Both the position numbers and the translations under genes were made by a program. Shown one piece after another: positions 1-64,000 of a stretch of DNA of 64,000 nucleotides. The notes beneath the pieces are model-generated. The model was not told the DNA's origin, searched no databases, and saw nothing but the letters and a program-made list of their open reading frames with translations. The DNA is from Romanomermis culicivorax. Lineage: Eukaryota; Nematoda; Enoplea; Mermithida; Mermithidae. The stretch spans positions 930,001 to 994,000 of the forward strand of contig CAWUHX010000071.1 of the NCBI GenBank assembly GCA_963922205.1, written 5' to 3'. Positions within the stretch are counted from its first letter, which is position 1. Each line of letters opens with the position of its first letter.

Positions 1-254
1 AATATTTGACTTTTCATTATGTTTCCACTTTCCTTGGCAACTTGTTATAACTGGGCCGCCAAATTTGCCATAAAAATTTGCTTCCGACCAATTGTCAATA
101 AATTTTCATTATCATCGGGCGACACGTTATGAATAGGGCGTAGTATTATTATATTTAGGATATATACACATTCTTCACGAGTCAATTGACGTAATTTATT
201 TTGACTCGAAAGTTCACCACCAGGTATAATTTTTATTTTGAAGCTTTTAATGTG
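1..254. other. Upstream of the L1-type gene, no feature seen
   Basis: This AT-rich stretch precedes the first coding exon of the adhesion-molecule gene. It should contain the promoter or 5' UTR, but I see no convincing TATA box, splice-leader acceptor or other site that I can support. Confidence 0.3.
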
Positions 255-3200
255 ATGCTTTTTGAGGAACATAAACCGAAAAGGTCAACAATCGTCGGGG
301 TTATGCTGGTGTTATTTAATTTTTATTGTTTGGTCATTATCCAAGCGACCAGCCCGCCGTCCGATGGACAATTAAGTAAGAGTTTTTAAGTTCCAAAATC
401 ACAATCATTACCCAGTATCCAAAAGATTTGAATTTCGGGAAGACATTCTACAAAATATGGTGGGTCAGGATTTCACCCGCACATAAATTGCGCAAGATTG
501 TTCTGAAAAATTGTCAACTTATCCATAAAAAATTGAATAAACAACAAAGAAGGAAAATAAAAAGTATAAAAATGAAAAATAATTCTAAGAATAAATAATT
601 AGACGATATGAAATCAAAAAGGTAAATGAAAGGCGCATGTAGAAACTACAGGCAATACAGAATGCATAAAATGAGAATAAAAAATGATCAATAGAACAAT
701 TAAAAAGGAAATGGACAATATCAAACTCAAAGATGGAAACAAGTAATTGAAGACTAAAAAATAAGTGAACAAATGGGTAAATATGTCGAAAAAATACAAA
801 TCTCGAGAATTGTTTCACATCTCATAAATTCATTCTAAGTTCCAAACAATGTTCGTAGCTTGAATTCGGGTTTAATTTCGACTCCAGTGTCACTTCTGAA
901 GTCCCATATGTCTCGATGCTTTTCTCGTATCACAACTTTTGTTCTTAGCTGTTTTTCGATTCTGGTTCTTTAATTTCAAAAAAAAAATAAAACAAAAAAT
1001 TGACTAGAGTGACTTGATTTTCTTTCAATTTTCCCAACCTGTTTTCGTCACATGACCAGATTTATTAAGTCTCAAGGTTATTTATTCTAAGTGCGATATA
1101 TCATTAGAAAAAAATCTTTTCCATTATTGTCTTGAAAATCCCAAGATGCTAAATCGGGGATTCGGTTCATTTTTTGTATTTTTTGCTTTTTCGTCCTAAA
1201 TGCTCTCAACGTTTGTTTGCGTTTTCATTTTTGAGAGAGTAGCAGCATTATTTACTCAATTTTACTGTAGTCTACAACGGAAAGGATTTCAATTTTAGCT
1301 CGTAAAAGCTCAAAATGTTATTGACATTTCTTATATGCAACAAAATTAAAATATCCTCGGGGATTTCTGGATTTTGGATAAAAGAGGTGACGCGAGGTAA
1401 CAAGAAAAACGATCTTGCCGATATTCGAGGCCCCAAAATTTGACAAATGTTATTTGTTTTGGTAATTAGGATAATTATGACCGACAATTACATGTTATAT
1501 AGAAAATTATACTGCTGACCACAAAGAGATGATTAACTGACCATTGGTGGTTTTTATGGAAATGGATAAGTGGATAATGTATTCAAAGAAAACCATAAAA
1601 GCGTGATTAATTTTAACCAGTCTAGAAAATATGCAGAAACATAATTGTTAGGTACAGTTTCATTGTCCAAATTGATAATTTATAAGCCACATTTTTTCAA
1701 TGTAATGCATTTGATCAATTTTTCGAAAATTCAGTCTAAAACATGACTACAACAAGCTTAGTTATGAAGTACAAGCAATGATAGGCTAAGTGTTCAAAGA
1801 AATTAGCTTTTTGGAAATGCCAAATTTATACAGTGGCCAAAATGAACCCAGATGTCAAAAGAGATTTAGTTTAAACTTGTCGACTGATCGACAAAGTTGC
1901 ACGCGAGTCGCTTGGTTTCCAAGGCATCAAAGATGTCATTAAAATTAAATATGATTTTGTTGATCACAATTAATTAGCATTCGTACAACAGTGTGGAGAT
2001 TGACATTTTTTTGCTGTAAAATTTCGTGACTAACTCAGAAATCGCCTCTCACTGAATTCACTTATCAGAATTTAGCAACGAAGATAGCAAGCATCCAAAG
2101 ACGAAACGGAAAATAATCTCAATATTTATTTTTTAGTAACAGCGCCTCCCAAACTACAAATAGAATCAAATCGAGTTGTATGGTACCAAATTCCGAGCAG
2201 TGGCGCGCCTAATAAATTTGAATTGAAGTGCCAAGCCACGGGTGACTCCATACAGTAAGCAATGCCTTTCATTTTCATGATTTGCTTAGTTTCAGGTGAG
2301 ATTATAAAGTTTCTGTCGCGTTTTGTAATGACAGTATTTACGTCTAAGATTACTGTACACTATACTATTGTTCTGCTATAGACCTATATTTGAAACAACA
2401 ACTTGTTCAGTTCAAAAACATTTTAATTTTAAAAATCATTTCTAAAGCTTTCAATCCGCGAAAAGTAAAGAATCACAAAATTTCGTCAGAAAAAAATTAA
2501 ATTTCCACTTTTATGGCCAGACGCCAATTGTTCTCTTCAATTTATTGGGCGGTCGTTTTTCCGAATATAAATTTGAGGAAAGGTGATAAAAATAAGAATC
2601 TTCAAAAATATACACCACCGAATGAAAACAAGCTTCAACAACAGTGCTTTGTTGCTCAGATAAATAAGAATATTTTTTGTTTTTCAAAAACAAAGATGTG
2701 GTTTCCGAAATTCTACGATAAACAGGAGAAGCGTAAATAGCAGAAACAATTCGCTAAGGAAAATAGAAGGCCAGTAGCTTTTGATAGAATTTATGAAAAA
2801 ACATGCATCCAAATCTAATTTTCAAATGCTCACTCCCATCTAATGCCTAAACGGTACAAATTCTTGAACTATAAAGCCAGTACTTACTCTAATAAGTTGA
2901 TATTCACATTTTTGAAATTTTTGGCCCTCTTTCCGTCTTGGGACATTCCTGACAGGCTGTTGTCGGTTTTTTACCAAAAGAAGATGGTTCAGGAAAAAAT
3001 GTCTTTACGCTTTTCAATTTAATTTCCCACATTTTGCAGACGTCAAAAGTAGGTTTTATGAGAATAAATTAATGATTGCATCAGCTGAAATGAGGAAAAA
3101 TTTCATATCAATCAATCTCATTTTTATGGTTTACGCGAGGATATTTTTTTATAACATATCGAAAATACTGTTCTATCCTAATGTTGTAGCAAAATGGATT

Positions 3201-6200
3201 GCAACTTTTTTTGGTTAAAATTCACGTGATCACATGATTGAATTTTTTATCTATGCTAACTTAATACACCATTTCTTCACTTTATGTACGAATGGCTGAA
3301 AAACGGCCAACCCTATGCAATCGATGGGTTACGCGTAGTTTGGAAGAGATCGGGTCAATCGGGAACCATCAGTTTTTTGGAACCTGACACGACGGATCAA
3401 GGAGGGTATCAATGCCGTGCGTCCAATATTTTTGGCGTAGCCTTGTCGAATATTTTTGAAGTTCGACTCGGAAGTAATAATGAGGGGATTTGCCCTGATG
3501 TGTATCAGACTATTTTTTCTGTGTTGTGAAGATTTTCTTCTACACTGTTTTTGATGAGGCTTTTAAAAATCATTTTTGTAATTTTCTGCTAAACTGCATG
3601 TCGTGCAAAGCTGCAAATTTTAATCCTTTAGAATTTTTCTGTAAATAATTATTCATCTGGAGGATTGACTTTTGACGAGTACTGAAAATTTAATGAGTCG
3701 TGAATTTATACGCGTTGGAACTGTTGAGTCATGCATAGTTTCCATTCCAATATTCATCCGGTAATCGAAATTTTTCATACAAAAAAATTCAATTCAAATA
3801 ATCAAGCGAACAGCATTATAATTTTGACTTATTGGATGACCGAATCACAATATTTCACACATTAAAGAGTCATTTACGGGTCATTTATACTTGCCTTTCT
3901 CGACGGAACGGAACGGAAGCGATCGCCAACAGGTTAGAACATTCAGCCTGAAAATCCGCTTTCGATCGGAAAGGATAATTGCAATTTTCTAGAAAATGAC
4001 CGACGGTAACCTCAAAAGGAACCGAACGGAACGAAAACTTCCCTTTCGTTTGGTAACGTTGTGTCGATTGCATTCCGTTCCGTTCCGCCGAAAAAGGCAA
4101 GTATAAATGACCCTTAACTTTTGACGCCATTAAACTTTACCTGTACATAACATTTTTGAGCATCACAGTTTTATGTCAGTCTTCTAACGCGAATTTTACT
4201 TGCCAGCACTTGATCATTTCGCCAATCGTCCTCCTCAAGAAGTTTTGGCCAAACTTGGTCAACCGTTGACTTTGCCTTGCAGTGCCCCTTACGGCGTCCC
4301 ACGACCCACAATTTTCTGGTTATTTCGCAACGCTCGTCAATCTTTCGTCATCGAAACCATTGACCGACCACATATATCAGGTAACTTCCTATGGGAAAAG
4401 ACACTTCTGTCGTGAGACTGTCATGGCATTTTAAATGTTTTATTAGTAAAAGTACGCACTCATACCTTTTTCGACACTGAAAGCCAGCCTGAATCATTCC
4501 GCCTCTAAGTTGGAAGTTTGCACATTTCAAATTCAGATGAATATGTGGCATACTTTTTCATCTTATCAATTTTGATTTGATTTGAAGTTAATACACTACT
4601 CCATTTATTTTCAAATGATCAATGCAGCGATCCCATGAAAGTATAAATTCAACACGAAAAAACTAGTAAGCTTATTGCTGTAATCAATGAATTTTTTTCG
4701 TTAGTGAGGAGCGAACAGAACAACTGAAAATTTTCTTCAATATCCTGTGGTTAACATTTTTCGAGTAGCATTCAGATATCGACGTAGTTCGGTCCAAATC
4801 AACTGTGGATAACCATGGCCTTCTCATTCTCATGGAGAAATTTAGCGTTTTTCAACAAAGTTTTCCACCAAGTGAAAATTGTGTATCAAAGTGAACCTAC
4901 TTTTTTTGGTTTTCTCTGCTTCTATTATTTTGAATTAGATAGGCTCATTATTAATCACAAATTAATTAAATTTTAAATTAAATAAATTTAATTAAAAAAT
5001 TTGACAAGAAATTTAAATTTTAAATTAAAATAGATAATTTCGAATCAAATCGATGCAAAAAAATAAAATCCGCATAGATTTTTAATTAAACCTCATATGA
5101 AACTGAATTTATTTTGCTGATAATTATTCCAGCAAAACGTATGTTATGTGAACTGATCAAACTCTCCAACCCCGAATTACAAAACCTTACATGGGCTCAG
5201 ATCTATTACATTCTTGGAGTGCAACGTAATCGTATTTTTCCGTCACATTTATTAAATATACTACACTTGCTGCATCAGTAAACATATGGATTGGTAAGTT
5301 TTCGATCAATAACTATTGAATTGTTATGTTGCAGATGAATTCATGTGGATCAATTGGTCTTTTAATGTGATTTTATCGTTTGATCGACAAACCTCTTAAC
5401 TACAATTCTAAAACACATCAACTTTAATCCCCTTCCAAGAGTTTCTTAATTAATGTTTTTGTAATAATTATAGCAAGTATCTTGCAAAAGCCTCAGTGAC
5501 TCAATGCGTGATTCTATAAACATAGCCTGAATAATGATCTATGAGCCTGTAAATTATCATCACTCAATCATTTCATCCCATAATGACCGAATATAAGTTC
5601 TTCAATTTGAACTGCTAGAATCATTGCTGCGTAAATTTCTGCCTCCTAAAGCTCTCTCTTGCAAAACAAAGGTAACGACCGGTTTTTGTTGTACAAATTT
5701 AGTGAATTTATAATCAATGCGGTCGAAATAATGCTGATTTAGTGTCAATCTCAGACATGCGTATGTCAAGATCGGGAAAAAATTATTTTCAGACCTCCGC
5801 AAATTTGGAAACAAGTTTACAAATTTGACTGGGATTTGACGTCAGCAAGATAAAAAAGCATAGAAAATGAATGAATGCAGCAATACAATCTGAAAACTCT
5901 TCACAATTTTATAATAGCCACCACGCGTTTCACTCCTACTTTCTATTTTTCGTCGCAGTTCGCATCAGTGACAAAACGTACAGTAAACTTCGTTTTTTTG
6001 TCTATTTAGTGGATGGTGATGGAAATTTGCGTTTTTCTCACGTGGAAACCCACGACGGGCGCGAAAATCTCATTTATCAGTGTGCCGCTACTAGTCCGGT
6101 GTTGCACGGAGAGTATAGAGCTGGCGACGAAATAAGCTTGAAGGTTGTGAATGCAAGTAAGCTTTGGACGAATGCTGTTTGATAGTAATGAAGTGCATCC

Positions 6201-9200
6201 TATTGCTAAATTATTCTGTCCAAGATAGGAATTAACTGTCACAATCCCTGTTTTCGGACTCGAATACAAGCGAAAATTTTGGCTTCGTTTATACTCCTAC
6301 AAACGAAAAGAGAGTCGTTACTGAAAAGAAGCATTTTGCTCCGTTTCAGATAAAAAAATTATGTCATTTCTTGCTATCCGAGTCATTCGTTGTTTTCACA
6401 CTTTGATTTCATGATCGAATATCTCTTAGACTCTTCCTGGTTAATTTCTGTCAATGGCGGATCTCAAATCAGTAATTCATGATGAAACTCAAGTCGGAGA
6501 ATGCTCATGATGAACAAAATCTCTGAGCAGAGGAAGTTTGAAGTTGAGCTAACAGATCTTCTTTGCAATCACAGTTTTGTAGTAGTCATACATCAACAAA
6601 ATCAATTTTTGTTTGAATTTCCGATCTTATCGGATTTGGTCTTATGATAACATGAATTCATAATTTCTGAGTGCCATTTTAAAATGTATTTCCTATTGCT
6701 TTTCAAGTGTGTTCTGCTTAGCCATTCATTTAAATCTAGTATAATGCGATCTTGTCACCAAATGTATCTAAATTCTTTCATTTAGTTCCTCCGCACTGTT
6801 GAGTCTTCAATTTTACTTTCGACTGATCAGTTCAAAAAAAAAATTCTACTGAATTCGACTATTGGGATAAATATACAAGAAAGGGATTGCCTTTGTGTTG
6901 TTCTTAACTCGAGAAGCAAATAAAACAACGTTGTGTGTTAAAAATTGAAGAAGTTGTTGGGTCTGTTTTGCACTCATACAGATAACATTCAACTTTGTTT
7001 TAGACGTCAAAATAATCAATTTTTACATTGTTAGAGTACTGAGGTGTCAAAAGTATCATCGGATATTGTGAGTATGAACCAGATGGCAACAAATTGTATG
7101 GTCATCTGATTCCACTGATTCAAAAAATCGTAAAAGCACATTTTTATGAATAATTGTAGTAATTAAGTCTAATTTATCAGATTCTGTAGCTTGGATTCTC
7201 TTGAAAAAATTATTCGCGGATCTTTGGCTTTGATGATCTTGAAGTTCGTGTGTATAACTGTCTAACTTCCGGAGCAATCTAGTTCGCCCGAACTTCAATT
7301 TTCATTCGTATTTAGCACTCAAAGATCGACAACCAGAAAAATTGTGGTTTTCGCCTGAACACGTCAAAGTTGCCGCAGGAGGCACACTCAAATTGATGTG
7401 CATATTCTCAGGATAGTAAGGCATTTTTGTGACCTGAAATTTCTGAAAATTCATATATTCCACCTTAGTTGTTCTAAGTGATGATGCACTACACGTTTTC
7501 ATGTGATTGTGCTCCCAATTCATTAGTTTTGATTGGCAACGAGCGAAAAGGATTTCAGTATCGTACTTATGGATCAACTTTTTAACAGAAATATTATGAG
7601 GGAGTTATAATCTGTTCATGTATAAAATGCTTGTAAACTGAAAATTGACAAAAAATAGTATTGTCGTCAAAATCATTTACACAAAGCTTTTACTAGAGTT
7701 TTTTATTCAAAAAATCAAGATTAGTGAGTATGCTTTCAAATTTACGGCCCTATGTATTATATGGCCTGGCAGAAAATCGCAAAAATATGAAACAGTATTT
7801 GGTTTCAACTCGTATTATTATTTAGAAGAATTTCAAGAAAACACACTATAGATAAAAAGCGTATTAGATGAGTATCCATGACAACTTTCTGTCAGTTTCA
7901 GAAGAAATTCAACGAAATTTGAAGAATATCCCGTCAAAAATTTTGGTTGGAAATCTATAGATTGAAACCATCTGCATGTTCAGTGATGTTGAATCATAAT
8001 TTCTTTCGATTGAACTTTCTATGTCCAGGTGGTTTGTAATGACTGACTAAACGATTAAACAGTGAATGGGAAACCTGTTGAAAGCATCAATTTTGACTTG
8101 CTAAATTAAAGACAGACAGAAAGGTCTATTCATTTTGGATTGTTTGGGGAACATATTTATACAGTAAAATGTGCGTAAAATTAATCTTCAATCGAGAAGC
8201 GATGCTTCAATGTAAATAGGTATAGCGCATTTTAAATACTATATAAAATTTCAACATAAACAATTTCAACATAGTTTTCTCGAAATATTTGTGGATTACG
8301 TAATTGAAAAGCAAGTATTTCATATTTTTGTTAACTTTGGCAGAACGCTTGAATAATCCGCTGGCAAAATTCCTGCAAAAAATTCTGCAGTAGAACACTA
8401 GATTTTGGAGACAGCACTTATTTTAGATGGTTTTTAGATTTGCAAGCAACTATGAATACATTCTTTCTTGACTGTAGCAGTGTTTCACACTAGGATCATG
8501 AATAATCAAGCACGAAGAACTATTTTTCTTCTCACACACCTTACAAGCGTCATTTGGACTGATCGATACAGATCATCTTCTTTCAGCCCAACTCCCCAAG
8601 TCACTTGGTACAAAAAATCTGACGACTTGCCTGTCGGTCGCTTGAGCAACGAAAATTTCGGTAAAACGTTGGTCATCAAGCCTGTGTTGCACAAAGATCA
8701 AGGGAGTTACGTTTGCCGGGCCGGCCATCGGGAACATTTCATGAACGTTGAAGTTTCGTGTAACTAATTTTCTTACGATGCCCACTTTCACCATTTTTTA
8801 TCAATTCGCAAAAACTATTTAGCCGCTCCAGAATGGGTCGACGGTCCGCCGCAAAATGTGGACGCCGCCGAAGATAGCGATATCGAATTGAGGTGCGAAG
8901 CCAACGGGGCACCATCGCCAAAGGTGCAATGGTTCAAAAATGGCGTTCTATTGGGTAATGACATTCCCATTGCTTAGGAATGACGTCAGCATGCAATTAG
9001 TCTTGCGTACGCCTCATCCATTTTTTTCTGGAACTTAGTTTATCATTTTGCTGATTGTCTTTAATATCAGTTCCATATATTTAATCTAGAATCTTGATTT
9101 CCCAATCAAGTGCAGTTTGTTTGCCTCTTTTCTCTCCGACAGATTTCTACTTTTTCATTATCAGCAAAGAATTTTTAAATTTGATTTCTATGCTCATGTA

Positions 9201-12200
9201 AGTTTTTTATGAATCGGATAATTTGCTTTGATCCTATTACTAAAGCATGTACAGGTAAAATCAACTTTTATTGTTCCACTCTGACACTCAGATTTTCAAG
9301 AATAATCTAGAGAAGTATATTTTTGGGATTATCATTAGTCCATTTAATTTTAAATAATAGACGCAGCGAAAAAACAAAATCATTGAAGAACGTCATGCGT
9401 ATCCACCGTCGATTTGGACAGAACTCTGACGACACCTGAGTCCTACTCGAGAAATTTTGACAAGATAACTATGGTTATTGAAGAAAATTTTCGGCTTTTT
9501 TTGTTTGCCACTCACTGACGAAAAAAATTTGCTTTGATTACAGTAATAAGCTTATAGGCTTTTTCGTATTGAACTCAACTTCATGGGATCGCTGCATCGA
9601 TCATCAAAATGAATTGCGTATAAAGCATACCCTTTTAGTTGAATACATTTTTTGAGTGCATAGTTTATTATCCAAGTCAAACTCCATCCTTCCACTTTTT
9701 AAAAGTATTTAGTTGTTCTAATCAAGTTTGATATTTTCTTCAGATGATAACGTCGAAAGGATGTCAATGTCAAATCAGAAGAAAATTCTACAAATTTTTT
9801 CTGTCCAGCAGAAAATCGACCGGGCAGTTTACCAATGCAACGCTTCAAATACGTTAGGATATGTTTTTGCAAATGCGTACGTCAACGTCAGAGGTAAAAT
9901 ATAAATACAAAGTTATACATATAAAAAGTATCTGATTTTGAATTTTGTACGAACTTCTTGTCGTGATTACTTTTACAAGTCAGATTATTCATTGAAGTTT
10001 TGAATTAACACTAAAGGTACCTTCATCAAAGGCTATAGCATGAACTGTTGGAGAAATATACGGTTTTGTATGAATTTGAAATGGCCATTATTTTCATTCG
10101 TTTTCACAGACAACATCATATGAAAACGAACATAGAGTTCGTGTCTCGATTTTGAGGGAAAGTTAGGTGTAGTGAAATAGTATATGCAAAGATTTTTTTG
10201 TGGATTGGTCAGAATTTCGATTAAACTCCACGCATTTTGATGAATTTCCGTTGGAAGACATTCACTCTTTACTGTACTATGTTTTTCGTTAAATGCTTCT
10301 AAAAATCAAACCGTTAAACCACATGGAGCGGAAAATTTGCGAGCCACCTCAAGTGATCTTTCAAAATTTTTTTACCGAAAAGTTTTTACAGTGAGATTTT
10401 TCTGTAATTGATTTGGAAGATGGTACTTGCAATTTCATATAAACAGTATTTTTCAATTTTCCAGCTCACGCTCCGCAGTTCGTATCGGCCATCAATCAGA
10501 CGATCAAAAAAGTGATCGGATCGTCGGTCGATCTCGACTGCGACGTCGACGCCGCTCCGTTACCGACGAAAAAATGGACCGATTTGGACGGGAATCAGTT
10601 TGAAATTGACGGCGAAAAACGACAAGTAGAAAAAAGTTTATCAAGACAGTCGTTATAAAATTTCCTAAGAATGCAATGACGAGGTTTTCAGATTTCATCA
10701 AATCCGAAGAATTGCGGTCTAGGTCAATCCTTGAGGACTTAAAAATCAGAAACGTCATTTATTCTTGAGCCTATATTTCTGGGAGTATCGGAGAAGTGTT
10801 GTCCACCTGTTCTTAATGTCACCAATTCTAAAACTTTCAGCTGCTCGAAAACGGCACATTGAGGATTAACCATTTGCGATTGTACGATTCCGATACTTAT
10901 TTTTGTGACGTGGTCAATAAATTTGGAATGAATCAGGCGCGACGCGTCCTAGATATCTACAGTAAGAAAGTGGAACAAGAATAGAAAATGTGCGAAAGAT
11001 TACTTTTCACATTTCAAGATTAGTCATAGTCGTAGAAAACGGAAATTCTTGCAAATGTGATACCCATAATTGATCTTTGGTAATAAAGGTTACGGTCAAG
11101 AAATTTCAAAGCTGAATTGAATCATATGTCAAATAATGTGCAGATAAAAAATTGAAACAACTAAAGATTTATCAATATTCCAAAGCCATTTTTAATCGAA
11201 TTACGATTCTGATTCCTGTTCAGCATTTTTGGATTTTAGCAGATGATCTCTGAGCACTAAAATATTTAACCACATGCCTTAAAAAAGTAATTTCCCAGAG
11301 CCGACGTACTTCACGCTTCAACTTGAAACGAATGAAAAGAGTTTGGTGGCCGGCGACGACGTAGAATTGATTTGCGCCGCCGAATCGGACGAACGTCTAA
11401 AAATTGATTACATTTGGACGAAAAATGATCGGAGATTGAACAACGGCGACGATCGGACGCAGTTTCGTGAACAAAATCGCCTAAGATTGACCAATATTGC
11501 GGGAAAAGACAGCGGCCTTTATGCTTGTACGGCTCAAACGGAGGTGGACGAGATTAGGACTGAAATGAAATTGATAGTTAAAGGTATTTGGGAGAAAGAT
11601 GGCGATCCAGAATCAACATTTTTCATAGTGCAGTCGATGTTCATCATTCGGGGGGATAAGTCTATCTACAATTGTCCACAGAAATAACGAACCAACATTA
11701 TACCATATACGTACTATACTTGGCATATCAAGACTATTTTTGTCATGTCGCAGTATTTGCAAAATTTCATGACCATATGGGAAAATTTCAAGAACCGCAA
11801 AGGTGGAAGAGTCGAAGATTCATTTTTATAGTTTTCCAGTTCATCCACTTTTTATTTTTGCAAATTTCATGAACGGAAAGTCTTATCTCTATAGAATTAA
11901 AGTGAACTTGTGGCAAGAATTCTCTATGCGAAAACAACAAACATTCAACAATATTTCTGATATTCTTTTCGAGTTCATGCTCCGTATCATAAACAGCTAC
12001 GAGTAAATGTGTTAAATCGTGCGATGCTATGGTTTGTTCTACGTAAAAATAATTTAATCTATTGGTCTAATCTACACATTATTTGATCTGTTAATACCTA
12101 CTTACTGGTTCGTGTTTTTATTCTTATAACTGCAGAACTGTGGTACATTTGATATGCAGGCACCTTGAAAAGTTTCTAATGCTGCTCCAAATATCAACAG

Positions 12201-15200
12201 TTTTTTGGAATGGATTATTTTTTAAGAAAACAGATTTAGCAAAGATGAGGGTTGTTCCATATCACATAATCCGTCAAATTATGCAACAAACTCAAATTAC
12301 AACATACTAGAAATGAGGCAGCCCTATCATCTTTCGTAGTACATGATTTTTATATCTTTCTTATGAATAGCGAAGGCCGACCCTGATTTCGAGATGTCAG
12401 ATTTGAGCATTGAAACCGGTTATCAATTGAATATTGTCTATCATGGCATGTCCCAATTAACGGCTCCCATTAAACATATATATTTTCAGACGTGCCCGAT
12501 GCTCCAATGATCACAAACGTGCAGTGTATGGAAACGCAAGCACTGATCAAGTGGTCTGCTTCGTCGGACAACAACGACAAAATAAAAGAATATTTCGTCG
12601 AATACGAAACGAATTTTCATCCTGGTGTTTGGAAAAGTGGATTGGTACTTTTACTTATTAGCGTTTCATTTTTATTTTATGCTGGTAGTGCCCTGAATCA
12701 TGTCTAGAAAACAAGAAAAAAATCTTAGAAAAATCTTATAGGAACCCTAAGTCCTGGAATAAGACCCGGCATATTTTGCCGAAAAACTTTATACACAGTG
12801 TGATGCCTAAGAAACTTTTAGTATCTCAATCAGTCAAGGTTGAGAATTCAGGCTTAGCCTATCTGCCGTAGTTTCTCACTTTGACATTAGATACAGTAAT
12901 AATCATGAGCGGTACTGTTGAAAGAAATCATTGCGTTTTGATATTTTTTGATAATTTTTACAATTTGGAAATGAGCACTGTTTGAATATTATCGCTCAAA
13001 CCCTATGTAAAAATGTATTACGACTAATGAAAATTGAACGGGATAAACAACGAACTCTCATTTTTTAGACAAATCACAGTTTTCAATATATTCCCACTTT
13101 TCCAAAATTTTCTGTTTTTTATTGGAGAGATGAGGATGGATCAGGAATCCTGAGATGAAATATTTGTAAATAATGATCTGATATGGCTTTTTTGGCTTCA
13201 AAATGTAACTCTGGAACGTTATTGTTAGTCAAATGCATTTATTTCTCCAAACTAACTATTTTACGAAAAATTATGAAATTCAGTGTCTTACGTACGCCTC
13301 AATCAGTATGTGGATTTTAAAAACAACAAATTCTTCTATGAGATAATAAAATAATTTTTCAATCAACCCTAAAAAAGAGCCACAAATCTGTTATGGTTGC
13401 TGTAACGTGGCTGAAATAAAAAGAACATTGCTACAGCGTAATTAAATTTTCGAATTTTGCCTTATTTTACACACAGATTGAAAAAAGCTCCGATTCCAAA
13501 AACGAGTACGAAGCGGCCATCAATCTGAGTCCTTGGGTCGTCCATTCGTTTCGCGTTTCGGCGGCGAATAGTTTCGGTAGAGGATTGCCGGGCTACATCG
13601 ACCACGTCAAATGTCGAACGTCGCCGTCCATTCCGTTCACAAATCCCGACAATGTTACAGTATACGGAACGAAAAAAGATAATTTGATTATTAACTGGCA
13701 GGTGAGATTGCGAAGTGAGAAAAATGGTCATCAGTACGTGGAACCATAATCAACGTCCAGAGAAATACTGTACTGGGTCGTATACTTGCTCTATAATGTA
13801 ATACATTTTCTGATTAATCGTTGATTTCGTCGTGGATTAAAAAAATCTAACTGACAGAGTTTAGCAATTACTATTAGCTATACATGTAATGGAGCCCCGA
13901 GGTCTGGGGGGTGGGCCACTTTTTTTGGGCCGGGGGTCAGTTATTCCCAAAATTTTGGGGGGAGGGGTCTCTGAAGCAAAAAAAATCGATTTTTTGACGA
14001 AAAAAATCCGAAAAACACTTCAAAAAATAGTAATTTTTGTCTTAAAAATGATAAAAAATGTATTTATGGCGCGAAGCGCCAAGAAAATTGACGTTTTTGA
14101 CCATTTTTTGTTCAAAAATTGACATTTTTTTTCCGACCGAAAGTATGGGGGTCCCTAGGGCTACCCTGGCTAGCCATAGGATTGGAAAATCCTGGGGGGC
14201 GGTCGCCCAATGGCTAGCTATATGGTCAACGATTTCTGGGGGGGGGTTCCCATAGCACTTCCCCCCCAATTACATGTATGCTATTAGCAGAGAAAATTAT
14301 TACGAGCCGGATTCTGTTCGACAACTTCATTTCAATGTATGAGTCGGTGCGATTTGAAATCAAGGGTCAGTTTCTGCCTAAAAAGAGATGTGTTTACATG
14401 TTACACTTTCCAAAATTTTAAAATTTGTATTTTTGAAACGCGTAACCTAAATACCGTAGTCACAGACTTCTTATTTCATGGCGGCTACTACTACAGTACA
14501 CCGAAATTTCAAAATTTCTTCATCTGTAAAAAGCACGTCACCACTACACCCGTTGTTTGTTGAATTTTTGAGAATTTATGTTCCAGTCAAAATGTGCAGG
14601 GACGAGTAGTTTTCAGAAAGTAGTAGTCTGTAGCCATAGTAAAAAGTTTATGTTTTTATATTTGCATGTTTACTGTAGAACTTAATCACAAGAAACTACA
14701 GCGACCCTTCCTTATAGCCCACTTTTTATAAAATTCTCGTAAAATGAATACTGACAAAAATTAACAGTCGTCAACATCGTTAGCACAGTACTTTTCCTAA
14801 TAGAACCTTTAGGTACTCAAAAAATTGCTGAAGCCTTGCTGAGTATGCTCATAAATTTCTAGTCCTAGGTGACCTATATCTTCCTTTCATGTTTTTCTGC
14901 TGGAAGCATTAAAAAACGTGTGAGTGTACAGATTTAAAAAATTGTTCAAAATTTTGATCTGTTTACTGTACTTCCTCACTTTTCCAGTCCATGGACAAAG
15001 AATCGTGGAATGCTCCCAATTTGACTTATATCGTTTATTACCGACTGGATCATTCAGACGAAGATTGGCACGAAGTACAAATCGAAGATCCGGAACAAAA
15101 TGTTTTAGAAATCGACGGCGTACCCACGTATAAAAAATTTGAAGTTCAAGTTAGAGCCAGAAATTCCGCAGGTTTGTCGAACAAGATTCCATTTATTGTT

Positions 15201-18200
15201 TACGGATTTTCGGGCCAAGATGGTAAGATTTGGTTTCATAAATTTTACCGCAGAATTCTCGCTTTTTTCGGTTGAAAAGAACTACGTTTATAAATCCTCT
15301 TCACCCTTTGAGTAGGAATCTTCTTTCATAATTATTTTTCATTAGATTTTCTCTACTTACTTTTGACTCTTATTTTTTGTATTTTTTTTTCTTTTGTTCC
15401 CTCGTATTGTTACACTTTTTAATTTTTAAAATGTGGACTTTCATGAAGGATTTTCCAATCCATGCGTCGGCAGCAAGGGAAGTCTGGGGGATGTCAATCA
15501 ATTTTAACCATTCATAACTCCGTCAATGATGATACATCATTTTAAATCGTGTTTTTAAATAGACCTCAGCGAGCTCTATCGATTTATGCCTAATTTGTTG
15601 CGTTTTGGAAGAAACATATTCCTGCTCGCATTGAAAAGTCAAAAAGGGTCAAACATTCATTTTTGAAAGATCAAAAACTTTCTGAGTGAAGTCAAACCCC
15701 AACCGTCTCACACCGATATGTGGTCCTAACGCACAAAAAAAGTAAAACATAATTTCTGGCTTCGTTTCTTAAATGAGCAAACTGCAGCTTCTTGTTTAAA
15801 AATATCATAAATTGAACTACAGTAGGAATTAAGTTGTACCAGGTTTCACATCTTTATTATGCAAGTGGTTTTCAAGTTCAACATTTTCGTTCTTCCAATC
15901 GAATGTTGATTATAATTTTTTTCGAAAAACGGGCTTAAAAATCTTCAACCTTCTCCTATAAAAGTTATACTTAAGCAACAAATTTCTCGGCTTTCTGCTC
16001 TAGTTTTAATGCAACACGAAACCGAGGTACGTGTTGATTTTTGTCGGACTTTTCCCATTAGTCTTGCTATCGACGACGGGCCATAAAGATTTTTCGGTTT
16101 GACTTATGAAACTGTGCTCAATGATATATTCTGTACAAAAACTGGATTTGATACTTGCCTAGTTACTATAAGTTTATGAATTCCCACTTTTTCCTCGTTT
16201 GACTGTTCACGTTATTCTTGCTTTCTTTTAAGTGCTTTGTATTATTGTCTTTTTTCTTTTAACTTACATTTTTTCGTTGTGTATTTCTGGACTACTTTTC
16301 TATTTTGGTTTTTATGGTCTAATGTTTCGCGTTTTCCAGTTCCTTCCGTTGCTCCAGAAAAATTTCGAGTCGTGGAATCGAACGCCACACATGTCCTTTT
16401 CGCCTGGGATCCTATAAATGAACAATTTTTGAACGGACCATTAGCTGGCTACTTTGTAAGTGTCAGGCGAATTTGATTTCTATGAGCTCAGAGACAATAA
16501 ATAATTCTAAGGAACTGTAAGTGATCAGTTTATGAGCATTTCCTGATTACTCCAAATTTTTAGGTGAAAGTGTGGCCGATATCACAAGTACGCAAACGGT
16601 CAGTCGTCGGTTTAACATGGGAAATTTTTGTCCCGCCGAATCAAAATAAGGCCTTTGTCAAGGACTTGAAGCCGATGAAGAGTTACGCAGCCAATTTGGT
16701 TGCCAGCAATTCGAAATATAATAGTACACCAAGCGAAATTGTCAGATTCGCGACTCCAGAAGGACGTAAGTTCATGATATCGTCGATAACTGCTTTATGG
16801 GATTGTTCCTAAAAGCCATGCCACGGAAGTATTGTTTTCAAATGTGGAAAAACAAAAAACACAAAATATAAACCAGAAGGAAGTCCACTGGAGGAAGCGT
16901 AACTAAATCAAAAATTGAATGAGGCTGGAAGACTAGCGAATATGAGAATATTTGAAAAATTAAAATCGGAAAAGAAAGTATGAAACGAAGAGCAGAAAAT
17001 TCACAAAAAATGCCGAACTTGTGTTGCAATCAATATAAAGTAATTTGTTCTTATTCAAAGATATGCAAAAAGTCACTTTTGAAGTCAAAAAGCCACAAAA
17101 AATTTATTCAATTTCAAATGAACCTCAACGATGAAAAATGTGAGTCAAAAAATGTGAAAATATAGGAGAGGAAGCAATGGTTTCATCGTGTGGCACAAAT
17201 TGAAATTTTGCGCATGTTGCTGCAGTCAATTTGCAAGAAAAAGATATTGACTTACGATGCTGGCTTAAGGCCCTTCTACACTTTTTTCTCGAAAATCTGT
17301 CGCAAGTGATTACAACGATTAAAATTGAACGTATCCCTCATTTTTTCTGCGCGCAAGAAAGATCTTGACGAGTTCTATCCAGTGAAGTATATTTTGCAAA
17401 CAAAATTTGCATAGTGTTTCAGAAATTGGCTATTTTGTAAGCATCTTGCGTTTCTTACCTTTCTTGCGTCAAAGCTGGATTCAAAGCGCACAGTAGATAC
17501 TTGTTCAACATGTTTGCTATCTTTCGATCGGAAATTTCAATATGTACTTTACGATGTATTATATACTTGAAATTGTTCCAATACTTGAAGAGCAAATCGC
17601 TTGGGTGTATTTTTTAGCGAAAAAAGCCTTTACTTGACTTACGATGGACACGATTTGTATTAAGATTTCAACGCGTCGCAGATACTCATTTGGGACATGG
17701 CCCATAAAAACGATTATTTTCCTTCGAGTACTTGTAACATATAGAATCTGAAAGAAAATACTGTATTTCGGAATTTTCTAGTCATTTATACGAAACTGGA
17801 AATTTGTGATTCAGACAGTCGATCATTCAATAAGAAAAAACCAAGCAGCGAAGCCTTGTGCGACAGCGATTTTATTGCACGCAACATTTTTAAATTCACA
17901 AGCGTTGGATAATGTATGAACTTCAGTTCAAAAACAGAACAATCTAACGCGCAAAATAGACAGGACAAACATTGGAAATAAACATAGAAAAAGTAAAATC
18001 AGGCGAGTTTAGAATAGAGAAAAAACTAGAATAATATACAATACTGGAAATAACAATAAAAATTAAAGAACTATACTCCATTCATTTTGGAATGATCGAC
18101 GCAGCGATCCCATGGGAGTAGGTTTAATACGGATGAAACTAATAAGCTTGTTACTGTAATCAATAAAAGAATGCTCTGTCAACGAGCGGCAAACAACAAC

Positions 18201-21200
18201 TGAATATTTTCTTCTATCACCTAAGTGGTCAAAATTTCTCGAGTATCAATCGGTATCGACGCAGTTCTATCCAAACCAACCGGCATAAGCATTGTGTTTT
18301 TTTCAATTATTTAGATTTCTAATATTCTCATTGAAATTTAATGTTTTTCTACAGTATTAAGTTTTCCGCAAAGTGAACATTGCATATCAAATGAACTTTT
18401 TTTTGTTTTCGCTGCGTCTATCATTTTAAATTAAATAGGCTACAGAAAAAAAACAAAGTAACGTGTAAATATTAGAATAAGTAACAAAGTTTATAAATGA
18501 AAGTCAACACAAAAACAAATGTGAATGATAATTTGGAGAAGATTAGCCGTACACAGAACATAAAATCCATGATAAAAGGACCATGAGTACGATCAAAAAT
18601 AAAATATGCCAAAATAAGAGTATAGAAATCAAAAACGTCAAGAAAACCACTCTGAATGACAGGTCATCAATAACACAGAATAGATAACGCAAGTGATGAA
18701 AAATAATAACCGAAGAAAAGAAAAAACAATCAAAAAGAAATGAGAATTAAAATAAGAAGAGCAAATTATAGCACAGAAATGGAAGGGGTGCTAAAATGAA
18801 AATAGGAGAAAAACAGAAGGCTCGTGAAAAAGATGCTATATTTACAGGATACGCGAATTTTTCAGCATCACTGTGCGCACTTGACCAAATTTGTTTTAAA
18901 TTTTACGGTTACAGTAAGCAATCTGCCAAGAAAAGTCGTTATTTCTTTTGCTCTTTTCTGTTGTTTGAAGAAGAAGAAGAAACCGATGCATTCTTGTTGA
19001 CTGTGTCTTTTAGCACCTGGACCAGTTGAAACGATGGTGGTCAAGGCTTACGGTGCTCGGGCCATTTTAACCACTTGGACGCCGCCTTCATTTTCGTTGG
19101 GAAATTTGACATCTTACAGAATAGAATATTTTGGTATTATATTTTTTAGTTTTTTCGTTACCTGCATTGCACATCACTTATTTTCTAGAAAATGACGAAA
19201 ATGGAATCTTGCGAAATATTTTCGACACCACAGTAGCCGTTGATTTGAATCATCACCTCCACAATTCCTTGAAAATTAGAACAAAATACGATATTTCAGT
19301 TTGGGCTGTGACTGGAGGCGGCGACGGACCAAAAGTCAATCGAAGTATTAGCACATTCGAAGAGAAAAGTGATTAACTTTCCATTGATGTTCTTCTTTGC
19401 GAAACAATTATATACTCGATTTTCAGGCCCAAGTCGGTCAGATTTCGATATTCAAAGTTTCGATTCCAGGAGCGTGGTCATCAAATGGTTGCCGGCGAAA
19501 GTTGGCCTTCCTGGCACCGCTTTTCATGTTAATTATTCATTACATCATTCGTGTAAGTAAATACGTTTAACCATGCTTTGGCAGCCAGCAAATCGTGAAG
19601 AAAGTCAGCTCAAACATTTAAACCCCAGAAGAAGATAATATATAAAATTTTGAATGCATTTTTCAATATCAAAATATTTAAGACAAACATAAATAAATAT
19701 TTTGATATATCATTAACTAGGGAAGGTTTCCAGAGGTAAATTCTGAAATTTTACATGTTATACTGCAATCCATAGTCAACGACACCCTGAGTAATGTTAC
19801 ACTAAGAAATCCCCCCTGAAGATCTTATTCACTCCAATTGGTCTTACAGTTTTATTATTTAGATGCATTTCAAGAACATCTGACAATATGTACTACTTTT
19901 GTTGTTTTCCGCTAAAACGTGGGCCATAATGCTGAAAATTCGCCAGTTCACCCAACTAACCCTCGAAATTTTTTCCGCTAAAATATCCTACAGTAAAATA
20001 TTTGTGCCAACGGTTTTGATGGCAGCACTTATTTCTGTCAATTTTTGAATACGTCAAGATGCTTTTATCAGATTGTTAGATTCTGAAACAACGAAACGGA
20101 ATATCTAACTTTTCACCATTTTCATGATGCCAACACATTATAGAAGCGGAGTTCACTCTATTATATGTTTACAGATGCGTAAGATATGATCCCAATATTG
20201 TTGACTAAATCGAAATTTGCGGTAGGAAGTCGGATTTTAGTGTAAATGGATGTAGTTAAACTGTTTCTGCTGCTACGTTTGTGATATCAACAGAATAGAC
20301 CATACATGCACGTGGGGAGTTTTAACCGCTCAGCAGATTCTTGCTGACCCCCAGCAGATTTGACCACTCCAGCAATGATAGAGAAGATGACGAAGGAAAA
20401 TGAGCAAGATAGAAGAGAAAGACATCATAAAAATGGGAATGACGCTGTAATTTAACAATTTTTCTAAACAAAGCATACTTTATTTTTAAAAAAATAACAT
20501 TAAAACTGTTTAAAAGCGCAGTCTAAGCAAATAATTTCACATATCTGACTATTATAAATTGAAGAATATGCTGTTTGGATGTCAGAAGGTCTAAGACCTT
20601 TTGTCGTTATCAAGAACGAAAAAAATTTTGTATTCCAACCTCTGTCCTGGTTGACCTCAAGCAGAATTTCTATGCTGTGCATGTATGGAATAGACTACAG
20701 TGTACAGGATCTTGAAAACCAGGACTGAGTATCATGACTTGACTGGAGGCATTGCTAACCCTAGGAAGACTCTTCTTTCGCACACTTTTACGCAAGGCTA
20801 AATACAGCATATGTATTTTTTATCACATTGCTTAGCACCATTTGACTCGTGGGCGATTTCTCCAACCGTCTCATTGCCCGACCGATATTTGACCATAGGG
20901 AATTTGACACCTGAAGTCGACTACAAATTCGTATTGTATGCTAAAGACGGCGCTTTTTCCTCACCTTCTTCAATCAAAAGATTTCGTACTGTGAATGCCG
21001 CCAGGTTATTATATTCCAAAAGCTCAAACGGTATGTATCTGGAAAACGCGTGATTTTCCTATGCATATCGTCATCAGTCAAATATATCAACTCACATCAA
21101 TCTTGATATACATTTTTCAACTTATCCAGTGTTCCTTGTTTACAACGATATTTACATAATTATGTTAAGCGATGCATATTGGACCCATTCCTAGTCTGAT

Positions 21201-21755
21201 AATAGACAGACATGTTAAGCGCTACTGTAAACTCTTGAATGCTGATATGCAAGTGTAATCGAAATTTACAGTACTTGATCGCATTTATGTAAATTTTGTT
21301 GAACGCTATTAGCTATGCAACGCATCATATTGTGTCATTTCAACATTTACATGTGTGCATCTACTCTTGGTTTCTCTACTCGTACTTTACTTTCCTTCTT
21401 CTCATTTGCTTCCACTGTTTTCTAATTAATCTTTTTCCCACAGATGTGAGCACTGCTGGCATCGTATGGATAATCGCGCTTATGACATCGTTGTGCATTT
21501 TCATCATCGTGACCATAGCTATCTATGTTTACAAATCCAATCAAGGTGGTAAATATCCGGGTAAAATTTTACTCTTAAAATTATAATCGACTTTTCGAAA
21601 TTGACTCCCGTTTCTCTCCTACAGTAAAGAAAAAAGAAATGGAACGTGGCCACACGTTGGACAATGATGAAGAAAAATCATTTATGGAATATCAGTATGG
21701 CTCGGTTACTAATACGATTTGCGATTCGATCGAAACGTCATCGAGAGGAAGTTAG
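255..21755 (+). CDS. sax-7-like: L1/neuroglian-type cell adhesion molecule, 23 exons
   Basis: This gene encodes a single-pass surface adhesion protein of the L1CAM family (vertebrate L1, fly neuroglian, worm SAX-7). Such proteins bind homophilically between neurons and epithelia and are anchored to ankyrin/spectrin. The exon phases I assigned by eye join without a break and sum to 3672 nt, giving 1223 residues plus stop; family members are usually about 1150-1300. Exon 1 (255-375) starts at the ATG at 255 and holds a hydrophobic signal sequence (core VMLVLFNFYCLVII). Six Ig domains, five FN3 domains, a membrane helix and a cytoplasmic tail follow, which is the canonical L1 layout. Nearly all introns are phase 1 at domain borders. 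The first intron is 1.76 kb, and the introns hold several transposable elements. One acceptor (exon 3) is non-canonical. The L1 assignment is firm; orthology to sax-7 rather than a paralogue is inferred. Confidence 0.9.
3878..4113. mobile_element. Palindromic MITE with 41-bp terminal inverted repeats
   Basis: The left end (3878-3918) and the right end (4073-4113) are inverted copies of about 41 bp, both reading inward as GGGTCATTTATACTTGCCTT and then a CGGAACGGAACGG run, with two or three mismatches. The 236-bp unit lies in an intron of the L1-type gene and has no coding capacity. TTA flanks both sides (TTAC before, TTAA after), so a 3-bp target duplication is possible. I cannot assign a superfamily. 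Confidence 0.7.
4597..4947 (+). repeat. Interspersed inverted-repeat family 1, copy A
   Basis: This intronic copy begins ACTCCATTTATTTTCAAATG and ends with CTGCTTCTATTATTTTGAAT, imperfect inverted versions of each other around a GCAGCG core. The body (AAGCTTATTGCTGTAATCAA, then the CGACGTAGTTCGGTCCAAATC block) is shared with copies at 9.3, 18.1 and 45.2 kb. It looks like a non-autonomous DNA element. Confidence 0.6.
7610..7856 (+). repeat. Interspersed inverted-repeat family 3, copy in L1 intron
   Basis: The copy starts near TGTATAAAATGCTTGTAAAC and ends TTTCAAGAAAACACACTATA. The middle (CGTCAAAATCATTTACACAAAGC, TTTTACTAGAGTTTTTTATTC) recurs at 22.5, 26.2, 27.0 and 46.0 kb. Ends of the better copies read CTATAGTCTGTTTT / AAAACAGACTATAG, so the family probably has short terminal inverted repeats and a TA-type target. 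Confidence 0.55.
9337..9622 (-). repeat. Interspersed inverted-repeat family 1, copy C (inverted)
   Basis: The sequence is the reverse complement of copies A and B: it opens CCATTTAATTTTAAATAATAGACGCAGCGA and closes with GGGATCGCTGCATCGATCATCAAAATGAA. It lies in the intron before exon 9 of the L1-type gene. Confidence 0.6.
13879..14280. mobile_element. G-rich non-autonomous DNA element with 8-bp target duplication
   Basis: This 402-bp unit in an L1-gene intron is bounded by the direct repeat CTATTAGC at 13871-13878 and 14281-14288. Its ends are short inverted repeats (left TATACATGTAATGG, right read inward CATACATGTAATTGGG). Inside are runs of G or C (GGTCTGGGGGGTGGG, CTGGGGGGGGG), a perfect palindrome GGCGCGAAGCGCC and a GGCTAGCC/GCTAGC pair. 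No transposase is encoded. An 8-bp duplication is typical of the hAT superfamily; that assignment is inferred from the duplication length only. Confidence 0.75.
18074..18441 (+). repeat. Interspersed inverted-repeat family 1, copy B
   Basis: This is the cleanest copy of the family: ACTCCATTCATTTTGGAATG at the left, TTCGCTGCGTCTATCATTTT at the right, and the shared internal AATAAGCTTGTTACTGTAAT and GGTATCGACGCAGTTCTATCC blocks. It lies in the 2.2-kb intron before exon 18 of the L1-type gene. Confidence 0.65.
19690..20060. repeat. Fragments of repeat families 2 and 3
   Basis: At 19730-19835 the sequence TTACATGTTATACTGCAATC followed by GAGTAATGTTACACTA matches one arm of family 2 (also at 49.1 and 53.3 kb). 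From about 19850, TTATTTAGATGCATTTCAAG followed by ACAGTAAAATATTTG matches an inverted, diverged family 3 copy. Both lie in an intron of the L1-type gene. Confidence 0.45.
21444..21755 (+). other. Exons 22-23: membrane helix and cytoplasmic tail
   Basis: Exon 22 (21444-21560) encodes the membrane helix (IVWIIALMTSLCIFIIVTIA) followed by YVYKSNQGGKYP. Exon 23 (21625-21755) continues VKKKEME and ends at TAG. The GGKYPVKKKE junction matches the conserved juxtamembrane GGKY-VK-KE signature of L1 proteins. Where the family has the ankyrin-binding FIGQY motif, this tail reads SFMEYQYGSV, a related but altered Tyr motif. The tail is short (about 55 residues). Confidence 0.85.
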
Positions 21756-22184
21756 AATCCTTCTAAAGTTTCACACAAAAAAACGGAAAACTGTGATAAA
21801 ATAAGGTTTTCGTGACCTTTTACGAGGAACGCATTTATATAAACACCCACCAAAGCAATTACTTCCTTTATGAAAGACTCTTCCAGAAACAATCGACGAG
21901 AATGTTCAGTTTGTTTCATTTCTACTTTTTAAATTGTTGTTTAACCTTTTATACCGGTTCTTGTATATGGTCACTTTCCGTATAATATGGAATTAATTCT
22001 AATTGTATATGAAAGTTTGTGTTTCTACATTGCGTGTTGTTGTTATATATTTTGTTCACTTTGTACATAATAGTGTTGAAGTTGATTAAAATAAGCAAAA
22101 ATCGAATGAACGGCCGAAAACGGCTAGAATATGGAGAAATTCATCTGTAATCTGTGAGGAGATCTTAGATTTTGATGAGTCAAA
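21756..22184. other. 3' flank of the L1-type gene
   Basis: This stretch should hold the 3' UTR of the adhesion gene. It is AT-rich with repeated TTTTTAAATTG/TTGTTATATATTTTG segments. I see no perfect AATAAA hexamer in it and no other feature. Confidence 0.3.
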
Positions 22185-22451
22185 ATGAAGTTAATTTTCT
22201 TTGTCAATTTATTATATACTTTCACTTGGATTAGTTTCACGCCACTATCGGCAGGAAGAAACATCTACGGAAGAGATCATGTATATTTGTATAAAATTTT
22301 CACCAATCATAACCCCGCTAAAAAGAGATACATTTTGAGTTATAACTTTAACCAGATCGCAGCAAGGCCTACCAATTCATATCCACCTTGCTATAGGAGG
22401 ATAAGCTGGGATAGTCAAATACAGTCTGGAGGGCTAGGCTATAACATATAG
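22185..22451 (+). CDS. Possible small secreted protein, 88 residues
   Basis: A single open frame starts at an ATG in CAAAATGAAG and ends at TAG. The first residues (MKLIFFVNLLYTFTWIS) look like a signal peptide with a possible cleavage after PLSA. The rest is basic and Tyr/Asn-rich (YGRDHVYLYKIF, SYNFNQIAARPTNSYP) with a single Cys. It lies 430 bp after the L1-type stop codon. I recognise no family, there are no neighbouring splice signals I trust, and a chance ORF is quite possible. Confidence 0.25.
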   Translation: MKLIFFVNLLYTFTWISFTPLSAGRNIYGRDHVYLYKIFTNHNPAKKRYILSYNFNQIAARPTNSYPPCYRRISWDSQIQSGGLGYNI

Positions 22452-22529
22452 ATTTGAGCTGCATTTCAGCTGTAGTTTTGCAAGTCGTTTGATGTTGGGC
22501 ATACAACGCAGACATTATTTGTATACCGA

Positions 22530-22860
22530 TTTCTTTTCAAGTTCGAAAGAGTCTTTAACAAAATGCTTCCAAATAGAAAAGTGACACAAATCAGTACTGT
22601 CGTCAAAATCTTTTACATAATGCTCTTATAGTTGAAAATCTAAAAATAGTACTTGCTTTCCACAATTGAATTCTGATCAAAATGCTCAAATTCACATTTT
22701 CTGGAGCACTGCACAGCGCTGGAATATTATTTTTGGCCAACTGTTTGTAATGTGCATTACTAGAGAAAATTTATGTGAGAATACTGCAGAAATTTTCCCA
22801 CAAAAATTTATGATTACCGTAGAATCTCTAGTGCCGCATATTATGTTGACTGCTTCATTT
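22530..22860 (+). repeat. Diverged family 3 repeat
   Basis: The segments ACAAAATGCTTCCAAATAG, TACTGTCGTCAAAATCTTTT and TAGTACTTGCTTTCCACAAT parallel the family 3 copies at 7.6, 26.2 and 45.8 kb. The right end is degraded. Confidence 0.4.
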
Positions 22861-23139
22861 TAACTTGAGCGTCATTTCACAAAATACACTGCCACATATA
22901 TTTGAAAGGCAAAGAAATGAGGCAAAATTTGAGAAAGAAAATATTGAGGAGAGACAGAAAAAAAATTCTTCAAAACATTGTGTCGCTTAATAATACTAAA
23001 AAACCCCGAAAGAAATTATTGATCGAAACATCTTCAACAAAGCAATGGCAAATAAAACATTTTATTTCGTTACTTTCAGGTTAGCATAATCTTCTTTAAC
23101 GTATTCCGGCCCAATTTTAAAACTTCCTTCGAAATAAAG

Positions 23140-25721
23140 ATGAATTTCCGGAATTCCGGTAATCAAAATCTATCTTTCGTACCGAACTTGATAAATTTGG
23201 TCGCCAGGTCGACGGCGTTGCATTTATTTCGCTGTTCGGTATCGAGAAATCCGGATCGGGTACGAAAATCGCCGCCCGAAATTCGAAAATTTATCCTAAA
23301 TTTGGGATTGCCGAGTCAAATAAGGGAAGAAATGTTGACGATTTTGACTAAAAGTTTTCATGAATTGAATCGATGGTACGAAAAGCATTCAGCGTTAATG
23401 GTCGATGATAAGAAAAAGTTTAGAAGGAGCCAACATTTGAAGTATGCACACATCACGACAGTAAAGTACGAGTACTTACATACTATTGTAGATTTTTGTG
23501 TACAGACTTTACTGTGGTTCGTGGAAATTTCACAGATCGAACATTGATCATAAGAACTAAAATATGGAGTCCAAAAATGACAATTTCAAAATTTTACTCG
23601 CTCGTCGGCCCCAGATTTATGTTAAAAACATGCTGAAAATTTCACATTTGATAATTTTTGAGCTCAGGCTTAGATCGTTGAACACTTACTGCTGAATAAC
23701 ATCCTTCAGATTGTGCTATGATCTTTTGCTTTGGAATCAACTGAAAGTTTGCATCGAAGACTACGAATCAGCCATGATTATTATGCGAGAAAATGAAAAT
23801 TGGCCGCAATTTCAGTTCCAGTTCGCATGCGCTTATGTCCAAAAATCTATTTTGGACAAGTTCGATCAGTTTAGGATACGAACGTTCAAAAAGAAACTGG
23901 TAACACAGATTTCAAATATGACATTGTGAAAGCAGTCAGACGTCGACATTCTGTTCATGTACCGTAAAATTTCAACTGAATAAGACTAGATTATTTTTTA
24001 AAGTCAATTTTTTTTCAAGTGCGATCATCCCTTGTACGACTTTTGGTTCCGTTTTTTATTGCCCAAGGACGACGACCCGCTATTCGACCCTATAGGAGTG
24101 AGCCCAAAACAAACGGTCAGCTTTGCATTCCAATGGGCCATGGACAACGGTTTTTATGAATTCACGAAGTTTTTATGGAATCGTACCACGGACGCCCAAA
24201 GGGACTACATGGGAATGTTAAAGTGGCGCCACGTGGTCACGCAAGCCCAGCACTCGAAATTGTATAGATTTTTATGTTGCGAAATGTGCGCCATGAATCA
24301 CGTGAATATTCGGAGAATAAATTGTCAAATTTTTGCCGGTCTCCTAGATCAAGCCGTAAGTCATTCGAGAACGGCGTGGAAAAGCTTCGATTTGAATGAA
24401 GTAAAGTTTAGGGTATATGTGGATCATTATTTCTTAGAAAGTTTAGTTTGTTTTGAATAACTCTTTGTTACCAGTCAGAAAATCATCTTAAAATACTCAA
24501 CTGTAAATTTATATATTCCTTTTCTTGTAATGCTTCTAAATCGCGAGACTATGGAAAACAAAGTACACTTCTACTATTTTCCCTTTAACCACTCTCAATT
24601 AAACATTCGTAATCATTTAAACAAAAACTTCTGCATTAAAAATTTCGAATAAGCGATTTTGATGGCAGCCTTTTAGTTTTGTCACTTTTAATTTACGAGC
24701 ATTTCATTTTAAAAAACGGTGTGCGTAAAAACTTCGTACTATTTTTTAACGCCAATTTGGGAGTGAAAATGAAAAAAATATAGACTTACACTAAGTTCAC
24801 TCAATCTGTGTGTGAAAATTAGATTTTTTCTAAAACCATACATTTTCAGCATGAATTTTCGATACGATATCAGAATGAACTTGATTTACTTCCTGGTCAC
24901 CTTATTTCCACAGAACTTCGACTTATTAGTTGGCATTCTTAACCTGAGAAAAAATTCTGCTGCTTTCTGCTGTAAATAAGCTTTAATCCCATACATGCCA
25001 CTTTTTTAGTGAATTTCAATGCTGACTCTTACAAAGTTTCGTAAAAGTTTGAAATTTATTCATTTCTATACCCAATCTCAAAAATTTTATAGAAAATTCT
25101 CTTGGCTATGATATTAGTGAAGACGCTGCACGAAGTTCGGTTAGACCGAGCTGCATGCTCAGAAGTAAAGCAACCGAAAATTACAAGAAGACTTAGTCGT
25201 CATCATATTGGGAGAAATTGACTGACTTACCTGAGTGAAACTTGTGAAAGAAAACAGGCCTAAACGGACCTGAGTTTATATAATCGAATCGTATTAGGCT
25301 GACTTGTGGGTCTCAAGAATCAGAGTGAAAGTTATTGAATTTAAGCACCGAAGTTTAATTGAACCATTAAATTTAATGATGTGCCAACTGACTTACAACG
25401 TTTTATTATTCTTTCTCATTTCAGGATGCTATCGAAGCGACGGAAAACCTTTACAAACAAATCGAATTCGTCCTAGCTCATAGTTGCGATCAAATGATCG
25501 ATTTTATTTTTCGATATAAGGATTTTCATTTCTTGTCCCTCGTTCTTCAACGCAAAAATCTACGCGTATTTCATTTATTCAAACAATTCATACTGAAAAA
25601 TTTGTTGCTCGAAGGATTAGAGCACTGTAAGCCATTTATCCCCGAAGATCAAGTACAAGCGGCAATAAACTTAGTGACGAATCAAAACGTTTGTCGACGA
25701 TTTTGGTGGTTCACGTTTTGA
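23140..25721 (+). CDS. Unrecognised 374-residue protein, four exons
   Basis: Exons by eye: 23140-23441, 23710-23899, 24020-24355, 25425-25721; phases join and total 1125 nt. Acceptors are CTTCAG, TTCAAG and TTTCAG, donors GTATGC, GTAACA and GTAAGT. The protein is Trp/Phe/Leu-rich and looks all-helical (SPPEIRKFILNLGL, DYMGMLKWRHVVTQAQ, NLYKQIEFVLAH, FHLFKQFILKNLLLEG), with no signal peptide or membrane helix. The layout recalls helical-repeat (ankyrin-like) proteins seen in nematodes, but I cannot name a family or function. It starts at an ATG after a short AATAAAG leader and sits alone between the L1-type gene and element 1. The intron of 1069 bp before the last exon holds no gene. Being a real gene is well supported by the joined frame; its role is unknown. 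Confidence 0.7.
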
Positions 25722-26147
25722 TCTGATACAACAATATGATACGCCACATTTCTACATTGAATTGAATTACTGTTTTTTATTTGATTCCACAGCCGAGGAA
25801 AAACTGTGAAATTCTGTGTCAAATTATTCTAATGACACGAAAATTCGAAATGTTGTTTAAACTACCAATTTCAGGACTATTATTTCCTATAAGAATATAT
25901 CTAAACCCGAAACCAGAGGGTGGAATCAGTCGACAGAATTTGGAGTCGAACCTGCTGGATATTCGGGAAAAATCCGTGACTGGTTCCAAGCAAGCGTCAA
26001 ATAAGTCTAAGTAGCAACTTGGTTGATTCCTATATTTTGGTAACGAAAATTGTGGTATTCTGGCGTTAAATTGCGCCAACGTAACTTTGTAATAAGATGG
26101 TGTTTAACCAGATGATCGTTGTTATGAAAGAAGGCCTGCGAGTAAAG

Positions 26148-26378
26148 ATTCTATAGTCTGTTTTTATAAAACGCTTGAAATTGAAATATGACCAAAATTA
26201 ATAACATCTTCAGAATCGTTTGCACAAAGCTGTTACTGAAAAATTGTTGATTAGTTGATTATGTCCACTAATTTCCACTATAACATGGCAAATGGTTTTG
26301 CAAAAAATTGTTAAAATGCGGAGCAGTACTTTCCACTTTAATTATTTAGAAGCATTTCGAGAAAAATAAACTATAAAT
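26148..26378 (+). repeat. Family 3 inverted-repeat element
   Basis: The copy begins TTCTATAGTCTGTTTTTATA and ends AGAAGCATTTCGAGAAAAATAAACTATA. Its middle (CATCTTCAGAATCGTTTGCACAAAGC, GGCAAATGGTTTTGC) follows the family consensus. Confidence 0.5.
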
Positions 26379-27007
26379 TATCATTAAGCAGCATGAGTAA
26401 TAATATTTATCGCCAAAATTATGGAATGTGTTTTTCAGGTAGAATTAGACCTATGAGCTTCCATTATAAGAATTTTTACTTTCAAATTAAGGAAATCGTA
26501 CCACGAAGTCTGTAAATTTTGGTTGAAGCTTGCGTGAAAAACTGTTCCATGAACTGGTATAAAAGAAACTTGAACAGAATATTGACCTTAGGACTTTCAG
26601 CATACGAACATATGTAGCTTCCCCCAAATGGAACGTTCCACTAGGTTCGTAGTGTTCGAATGGAGTACTAATGGAAGTGCTAAATACAATATATGTTCAT
26701 CAATCCATCAAAAGTTAGGCACGCCAGTGACGCCAAATATTATTAAACCTTGATCGTGTTCACACTTCGAAAAATGGAAAAACACAAAACTCGAAGAATA
26801 TGTTGATAAATGATCAAATTTCATACAAAGTGCAAAAGCCGAAAGATCAATACTTACATCGAGAAAATGTCGTAATTGAAGCATAATGTCAGGTAAATTT
26901 CATTTTTATCTGAAATAGCCGCACTTTCGGATAATTCTGGTATTTCTCTGGTAAGTGCATCGTAAAATCACTACGATGCAGCCATCAAAAAATGTTTATG
27001 TGCAGCC

Positions 27008-27198
27008 AACTATAGTATATAGTATGTGTTTTCATAATCTCGGTTTTACTGTAGAATTTTTTACTCAAAAAGTTTCTGAAGCTTAGCTGAATGTTTTCAC
27101 AAAGTTTCAGTTCCATATGGCCCGTAATTGGGCGGACAAAATAGGAATTACTTTCGGGTTCATTATTTAGAAGCATTTTAAGGAAAACAGACTATAGA
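27008..27198 (+). repeat. Family 3 inverted-repeat element
   Basis: The copy begins CAACTATAGTATATAGTATG, continues TTTACTGTAGAATTTTTTAC and GGCCCGTAATTGGGCGG, and ends ATTTTAAGGAAAACAGACTATAG. The right end is one of the best-preserved termini of this family. Confidence 0.5.
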
Positions 27199-27655
27199 TT
27201 TTTTATTTTAAAATAACTCTGCAGTTGCTTAAATTGGACAAATCTCTTTGCAAAACACATAAACTATGGTTTACTCTATATAGACGCAATTGAACGGTTA
27301 CTGTAGTTTATGTGCGTAAGTTTTAGCACAATAAACTTGCGTATATGGGTCACAAAACGGTGCATCTGTCAGCTTCATGGCTATTATAATCAATTAATTT
27401 ACTTTTAAACGGCAGTCGCGGGGCTTGACATGAAACTTTCACGGGTCAGGGAACTTTCTACTAGCGAAGAGGCCAAATTATTTGGATTTTTGATTTGGAG
27501 AAACTGTGTGGCATTTCACAGTTCTACAAATTCCGACGATTTTATCAAGTTAAAGGACTTATGGCTGTCTCTTTGGGCAAGAAAATTTTTCTTATTGACT
27601 ACAGTAATAAGCTTACTCGTTTTTCTGTGTTCAACTTGCATTCATCAGTTCACTG

Positions 27656-28255
27656 TGTCAGGGATGGACATAGTCTATCTCCAGGTTGTGAAGAAATAGC
27701 CAAAGTCGACGCGTTTTGCGCCGACGCCGATTTGCATAGACACCGTGCATAAATATGCCGGTCGTCTATGTTTTTGGTCATTCATTGATTATTGTTTTAT
27801 TTTATAATAAAGAAGAAATCGGCGGCCCAGTAGGGCATTATATTGTATTATTTTGTTATATTATTTGTGGTGGAGCACTTCGGCCTTAAATACAACGACC
27901 CGCGGCCGACAGCCTTTGGATTTCTCGCAGCGGAGGGAACGCAGGTTAGACCCCGGATATCTGGAGAGCCACCCAGCGTGCAAGTCTACATTTACAACTC
28001 GGTTCTCGGCCTGACTTCTGATTTTGCCCCTGGTTTGAAGTTACTTGAGCTCAGGGTGTTATCTTATCTTCTGCAGTTCTTCGGGACGAAAGCAGGAGAC
28101 CTTTGTTGATTTGGAGACTGACCGAACTGTTGCGAACTGATTCTACCTAAGGTTTCGGCCTGATTAGGTGAATTAGCTAGTGACTGATCAGGTCTATTTT
28201 TGGTATCAAATCCTTTATTTATATTTCTCAACTTCCACCAAGTCTCATTTCAACA
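27656..28255 (+). repeat. 5' LTR of element 1
   Basis: 600 bp, starting TGTCAGGG and ending TTTCAACA. A TATA-like CATAAATATG lies at 27748-27757 and an AATAAA at 27806-27811. The four differences from the 3' LTR are near 27727 (C/G), 28082 (C/G), 28133 (G/A) and 28246 (T/C). Confidence 0.95.
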
Positions 28256-28257
28256 AG

Positions 28258-28273
28258 TGGTGGCTTCTGACTC
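28258..28273 (+). promoter_or_regulatory. Putative tRNA primer binding site of element 1
   Basis: Two bases after the LTR the sequence reads TGGTGGCTTCTGACTC. A TGG start close to the LTR is what a site pairing with a tRNA CCA end should show. I cannot match the rest to a tRNA from memory. Confidence 0.5.
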
Positions 28274-28353
28274 TCAAAGTAACGGAAAATCTGAGGCAAA
28301 CTCGAGGAGTCAAAAAACCTATTGGTTTTTATAGAGAACTGGGAGGTTACAAA

Positions 28354-30520
28354 ATGAGTAAAGACAACCTAGGTGGCCTCAAGAGTTCCGGTTTGCCCCG
28401 AACACCACCGGGAAAAAAGGCCCGTGATACAGAAAAGTTAATTGTCTTAACTTCAGCTGAAACTTCAGCTGAAGAGGACAATTGCTCAGATCACAGGCCT
28501 TTATCGGTGGAAAATGAAGGCAACCGACCTACGACCTCGACAGCTGTCGAGAGGGAGGACGACGACGCGATATTATCGGCCAACGAAGATCAAATTTTTA
28601 AAATTCCATCATCGATGAACCTCCCGAAGAGAGGCGAATATTTACATCCGCCTATTATGGGACCGGCGCATCCGTTACCGAAGATGAACATTCAGGTTTT
28701 GGATCAACAGCAGCGCTGGCCGATTAATAAACCGGCCCAGTTATTCGACACATACCATCAATTATATTGGGACAATGAGCGGGAAGAACACCGCGAAAAT
28801 CCTCGAAAGAGCTCATTAGAGGACAAATTGGACCAGATCATGAACAGGTTAGATGTTTATGATAGCATATTCGCCAACATTGCTAATACAGGTTCACAGA
28901 AAGCCAGTAAGGCAAATGAACCGAGGCAAAGCAATGCTGGCCGTTTGGAACAAGGTGGTGCATTGAAGTTTGAGCAGGGCCAGGAAGAGTTAGCGTGGCA
29001 AAATGATGGCATCACTCTTCAGCAAGACTGTAGACGGAAAAACTAAAAGTCAAGTCTCTGTCCTAAAGAGCAGTATATGTCTCATTTGCCCACTACCTCA
29101 AAAGTGGAGCAGAGAGTGAGTAGTTGTGGTTTTGACGAAGGCCTAAAAAACCCAAGTCTGATAAATCCAACTATCTCACAACAGAGCAGTTGTATTAGGG
29201 GAGAGACCCCAAGTGTCAGGCAGCAGGTCATGCCTACAATGATTCCGATTGATCCAGCCTTATGGGTCAATCCGGCTCAAGTAGGCCCAACTGTCTATGA
29301 CATTGAAAGGGCGATCAAACCGAAATTACTGCAATCTGATATGCCAAGTAAACAGGTTCTTGCTTTTCTAGTAGAGCTAGAAGGTGAGTTTCGTAAGAAT
29401 ACTCCCGATGAGGTGAAACTAGAAGCATTAACCCGTTTGTCAAGGGACTTGCCGAAAGAATTGGCCGAAGAGTCAACAACATATAGGGAGGCCCGAGACA
29501 AGATTTTGAACTATTGCGCTCCAGATTGTAACCTGGACATGCTCAAACGGGATTTATTGGATATTAAGCAGGAACCCGATGAAGCAGCAACCAAATTTCT
29601 AAAAAGGGTTTGAGCACATGTGAATCTCGTTTATCAGAGTGAAACAAAAGAGTTTAAAAATAAAGTAATCATTGAAACCTTTTTCTATAGGAGTTCTTTG
29701 ACTTATCAATTAGAACTGCAGAAAGACATAGCAAAATTCAAAAATTGGTATGATCTTTCGCAGGCAGTCTATGAGATAGAGTTAAAGTACCGGAATGCGA
29801 TTAGAACATTTGGGCCAAGAGAACAGCCCATGATGATAAATACGGCACAAGCGGAAATTGCTGAGGAGCAGCAAGCCGATGTGAATGTAATTCAAAGACC
29901 TTATGAAAGCGCCCAAAAACGCAATAGGGACTTTAGAAGACCAAACACAGAAAGGAAAACTCCAATGCAATCTTCGCAAAATCAATTGATAGATATAGCA
30001 GATGATGAAGTACTTGAAGTACCTCCGCAACAGGCCATAATGCCTCGGCAACAGCCTGTTGAGGAGCCAAAAAAGGACTCCCTCATGGTGGCTTTATCTA
30101 AGGAGTTTATCAAAATGGCACAATGTTATGAAGAGATTAGGAACTCGACCAAAGCTCAAGAGGAAGCCATAACTGCTTTAACTCAGAAAGTTGATAAAGC
30201 GAAAGCGAAAAGTCAACCAGAGGTTCAGCAGCGAAAATGGTGTACTTACCACGAAAATAACACTCACAACATGATTGATTGTAGAACCTTGAATTTTTAT
30301 AAAGGTCTGCAAAATCGTGGAAGGGGTGGAAATAGTGGAAGAGGCTTTGGAAGAGGAAGTCCTAGAGGAAGTTTTGGAAATTTCCGAGGTAGAGGAAATT
30401 TCAGAGGTAATTTCAGAGGAAATTACGGAGGAAGTAGAGGAGGTTTTGGTAACGAAGGCGAAAGGGGAGCTTATCAAGTTTCGTTTCCTGATGACGAGGC
30501 GGAAAATTTGCAAGAATATG
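28354..30520 (+). pseudogene. gag: Element 1 gag (capsid and nucleocapsid), two in-frame stops
   Basis: Gag makes the particle and packages the element RNA. The likely start is the ATG at 28354 (MSKDNLGGLKSSG). The same frame runs on through TAA at 29044-29046 and TGA at 29611-29613 into pol. A charged N-terminal part is followed by a retrotransposon-gag capsid-like helical region on both sides of the second stop (FLVELEGEFRKNTPDEVKLE, then NWYDLSQAVYEIELKYRN). The nucleocapsid has one unusual zinc knuckle with spacing C-x2-H-x4-H-x4-C (CTYHENNTHNMIDC, 30241-30282) and then a Gly/Arg-rich RG/RGG stretch (about 30310-30465). There is no separate frame for pol, so a Gag-Pol fusion without frameshift is expected. 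The end with respect to protease is approximate. Both stops could derive from CAA and CGA by C-to-T changes. Confidence 0.8.
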
Positions 30521-33500
30521 CCGAGTTTCAGGAATACGTAAAGTTGAAGAAGCTCAGGGAGCAGATGAGATTGCTACAGGCTACCACCCAGCTGATGTTA
30601 CCAGGACCAAATCTAATGGACCAACAACCAGTAATCGCAAATCAGAGTTCAAATACCCTGTTGGTTCCGCAAAAGGTAGTTAGTCCGTCGCAAGCCTCCG
30701 AGCAGACAGACCAACCACCGACTAGTGGTGTCAATAGTGTACAGCAAGAACCAATGATGGAGATGAAGTTGTGCGGTTTACACAATTGTGCCATGGAGAA
30801 AGAAGAAAATGTGCCAGAAATGGAATGCAGTGCCGAGTATGGTAGAAAGGCAACTGCAGAGGAACTGGATATGTTAGCAAGATATCCTAGAACACAGCCA
30901 TTTCACATTAAAGTAACTGTGTGTTCTACTACTGCAAAGGCACTGATTGACACAGGAGCTCAGTGTTCGGTGATGTCGGGTGATTTCTTGAAAAAATCAC
31001 TTGGACTGGAGTATACAGCGTACCCTAAGATCCTAAAAGTCACTGTCGCCAATGGTAAAGTAGTTAGTGCACATGGGTACGTTCAATTTCAAATGCAATG
31101 TGACTATGGCCGTTTTCCAGTTAAAGCTATCATAATACTAGGGTCCGCAGAAGATTTGATATTGGGAACAGACTTCCTGGCGCATCCGGAAGTCAATATG
31201 GTAATAGATTTCAGAAAAGGTTCAATGACTGTGATGGGTGTGAAGAAAAGTATTGATTTGTTAACATCTGATAAGAAAGCAATTCCAATAGTTGGGATGC
31301 ATAATCCGATGATAGCAGAATCAATACAAGAAAATTCTATTGAAGAAGATCAATGTTCGACAATTGAGCAACTGGAAGATCTAGTTCCAGTAGTGGCCTG
31401 TAATAGAATTTACATTCCACATGGAACAGATCAGCTAGTGAAAGCTAAGTTGTGGAATAAATCCTCGGCAAATAGAGTAAATGGAATCATCGTAGAAGGA
31501 GATGATTCAGAAACAAGATTCAGAATAGATGATACTATAGTTGACGGTTCAAAGGAGGACTTTGTATTGATGATCTCCAATAATACGGGTTCCGGTTGCC
31601 TGATAGAACCTAATCAAGTTCTTGGCTACTGTAACTCCGTATTTCGGGGAGAATCAAGTGTATCAATTTTGCAAGCAGGAAATAGTGGAGAAAGTAGCCT
31701 AGAGGGCATTTTCGATGCCAAGGAATCAAAATTCGATGGAGTTGTGTTTCTGGAAGCATTGTACAAAATGACCTCTAAAGCTACAGTGTCAGAGGAACAG
31801 AAAGAGATGGCGATACGGCAACGCGTGAACTACCGGGATGTATTTAGCCTACCTCATGATCCCCTGACAACTACTCCCCATCTTACTTGTAAAATTAATA
31901 CAGGTGATGCTAGCCCTGTGGCGAAACATTACTACAGAGCTGCCATTGAACGTCGACCATATATCAGACAACATGTGCAGGAAATGCTAGACAAAGGAGT
32001 CATAGAGCCATCAAGATCGCCCTGGGCGGCGCCATTATTCCTAGTAGGAAAGAAAGATGGGTCGCTCAGGCCGGTTGTTGATTTCAGAGGCTTGAATGAG
32101 GTTACGAAGGATGATCGATATCCAATACCAAGAATGGATGATTATCTGGACTGCCTCGGGAGAGCAAAATTTTATACAACTCTTGACCTTAAGTCTGGTT
32201 ATTGGCAAGTGCCAATGGAAGAAGGCAGTAAAGAAAAGACTGCTTTCCTGTGTCAAGAAGGGTTGTTTCAGTTCAAAGTAATGCCCTTTGGACTGAAAAA
32301 TGCACCAGCCGAGTTCCAGAGGATGATGGAAAGAATCCTTCATCCTCATGTGTGGAAGATATGTCTAGTTTACATAGACAATATCATAGTGTTCTCGAAT
32401 ACATTCGAGGAACACATAGAAAATTTGAAATTGGTCCTAGATGCTCTGAGATGAGTCCAGCTCACACTTAAACCGGAAAAATGCGAATTCCTACCAAAGA
32501 AGGTACATTTTCTTGGTCATATCTTGGATTCCAACGGAATTTCGCCCGATCCGAAAAAAATGCAAGCTATTAAGGAGTTTGAATTCCCGGACTCGGTCAA
32601 GCGTATGCAAAGGTTTCTCGGAATGCTCCAGTGGTGTAAAAAATTTATACCACATCTGGCAAAGCATGCAGAACCTTTGTATAAGCTGACGGCCAAGAAA
32701 AGGAATAAATGGCTCGTCACAGAGGATCATTACAAAGCATTTAATGCTTTGAAAGAAGCACTGGTATCGGTTCCATTTCTTAGGTACCCAGTAATGGATG
32801 GCTCAGCCCAATTCATTCTACAAACCGATGCCAGTGGAACAGCATTAGGGGCTGTTCTGTATCAAGAATCTGGAGATGACAAGTGGGTCATAGCATACAA
32901 TAGCCGTGTGCTAAAAGAGGACGAGAAAAAGTGGTGCGCAACCGAAAGGGAGTGCCTCGCGATTATCTACGGCCTCAAAATCTATCGGCACTATTTATTG
33001 GGGCAGAAAGTATTGATTAAGACAGATCACAGACCACTGTTATCAATGAAAGTCAATACTACAACAAATGACAAATTGAAACGGTGGTATGCGATCATAA
33101 ATCAATACAACCACAAGTTAGAATATGTGCCCCGTAGACAAAATGCTATGGCTGACTTTCTCTCTAGAAAGGATTAGCCAGAGGATGTGGTGAAATCACC
33201 ACCGAAGTGGGAAAGTATGTTCAAGTCGGATGTTGTTTCCTCCGATGTCAAAGGAATAATAAAAGAACAACAAGAACAACAACAAATTTCCTTGGTGGCC
33301 GAGAGGAACAACATCCCCGAAAAGAATAAATCCCACAAGGATAAAAAGGAAGGAGAGGATGCTCGAATTAGTCCTGAGGACGAAAGAGAGCATTCTAAAG
33401 GAGTAGAAGCGGTGGTAACCCGAAGCAAAGCTTGTGTTTCGGAAAAGGTGCAGAAAGAAAATCAGGAAACTGATAAATCTGCGATACCTAAGAAACAAGA

Positions 33501-34905
33501 CAACGTGCAGTGGTTACACCGTAGAAAGGAGGAGGAATTTGATAAACCAGGAACATCAGGAGAAAAAGAGATATCTATTGGCCTGATCCCAGATGACTTG
33601 ATGAGCAAACTGCAAAAAGCAGACGAAAGCTTAAAGCCAATCTGGGATAGATTATGTGCAAATAGCACCGCAAAGTATCACACTGGGTTCTACGAAGAAA
33701 ATGGTGTATTGTATAGGGAAACTGAGGCAGGAAGCGAAGACCAATTGGTCGTACCCGCAAACCTCAGGGACTCTGTACTGCATCAGCATCATGGTGCTGT
33801 AATAATGACACACCAGGGTTTCAAAAGAACTCTGAGTGTCATGAAATTGCACTATTGGTGGCCTGGCATGGAAAAGGATGTCAGGGAATGGATAAAATAC
33901 TGCGTTGTCTGTCAAATGGCAACTGCAGGAAAGCCATCCATTCCTCTGTTGATACCCATTGTGCCACAAGGTCCATTCGACATTGTATCTGTGGATATAG
34001 TAGGAATTTCGCCTTTGGGAGAAAGAATGCCTTATGTTATAGTTTTTCAGGACTATTTCACGAAATGGGTTGAAGCTGAGATGATCCCAGATCAATCAGC
34101 AAATTCAGTTGTGAATGCGTTCTTAGAAGCTATAATATTTAGGCATGGAACACCAACGAAACTCCTAAGTGACAATGGATCTTGTTTTACTTCGGATTTA
34201 ATGAAATCAGTCTGTGATTTATTAGAGTCCAAGAAGATCTTCACTACTGCTTACCACCCTCAGGGTAATGGTATGGTAGAGAGGTTCAACCAAACTCTAA
34301 TAAAACAACTGAGAAAAGTAGCTATCGGTGAACCCGATAGCTGGCCAAGATATCTCAAATCAGTGGTCTTTGCCTACAATGCTACCCGACACGCAGTGAC
34401 GAAGGCCTCGCCATTTGCGTTGTTACGGGGCCATGAGGCAAAGTTCGGGATGAATTTGTCAAAAGCCCTTAAAATAGTGATGCCCATGAATTATGAGGCA
34501 TACAAATTCATCCTAACAGACCACTTAACCAGGCTTTATGGTATTATTGCCGAAAATATCCAGAAAGCAGCGGAAGCTAGCAAAAGATATTTCGACAAGA
34601 AAATTAAAACCTCGGTTTTTAAAGAAAATGATTGGGTACTTCTTAAAGTTGATAAGCAAAAGAAACTAGGCTTAACTTGGGAAGGACCCTTCATTATAAC
34701 TGATGTTTCCAGGTTAGAAGATAATGTCATAACAATTGCACGTTATGATAATCTTTTGCTACGGCAAAAGGTTTCAGCAAGTAGGCTGAAAATTTTTCGC
34801 TACGAGACTACACGATGGCAGAACTACGTAAAAAATCGATCGAATTGTCTTACTGTACCTTCGCAATTAGCCGAGAGTAGTGCGACGCCCGGTGTAGTTT
34901 CGTAG
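30521..34905 (+). pseudogene. pol: Element 1 pol: protease, reverse transcriptase, RNase H, integrase
   Basis: The frame of gag continues through all pol domains. Protease: DTG at 30949-30957 (ALIDTGAQCSVMS) and the flap/C-terminal motif LILGTDFL. Reverse transcriptase: PWAAPLFLVGKKDGSLRPVVDFRGLN, MPFGLKNAPAEFQ, and YIDN at 32371-32382 where YxDD is expected. A TGA at 32452-32454 interrupts the thumb just before the LTLKPEKCEF block. RNase H: FILQTDASGTALGAVLYQ, ATERECLAI, TDHRPL. A TAG at 33175-33177 follows (LSRKD). Integrase: an H-H-C-C zinc finger (HHGAVIMTHQGF ... YCVVCQ) and catalytic D (VDIVG, 33994), D (SDNGSCF, 34171) and E (MVERFN, 34279), giving D-35-E. The C-terminal part (WEGPFIITDV) resembles the GPY/F module. 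This copy cannot make active full-length Pol unless the stops are read through, and the Asn in YIDN argues against active reverse transcriptase. Confidence 0.92.
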
Positions 34906-36079
34906 CGGCAAAATCTGCCGATTTGCGTGTGTTTATTTTGTATATTTAATAAATATTTATTCCAATTGTGTTTTGTAATGGTTAAAATCCGTTTTCATAT
35001 TTTTTGATATGTAGGATTGTGTTTTAACGAAGCGGGGGAAAAGCTTTTAAAGCGAAAGACCCGTTTTCATACAATTTTTCATTTTACAACTTCTTGGTTA
35101 ACACTTCAAAATCATTCAAAACTTTCAAAAGTCGTGTCCCGCATCTGCTCTTATTTTTCAAATCTTTTTCGAAAATATTGAACGGAAGAACCCTCCCGTG
35201 AGGTAATTTGCAGCCGCAAGGGAATAGACTGTAAATGTTTTATACATCTGTCTACTTTTCACAGCTGCAAATCCGGTTTTAAAAATTTTAAAATTATTTT
35301 GGTGCAAAGAATCGGGCCCAGAAAATTTTTCGAATGGGTACGCCGAAGGAGTGTACTCGGACGTACAACGCGACGGACGACGAAGTCCAGTTTGGGGAGT
35401 CGCACCCGTGGCAGAAAAATCGATATTTTTTGGTCGATGGTAAGCAATAATTTTATATTTGTAAATAGTTAGGTAAGAAAATGAGCGGAGGTTACGCTCG
35501 TCAGGGGTGTTTTGTAAGACTGTTTCTGTGCCCTTTCTCGGACGAGCTACCAACTGGGAGTTGAGAATTAAACACAAAAAATTAGGTAGAAGAGGGTGGC
35601 AAGGGCCGAACCTAGGTGATTCGAAAAAGACTTTGGTCGAATTAGGTGATCCGATTAGGGGAGGTTTTTTGTCATTCCCGCTCCCTCTGGTTTCTGCAAA
35701 GCGGCGAAGAAGGGGATTAGCAGGAGTTAGTCGCGGAGATCAAGGTTGTGATCGATTAAGCGCTGATCGAGTAGCAAGAGTGTGTTGGGTTAGAGTGAAA
35801 AAACACCTAATTTCACATATTTTTGCCTATCAATTTTGGTATCTATAAAGGGACACCCAACGGCCAGAAAGGCTAAAAATCAAGTTCCCGCTCCAAAAAT
35901 TTCAAAAGTTTCAAAAGTTAAAACGGTGTTCTGCACAAAGGTGCTAGAGTTTTCCCCGAAGGTTAAAGGAGTAATAGTGGGTAAAATTACCCAAAGAGTG
36001 TAAAAAGGGTCACGAAAATGCACATAAGGAGTTAGTAGAGTATGTCTGTCTAAAATTTAAATCTCTCCTGGATTTTTAG
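34906..36079 (+). other. Spacer between pol and exonuclease ORF: poly(A) signal, purine tract, possible intron
   Basis: No protein is supported in this 1.1-kb stretch. AATAAA lies at 34948-34953, just after the pol stop. A purine tract AAGCGGGGGAAAAG lies at about 35032-35045 and looks like a polypurine tract. A good donor AG|GTAAGA at 35472/35473 and a nematode-like acceptor ATTTTTAG at 36079 could bound a 607-bp leader intron for the downstream mRNA. The open frame around 35507-35848 has no family resemblance and I do not call it. Confidence 0.5.
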
Positions 36080-36099
36080 ACCACAATATCCGTCGGGCA

Positions 36100-37794
36100 A
36101 TGCGGATAGCGGAGTTGGAAAGGTGGTTTTTTGCCACTTTTGAGTTCTGGCCGACCAACCCTATCGAGCCGATAATTGTTCCCATGGGAAGTGTGGAAAA
36201 GGTGGTAAAACACCTAGAAAGCAGCACTTTCCGAGGCATGAACATTGTCGGCTTCGATGTAGAGAAGGTGAACCGCAAGGACGCTAGAAAGCTGTTTAGG
36301 TGGGGGTTCGAAAACGAAAAAGGCAACCAGTTTGCCAGATTAGTTTCGTTCGCCCATCTAAATGGCAAAACGTTCGTAATCGACTTAACGTTGCTGCAAG
36401 AGCAAGAGTGGAACATCTTGTTAGACTTTTTACGCTCAGCGACGTTGTTAGTCGGTTACGCCATTTTAGAAGATATAGTTTCAATTGTCAATGTCCGTGG
36501 ATGCCGAAAAAGCACCGATGGTCGCGATTTGTCTGACGCGATTAGATGTAGTATCAAAGATGGAAATCTCGGAAGATACTATGATCTAAGCGTCACGGCA
36601 AAGCAGATCATGGGAAGCGAGATTACCAAATCCAGGAAAGCAGGTATCTGCCCTGAGACATTGAAGTTGAAAGGCCTCTTTGCCGAAATGTATTTGGCTG
36701 ACATCGGTCCTCACCAGACTGATTTCAGTCTTTTATGTAATAGACAAAGTGTTGCCAAAAAAAGAGTTCCTGAAGAGATACTGCAGTATGCTGGTATGGA
36801 TGCGTACTTTTCATTGGCAATTTTTATGGGGGCATTTCACTATGGGTATGTGATTGAGCTATGTGGGGGAGTTGCCAACTTTCCTCACGATATAGTCGAT
36901 CCATCCCAGATTGAAATTCTTTCATATAAATTTTATCAGTTTTACTCATATATAGTTACCGACTATAAACTACGTAACTTTGTGGGTACACTTGATATTG
37001 TGGTTAGGCAGCCTGAGGCCACCTACCACATGATGCGCCAAGAAACCACACAAGTGCAAGAAATAGGGCCTAATTTTCGTTGCCATCGGGACATCTGCAA
37101 TCCTAGGAAAGGGAAAGAAAATTTGCCGTGGCGAGGCATCTATCCAAGTGCTTATCGTCAGGGTAAAAAATTAAAGCCCAGTTCCTATGATGAAGCAAGT
37201 GATTCTGACGACGACGAAATGATTAGGCCTGAACAGCGCTTGTCGGCCAAGGATAGGTTGCGCCTACAGTTAGTAGAGGAGATGGCGCAGGGAAAGCAGT
37301 ATCATGAACTCACTCAACCAGCGTCTTTAGTTTGGTTCATTGACACAGCAAGGAAAGTTGTCAAACTACCCCAAGATCGTCAAAAGCAAGCACTACTAGA
37401 TGCCCTAAAAAAGCATCTGGTTCATGTGCCTATTGATATTGATCCTGGGGTGGGCTATTTTGACAAAGATCACTGGAAGCCTCAGTTGGCGAAGTATGCT
37501 AAGGCATTTGAGGAAAAGCGGTTCTCAGAACTGCAAGCCGCTTGTGCCTTAGTCCCGCTGGCCTTTCATGTGATCTGGCCCCATAGCAGAAAGGAACTGG
37601 ACTTTGTAATGGCCGAAATGTTTAGTTACAGGTTCATTACATCGTTCAGCCCAGAACTACAGGGCAAGATAAAAGAAATGGCTTGGCGGTCAGACGAAAG
37701 GTTGTCCCATTATCTTTTGTTGGCGAAAACTCTTCCAAACATAGAGTATGAGGTGCCCCGCAAAGGTGCTGGAATATATGTTTGGATGAATTGA
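36100..37794 (+). CDS. Element 1 ORF3: DEDDy 3'-5' exonuclease domain protein
   Basis: This 564-residue ORF starts at ATG 36100, 20 bp after a possible splice acceptor. Residues about 45-250 have the three motifs of DEDDy exonucleases of the RNase D/WRN type: ExoI IVGFDVE (D53, E55), ExoII LVGYAILEDI (D125) and ExoIII QYAGMDAYFSLAIF (Y230, D234; Y-x3-D spacing). Such enzymes remove nucleotides from 3' ends with two metal ions bound by the four acids. Residues 300-564 (CHRDICNPRKGKENLPWRGI, an acidic SDSDDDE patch, then helical, Trp-rich sequence) match no family I know. It lies on the element's sense strand between pol and the 3' LTR, the usual place of env, with base composition like gag-pol. 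The frame continues after TGA 37792-37794 into ORF4. Catalytic residues are intact, so activity is plausible; substrate and role are unknown. Confidence 0.8.
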   Translation: MRIAELERWFFATFEFWPTNPIEPIIVPMGSVEKVVKHLESSTFRGMNIVGFDVEKVNRKDARKLFRWGFENEKGNQFARLVSFAHLNGKTFVIDLTLLQEQEWNILLDFLRSATLLVGYAILEDIVSIVNVRGCRKSTDGRDLSDAIRCSIKDGNLGRYYDLSVTAKQIMGSEITKSRKAGICPETLKLKGLFAEMYLADIGPHQTDFSLLCNRQSVAKKRVPEEILQYAGMDAYFSLAIFMGAFHYGYVIELCGGVANFPHDIVDPSQIEILSYKFYQFYSYIVTDYKLRNFVGTLDIVVRQPEATYHMMRQETTQVQEIGPNFRCHRDICNPRKGKENLPWRGIYPSAYRQGKKLKPSSYDEASDSDDDEMIRPEQRLSAKDRLRLQLVEEMAQGKQYHELTQPASLVWFIDTARKVVKLPQDRQKQALLDALKKHLVHVPIDIDPGVGYFDKDHWKPQLAKYAKAFEEKRFSELQAACALVPLAFHVIWPHSRKELDFVMAEMFSYRFITSFSPELQGKIKEMAWRSDERLSHYLLLAKTLPNIEYEVPRKGAGIYVWMN

Positions 37795-37803
37795 TTCGGA
37801 TTT

Positions 37804-40157
37804 ATGCCGATTCGATTAAGATTATGGAAGAATGCTGATGTGTGCGCGCCGATCCCTGGCAGCCCTGACACAATAACTATGGACAGTAAGAGCTATAGCT
37901 CAAATCCATATTATTATGTTAGGTTCTACCATATCGAGCTTGCACAAAGGACGCCTTCATTAAGATATGGGGTAACCTGGCAAACCAAAATCGACAAGGT
38001 TGGAGATGTCTATGGGTCATTGGCTGAAAATAGGGAGTATACTATAGCCTTCCCTGAAAAGATCTTTGACTATAGACCTCTGGCCTCGGATTTACCAGGA
38101 ATTCAGCACAAATTTAGTTATAAGACGGGTGAAGGTACTGTCACCAAATTAGCTGGCAAGATTAGTCCCACCAAGACTGATAGTCTGAAAGGTGAGGACA
38201 AACAGCAAGCTGAAGTAGGTGTAGTTGAATTTCTGATACTTTCAGGTCAGGAAGTCCAAATGTTGGAAAGCGAAATCTTCAGCGATGCAGTGGGACTGCC
38301 GGCTGAGGATGAATCGCAAGACCAAGGACTTGATGATGAGGACGTGACTGAACTGTCGGAAGAAGAGCAGCAGCAAGAGCAATCGGTTCCGGCAACGGAA
38401 CTGATGCAAGCTCAAACTGCTCAGACGCAGTCTGAACTCAACAACCAGCGTCGATTAGAGGTTATTCAAAGATGGAAGAGGAGGCAAAGGAAAGGATTCG
38501 ACTCCAACGCGAACTAATGGAGGAAGAATTGGCGAAGAATGCAGCGATTTACAACAAAAAACTTCGTCAAATGGCAATTCAATTCGGACTCCAAAAGGAC
38601 GATACGGCAGCGCCCGAAATGGAAGCGAAAGTAGCCCTATTAGAGCCACCATCGCCGATGAAGGTAGATGACGATATGGCCTCCGATAAGCTCGTTATTG
38701 ACGAAACGAAAGCGGAAAGGCCCGAATCAGAGATGACGGAGAGCAAGGAGGTAATAGCATTCTCTGCTGATGGGGGTGTTCCAGGTTTGTATTCAGCCAA
38801 AGTCGTTCAGAGTATGAGAGAAAAGGGTTGGAAGGACGAGAAAATATTATTTATGGCTGAAAGGAAGAAGAAAATGAGAGTGAAGGAGAAGGAAAGGATG
38901 AAGAAGGGTATCAAGGGAGCAAAAGCAGAAGAGAAAGAGGAAGACAGTAAGATGGGGACTTCGTCCGTCATATCGACCTCAACTTCTAGGATTACCTCCA
39001 CTGCTACCCCCACTTCTCAAATTACTTCTACCTCAACTGGAACACCGTCATTGGCTACATCTTCAGTGGCAACTGCAACTCAGGATAGTACATCCAAAAC
39101 TAGTCAAACTTCAGGCGCAATAGGCCTTGCGATGGGGAAACCAATGCCGAAAGGTCAGGCAAAACCCAGCAAGGACCAAAAACCAGGAGTGGCAGCTAGT
39201 CAAGTGCAAGTGGCTGGTCCTAGTAAAATTAAGCAGGCACAGGCTGCTCAGGCAACTGAAATGCTGGAAGTGACTGCGGAAAAATTCAAGGACAGTCTCT
39301 TGGACTTCTGGGATGTCTATCAACCAAAAGCCAGAGAATCTGGACCAATATCATATTTTACGAGTGCAGTGGCCAAATATTTTGACTTTGAGCAATTCGA
39401 GTCAGAAAGGGTTTTCTTCATGGTAAATGATGCCGTTAGGGAAATCTACCGGGATTACGAACAACAGTTCAGAATCCAGGGAGCTTTTCTCTATGATCGG
39501 ACCAATTTACCAGAAGAGCTCTGGGAAAGAGTCATGTATGACTTTCTCCCCAGGTGGCTCAAGACGGAGAGAGCACCTGATGCGTTTTCCTCGGTCAGGT
39601 ATTTGGTTATGATGCTATTCCTCGTGTTGGAATGCGCCCCGCTATCCCCGATGCATATTGGAAACATTTATGCCAGGGCGATGGTGGCGGCGAATAACCA
39701 ACTGTTGAGGGTGTATAATAACCACGATACCCCCTTGGAATACAAAACGGCCTTTTGATCTGTGATGCTTAGTAGCAATCATCAGGTCGGAGTGATGGGA
39801 GCCAAAAGAAGCGCCAGTTCAGACTTACAAAGCTCTGTTAAGTTCAGTAAAGCTCAAGACGGAAAAACTGGTGCTACTTTGAAGGTTCCCGGACCTCAAG
39901 GCCAGGGTCAAGGCCAAGGAAGCCAGGAAATAGCTCCGAGTAAGCAAGGAAAGGTGCAAAAGACTGGTAACCACGGCCGAGGCCAGTTTCAGTTCCACAA
40001 CCCCAACAGGGGTGGTCATGGAGCAGTGCGTGGCAGAAGTGCCGCGCCTCAGGTGCAAGGTAGAGGAGGCCAGCAGGGCCAATGGGTATGGAGACCTTAC
40101 GGAGGTCGTGGAGGAGCCCATAGAGGGGCGCAAGGAGGCGGCGGGCCGCAACAGTAA
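37804..40157 (+). pseudogene. Element 1 ORF4: coiled-coil and RGG-tail protein, frameshifted
   Basis: This region is read in two frames. 37804-38517 (frame of ORF3) encodes a beta-rich-looking part ([20 protein letters not shown]) and a Glu/Gln-rich coil. 38472-39758 continues one frame back with a Glu/Lys/Arg helix ([19 protein letters not shown]), a Ser/Thr-rich linker (about 38950-39110) and a globular helical segment ([20 protein letters not shown]). After TGA 39756-39758 the same frame runs on through 39762-40157 as a basic Gly/Gln-rich tail with RGG and RG motifs ([19 protein letters not shown]). The 46-bp overlap with the coil continuing in both frames suggests a single-base indel near 38470 in one ancestral ORF; a programmed -1 shift is less likely because I see no slippery heptamer. 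The tail suggests RNA or DNA binding. I recognise no family for the globular part. Confidence 0.6.
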
Positions 40158-40983
40158 TTTAGCCGCATAATTTTTGGCCAGAAAATATTGTTTTCGCATT
40201 TATTTTTCACAAAAACCACAAAATAAAAAAAAAAAATATAAAACCACAAAATACAAAAAAAAATATAAAATACAAAATACAAAAAAAAAATTTTTCTTAT
40301 TTGTTGCGTGCTTTAAAATTTCTATTTGTTTTTTCGTACCTCGCATTGCCAAAATGGGCATGTACAAAATTTATTTTTTCACTTAATCTCGGTTATTATC
40401 TCGCCTTATTTTTCTTTTTTTTTCTTTGCTCAATCGATACACCGGGATTTGATTTTTTTTGTGATACTCGTACTAATGTACATATTTTGTAGTTTATTTA
40501 GATATAATAGAAAATCTTTTTTGGTGAGGGCAACGTTGGAAAAAAGGCAGAAACTTCACGGCGAAACACGCAACCGGAAAGAGATACACAGACAAATGTT
40601 CTGTCCCTGGCGTCCAGCGTAAAGCACGAAACGAAAGGTCACGGGATGGACGGCAACCGAAGACCCTCGGCCCTGGTTCAGGTCAAATTGGATTCGGCGG
40701 TACGCCAACAAAGTCAAGCCGACGCGGAGTCGTTGATCCCTCGGCGTCCAGACCAAGAGGTAGCGCACCCGGACGGCCTTGTGGACATTCCGGTATGCCT
40801 GGTAAAAGACTTGACGTAAGAGGGTGGTCATTCGGAAAGCTTTCTGCAAGGGGGCATGAATGACCAAAAAGGTTCAGAAAACTGCTTTGACTGTATTAGG
40901 GCCTGAAAAGGTTCCAAAATTGTCATTGCGGCGTAATATGAATCTTTTTAACCTCCCGTTGGTCAGTTTCGAGGCTCGAGGGA
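40158..40983 (+). other. 3' untranslated region of element 1
   Basis: It begins with an A-rich low-complexity stretch (about 40200-40300, AAAACCACAAAATA units) and continues with a T-rich part and then a GC-richer part (40500-40980). The expected polypurine tract before the 3' LTR is poor: only GAGGGA at about 40978-40983. No coding sequence is supported. Confidence 0.5.
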
Positions 40984-41583
40984 TGTCAGGGATGGACATA
41001 GTCTATCTCCAGGTTGTGAAGAAATAGCCAAAGTCGACGCGTTTTGCGCCGACGCGGATTTGCATAGACACCGTGCATAAATATGCCGGTCGTCTATGTT
41101 TTTGGTCATTCATTGATTATTGTTTTATTTTATAATAAAGAAGAAATCGGCGGCCCAGTAGGGCATTATATTGTATTATTTTGTTATATTATTTGTGGTG
41201 GAGCACTTCGGCCTTAAATACAACGACCCGCGGCCGACAGCCTTTGGATTTCTCGCAGCGGAGGGAACGCAGGTTAGACCCCGGATATCTGGAGAGCCAC
41301 CCAGCGTGCAAGTCTACATTTACAACTCGGTTCTCGGCCTGACTTCTGATTTTGCCCCTGGTTTGAAGTTACTTGAGCTCAGGGTGTTATCTTATCTTCT
41401 GCAGTTCTTGGGGACGAAAGCAGGAGACCTTTGTTGATTTGGAGACTGACCGAACTGTTGCAAACTGATTCTACCTAAGGTTTCGGCCTGATTAGGTGAA
41501 TTAGCTAGTGACTGATCAGGTCTATTTTTGGTATCAAATCCTTTATTTATATTTCTCAACTTCCACCAAGTCCCATTTCAACA
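40984..41583 (+). repeat. 3' LTR of element 1
   Basis: 600 bp, aligned without gaps to the 5' LTR, with four substitutions. AATAAA lies at 41134-41139. It is followed by the ACTG target duplication. Confidence 0.95.
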
Positions 41584-41587
41584 ACTG

Positions 41588-44246
41588 CAGTTACGAAACA
41601 AAAAGACTATGGTAAATTGGAAAACTGTAAAAGATGTGTTTTCATTCACCTATCGGCATAGTGTTCTAAATGGAAAATTTCAATAAATCCACGAAAGTGA
41701 AACGACTACTGTATAGCAGCATATTTCTTTGAATTTGTTGTTGCTTATAAATCGCAGATTTTAGTTGAGGAAAGATAGAGTTGATAACGGCGCATTAAAA
41801 ATACCCCCTGGATTGGGCTAATGGCTTTTTCGGAATTGGCCTTTTGGTCCCGAAGGTAACTAAACCAACGACTTTTAGAATTCAAATGCAGAGGCATTCG
41901 GTAACTGTGGAAATGTATGTACAACTTATTTATTTTACGGATCAGGTTATCATCCTATAAATTTTAATGAAGTCATTAGGAAAACGTTCCATGCATGCTG
42001 CAGCACTCTCGATTCGTATTAGGAGAAGCATAGACTAATATAGCCAATGTCTGTTTCAGCCATTGAAGACTAGGATCGATAACTCTGGCTATTATTTTTC
42101 AGTCGAAAAGCTTTAGAGAAGGGGAAAAGGAATAGTCGAGGCTCGCCAGTTTCTCCACTCAAATGTCATAACAATTGTGTGTAGCGTTTTCCCGTCCACA
42201 AATCCCAAACTTGTCAGCTTTTCCTCTGCTTCACGAAATGTGTCAAATTTTGTTGTGGCAAATGTTTGAGTTCTAGGATTTTCGAGCGAATCGGGATGAG
42301 GACAAAATAATTGCTCGGTAAGTTTTTTATATTTTCCGTCCAATTTCTTTTTTTCTCAATTTTTCTTGCTTGTTTATTACCATTTTTCTTGGTTAGAATT
42401 GTGTATCTGTACGATATATTCTTCCGGCTGATCGGTATTACCAATGCTATATCAGCACTTGAATATGTCTGTTGAGCCTTCAGAGTACTCCATCTATGAA
42501 GCAGTTTTTCATGCAATATCAAGTCTTTAAACGACTAAACTTGCTATTGGGAAATCTTCTTCAATAACTGACATTAAACAACTTTCTAGAATAAATCCTC
42601 CTAAATCGAGTTCGATTGATAAGAAAATAAGGCATCGAATCAGATCAATCATTTTTCGAGTTTTTAAGGGATATAATCTTTCAGAAGCTGTGCCTATTTT
42701 AATGGACATAATCCGCCAATGACATGGGCGTCAAATACATTTTCTTTTCTGTATCAAAACTAATCTATGTTTTAACGATATAAAAACATTTTTGATTCTT
42801 AACATCGTGAGTAATTATTGTAGATCTAGGCCACTAAGTCATGAATTGCAGGAAACGAAATGATATCAATTATTTTCTTTGCTCAGCTAACCCTCGATTA
42901 AGTATCTGTGATTTAGTATTTTTTTTTCATTATTTCGAGTATGTTTCTCGACCACATTCATCATAGGTCCGTATGAGTATGAGTTTCAGCGAACTACAAT
43001 ATCCAATCCTGATTGATCTTTCCTCAAAGTCGTACAAATAAAGTACAAATTTATAAGATAAAATTTGACAAATTTATCGATTAGCTTTGTACAAGAAATG
43101 TCTGGGACAGGTTTCATTAGAGAATCTGCAGCTTAACTCTGTAGGCATTGTCGTTAACTATATCTAAAAGTGCAGCTTTCCTACACAGAACGTTATGGAG
43201 AAAGCTAACCTGTACCTTGCTGTATCCAAGCGGCAAAGAGTTGGTTGCAGCTTACTGATCAACTGAGAGATGCAGCCTCAGCAAGACATACTTTCAGAGA
43301 GCGTCAATCATCTAACGGATAACTTTAAAAATAAGTGCCCCTCGGAATTTCATATTTTGTAGTTTCTGGCGCTAAGAATGATGTCAAAATATTTTTCGTT
43401 TTGAAAATCAAAATTGGAGAATCCAGAGAACCCCAAACTTAAGATTTCTGTCATTTTTACCGAAAAAATTGTATGCTCGAAAGAAATTACTGTAGAAGAG
43501 CCAAAACAAAAGATAAGTCTGTGAAACGTGATAGCTTTACCCCAAAGAGGTTTAAACAAAGCTGTGGAAATCTAATGGATTTTCACAGTTTTGTTTCAAT
43601 CCGTTATCTTGCTGTTTCATGCAATTTTATATCTAACATATATTAAACAAATGAAATAGAATTTTCCAGTTTTTCTTGCATTAGTTGCCAAAGCGGTCTT
43701 GTATATAGCTCGCATCGCTTTAGGTATATTAAGTGAAAAAATGTGTTGATATTGTTTATGATGACGTTTCCGGAATATCTTTGCGACCGACGTGTGCTTA
43801 CTATTATAATATCAAACCGAGTATTTTTGACTGATTAGATGTATTGTCTGATTTTCTGAATCCTTTTTGTGATAAAAAAAACTGCAACAGCCGCTGATTT
43901 CATTTCAAGGATCTGAAGTGATTTAAATATTTGAATAAGTGTTGTTAATTTTCATATCCTTAGCAGTATACACATGTTGACTCATTGTCATGTCAGTTTT
44001 TTTTGGTTGGAATATCCGTTTTTGTATAAAACTTCGTTCAAGATAATATTGCATATTTTATCGAACACAGAATCGATTTTTATCATACTGATTTCCATTT
44101 GCAGAATTCTAGAAAACGTAACCTTCAGTCAAAATCGTCAGAAGTTTATTAATTGTCTGATTAGATCAATTTTTTCTGCCACATTTTCTTCCTGTTTCAC
44201 TTCTTTTCTATATGCTATTTTATATTTTATCTTTCGATATAGAAAA
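41588..44246. other. Intergenic spacer between element 1 and the arrestin-type gene
   Basis: Most of this stretch shows no gene. The only coding hint is the minus-strand cluster listed next. The 3' part leads into the arrestin-type gene; an acceptor-like CGATATAG lies four bases before its ATG. Confidence 0.3.
42113..42709 (-). CDS. Possible minus-strand gene or gene remnant, unrecognised
   Basis: Three open segments follow one another on the minus strand in different frames: 42709-42527 (MIDLIRCLIFLSIELDLGGF), 42522-42214 (LHEKLLHRWSTLKAQQTYSS, ADIALVIPISRKNISYRYT) and 42343-42113 (LTEQLFCPHPDSLENPRTQ, FREAEEKLTSLGFVDGK). Composition is protein-like, and a donor-like GGTAATA follows ILTKKNG. 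I could not find splice sites that join all three cleanly, and I recognise no family. It may be an unannotated gene, a decayed one, or chance. Confidence 0.25.
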
Positions 44247-47200
44247 ATGGTCAAAATCGATTATTTCGACATCCAGTTCGATTCGAAAGCAAAAGTTTTC
44301 TATGCCGGGCAGCAAATCAGTGGCGCTGTTATAGCCGGTATAGAAAATCCAATCAAAGTTTTGAGTATCGAAATTCGCGTCATCGGTATGTAATAAAAAG
44401 GGTTCCCAAATGCATGCATGCAAAATGCAAAATATCAGCACTGTTGTAAAAACCGATATTCCGAGAGAATGACACCTTTAAATTCTAATTCCAAGGTCCT
44501 AATGGACGCATGATTCTTATTTTTAGAGGCATCCTGTATGCCCATTGCTTATATGTAGTTTTTTTTTAAACTTCCTGTTGATTTCTTTGGACAGGTGAAG
44601 CCAGGACGTCGTGGATAAACAAAACATCGGACAAGATTTTCGAAAATAGCAGCACTTATTTAAAGGAAGTTTTCGCGTCGCCTTATTTGCATAAGATCAG
44701 CGATGGCGAATTGATGCCCAGCGGAGTTCATACTGTACCATTCTCTTTCACTTTGCCCGATAATTTGCCGGCCAGTTTCGACGGCGAATACGGCTACGTC
44801 AGGTACGCAAGTTTTCAGAAAAATTGAAAAATCGCCTACATATAGTCTGTATTTCTTAAAATGATTCCAAATTGTTTACTCGGAAAGCAACAGTATATTT
44901 AATCTTTTTGTTATTTTCGTCCGAGCCATACGTCGTACGGAATTGAAATTTGGTGAGACTACTCAATTCACAAGTTTTTTGAGAAAAAATCTCAAGAAAA
45001 AAGACCTTCTGTAAACGACTTTCAAGTCTAGTCGATTTAGTATACTGCATTCATTTTGAAATAATCGAGGTGGCAGACAAAATTTTACATAAAATTGTTG
45101 AAGGATCGTTGATTTTATATGATAATTTTGTTCCTTCATGATACCGGCGCTTTGATGATCGCTCTTTTCAAGCATTTCAAGATTGTAGAAATTGGTTTCC
45201 TGATCTCTAGTAAGGCTGCGTTTTTTGAAATTCCGATCGTTGCATCGATTATTTCAAAATGGATGGAGTATAGTCCAGTTAACTATAGTGTGGCACTTTA
45301 GAGCTGTTCTTCGATTGTTGTAATAGTCATTTTAAAAAAATGCTGGAGTTAATTGTCAGTTATATTAAAAAGAAATCACTATTAATGTTATCTACACTAG
45401 TAAATCGATTAATGTTTATGAAACCGGATCCAGTGCAATATTTTTGACTGTTCCCAAAAAATTTAAACCCAAATCAAAATACGAACACTACCCAAACAAA
45501 ATAATTTAGTGTTTTTCTACAGTACAAAGTTTTCTGTTTTGTGAAAATTAAGGATCAAATTGAACTCACTTTTTTGGTTTTCGCTGCGTTCATCATTTTA
45601 AAGTAATGGACTATAGTATAATTTTGCTATCAAAGGCGAAAGACCGAAACCTCAGATCTGCTCTGGTTACTGTAAGATACCATTTTTAGTCGGGCCGTTT
45701 CTTTTTAATCACCCTTTATATTCCTTCATTATGCAACAGTTAAAAAGTAGCAAGAGTTATAGTCTGTTCTTGAAATGTTTGCAAACGCTAAGAGTGGGAA
45801 AGCAAGTACTATTTTATATTATTACAATTTCCTGCAGAACCATACGTCGCATATAAATTTGCGAGCCTACTCAACTAACCCTTGCCATTTTTGAGCAAGA
45901 AGTTCTACTGTAAAAAACTTATGTAAACGACCTTGCTAGGGTAGTTTTTTTTATTTTTCAATTTACAAGCATTTTGTAAAAAGAGACCATAGTAAAGTCG
46001 TTATAACCGTTTTAACAAAGCTTTATTGTAGAATTTTTTATTTAAAAACTGTTAGAGACTAGTTGAGCATGCTTACAAATTTCCACTTCCATGCGACGTT
46101 TGTTCTAGCAGAAAATCGTAAAAACGTGAAACAGTACTTACTCCCCGATTTTATGATTCAAAAGCATTCCAAGAAAAAAAGACTATTGATTATGAATTCA
46201 AAATTTCATATTCAAAACGCTTGATGAAGATTCTTTCGTCTTTTTTTATGAGTTTCACTGAAAAGTCTTGTATATGATAAACACACACTATTCAAATAAA
46301 TAAACTTATGAGTTCACAAGTATGATTAATGCAACTACTTTTTCGACTTATATTTAGATCACAAATTCGTATTTTTTCCAGGTATAGAGTTATCGCTGTC
46401 GTGACTTTGAGTGCCGAAGACGCCTGCCTGTTGACCGCCTTGACCGCACATTGTGGCCAAGAATTGATGTGTGAGTCTTCCTTCTACGTTCTGTCGATCG
46501 TCGACCAACGCCAAGCCGGCGCCTATTACCCGGAAAACGCCTTGTGCACGGAAGCTTGTTTCGACGTCTACGGCTGCTTTTCGTGTTGGTCCAAAGGACA
46601 AATAGAAGCTTCTTTGACAATTGCCAAGTGATTTTCATAAATTTTATTCTAATTAAATTGACATTTTGCGTCACGCTTGTGAATTTTTGTGTGGAGATGC
46701 ATGTTTGTAGAATTTGCCACTTATAGCAGATGTGAGTATTCCAGTGGTTTTGAAAAAATTGGATGACATTTTTATGTTCTTCCACTCCTACACTTCATAT
46801 TTTCAAGTGAGACGTGGAATGCAGAATAACAAAAATATAACCTACATTCGGGGACACCCTTTTTCGCAAATCAATTGCAGCAGACAGACTAAAACTTGAG
46901 CTTCAGAAAAACTCCTGCTTCCAGGTATAGGATTCCTACATGACCCTACAACTAAGCAGATGGTCATCTTCTTCACATCAGTTATGGTTGAATTTTCAGG
47001 GCTTAAATTTCGATGGAAACTATAAATCTAGAAATGTTGTTTAGTGTTTCCAAAATCGTGCATGAAATTCCCATAATTGATAAGTGATTGCAGACGTTCA
47101 CGGTTTCAAAAAATTTTTCTTTAGAACTGGATACACAATCGGCGAAACTATCCACGCCGACATCAAAGTGCACAACAAATCGACCGGCAAGAAGGTGCCC

Positions 47201-47539
47201 ATCCTGTTGGAATTGGTCCAAGAAGCCTTGTTCAAATCCATGAGCCGATACGAAAACGTCTACGACCACAAAACGCACAGTCGTACTATCGAAAACGCCC
47301 AAACGGCGCCAGTCGACCCGGGAAGGACGTCGGACGTTTCGTTGGCTTTGCCGTTGAATACGACGTTGACGCCTACGAGCGTTGGCGACAATTTGATTAT
47401 CAACGTAACGTACAAAATTCGCCTCTATTTGGGAGAACATTATGTCATTTGCACGCCCGTTTTCATAGCTACAGTAAATTCAACGCCTTCTGAAGCGGCG
47501 TCCAAATTGGCCGATGATTCGAACGTTCCTACTGTATGA
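44247..47539 (+). CDS. Arrestin-domain protein (ARRDC/alpha-arrestin type), four exons
   Basis: Exons by eye: 44247-44385, 44595-44802, 46382-46627, 47125-47539; phases join and give 335 residues plus stop. Alpha-arrestins are adaptors that link membrane proteins to ubiquitin ligases and endocytic sorting. The N-terminal arrestin fold is seen in the start IDYFDIQFDSKAKVFYAGQQ, ISGAVIAG, ISDGELMPSGVHTVPFSFTL and FDGEYGYVRYRVIAVV. The C-terminal fold begins with a Cys-rich CFDVYGCFSCWSKGQIEASL and TGYTIGETIHADIKVHNKST, and ends VTYKIRLYLGEHYVICTPVF. No PPxY motif is visible in the short C-terminus, which most alpha-arrestins carry for ligase binding, so this may be one of the tail-less worm ARRD types. 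Donors and acceptors are all GT-AG. Intron 2 (1.58 kb) contains repeat copies. Confidence 0.85.
45246..45612 (+). repeat. Interspersed inverted-repeat family 1, copy D
   Basis: The right end (TTTTCGCTGCGTTCATCATTTTAAAG) matches the right ends of copies A and B. The left end (ATTATTTCAAAATGGATGGAGTATAG) is the inverted left terminus. A separate terminus-like segment (ACTGCATTCATTTTGAAATAATCG) lies at about 45042-45070. The copy lies in the arrestin-type intron 2. Confidence 0.5.
45755..46190. repeat. Two adjacent family 3 elements
   Basis: At about 45765-45990 the sequence runs from TATAGTCTGTTCTTGAAATG to GTAAAAAGAGACCATAGTAA. A second copy follows from about 45990 (TCGTTATAACCGTTTTAACAAAGC) to AAGAAAAAAAGACTATTGAT at 46185. 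Both are in intron 2 of the arrestin-type gene. Confidence 0.5.
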
Positions 47540-50500
47540 AAATAGTCCCCGTATTTGTTTTTGTCGTATTCGCAGATCGGCGTAGGTGCTTTCGAGTAAT
47601 CGGATGGATGCAGAACTTATAAGTCAAAATTTTTCTTCTTGATACTAGATGGATAAAATGCGAAAATTACGTCCTTGAATCTTCTTCTCGAAATGCTAAA
47701 AATTTGGAGAGACACCCAGTTTTGACACTCGAGATTTTTACGTTTTCAGACACAGCGATTTTGGTACCAATCAATAGATTTTATCAGTGTACAAAAACAG
47801 CGTAAAAACGTTGGATCCGATAATTACTGAAGGCGTTGTAACACCGCAAGACTTCTTCCGCCGATCACTCATATTGATTCGGAATAAACATCCACACTTC
47901 ATGCAAAATGCTCTCCTTCTTTGCCTTACCATACAGGGTTGCCCAAAAAGCGGCCCGCATAAATTGGCTAGTAGCGTCTCAAACAGCGCTGATGGTGTTC
48001 GGTTTTTTTGCTGAACAATTTTTTTCTAGTTTTATACGCCATTGCCCATGAAATCAGGGTGAATTGTCATAGGAGGCAGTCCAAATTCCTCCAGAAATCT
48101 TCGACTATATGGACAACCATTTCTACAGTTATATTACTGTAGAAATGCCTAGACACCAATAAAAATTGAGCTGGCTAATAATATTCTGAGTTATGATTAT
48201 TATCTGATTATCATTAACAAAATTACTGTTGCCAGCCAAATTTTCATTTTTTCGAAATTTTCCACACTTATACCAATGGTGAACTGCAGATGACCCATGA
48301 ATCTATCTAAAACTGAATCTATGAAAATAATGGTGATATTGCGTTTTTTATTTAATAGAATTCTCCTGCGATACGTTTAATCAAATTTATTTTTTGGGAG
48401 CTGTCAAAGAGTTTATGAAAACCGCGAATCGCTTTCAAGTAAGTCAGTCTTTGAATTTCGAAAACAAGTGAAATTCCAATACATGGAAGTAAATTTGTTG
48501 CACGTAGCCTCCAATCTGTACTGATTATTATTCTACAGCAGCTTTAGACGTGCCGTCCTCTGAATCGCTCTGCATTTTGTCGAGCTTTTCACGTGTGAAA
48601 GGGTGACCGTAGAATTCCCATACATATTTTGAAATTGAGAATTGGAAACTTTCAGATGCCTTAAAACATGCTTCAACAGTTAAGTAACTCTGATTTTGTC
48701 GATGGAATTCATATTGAAATAATCTCAGCCTGTATCCGTAGCTATACTGTTCGTAAATATAGAAATTAATCTATCTGGCGTACAGAAACGAGTTTTCATT
48801 CGAAGTTGACTTGTTGAATTCTTTCTAAAAATTGTAACTTGGAGCTAACATGCATCAGGTAGGTATTTTTTTATTACTATGAAGCTCATCCCTGACGTGG
48901 GAACGGATTCCATTTGCATAGTGGTTTCTTCACAGTTTGTGCATTAATTGACGTGAAAGTACTATCAGGTCAGTCTGAAAGCGTGGGCATATCCACAGGA
49001 TTCTTGCGAGACCATCACATCCTTATATCCTGAACAGCCGTCGACACTTTTTTTTGTTGTTCATTGTCAACATTTGCCGAATGATTTCATTCCGATCAAA
49101 TGATCAAGTCTTACGAGGAATATTCTTCAGGTGTAAATTTTAAATATTTGCATGTTATATTGCATTCGATAGCCTATAGGCATGCGAGTAATGTTACACT
49201 AGTCTTTTTTGCCCACAGGCAATATTTACACTAAAATTTGCCTTGATCGCCTATACCCGATCTCTGCAACGGGGAAAGATTAAAGGATACTGGGACAGGC
49301 ATCAGGCAGATTATAGCGTGCACTACAATAATGTCCATTTAAAGAAGCGTTCATCTCTTATGCCCTATGAAATACACAGTTCTAAACTTTGACGAAGTTC
49401 AAGACCCCACAGATCGAAAATGGTACGAGTCCTGGACCCCGTTCTTCGAAGCGCACTTTAGAAAAAAGTAAAAAAACACTATGCGCGAAAGTGTGACTTT
49501 TTCTCAAAGTGCGCTTCGAAAAACCGATGCCAGATTGCCCTCCTCTTGTCCGTATCTGTTATACTTCCGGGTGTAGATTGTTCAGCATGATTATGCGAAT
49601 TTCATTGTAAAGAGGATTATTGGGTAAAATGGTTAGTGTGACATCACTTAGATGGCCATAGGCTACCGAATGCACTATTACATCTAAGATTTTGGAATTT
49701 TCACTTGAAGACTTGGAGACAGATGATCTCAAATGATCTCCTTCACAATGGAATAAGTAACCAGGTGAATACTTCAGAAGTTGAAAACTTCAATTTTTAT
49801 ATCATGAATCCAAAATCAAGAGTTCCAATGTTCGAAATCCAGGGTAAGATTAACGTTCCCATTTTCGCCACGTCCAGTGGCCCTTCTGGTTTTCTGGGGA
49901 TACTTTTTCATTCCTTTAAATTAATGACTGATTACTGAAACGATTTTATCCTAAAATTTACCACCCATTAAGTTTTTCCCTCAAGTGTGATGGCTCTTCC
50001 TGAATCATACTACCCGGTAGGTCGTTCTACCCACATATCACTTACTCAAAAATTTCGTGCGCTTGGAACTTTCAGATTTTGACAATAGTTACTACACACG
50101 TTCTAGGATGGGTTTGCTGGAGTTTTGACCCCGAACCGTTTATTTCCTGGTCTTCAGAAGAATTCTCTGTGACCATAGCAGGATGCAGCAAAAATTTGCC
50201 GAAATCATGGAATTTTTGGCAGTATCTCTGCTCGATGAGAACGCCCATCAATTTGCATATTTTCTATTTCTTCCAAACGAAAATCTCATCTTTTTGATTA
50301 AACTGTTGTCATTATTCCACTCCTATGGACAACGGAAGCATATGCCCCTGTAACTTCATTTTTTCGTGAAAGTCTGAAGAATCACTTGAAACCAACAGAT
50401 TTTAGAAAGAAGATCGATTTTCCACGACATAAAATCTTTTTCTGTGTTCATTTTCATGTTAGCTCTTCTCTCCTTCTTCGATTCTTCTTCTGTATGTTGT

Positions 50501-51032
50501 CTTCGTTTTCCCGCAATAATAAAACATCCAAAATATGTTTTTTAGAACAATCAATGTACATCAGTAAAGAACTTGCTTCGTGTCATTAAATTTTATAAAT
50601 CAAACGAAGATGCTGGAAGGAAATTTTCGTGACGTCGCAGAAAAGCATGCAGTAGCATTCAAAGCACGAAAAAAATCTTGCTTCTACAAAAAAGGATGAA
50701 GATCCCATAAATCAGAGACTGCCAATATTCGTGATGGATGATGCCCATTTCACGCACATTATTTTCTTTTTGTTTCCACACTTTACGATATTATTCCCCA
50801 AATTTTGAGCGCTATCTTTCTGGAGACGCCATTTGGCTCCACAAAATAAGGAAAAAACATCGACATCCGAAATTTTGTTTATGCTCTCGACCCTTTCGAG
50901 AAATGGTTTTTTGGGTTCTTCCCCTTCTACGTAATTTCTAAGTTTTCTTGAAATGCTCTTTTCCTTCATAGCAAAAATTTTATCAGTAAAGCACGAGTGT
51001 ATAAATATATTCTAAATTTTTAATATTCGTAG
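47540..51032. other. Long non-coding stretch
   Basis: No exon with convincing splice sites is seen. A family 2 arm (GCATGCGAGTAATGTTACAC) lies near 49180-49205 and a hairpin at 49445-49520. Short open frames near 47787-48014 and 49705-49938 have no protein-like features that I trust. Confidence 0.35.
49445..49520. repeat. Near-perfect hairpin
   Basis: The arms at 49445-49469 (TTCGAAGCGCACTTT then AGAAAAAAGT) and 49496-49520 are inverted copies with a couple of mismatches, separated by 26 bp that include ATGCGCGAAAG. The loop is too short for a transposon body. It could be a small MITE or an RNA hairpin. Confidence 0.65.
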
Positions 51033-51049
51033 AAAATTTATGCGATTTC

Positions 51050-51223
51050 ATGGCCAAAATTTTCGGTTGTCAAATAAATTTGGAAACATTGGGATTAGTA
51101 GTTAATTTCGCGATTTTGGGTGTTTTACTCATCATGATGTGGACTGTGCTGAAAATTTGGGAAGACAGTTTAACTGCGTCGGGTTACGGTTCGAAATTCA
51201 GGAAATCGTCGCCATCCGAATAG
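51050..51223 (+). CDS. Possible 57-residue single-pass membrane microprotein
   Basis: The open frame runs from ATG 51050 to TAG 51221-51223, and is open upstream to an acceptor-like TTCGTAG at 51032. It has one clear membrane helix (LGLVVNFAILGVLLIMMWTV) between a short Cys-containing N-terminus and a basic tail (YGSKFRKSSPSE). Either it is a stand-alone microprotein or the last exon of a gene whose earlier exons I could not find. No family recognised. Codon use and the clean helix make it better than random ORFs of this size. Confidence 0.4.
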   Translation: MAKIFGCQINLETLGLVVNFAILGVLLIMMWTVLKIWEDSLTASGYGSKFRKSSPSE

Positions 51224-53304
51224 AAAAAAGATTGTTGGATTTTTGAATGATTATATATGGACGAAATACAATCTTCTTTCGACTGCACAATCCTTTGGAA
51301 GATACGATTTCATTGATTTTTCATTTATTGTCTGCGGTTTAACAAAGTTTCATTTTCTGAAAACAAGGCTCACTGCTCGATGTGAAAATTTTATAGAGAT
51401 TATTCTGAATTACTGTATAAACAAATCTTGCAACTTTAATAGCTGATCATTCATTAACTATATTATATTTTTGTAAAATCCGACTCATGGTCACCTATTT
51501 ATTGGCGATGGAGGGATATTTCAGTGACCTGATTTTTGACTCTTCACCTATAGTCTATTTTTTTATAAAACGAAAAAATAGGCATAAAAACCTTCTACTG
51601 TACGATTTCTAGCTCAAGAAATGGTAACCGTAAGCTAAGTAGGCTTGCAGATTTCCATGCGACGTATGGCTTAGCAAGAAAAGCAGACTATAAAGTCTAG
51701 AGTGTTTTGTTTTGTAAGCTTTAATCCTCCGAGTCATTATGTCAGAACAAATAAATACAATACAAAAATAATCACGGGTTTACGGACTGTAGTACTAATG
51801 TTTGGGAACTATGAAGCTAGAAACACTGTCCATATGAAGTGTAAGATTTCTGGAGCTGCAATTGGTTCAAAACCGAAAGAAGCAGCTGTTTTGTGATTGG
51901 TTAATTATTTTTTTATAGAAAATTAATGCAATCAAAGATAATGAGGAGTATATTCCGCGGACAGCGATTTTTCAACCTGCTAGATTTTCTGGCCTTTTGT
52001 TAATGATTGACCTGAAACGTCGCGTCTTTTTCATTTGATATTACCGTATTTTAACCAAACTTTGACTATCTACAAATTCATCAATAAAATGAAGCTACAC
52101 AATTTCAAATCAAGTTTTTTAATAGATCTCAACGGAAACTATCGATAGACATCCAATTTGCTGCGTAACCCCCCAACCTCCCACTCAGATGTATGCTCGG
52201 AATGCTGAGAAAATATAAGAGATTTAGTTTCGATAAAAATTCTGATCTTTTTTTTTGCAAAATTGTCGCATGAATTCGTTTCGGCCGTCCCACCCGCACA
52301 GATAACATTCCTTTTACCACAAAAGAATAATTAGTCCATCACAAAACATCTAGGCACGTCCGTGTTTGATTCTGGACTAATTGCCATTCCGTCAACTGAC
52401 TGAATAACAATTTTTATTTTGAAGTGTCTGTCAACTTTACTTTGAAACAAACGAGGATTGTTTTTGAAAACATTGAATTTCGTGAAAAACGCTTTCTCTG
52501 TTTTTCAACTCGAGGAAAAATTCACATTTTTTCGATTGATGGCTCTCGTATTCCCTACTCATCATAGCAATGAGAATTTCAATAAAATGAGAACTGTCCT
52601 GAAGTTTGTTAGGCACGTTCTGCAAGTAAATTGCACTGATCTCACAATGAATGAAACTTCAATTCTACGTTTTTATGAATATTCAATTTTGAGTTGAGTT
52701 TCTTCTTTGAAACTCACACGGTTTGCCAATTCTCCAGGTTTGTCTTCGAATAATCGCACATTTTGGAAAATTTTGCAAAACTCACGCATTACTGAAAAAC
52801 TAGTTTTCTACCTATTAGCCAAATTTTCTTCAGCGAAGTATTTTTTGTATGGACTGTTCTTACAGAATGCTCCTTCTTCAGATTCTTACTTTTTTGCAGG
52901 TGAGTGACTAATGCTTTGAAGATGCGTGCGATTGACATTCTATGTATAACTTTTTAGGTTTTCATCATTTCACTGCATTTCCCACGAGAAGGTAAATTTC
53001 TTTTGCTTGTTAGGGGATTCTTCTGAAATTCGATTATTGTTTCAGCCAAGACTCACCATGAAGCATGGATGAATTCAGGTTAGAAAAATCATTGTAGTTA
53101 GACGAAGAAAGATTCTGATTTTTCAACGTCTTTCTCGTAGTGATTTTTAACATTAAAAGTATGTAGTAAAGATCCACGACTCGGCAAATACTCGACGTTT
53201 TCGGAAACTCGTTAGTATTTAATTAAATGACAAAATAACTAAGTGGCGTATAAACATTTTTTACATCCTATGTTATTTCAGAAGATTATCCAGGGTTTCA
53301 AACG

Positions 53305-53935
53305 AGGGAACACTGGTGGAAATTCTTAAATAAATAATGTTATGGTGGATTCGATAGACTAAAGTGAACTGAGTAATGTTACACTAGGCTCTTCCCAGTG
53401 AACTTTATTTTCGCTTAAACTCGCATAATATGCTTATTTACACTAAAATTCGCATGATATGCTTATTTACACTAAAATTCGCATGATGTACTTTAAGGAT
53501 AAGTCTGATTGTACTATATCAACAACCAAACAAGCATGCAAAATTCAATCGAAAAGTATTTATGAGAACTGTAATATTGCCCACGTGATCGGTTGCTGAT
53601 CTGTAATATTTTCTGAGATGAGCCTGAAGTTCAACAAATTTTGAACAGCCCTAGATTGGTAAGAGCCTGAGATCCATTCACGAGTATGTGAAGTAATTTT
53701 TAGCTCACGGTGTGCTCTATCAAATTTTATTTTCCGCATGTTTGTATCAGTCGTATAATTGTTGTTTCTGAAATTATAATTGCTGAAATCAGGTATAACC
53801 GTATTTGTCATGCTATGCTATTTTTATGCAAAACTTGATGTAAATAAGGCCCACTGGGAAGAACGACTTGCGTAACATTACTCGTCTCGCTTGAGGCTAT
53901 CGTGGGCACTATAACTAGAATTTTGTTCCCTGGTA
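53305..53935. mobile_element. Family 2 element with long terminal inverted repeats
   Basis: The left arm (about 53305-53402, containing GAACTGAGTAATGTTACACT and CTCTTCCCAGTG) and the right arm (about 53847-53935, containing CACTGGGAAGAACGACTTGC and GTAACATTACTCGTCTCGC) are imperfect inverted copies of roughly 90 bp. Single arms of the same family occur near 19.7 and 49.2 kb. No transposase is encoded between them. Confidence 0.6.
53425..53495. repeat. Short tandem repeat, 28-bp unit
   Basis: A unit with ATTCGCATGATATGCTTATT and TACACTAAA is repeated about two and a half times inside the family 2 element. Confidence 0.6.
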
Positions 53936-55380
53936 ATTATTTCTCATTTCTAATTAGCTTTCTGGGAGGGCAATGATTATCACATGACTATGATTTACTA
54001 TGCTACATAATTCCATCATCAGACTGAAATTTTTCCTCCTTGATGAAATGTGACAAGATCAAAATGGATAAAAATCCGAAAGTATCATATCAAAGCGGGA
54101 GGTCTAGTTGTTCAGTGTGACAATGAGGAGGATCAATATGCTCAATCGGGGTCTTGAGGACAGTCGCACTTTTTGTGAAAGATGAATACTGTAGCAACCA
54201 AGGCAGTAAATTAGCATAATATTGATTAGTAGTGGCTGTCGTTGGCACTAAGGAGTAGACATACAAAGGGTGCATGGCGTTAAAAAAAAGGATCACAGCA
54301 ACCTTACTGTTGATTTGCGTGTTCTTGGTTTGACACGTGTTCATTTGACATACCGTATCTTCTATGTAGAATGTAAATACTTCTCACGACCGTAGAGGCT
54401 AATAAAAAACTCACCATTCTTCGCATATATAGAAAATCTCCTAGAAGGCCAGATCATAGATACAAAACCAAAACTGAAATCGCTGTGAGTAGAAGCGTAG
54501 TAGAAACTTACAAATCTATAGTAGAAACTTAGAATCCAATAAGCAATAACTCTCAGAAAATCTCCGTTACTTTTTTAACCTGATCAACTGCGATCATGAA
54601 AAAGTCACTTTCTCTAGCTACCTGATGAACTAAATTTTACTGACTTTCATTCGTCGATTCTCTTGGAATAAAAACGTTTCAGGTGCAGGAATGAAAATCG
54701 CAGTTTTTTCCTGACACATTATCAAAAGTATACCTCTGAGCGTCAAACGTAGAAATCCAATTTACTACCCGTACTGAATCTGAGCTAATCCGCGCGTTGA
54801 GCTTTTTGCACCTTTTCATGATCACGCACTCGATAGTTTTTGAAAATTTCTGACTTTTTACGGACATCCTTATGAAAAACGAGGATACCTTCAAGCTGAC
54901 TCAAAATTTTCATGTAATTATCAAACAAGATACACTGTACGATAAAACAGTTGGGAGCACAAGAGCTTTTCTTATAATGAAAAAATAAGCACCTATAAGA
55001 AAGCAAAAAAATATATTTTCTAATTTGGGCACACGGTCCTTGACTCTCGTGAGCAGCATTCTGTTGCACGGATAACATTCCATGATAGAAGATAGCCTGA
55101 ATCATGTAAATTTTTCTAGGGAAATTCGAAGGCGACATCGGTGGCTTGGAAATATTGTCAACTGATTCAGTAATTAATGAATACAGGGTGCCTTACGTAC
55201 CGTGTATGTCAGCTTTACTTCAGCTTATTTGATAATGCATGATATTAAGATAATAGTTTGAGTACCTACTGTGTTATCCAATTGATATTACTAAATTGAA
55301 CTCCATCACTAATTGTAAGGCACTCTGAATTGTTCTTTGTAAAAATTTCAACTTTGCCTGATTTAGCTTGGAATTTTTAG

Positions 55381-57192
<1,812 letters not shown>

Positions 57193-57269
57193 AGAACTGC
57201 AGTTAGACAAGCATACCCTTTGAAGAAGTTTTGACCCGAGAAAGTTATAAATAGAGATTGTGTAGTGGG

Positions 57270-57366
57270 TGGCCGACTGTGCCGTCTGGCCGACTGTAGC
57301 GGCTGGCCGACTGTACCGGGTGGCCGACTGTAGCACATGGCCGACTGTACCGAATGGCCGAATTCA
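57270..57366. repeat. Minisatellite, 17-bp unit
   Basis: TGGCCGACTGTRSC plus three variable bases is repeated five to six times at exact 17-bp steps (57270, 57287, 57304, 57321, 57338, 57355). It lies 80 bp after the astacin stop codon. Confidence 0.85.
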
Positions 57367-57719
57367 ATTTGGAATATTTTATATGTAAGTCGAACCTTAT
57401 GCAAAACGTTTTCGCACGAAATGTGAATAAAATGTTGCTAAATATAGGTTTCAATGCACAAGATATCATCAAAAAATGCAAGAGCGACACAAAAATATGC
57501 TAATTATCTACAGAAATATGCCCTTCATAATTTTTTAATTCATTATAAAAGCTTATATTCATTGATTCTATCGACTTTTTTAAATATTTTTGTAACAAAA
57601 AAACTATGAATAAAATATGTTAGAACTTGGCAAAAAATAGAATTTTCAAGAAAGATAGAACAACAACAACGGAATTTCGTCTAAACTTGAGTAAATCATC
57701 TAAGGGTCGTTCTCTGGAA
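57367..57719. other. Spacer between the astacin gene and element 2
   Basis: AT-rich and without a gene that I can support. It contains a few AATAAAA-type hexamers (for example near 57427) that could serve the astacin transcript. Confidence 0.3.
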
Positions 57720-58623
57720 TGTCTCTGGCTCAATACTTTATTCACATTAGCTTAGCACAATTGTTGCATTCGTAATACACGGTTTGCAAACCATCAAATC
57801 CTCGTTTAGTTTCATTCTTTTTGAAAAGCCAAAAATGATTGGAATTTGTGCGACTTTCGCACTTGAGCAATATTGAATTCCCATGAACTGTCAACTGATA
57901 TTTTGCAGCCCCAAAATCATTTTCACTCATTTTTATAACAAATATACTCAACAAAGTGAACGGATATGTCAGGGCAAATGACAAAATGAAAAATGAAGAT
58001 TTTTGGGATTTTTTATTAAATAAACTAACAATTTAAAAAACTACTTTTCCGTGCGTAAAACAAACGTGGCGCCATAATTGCTCGATAAAGGTATAACCAA
58101 ATGCCCAACGGCGAACTATAGTAATTTTAAACTAACAAATTGCGAGAAATTTAGGCTAACCAAATACACTAAAATTTATTATTAGAAGATTGGTATTTAT
58201 AGAAAACTGGTAATGCTAGGTTATATTAAGGAGGTTTTTATGGTAGAAGATTACGGTAGTTAAGGTGTGATAAAGTTTAGCTATGTTTCATTATGGTTAG
58301 ACAAGAATAGGACATTGGATCGGATATTTTCGTAAGATAGCTGGACTAGGTAGCATTTGCTATGATAAATAGTTGACAGATGCATAAAGGCCAAACTGCA
58401 TTAGCCGAGGCTAATGAATCAACCACATATGCTTACTATAGGATTGATAAGTTCGGGATTAATGTTTTGATGCAAATTGGTCAGAGTTTGGAATTTTTGG
58501 GAATGGCAGTGTTAGGAACCAGTGACAGGATTACAAATATCGTCTAGAAATAATAAAAATAAGAAAACAATTTGTCATAATAAAACTACAGTAAACTTTA
58601 TCTAAAAATGATTCTTCTTTACA
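57720..58623 (-). repeat. Probable 3' LTR of element 2
   Basis: On the minus strand it starts TGTAAAGAAGAATC directly after the purine tract. AATAAA lies near 57737-57743, and the terminal CA could be at 57720-57721 (GAGCCAGAGACA). The partner LTR is outside the window, so the outer border is a guess. Confidence 0.45.
57742..57984 (-). CDS. Short ORF resembling half of a FLYWCH-type zinc finger
   Basis: An 80-residue minus-strand frame ends NHFWLFKKNETKRGFDGLQT and YYECNNCAKLM. An aromatic start, a basic middle and a YYEC-x2-C ending are what the first half of a FLYWCH zinc finger looks like; the closing histidines are missing. The ORF is inside what I call the LTR, so either the LTR border is wrong or the resemblance is fortuitous. 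Low weight. Confidence 0.2.
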   Translation of the reverse strand: MSFALTYPFTLLSIFVIKMSENDFGAAKYQLTVHGNSILLKCESRTNSNHFWLFKKNETKRGFDGLQTVYYECNNCAKLM

Positions 58624-58634
58624 TTCCCCCGCTT
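58624..58634 (-). promoter_or_regulatory. Polypurine tract of element 2
   Basis: The minus strand reads AGCGGGGGAA directly before TGTAAAG. This is the expected plus-strand primer site for reverse transcription at the start of the 3' LTR. It lies only about 30 bp after the pol stop. Confidence 0.65.
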
Positions 58635-58661
58635 GATAACGAATGCCCTCGTTCAAACAGA

Positions 58662-59960
58662 TCACTTTCTTGTCCATAAGTTATATGTATGCTGATTTTG
58701 ACGATCTTGTGTACGATCTGACATCAAATTTTCGTCCATTGCTTTATTCTCTTTTTCATTCGAATTCACCAAAGGTACATTTTCTTCTTTTCGATTTTCT
58801 TGATCATGACGTCCAACAAACGGTCGAGAACAATTGGCATGAATGGTCTCCAAGTCAGTCGAACTGTTAGGATTTTCAATGAAAAGATTGGGGTACTTTA
58901 TATTGACAATTTTGTAAGGGCCTTGAAAAATAGGCTGTAACTTTTTAGCTTGGTTTTTGCGAATCATTTGGGATTCCTTCCAAACGTAGTCACCAATTTT
59001 GTATATGATATTATTTTCATTTTTATCACACATTTGCTTATATTTTTCTTGAGCTTTCAGGACTTGATCTTGGTTAATGGTTTATGCTTGTGTGAAATGT
59101 TTTTTGACTTCTAAATGATAATCATCAAGGTCAATAAAGCAGATTGACGGGTTAAAGTTAAGGGCAGCATCTATCGGAAGTTTTGGTAAACGACCATACA
59201 TTAGTTGAAAGGGTGAATGATTAGTGCTAGCATTGATATGGATATTGGTTGCAAAAATAGCATATGATAAATGCTGGTCCCAATCTGCATGGTTGCCATT
59301 CTGAATGTACATTCGGATTCGGGTAATTAAGGTTTGATTGGCATGCTCAACTTCTCCATTAGCTATGGGGTGATAAGCTGAGGTATGTATTTTTCTTATT
59401 TTAATAAGTTGAGTGATTTCGGTCATGAGCTTTGATGTAAAATCTGTCCCTTGATCGGACTGTAAAATGCTTGGAGCTCCATGACGACAAACTATGTGAT
59501 TTACAAAAAGTTGTGCTATAGTATTAGCTGTGATATCAGGTGTTGCGAATGCTTCAATATACTTTGTAAAATAGTCGATAAAAACAACGATAAAACGATT
59601 TCCTTGTTGGGTCAGTGGTAAGGGACCCATACAGTCTACAGCAATTTTTTCAAAAGGTCCATCGATTGGGATTGGTTTTAATGAAGCTTTAATCTTTTTC
59701 CGCATTGGTTTATTTTTCTGGCAGATTGTACAGGTTTTACAATAATTTGTTATATCTTTCGTTAAGGTTTGCCAAAAATATCATTTTTCAATTAACTGTA
59801 TGATCTTCTTTGAACCAAAATGTCCTGCTAGTTCATCATCATGATGAGTTTGGATGACTAAGTTTATCAATGATGTGAGAATTACGATTTTATGAATATC
59901 ATTCTCGATTTTATATAATATGTTATTTTTGAGCAGATAAGTTGGGAAAGCATCACTTTC
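58662..59960 (-). pseudogene. pol: Element 2 integrase, two in-frame stops
   Basis: The integrase joins the element DNA into the genome. The zinc finger (HHDDELAGHFG ... YCKTCTICQKN, about 59720-59850) is interrupted by TGA at 59781-59783 just before YFWQTL. The catalytic core (59705-59082) has VDCMGPLPL, SDQGTDF and NGEVEHANQTL; all three acids are present, although the family usually has ER where this has EH. TAA at 59082-59084 separates the C-terminal part (59033-58662), which stays in frame and has the GPY/F motif (FQGPYKIVNIKYPNLF). Confidence 0.82.
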
Positions 59961-60871
59961 TTCTCTTCCTTCACCAAATTATGTGATTATTGATATCAAG
60001 AGTTCGTCATTTCTCTGCTAATTTTCCAAGTCAATTTGTTCTTCAGAGATGGGGTTGATGTTAAACTCATATTGTTTTGTTTCTTGTGGACGTACAATGT
60101 CATCAATTTCTATATCAAATACAGGTTTAGCTGTTGGATCAGGGAGTCTTGAGAACGTGTCTGCATTGGAATTAGCATGTCCTTTTCTGGGCTGAATGTT
60201 CAATTTTGTACCTGCTAATGCTAGTCCCCAGCAAATTATACGTTTATTAGGGTTTGATTTTTCCAAAACTGATTCTATAGCCGTATGATTGGTTTGAATG
60301 GTAACTTCTTGTTGATAAAGATATGGGTGGAAATACTTTACAAATTCTATGACTGCTAAAGTTTCAAGTTCAGTGATCGGATAATTTTTCTCTGCTGGTT
60401 TTAAAGTTCTGCTTGCAAAAGCAACAGGGTGCTCTTTAGTATTAGAATCAATTTGAGTGAGAACAGCTCCTATACCTTCTCTGGATGCATCAGTTTGTAG
60501 AATGAATGGTTTTGTGAAATCCGGATGGTTCAGAATTGGTGGATTAATTAGTTTACTTTTCAGGTTTTCAAAAGCTGTCATTTGTCTTTCCCCCATGCAA
60601 ATTTTGCATTCTTTTTCAAGAGTTCAGTCAAAGGTTGAGAGATTTGAGCACAGTTTGGTATAAACTTTCTATAATACAATATAAGACCTAGGAATGATTT
60701 TACTTCTTTTACCATTTTGGGTGCCTGAATAATTTTCACAGCTTGGATTTTCGAGTCATCTGGGCTAATGCCTTTAGCTGATATTTTGTAACCAAGATAT
60801 TTGACTTCTTGAAAGCTAAATCTACATTTGTTAAGACGTAATTTCATTCCACCTTGCTGTAAACGATCCAA
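59961..60871 (-). pseudogene. pol: Element 2 RNase H and reverse transcriptase thumb/connection, frameshifted
   Basis: 60871-60578 encodes the RT thumb (LRLNKCRFSFQEVKYLGYKI, VKSFLGLILYYRKFIPN). The frame is lost near 60590, inside the FAWG motif, and regained in the overlapping frame 60596-60018, which has the RNase H motifs FILQTDASREGIGAVLTQ, ELETLAVIEF and QTNHTAIESV. TAG at 60018-60020 and TAA at 59979-59981 follow in the connector to integrase. Confidence 0.8.
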
Positions 60872-61540
60872 AAGTGCTTCAGGTCAGAAAGCATTTGATT
60901 GTGTGATTTGGAAAATATGAGAATGTCGTCAAGGTAGACTAGACATGTGGACCATTGTAAACCAGATAAAAGTAGGTCCATTAACCTCTGAAAAGTGGCA
61001 GGCGCATTACACAAACTAAAGGGTAGGTAATTAAATTAATATAGACCAGTTGGGGTCAAAAACGCTGTTTTTTCTTGGTCCTGAGGTGCGATAGGAATGG
61101 ACCAATATGCATTGGCTTGGTCTATGGTTGTAAAGTACAACATGCCATTTAGTGTGTCTAGGATGTCGTCGATTTTGGGTAAGGGGTACACATTCTTTTT
61201 TGTCACTTCGTTTAAACCACGAAAATCAATGCATAATCAGTATCCACCATCTTTCTTTGGTACCAAAACTGAGTTGGTAGACCATGGTGAAGTACTTTTT
61301 TGTATGATATGTTTAGCTTCCATGGCTTTTACTTCATTTGTGATAATTTCTTTCTCCTTCGGAGATGTTCGGAAAGGATACTTTCTGATAGGTTTGTGAT
61401 CAGCAGTGTTAATTTCATGTTGAACTAATGTAGTTTTTCCTGTGTCTTTTTCATCAAGTGCATATAAATGAGGATAGTGCAATAGTAAATCAAAAAGTTT
61501 GTTTTTGTCTGGTTCATTCAAATGAAGTGAAACATTACAA
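60872..61540 (-). pseudogene. pol: Element 2 reverse transcriptase fingers and palm, interrupted
   Basis: The fingers read SPWSTNSVLVPKKDGGY, then TGA at 61237-61239 in place of the conserved Arg before LCIDFRGLN. TAA at 61036-61038 lies where Gln is usual before FNYLPFSLCNAPATFQ. The palm active site is intact as CLVYLDDILIFS (near 60925-60955). A frameshift near 60890 precedes the thumb. Confidence 0.82.
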
Positions 61541-62278
61541 TTTTTCTGTATCCATTCATGAGTAATGAGTTAGGAATTATGTTCAAAATTTTGACTTTCA
61601 ACAGTGTTTATGCTAAGATTTGAGGGAGATTGATCGGCAAAACATTTTATATCACCAATTCTCATGCCTGAGTAAAGCTTAATTGTATAAGGATTCAAAT
61701 TAATAACTTGAATGGGGATACGATTATTGGTGATTTTACCAATAGATGAGGCAAAATAGATATTTTGGATTTTTTCTCCCATAAGTTTCGGTTGAAAAAT
61801 GATGTCATTTAACAGTTTTGCATATGGTTTGGGAACCATAGCAGAAATGATATTCACTGATCTTGGATCAAGGCACATTGTTTCATCAATGAATAATGCA
61901 CTTCTATTTGATGGAGAATTAAAATTCATACCTTCACAAAGAATATGACAATTTTTGAATCGGATAAAAGAATTTTCCCAATTGAATTCAATGCTTTTAA
62001 ATCGATTAAGAAAATTTGTACCTAAGATCAAGTTTGCCGTACAATTTTCTTGTATTTGAACAAGAAGAGTTTCTGAAACGTCATAAGTTGAAATATTAGG
62101 AAAACTGATCCACTAAGCTTAATTGGACTTTTATTAGCTGCTATAGGATGAGCAGTTGTTGTTAGGATTCTTAAGTTTGGTATTTTTTGACAATATCAGC
62201 ATCAATGATTGAGTAGACAGCTCCTGTATCAATTAATGCATCTACTGTAAGTGGATCATTGATGGTAACATTCATTTA
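61541..62278 (-). pseudogene. pol: Element 2 aspartic protease and spacer, frameshifted
   Basis: The active site ALIDTGAVYSII has DTG at 62230-62222. A frameshift near 62097 separates it from LILGTNFLNRF (62031 down), the C-terminal motif of retroviral-type proteases, and the long tail to 61570. An ATG at 62275-62273 right after a TAA (62278-62276) may start pol. This frame is the same as that of the upstream glycoprotein. Confidence 0.78.
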
Positions 62279-62434
62279 TGGTGTTCTTTTCTGTGAATTT
62301 ATGCAAAGATTTATCGATTCTTCTATATCTACCTTATTTTTAACTTTGTTGAAACGAATGTTAAATTTGGATGAAGAAGGATGTTCCATTTTATTTTTTG
62401 TTTTTGTTTGGATTTTGGACATTTCTAAAAAAGC

Positions 62435-64000
62435 TCAGCCAAAAGAAATAGGCGGTTCAGAAGAACAGTTGTTTTGGAGTCTAGCTTTTTGTCTAGCTAT
62501 ATACCAAATAAGAAATAGGTATGCTAAATAACATATAGCTAAAATGATGAGAAGAATGACCACACTATTTATTATAAGTTGAAGCAGTCCTTTGATCAAA
62601 TTACGAAAAATATTTGACAATATGTCATTTTCCGTTTTGAGAACATGTTCAAAAGATTGGCCTATTCCTTGTACAGCAGTTTTAACACCAGTTCCTGCAC
62701 CTGATAAGGTACTGTATATTACATCAGGCTGCAAAGAAAGAGCTGATGTATAATTAACAACATTGTTCAAAACAGCTTCTAGTTTTTGTGTCTTGGATAG
62801 ATATTGGTGAAGAAATGCAAAATTTGTTGGAGCTAAAGCTAATTTATCATGAAAAATAGATGGGAAATCGAACTGAAACATTTTATGGTGGCCTTTCCAT
62901 GGTAATTCCACTGGAACATAGCTAACGTGAATAGGTCCAGTTTTGGTCCATTTTGCGTTTTTCTTGAAAATAGACACATGTTGATGAGTACAATCAACAG
63001 TTGGGCTAAATTCCGTTAGGTCTATTCCACCAGGGGTCACAAACATAGTATAGTTGTCAACAAGAATGGGTAGATATTTATAACACGTGAAATCGATTTT
63101 ATGGTCATCATAAATTTTCTGAGCTTCCACTTTCTTGCAAGACCATACTGTTAAAATTTCCCATGTAAAGTCAGCTGTTATGTCCTGTCTTTGCAGCAAA
63201 GCACGGATTCCAAGGGTAGGGTCAAACAAGAGCATTTGCCAAATTAAATCCAAATATTTTTGAGCATAGTGGCACATTTCTAGCCAGATGTATCGGAAAT
63301 TTTGTTTTTCATTTTCAATAATTTTATGCTCAAGATATTTAAGCTTTGCATTGATTGGATCTGAAGAGAAATTTTGTATTTTTTCATCATGTTCATTTAT
63401 GTTATAACCATTTTTAATTATGATAACAATTCCTTGATAAGTATATAAGGCATTAGGTATTTCGGGGCAATTTTTGTAAGCTGACTTGAGCTTAAAAGCT
63501 CCTTGAAGTTGGTCGATAATGATATACTTGCCACTTATTTTAGCCATGTAGGTATCTTTTAGAACTACTGGACAAATGTGTGTAAAGGTCGTTTGGTTCC
63601 AGATGATTGTACTTTCATGATTGGTACATTTTCCTGCATTAGGTACACAACCACCCAAGTCACCAAGGTCACTGGATAGGAGTTTACCATCTCAGGTGGC
63701 TATTTGACCTTCCTCTATGAAAAAATTTTCGATAGTTTGACAAAAATCTCTACAACATCAAGAGAAATTTACGGTTAAAGACTGATTGGTGGACCACAAT
63801 CCATTATGCATTTTTAAAAGCACTTTGTTATGATAAGTCTTATTTTTGACTGCATTCATGCATTGTAGTGGATTGACATGAGTTGTGGAAATCTGATCAA
63901 CAACAATGCCTTTTGATCCAAAGAATCCCATATTTGTGCATATGAGACGATTTCTAACAAAACATTTAAAAGCTTTTGTAAGGATTGGTTCACTTCTGGG
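62435..64000 (-). pseudogene. env: Element 2 envelope-like glycoprotein, partial at the window edge, two in-frame stops
   Basis: The minus-strand frame is open from the window edge to TGA 62437-62435 except for TGA at 63760-63758 and 63694-63692. The protein is Cys-rich with several N-x-S/T sites, one strong membrane helix near the C-terminus (LIINSVVILLIILAICYLAY) and a short basic tail. A Gly/Ala/Thr-rich helical stretch (SGAGTGVKTAVQGIGQSF) precedes the helix. This is a type I viral-type surface glycoprotein by layout. A Cys-x-LP pattern (FTCYKYLPI, FVTPGG, then a Cys) recalls glycoproteins of chuvirus-like negative-strand RNA viruses that some retroelements have captured; that link is from memory of motif style and is not certain. 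It is placed upstream of protease rather than downstream of integrase. No signal peptide is seen because the start is outside the window. Confidence 0.65.

Follow-up and report, generated by a model that had tools for sequence, protein, structure and literature searches.

The window analysed here, a stretch of 64,000 nucleotides of contig CAWUHX010000071.1 from the nematode Romanomermis culicivorax, contains at positions 27656–41583 what its sequence identifies as a young, recently mobile Ty3/gypsy LTR retrotransposon. The two LTRs, direct repeats of each other on the forward strand (5′ LTR, 27656–28255; 3′ LTR, 40984–41583), align over 601 bp at 99.33 % identity with 4 mismatches; the 5′ LTR starts with TGTCAG and ends with TTTCAACA, its end having been set at CAACA from the flanking sequence. 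A target-site duplication, ACTG, lies in the flanks on the left (27652–27655) and on the right (41584–41587). LTRs with TG..CA ends, a 4-bp target duplication and the domain order PR-RT-RH-IN among the Pfam matches together place the element in Ty3/gypsy. Gag-pol occupies a single forward reading frame (28177–34905), which in-frame stops at 29044, 29611, 32452 and 33175 break in the window copy; five of ten fetched copies have it as one open frame of 2237–2240 codons (stop to stop). Its recognizable domains, all on the forward strand, are an aspartyl protease (30910–31185; PF13975, E 1.1e-9), a reverse transcriptase that is partial, being cut by a stop (32047–32448; PF00078, E 4.5e-27), an RNase H (32719–33108; PF17917, E 2.2e-32; PF17919, E 9e-29) and an integrase with H2C2 zinc domain and rve core (33751–34260; PF17921, E 4.2e-19; PF00665, E 3.1e-13), the last lying in an ORF at 33187–34905 (rve, E 3.1e-13). 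Just inside the 5′ LTR (28256–28275, forward strand), the sequence AGTGGTGGCTTCTGACTC is common to seven of eight copies and may be a tRNA primer-binding site.

R. culicivorax is a mermithid nematode and a parasite of mosquito larvae, whose published assembly v2 is given in the available text as 359.1 Mb in 595 scaffolds (PMC10879605); the assembly searched here has 359,112,060 bases in 595 contigs. A search of this genome with the 564-codon ORF described below scored 77 of 3553 candidates, which makes the copy count a lower bound, and all 77 scored matches cover the whole ORF or all but one residue. These copies, at least 77 in number, are 95–100 % identical and carry an internal stop in 7 of the 77 cases; with ORF3 as the query, the search was blind to copies without ORF3. 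All ten copies of the window family that were fetched with their flanks have pol upstream of ORF3 and an LTR downstream. The upstream LTR fell inside the fetched piece for eight of the ten, and the LTR pairs of these eight are 97.7–100 % identical, from which it follows that the family moved recently.

On the forward strand between the integrase-bearing ORF and the 3′ LTR, an ORF of 564 codons (36100–37794) is present as described in the earlier note, which had proposed that it encodes a DEDDy 3′–5′ exonuclease. The length, however, is correct only for the window copy, in which a stop following codon 564 truncates ORF3 and a change of frame comes later; of 31 copies read, namely the window copy and 30 fetched ones, 19 have ORF3 open over 1357 codons. 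Its first part, at 36100–37794, comprises the exonuclease domain and about 300 more residues; the middle part (37795–38517) follows in the same frame and is continuous with the exonuclease in intact copies; the last part (38436–40157), in another frame in the window copy, consists in order of a charged stretch, a Ser/Thr-rich stretch, a conserved C-terminal part and an RGG-rich tail. Intact ORF3 has the exonuclease at its N-terminus and the RGG-rich tail at its end.

The N-terminal ~260 residues of ORF3 are a predicted DEDDy 3′–5′ exonuclease domain (36217–36849, forward strand) with its catalytic set intact. D53 (36256), E55 (36262), D125 (36472), Y230 (36787) and D234 (36799), all five reported previously, are kept in 31 of 31 copies. 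The D-x-E of ExoI (D53/E55) is also found in the element exonucleases L064, L065, L060, L058 and L049 (L055 starts downstream of ExoI and stands outside this comparison). The ExoII aspartate (D125) is invariant in 7/7 rows of the alignment of element exonucleases A5, and in the Y-x3-D of ExoIII (Y230/D234) the aspartate is found in 7/7 rows and the tyrosine in 6/7, the family-3 member L058 having serine. The motif order ExoI-ExoII-ExoIII is the same across the element exonucleases.

The direct match of the window domain to the Pfam model PF01612 is weak: its 16.2 bits (E 0.0097) are under the 23.6-bit cut-off. All ten members of alignment A1 match PF01612 at E<=1 (best E 0.0076). The window domain can nevertheless be assigned to this family, because L060, a family-4 exonuclease of the same genome, aligns to it over 233 aa (61.6 bits, spanning ExoI–ExoIII) and itself passes the cut-off (33.3 bits, E 5.5e-8). 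With homology secured in this way, and with pol and LTR flanking the copies, the presence of a DEDDy-type exonuclease inside an LTR element is borne out. The group of L064 is 43.6 % identical to the window domain and keeps ExoI, ExoII and ExoIII, as does another relative at 26 % identity; L060 and the L064 group are connected by genome-wide E-values near 1e-14 (150 of 2256 candidates scored, counts being lower bounds). For L064 and L065 themselves no Pfam match was found.

Against solved structures, a profile of ten element exonucleases found a mut-7 homologue as its best-scoring relative (7jw2, E 5.4e-5), followed by the DEDDy exonuclease of WRN (E 9.2e-5), both matches spanning about 60 positions around ExoIII. 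MUT-7, Nibbler and EXD3 are cellular genes that act on small RNAs, and their ExoII and ExoIII motifs are similar to those of the window domain; the WRN exonuclease is fused to a helicase and serves DNA repair. Searching the PDB with the 564-aa ORF by phmmer returned chance matches alone (ferritin and others; E>=0.5) and no MUT-7, Nibbler or EXD3. Foldseek gave no related fold for a first structure model (pLDDT 44.0) and no match at E<=0.001 for a second, low-confidence model, whose 50 listed structural matches are weak and mostly to DNA polymerase chains, with mut-7/Nibbler weakly represented and with RNase D and WRN missing, an absence that carries no weight. Searches of PHROGs and NCBIfam yielded nothing relevant, and a peptide-pattern scan of viral contigs no match. 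In protein databases, the 564-aa ORF had one match, a rearranged R. culicivorax fragment (68 % over 184 aa), and the whole 1357-aa ORF3 none among 7990 scored candidates. Profile A4 had 23 matches at E<=0.01 among 7999 scored, 23/23 of them from R. culicivorax; these protein searches are word-based, and relatives in other organisms may exist beyond their reach. Five of the 23 profile-A4 matches are named ‘3'-5' exonuclease domain-containing protein’ in UniProt and match transposon ORF3 families.

The exonuclease is under purifying selection and is constrained about as strongly as pol. Both properties that the earlier note had named as tests of the ORF, conservation in other copies and purifying selection, are thus found: it recurs in the at least 77 copies described above, rather than being a one-off insertion, and pairwise dN/dS among five fully intact copies is 0.09 for the exonuclease, 0.04 for the C-terminus, 0.12 for ORF3 and 0.11 for pol. 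The broken window copy compared with those five gives about 0.19–0.29. In the 19 intact copies, whose selection as stop-free tilts the result slightly towards constraint, polymorphisms shared by at least two copies have N/S ratios, relative to the neutral expectation, of 0.17 for ORF3 and 0.13 for the exonuclease; the strongest constraint in ORF3 is at codons 1061–1357 (0.02), and codons 570–800 are weakly constrained (0.43 shared, 0.53 singleton). Singletons in the same copies give 0.33 for ORF3 and 0.46 for the exonuclease, the latter hard to separate from neutrality, as 59 of 1000 simulations reached values as low. Across all 31 copies, the exonuclease values are 0.16 for shared and 0.50 for singleton polymorphisms. 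Such a contrast between shared and singleton polymorphisms would arise if most singletons reflect decay that follows insertion. Low ratios are also found in other families, with dN/dS of 0.03–0.12 in ten pairs of family-2 domains (dS being saturated in some) and 0.07 in one family-4 pair.

Four divergent exonuclease groups lie directly behind gypsy integrases in the R. culicivorax genome, the integrase being upstream of the exonuclease at the two family-2, one family-3 and two family-4 loci examined. In family 2, a 608-codon frame containing the exonuclease comes after an integrase (PF17921, E 1.1e-5); family 3 has the integrase (39.5 % to family 2) directly upstream at one locus; and of the two family-4 loci, one is preceded by broken RT and integrase and the other by an integrase. 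A search with the family-2 integrase, in which 74 of 5961 candidates were scored to give 75 rows (all counts being lower bounds), found a same-strand PF01612 exonuclease within the next 4 kb downstream in 43 of the 75, at a median distance of 607 bp; the control (wrong strand or upstream) gave 0. These 43 rows correspond to 42 distinct PF01612 matches, one place having two rows, out of 116 such matches in the genome. The other 32 rows have no PF01612 match within 4 kb downstream. Of these, 29 share 58–60 % identity with the family-2 integrase, a level at which rows with an exonuclease occur as well, and open frames above 1900 aa occur in 11/32 of the rows without exonuclease versus 0/43 of those with it. 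This hints that, unless the search missed it, the exonuclease is absent from a separate or sister lineage, whether through loss, through replacement or because it was never acquired.

Trees of the integrases and of the exonucleases, each of 7 sequences, unrooted and with long branches, show the same split, families 1 and 4 versus families 2 and 3, at 100 % ultrafast bootstrap. Capture of a cellular exonuclease, as the earlier note had inferred, may have taken place; inheritance of exonuclease and integrase together since long ago fits these sequences better than fresh capture, although this falls short of proof. No C-terminal domain common to families 1 and 2 was found (hhalign E 0.38). Among the PF01612 matches of the genome, three on the forward strand of contig C158 (182213, 187991 and 193769) have identical length and score and follow one another at intervals of exactly 5778 bp, in what looks like a tandem array that includes part of an exonuclease.

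ORF3 is not fused to RT, since about 1.2 kb separates its start from the end of pol, or 0.4 kb if a candidate first exon is counted, and since splice-like sites lie in this region. The candidate exon 1 (35334–35439, forward strand) consists of 35 codons and 1 further base, shares its phase with the exonuclease ORF and would be joined to it by removal of a candidate intron of 640 bp (35440–36079, forward strand), running from G/GTAAGC to TTTTTAG; both ends are present in 11/11 aligned copies, as is an acceptor-like TTTTCACAG ending at 35264. The aligned copies are about 95 % identical, so that conservation of these sites is weak evidence and splicing, as read from the sequence, is a candidate here. 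Across the same 11 copies, the candidate intron contains 14 indel tracts, compared with 2 for the 358 bp that follow pol and none for the 106 bp of exon 1. No shared leader splice donor was found among the GT[AG]AG sites between 27656 and 29100; leader trans-splicing, an internal promoter or an unseen donor is therefore each possible, and ORF3 may be expressed by one of these routes.

The earlier note knew of no described retrotransposon family with this layout; the rotifer elements Juno and Vesta show otherwise. According to the available text of Rodriguez, Kenefick and Arkhipova 2017, these bdelloid LTR elements carry DEDDy ORF3s behind pol, and DEDDy ORF3s were gained independently at least twice among rotifer LTR elements (PMC5408684). 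The likeness to the window element, which is one of layout, comprises gag, pol (PR-RT-RH-IN) and then ORF3 with a DEDDy exonuclease, more than one lineage, and recent copies with near-identical LTRs. By contrast, the present element has a nematode host, a 1357-codon ORF3 with an RGG tail and many intact copies, and purifying selection has been measured on the exonuclease itself; the rotifer clone test, made on env- and GDSL-type ORFs, is reported to show no significant deviation from neutral evolution in a single genome, a statement that the text also makes generally for its ORF3s (PMC5408684). A further difference is the dUTPase that Juno and Vesta are described as having between PR and RT; in the window element, the 944-aa ORF that covers PR and RT yielded no dUTPase match in Pfam at E<=1. 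DEDDy ORFs are also described in Athena/Terminon elements (PMC5408684; PMC6431247), giant Penelope-like elements in which a DEDDy 3′-exonuclease is likewise a retroelement accessory gene, but which belong to another retroelement class and are telomere-associated, not LTR elements (PMC6431247). The available account of an orchid Ty3/gypsy element with an m6A demethylase offers another case of a gypsy element that gained an enzyme, although enzyme and host are unrelated (PMC9289625). On DnaQ-like exonucleases in LTR elements, PMC6338049, in the part available, refers to a different publication of 2017; the text of PMC5348765, presumed to be that publication, is without exonuclease, DnaQ or DEDD. 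The main texts of the R. culicivorax genome papers (PMC3890508, PMC10879605) are, as available, without the word ‘exonuclease’, and no nematode or mermithid case of a DEDDy ORF3 was found in the open-access literature. The layout is thus already known; what is added is a nematode host, a long ORF3, lineage and copy numbers in one genome, and measured constraint.

We consider it fairly probable that this gypsy element carries, in its constrained ORF3, a DEDDy enzyme that acts on RNA, possibly against silencing. ORF3 would be made from its own spliced or trans-spliced RNA, apart from Gag-Pol; its RGG-rich end would bind RNA and deliver the exonuclease to its target, either element RNA or small RNAs paired to it, where the enzyme would trim or degrade 3′ ends. 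The target would most likely be RNA: separate expression, the RGG tail and closeness to mut-7/Nibbler make this the likelier substrate, although sequence cannot tell silencing RNA from the element's own RNA or cDNA. Resistance to small-RNA silencing is tentatively the likeliest benefit; behind it, and more doubtful, ranks a role in processing the ends of the element's own RNA or cDNA.

It is conceivable, if somewhat unlikely, that ORF3 instead assists replication and so provides correct ends for the integrase: the exonuclease would either proofread reverse transcription or remove non-templated additions and primer remnants from the 3′ termini of the element's cDNA or genomic RNA. DEDD domains do proofread in DNA polymerases, the chains that dominate the weak matches of the second structure model, and constraint close to that of pol would fit such a role, as would the 3′-end processing of element RNAs that is proposed in the available text of Rodriguez 2017 (PMC5408684). 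Proofreading would favour fusion or equal amounts, however, and ORF3 stands apart from Gag-Pol with candidate exons of its own; moreover, the 32 of 75 family-2 integrase rows without a recognizable exonuclease suggest that relatives manage without one, although some of these rows may hold divergent or deleted ORFs.

The favoured reading, an RNA-directed enzyme, has a more far-reaching form that is rather improbable as a whole: the ORF3 exonucleases would be counter-silencing enzymes that remove or trim small RNAs, derived from a MUT-7/WRN-like nuclease that one ancient gypsy pool gained and that, still ahead of the lineage split, became joined to RNA-binding parts; selection would have maintained it in four or more integrase lineages of one nematode as the arms-race counterpart of the host MUT-7-type nuclease. 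Rotifer and nematode elements may, on the same account, descend from one pool.

That ORF3 is a structural protein, in which the domain binds RNA or particles and catalysis is unimportant, is improbable to a greater degree. Rodriguez 2017 states such a non-catalytic role for Maelstrom and EXD1 in its available text (PMC5408684), and the strongest constraint in ORF3 is indeed in the C-terminal part with the RGG tail, not in the exonuclease. This leaves unaccounted for the five catalytic residues kept in 31/31 copies and the ExoI, ExoII and ExoIII motifs kept in relatives at 43.6 % and 26 % identity. An envelope-type protein or envelope replacement is very unlikely. Two stretches lie just over 1.6, the customary membrane limit in 19-residue hydropathy, one (1.80) in the exonuclease core and the other (1.79) near residue 1174; no N-glycosylation motif occurs in the 1357 residues of one copy scanned. 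ORF3 does lie at the env position, and the available text of Rodriguez 2017 names this possibility (PMC5408684); the RGG tail and an enzyme domain with an intact active site speak against it, and no env-type Pfam match to ORF3 was found at E<=1. A chance likeness of an unrelated protein to exonucleases, for which the sub-threshold Pfam score, the low-confidence models and the lack of Pfam matches for L064 and L065 might be cited, is scarcely credible given the 61.6-bit alignment over ExoI–ExoIII to L060, itself above the PF01612 cut-off, the E-values near 1e-14 between L060 and the L064 group, and the same motif order.

The rotifer work, in its available text, does not settle whether an element profits from additional ORFs of the DEDDy ORF3 kind (PMC5408684). 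In R. culicivorax, constraint on the exonuclease similar to that on pol, several divergent lineages and many intact copies together make it very likely that the elements use the ORF3 exonuclease. As this nematode can be reared in mosquito larvae, why retrotransposons carry exonucleases becomes a testable question in a rearable animal. R. culicivorax proteins annotated ‘3'-5' exonuclease domain-containing protein’ are probably transposon ORFs or fragments of them, not host genes.

A second gypsy region lies on the reverse strand of the window at 58662–63691, with RNase H at 60018–60620 and an integrase at 59082–59777 that groups with families 2 and 3. To the 5′ side of both, on the same strand, an ORF at 62435–63688 matches the Monjiviricetes_fusion glycoprotein (E 1e-15); such a position ahead of pol is unusual for a glycoprotein ORF, and this one may belong to a neighbouring copy. 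Two host-gene exons were also recognized on the forward strand, one for an arrestin C-terminal domain (47084–47536; E 3.2e-11) and one for an astacin peptidase (55984–56430; E 5.1e-28).
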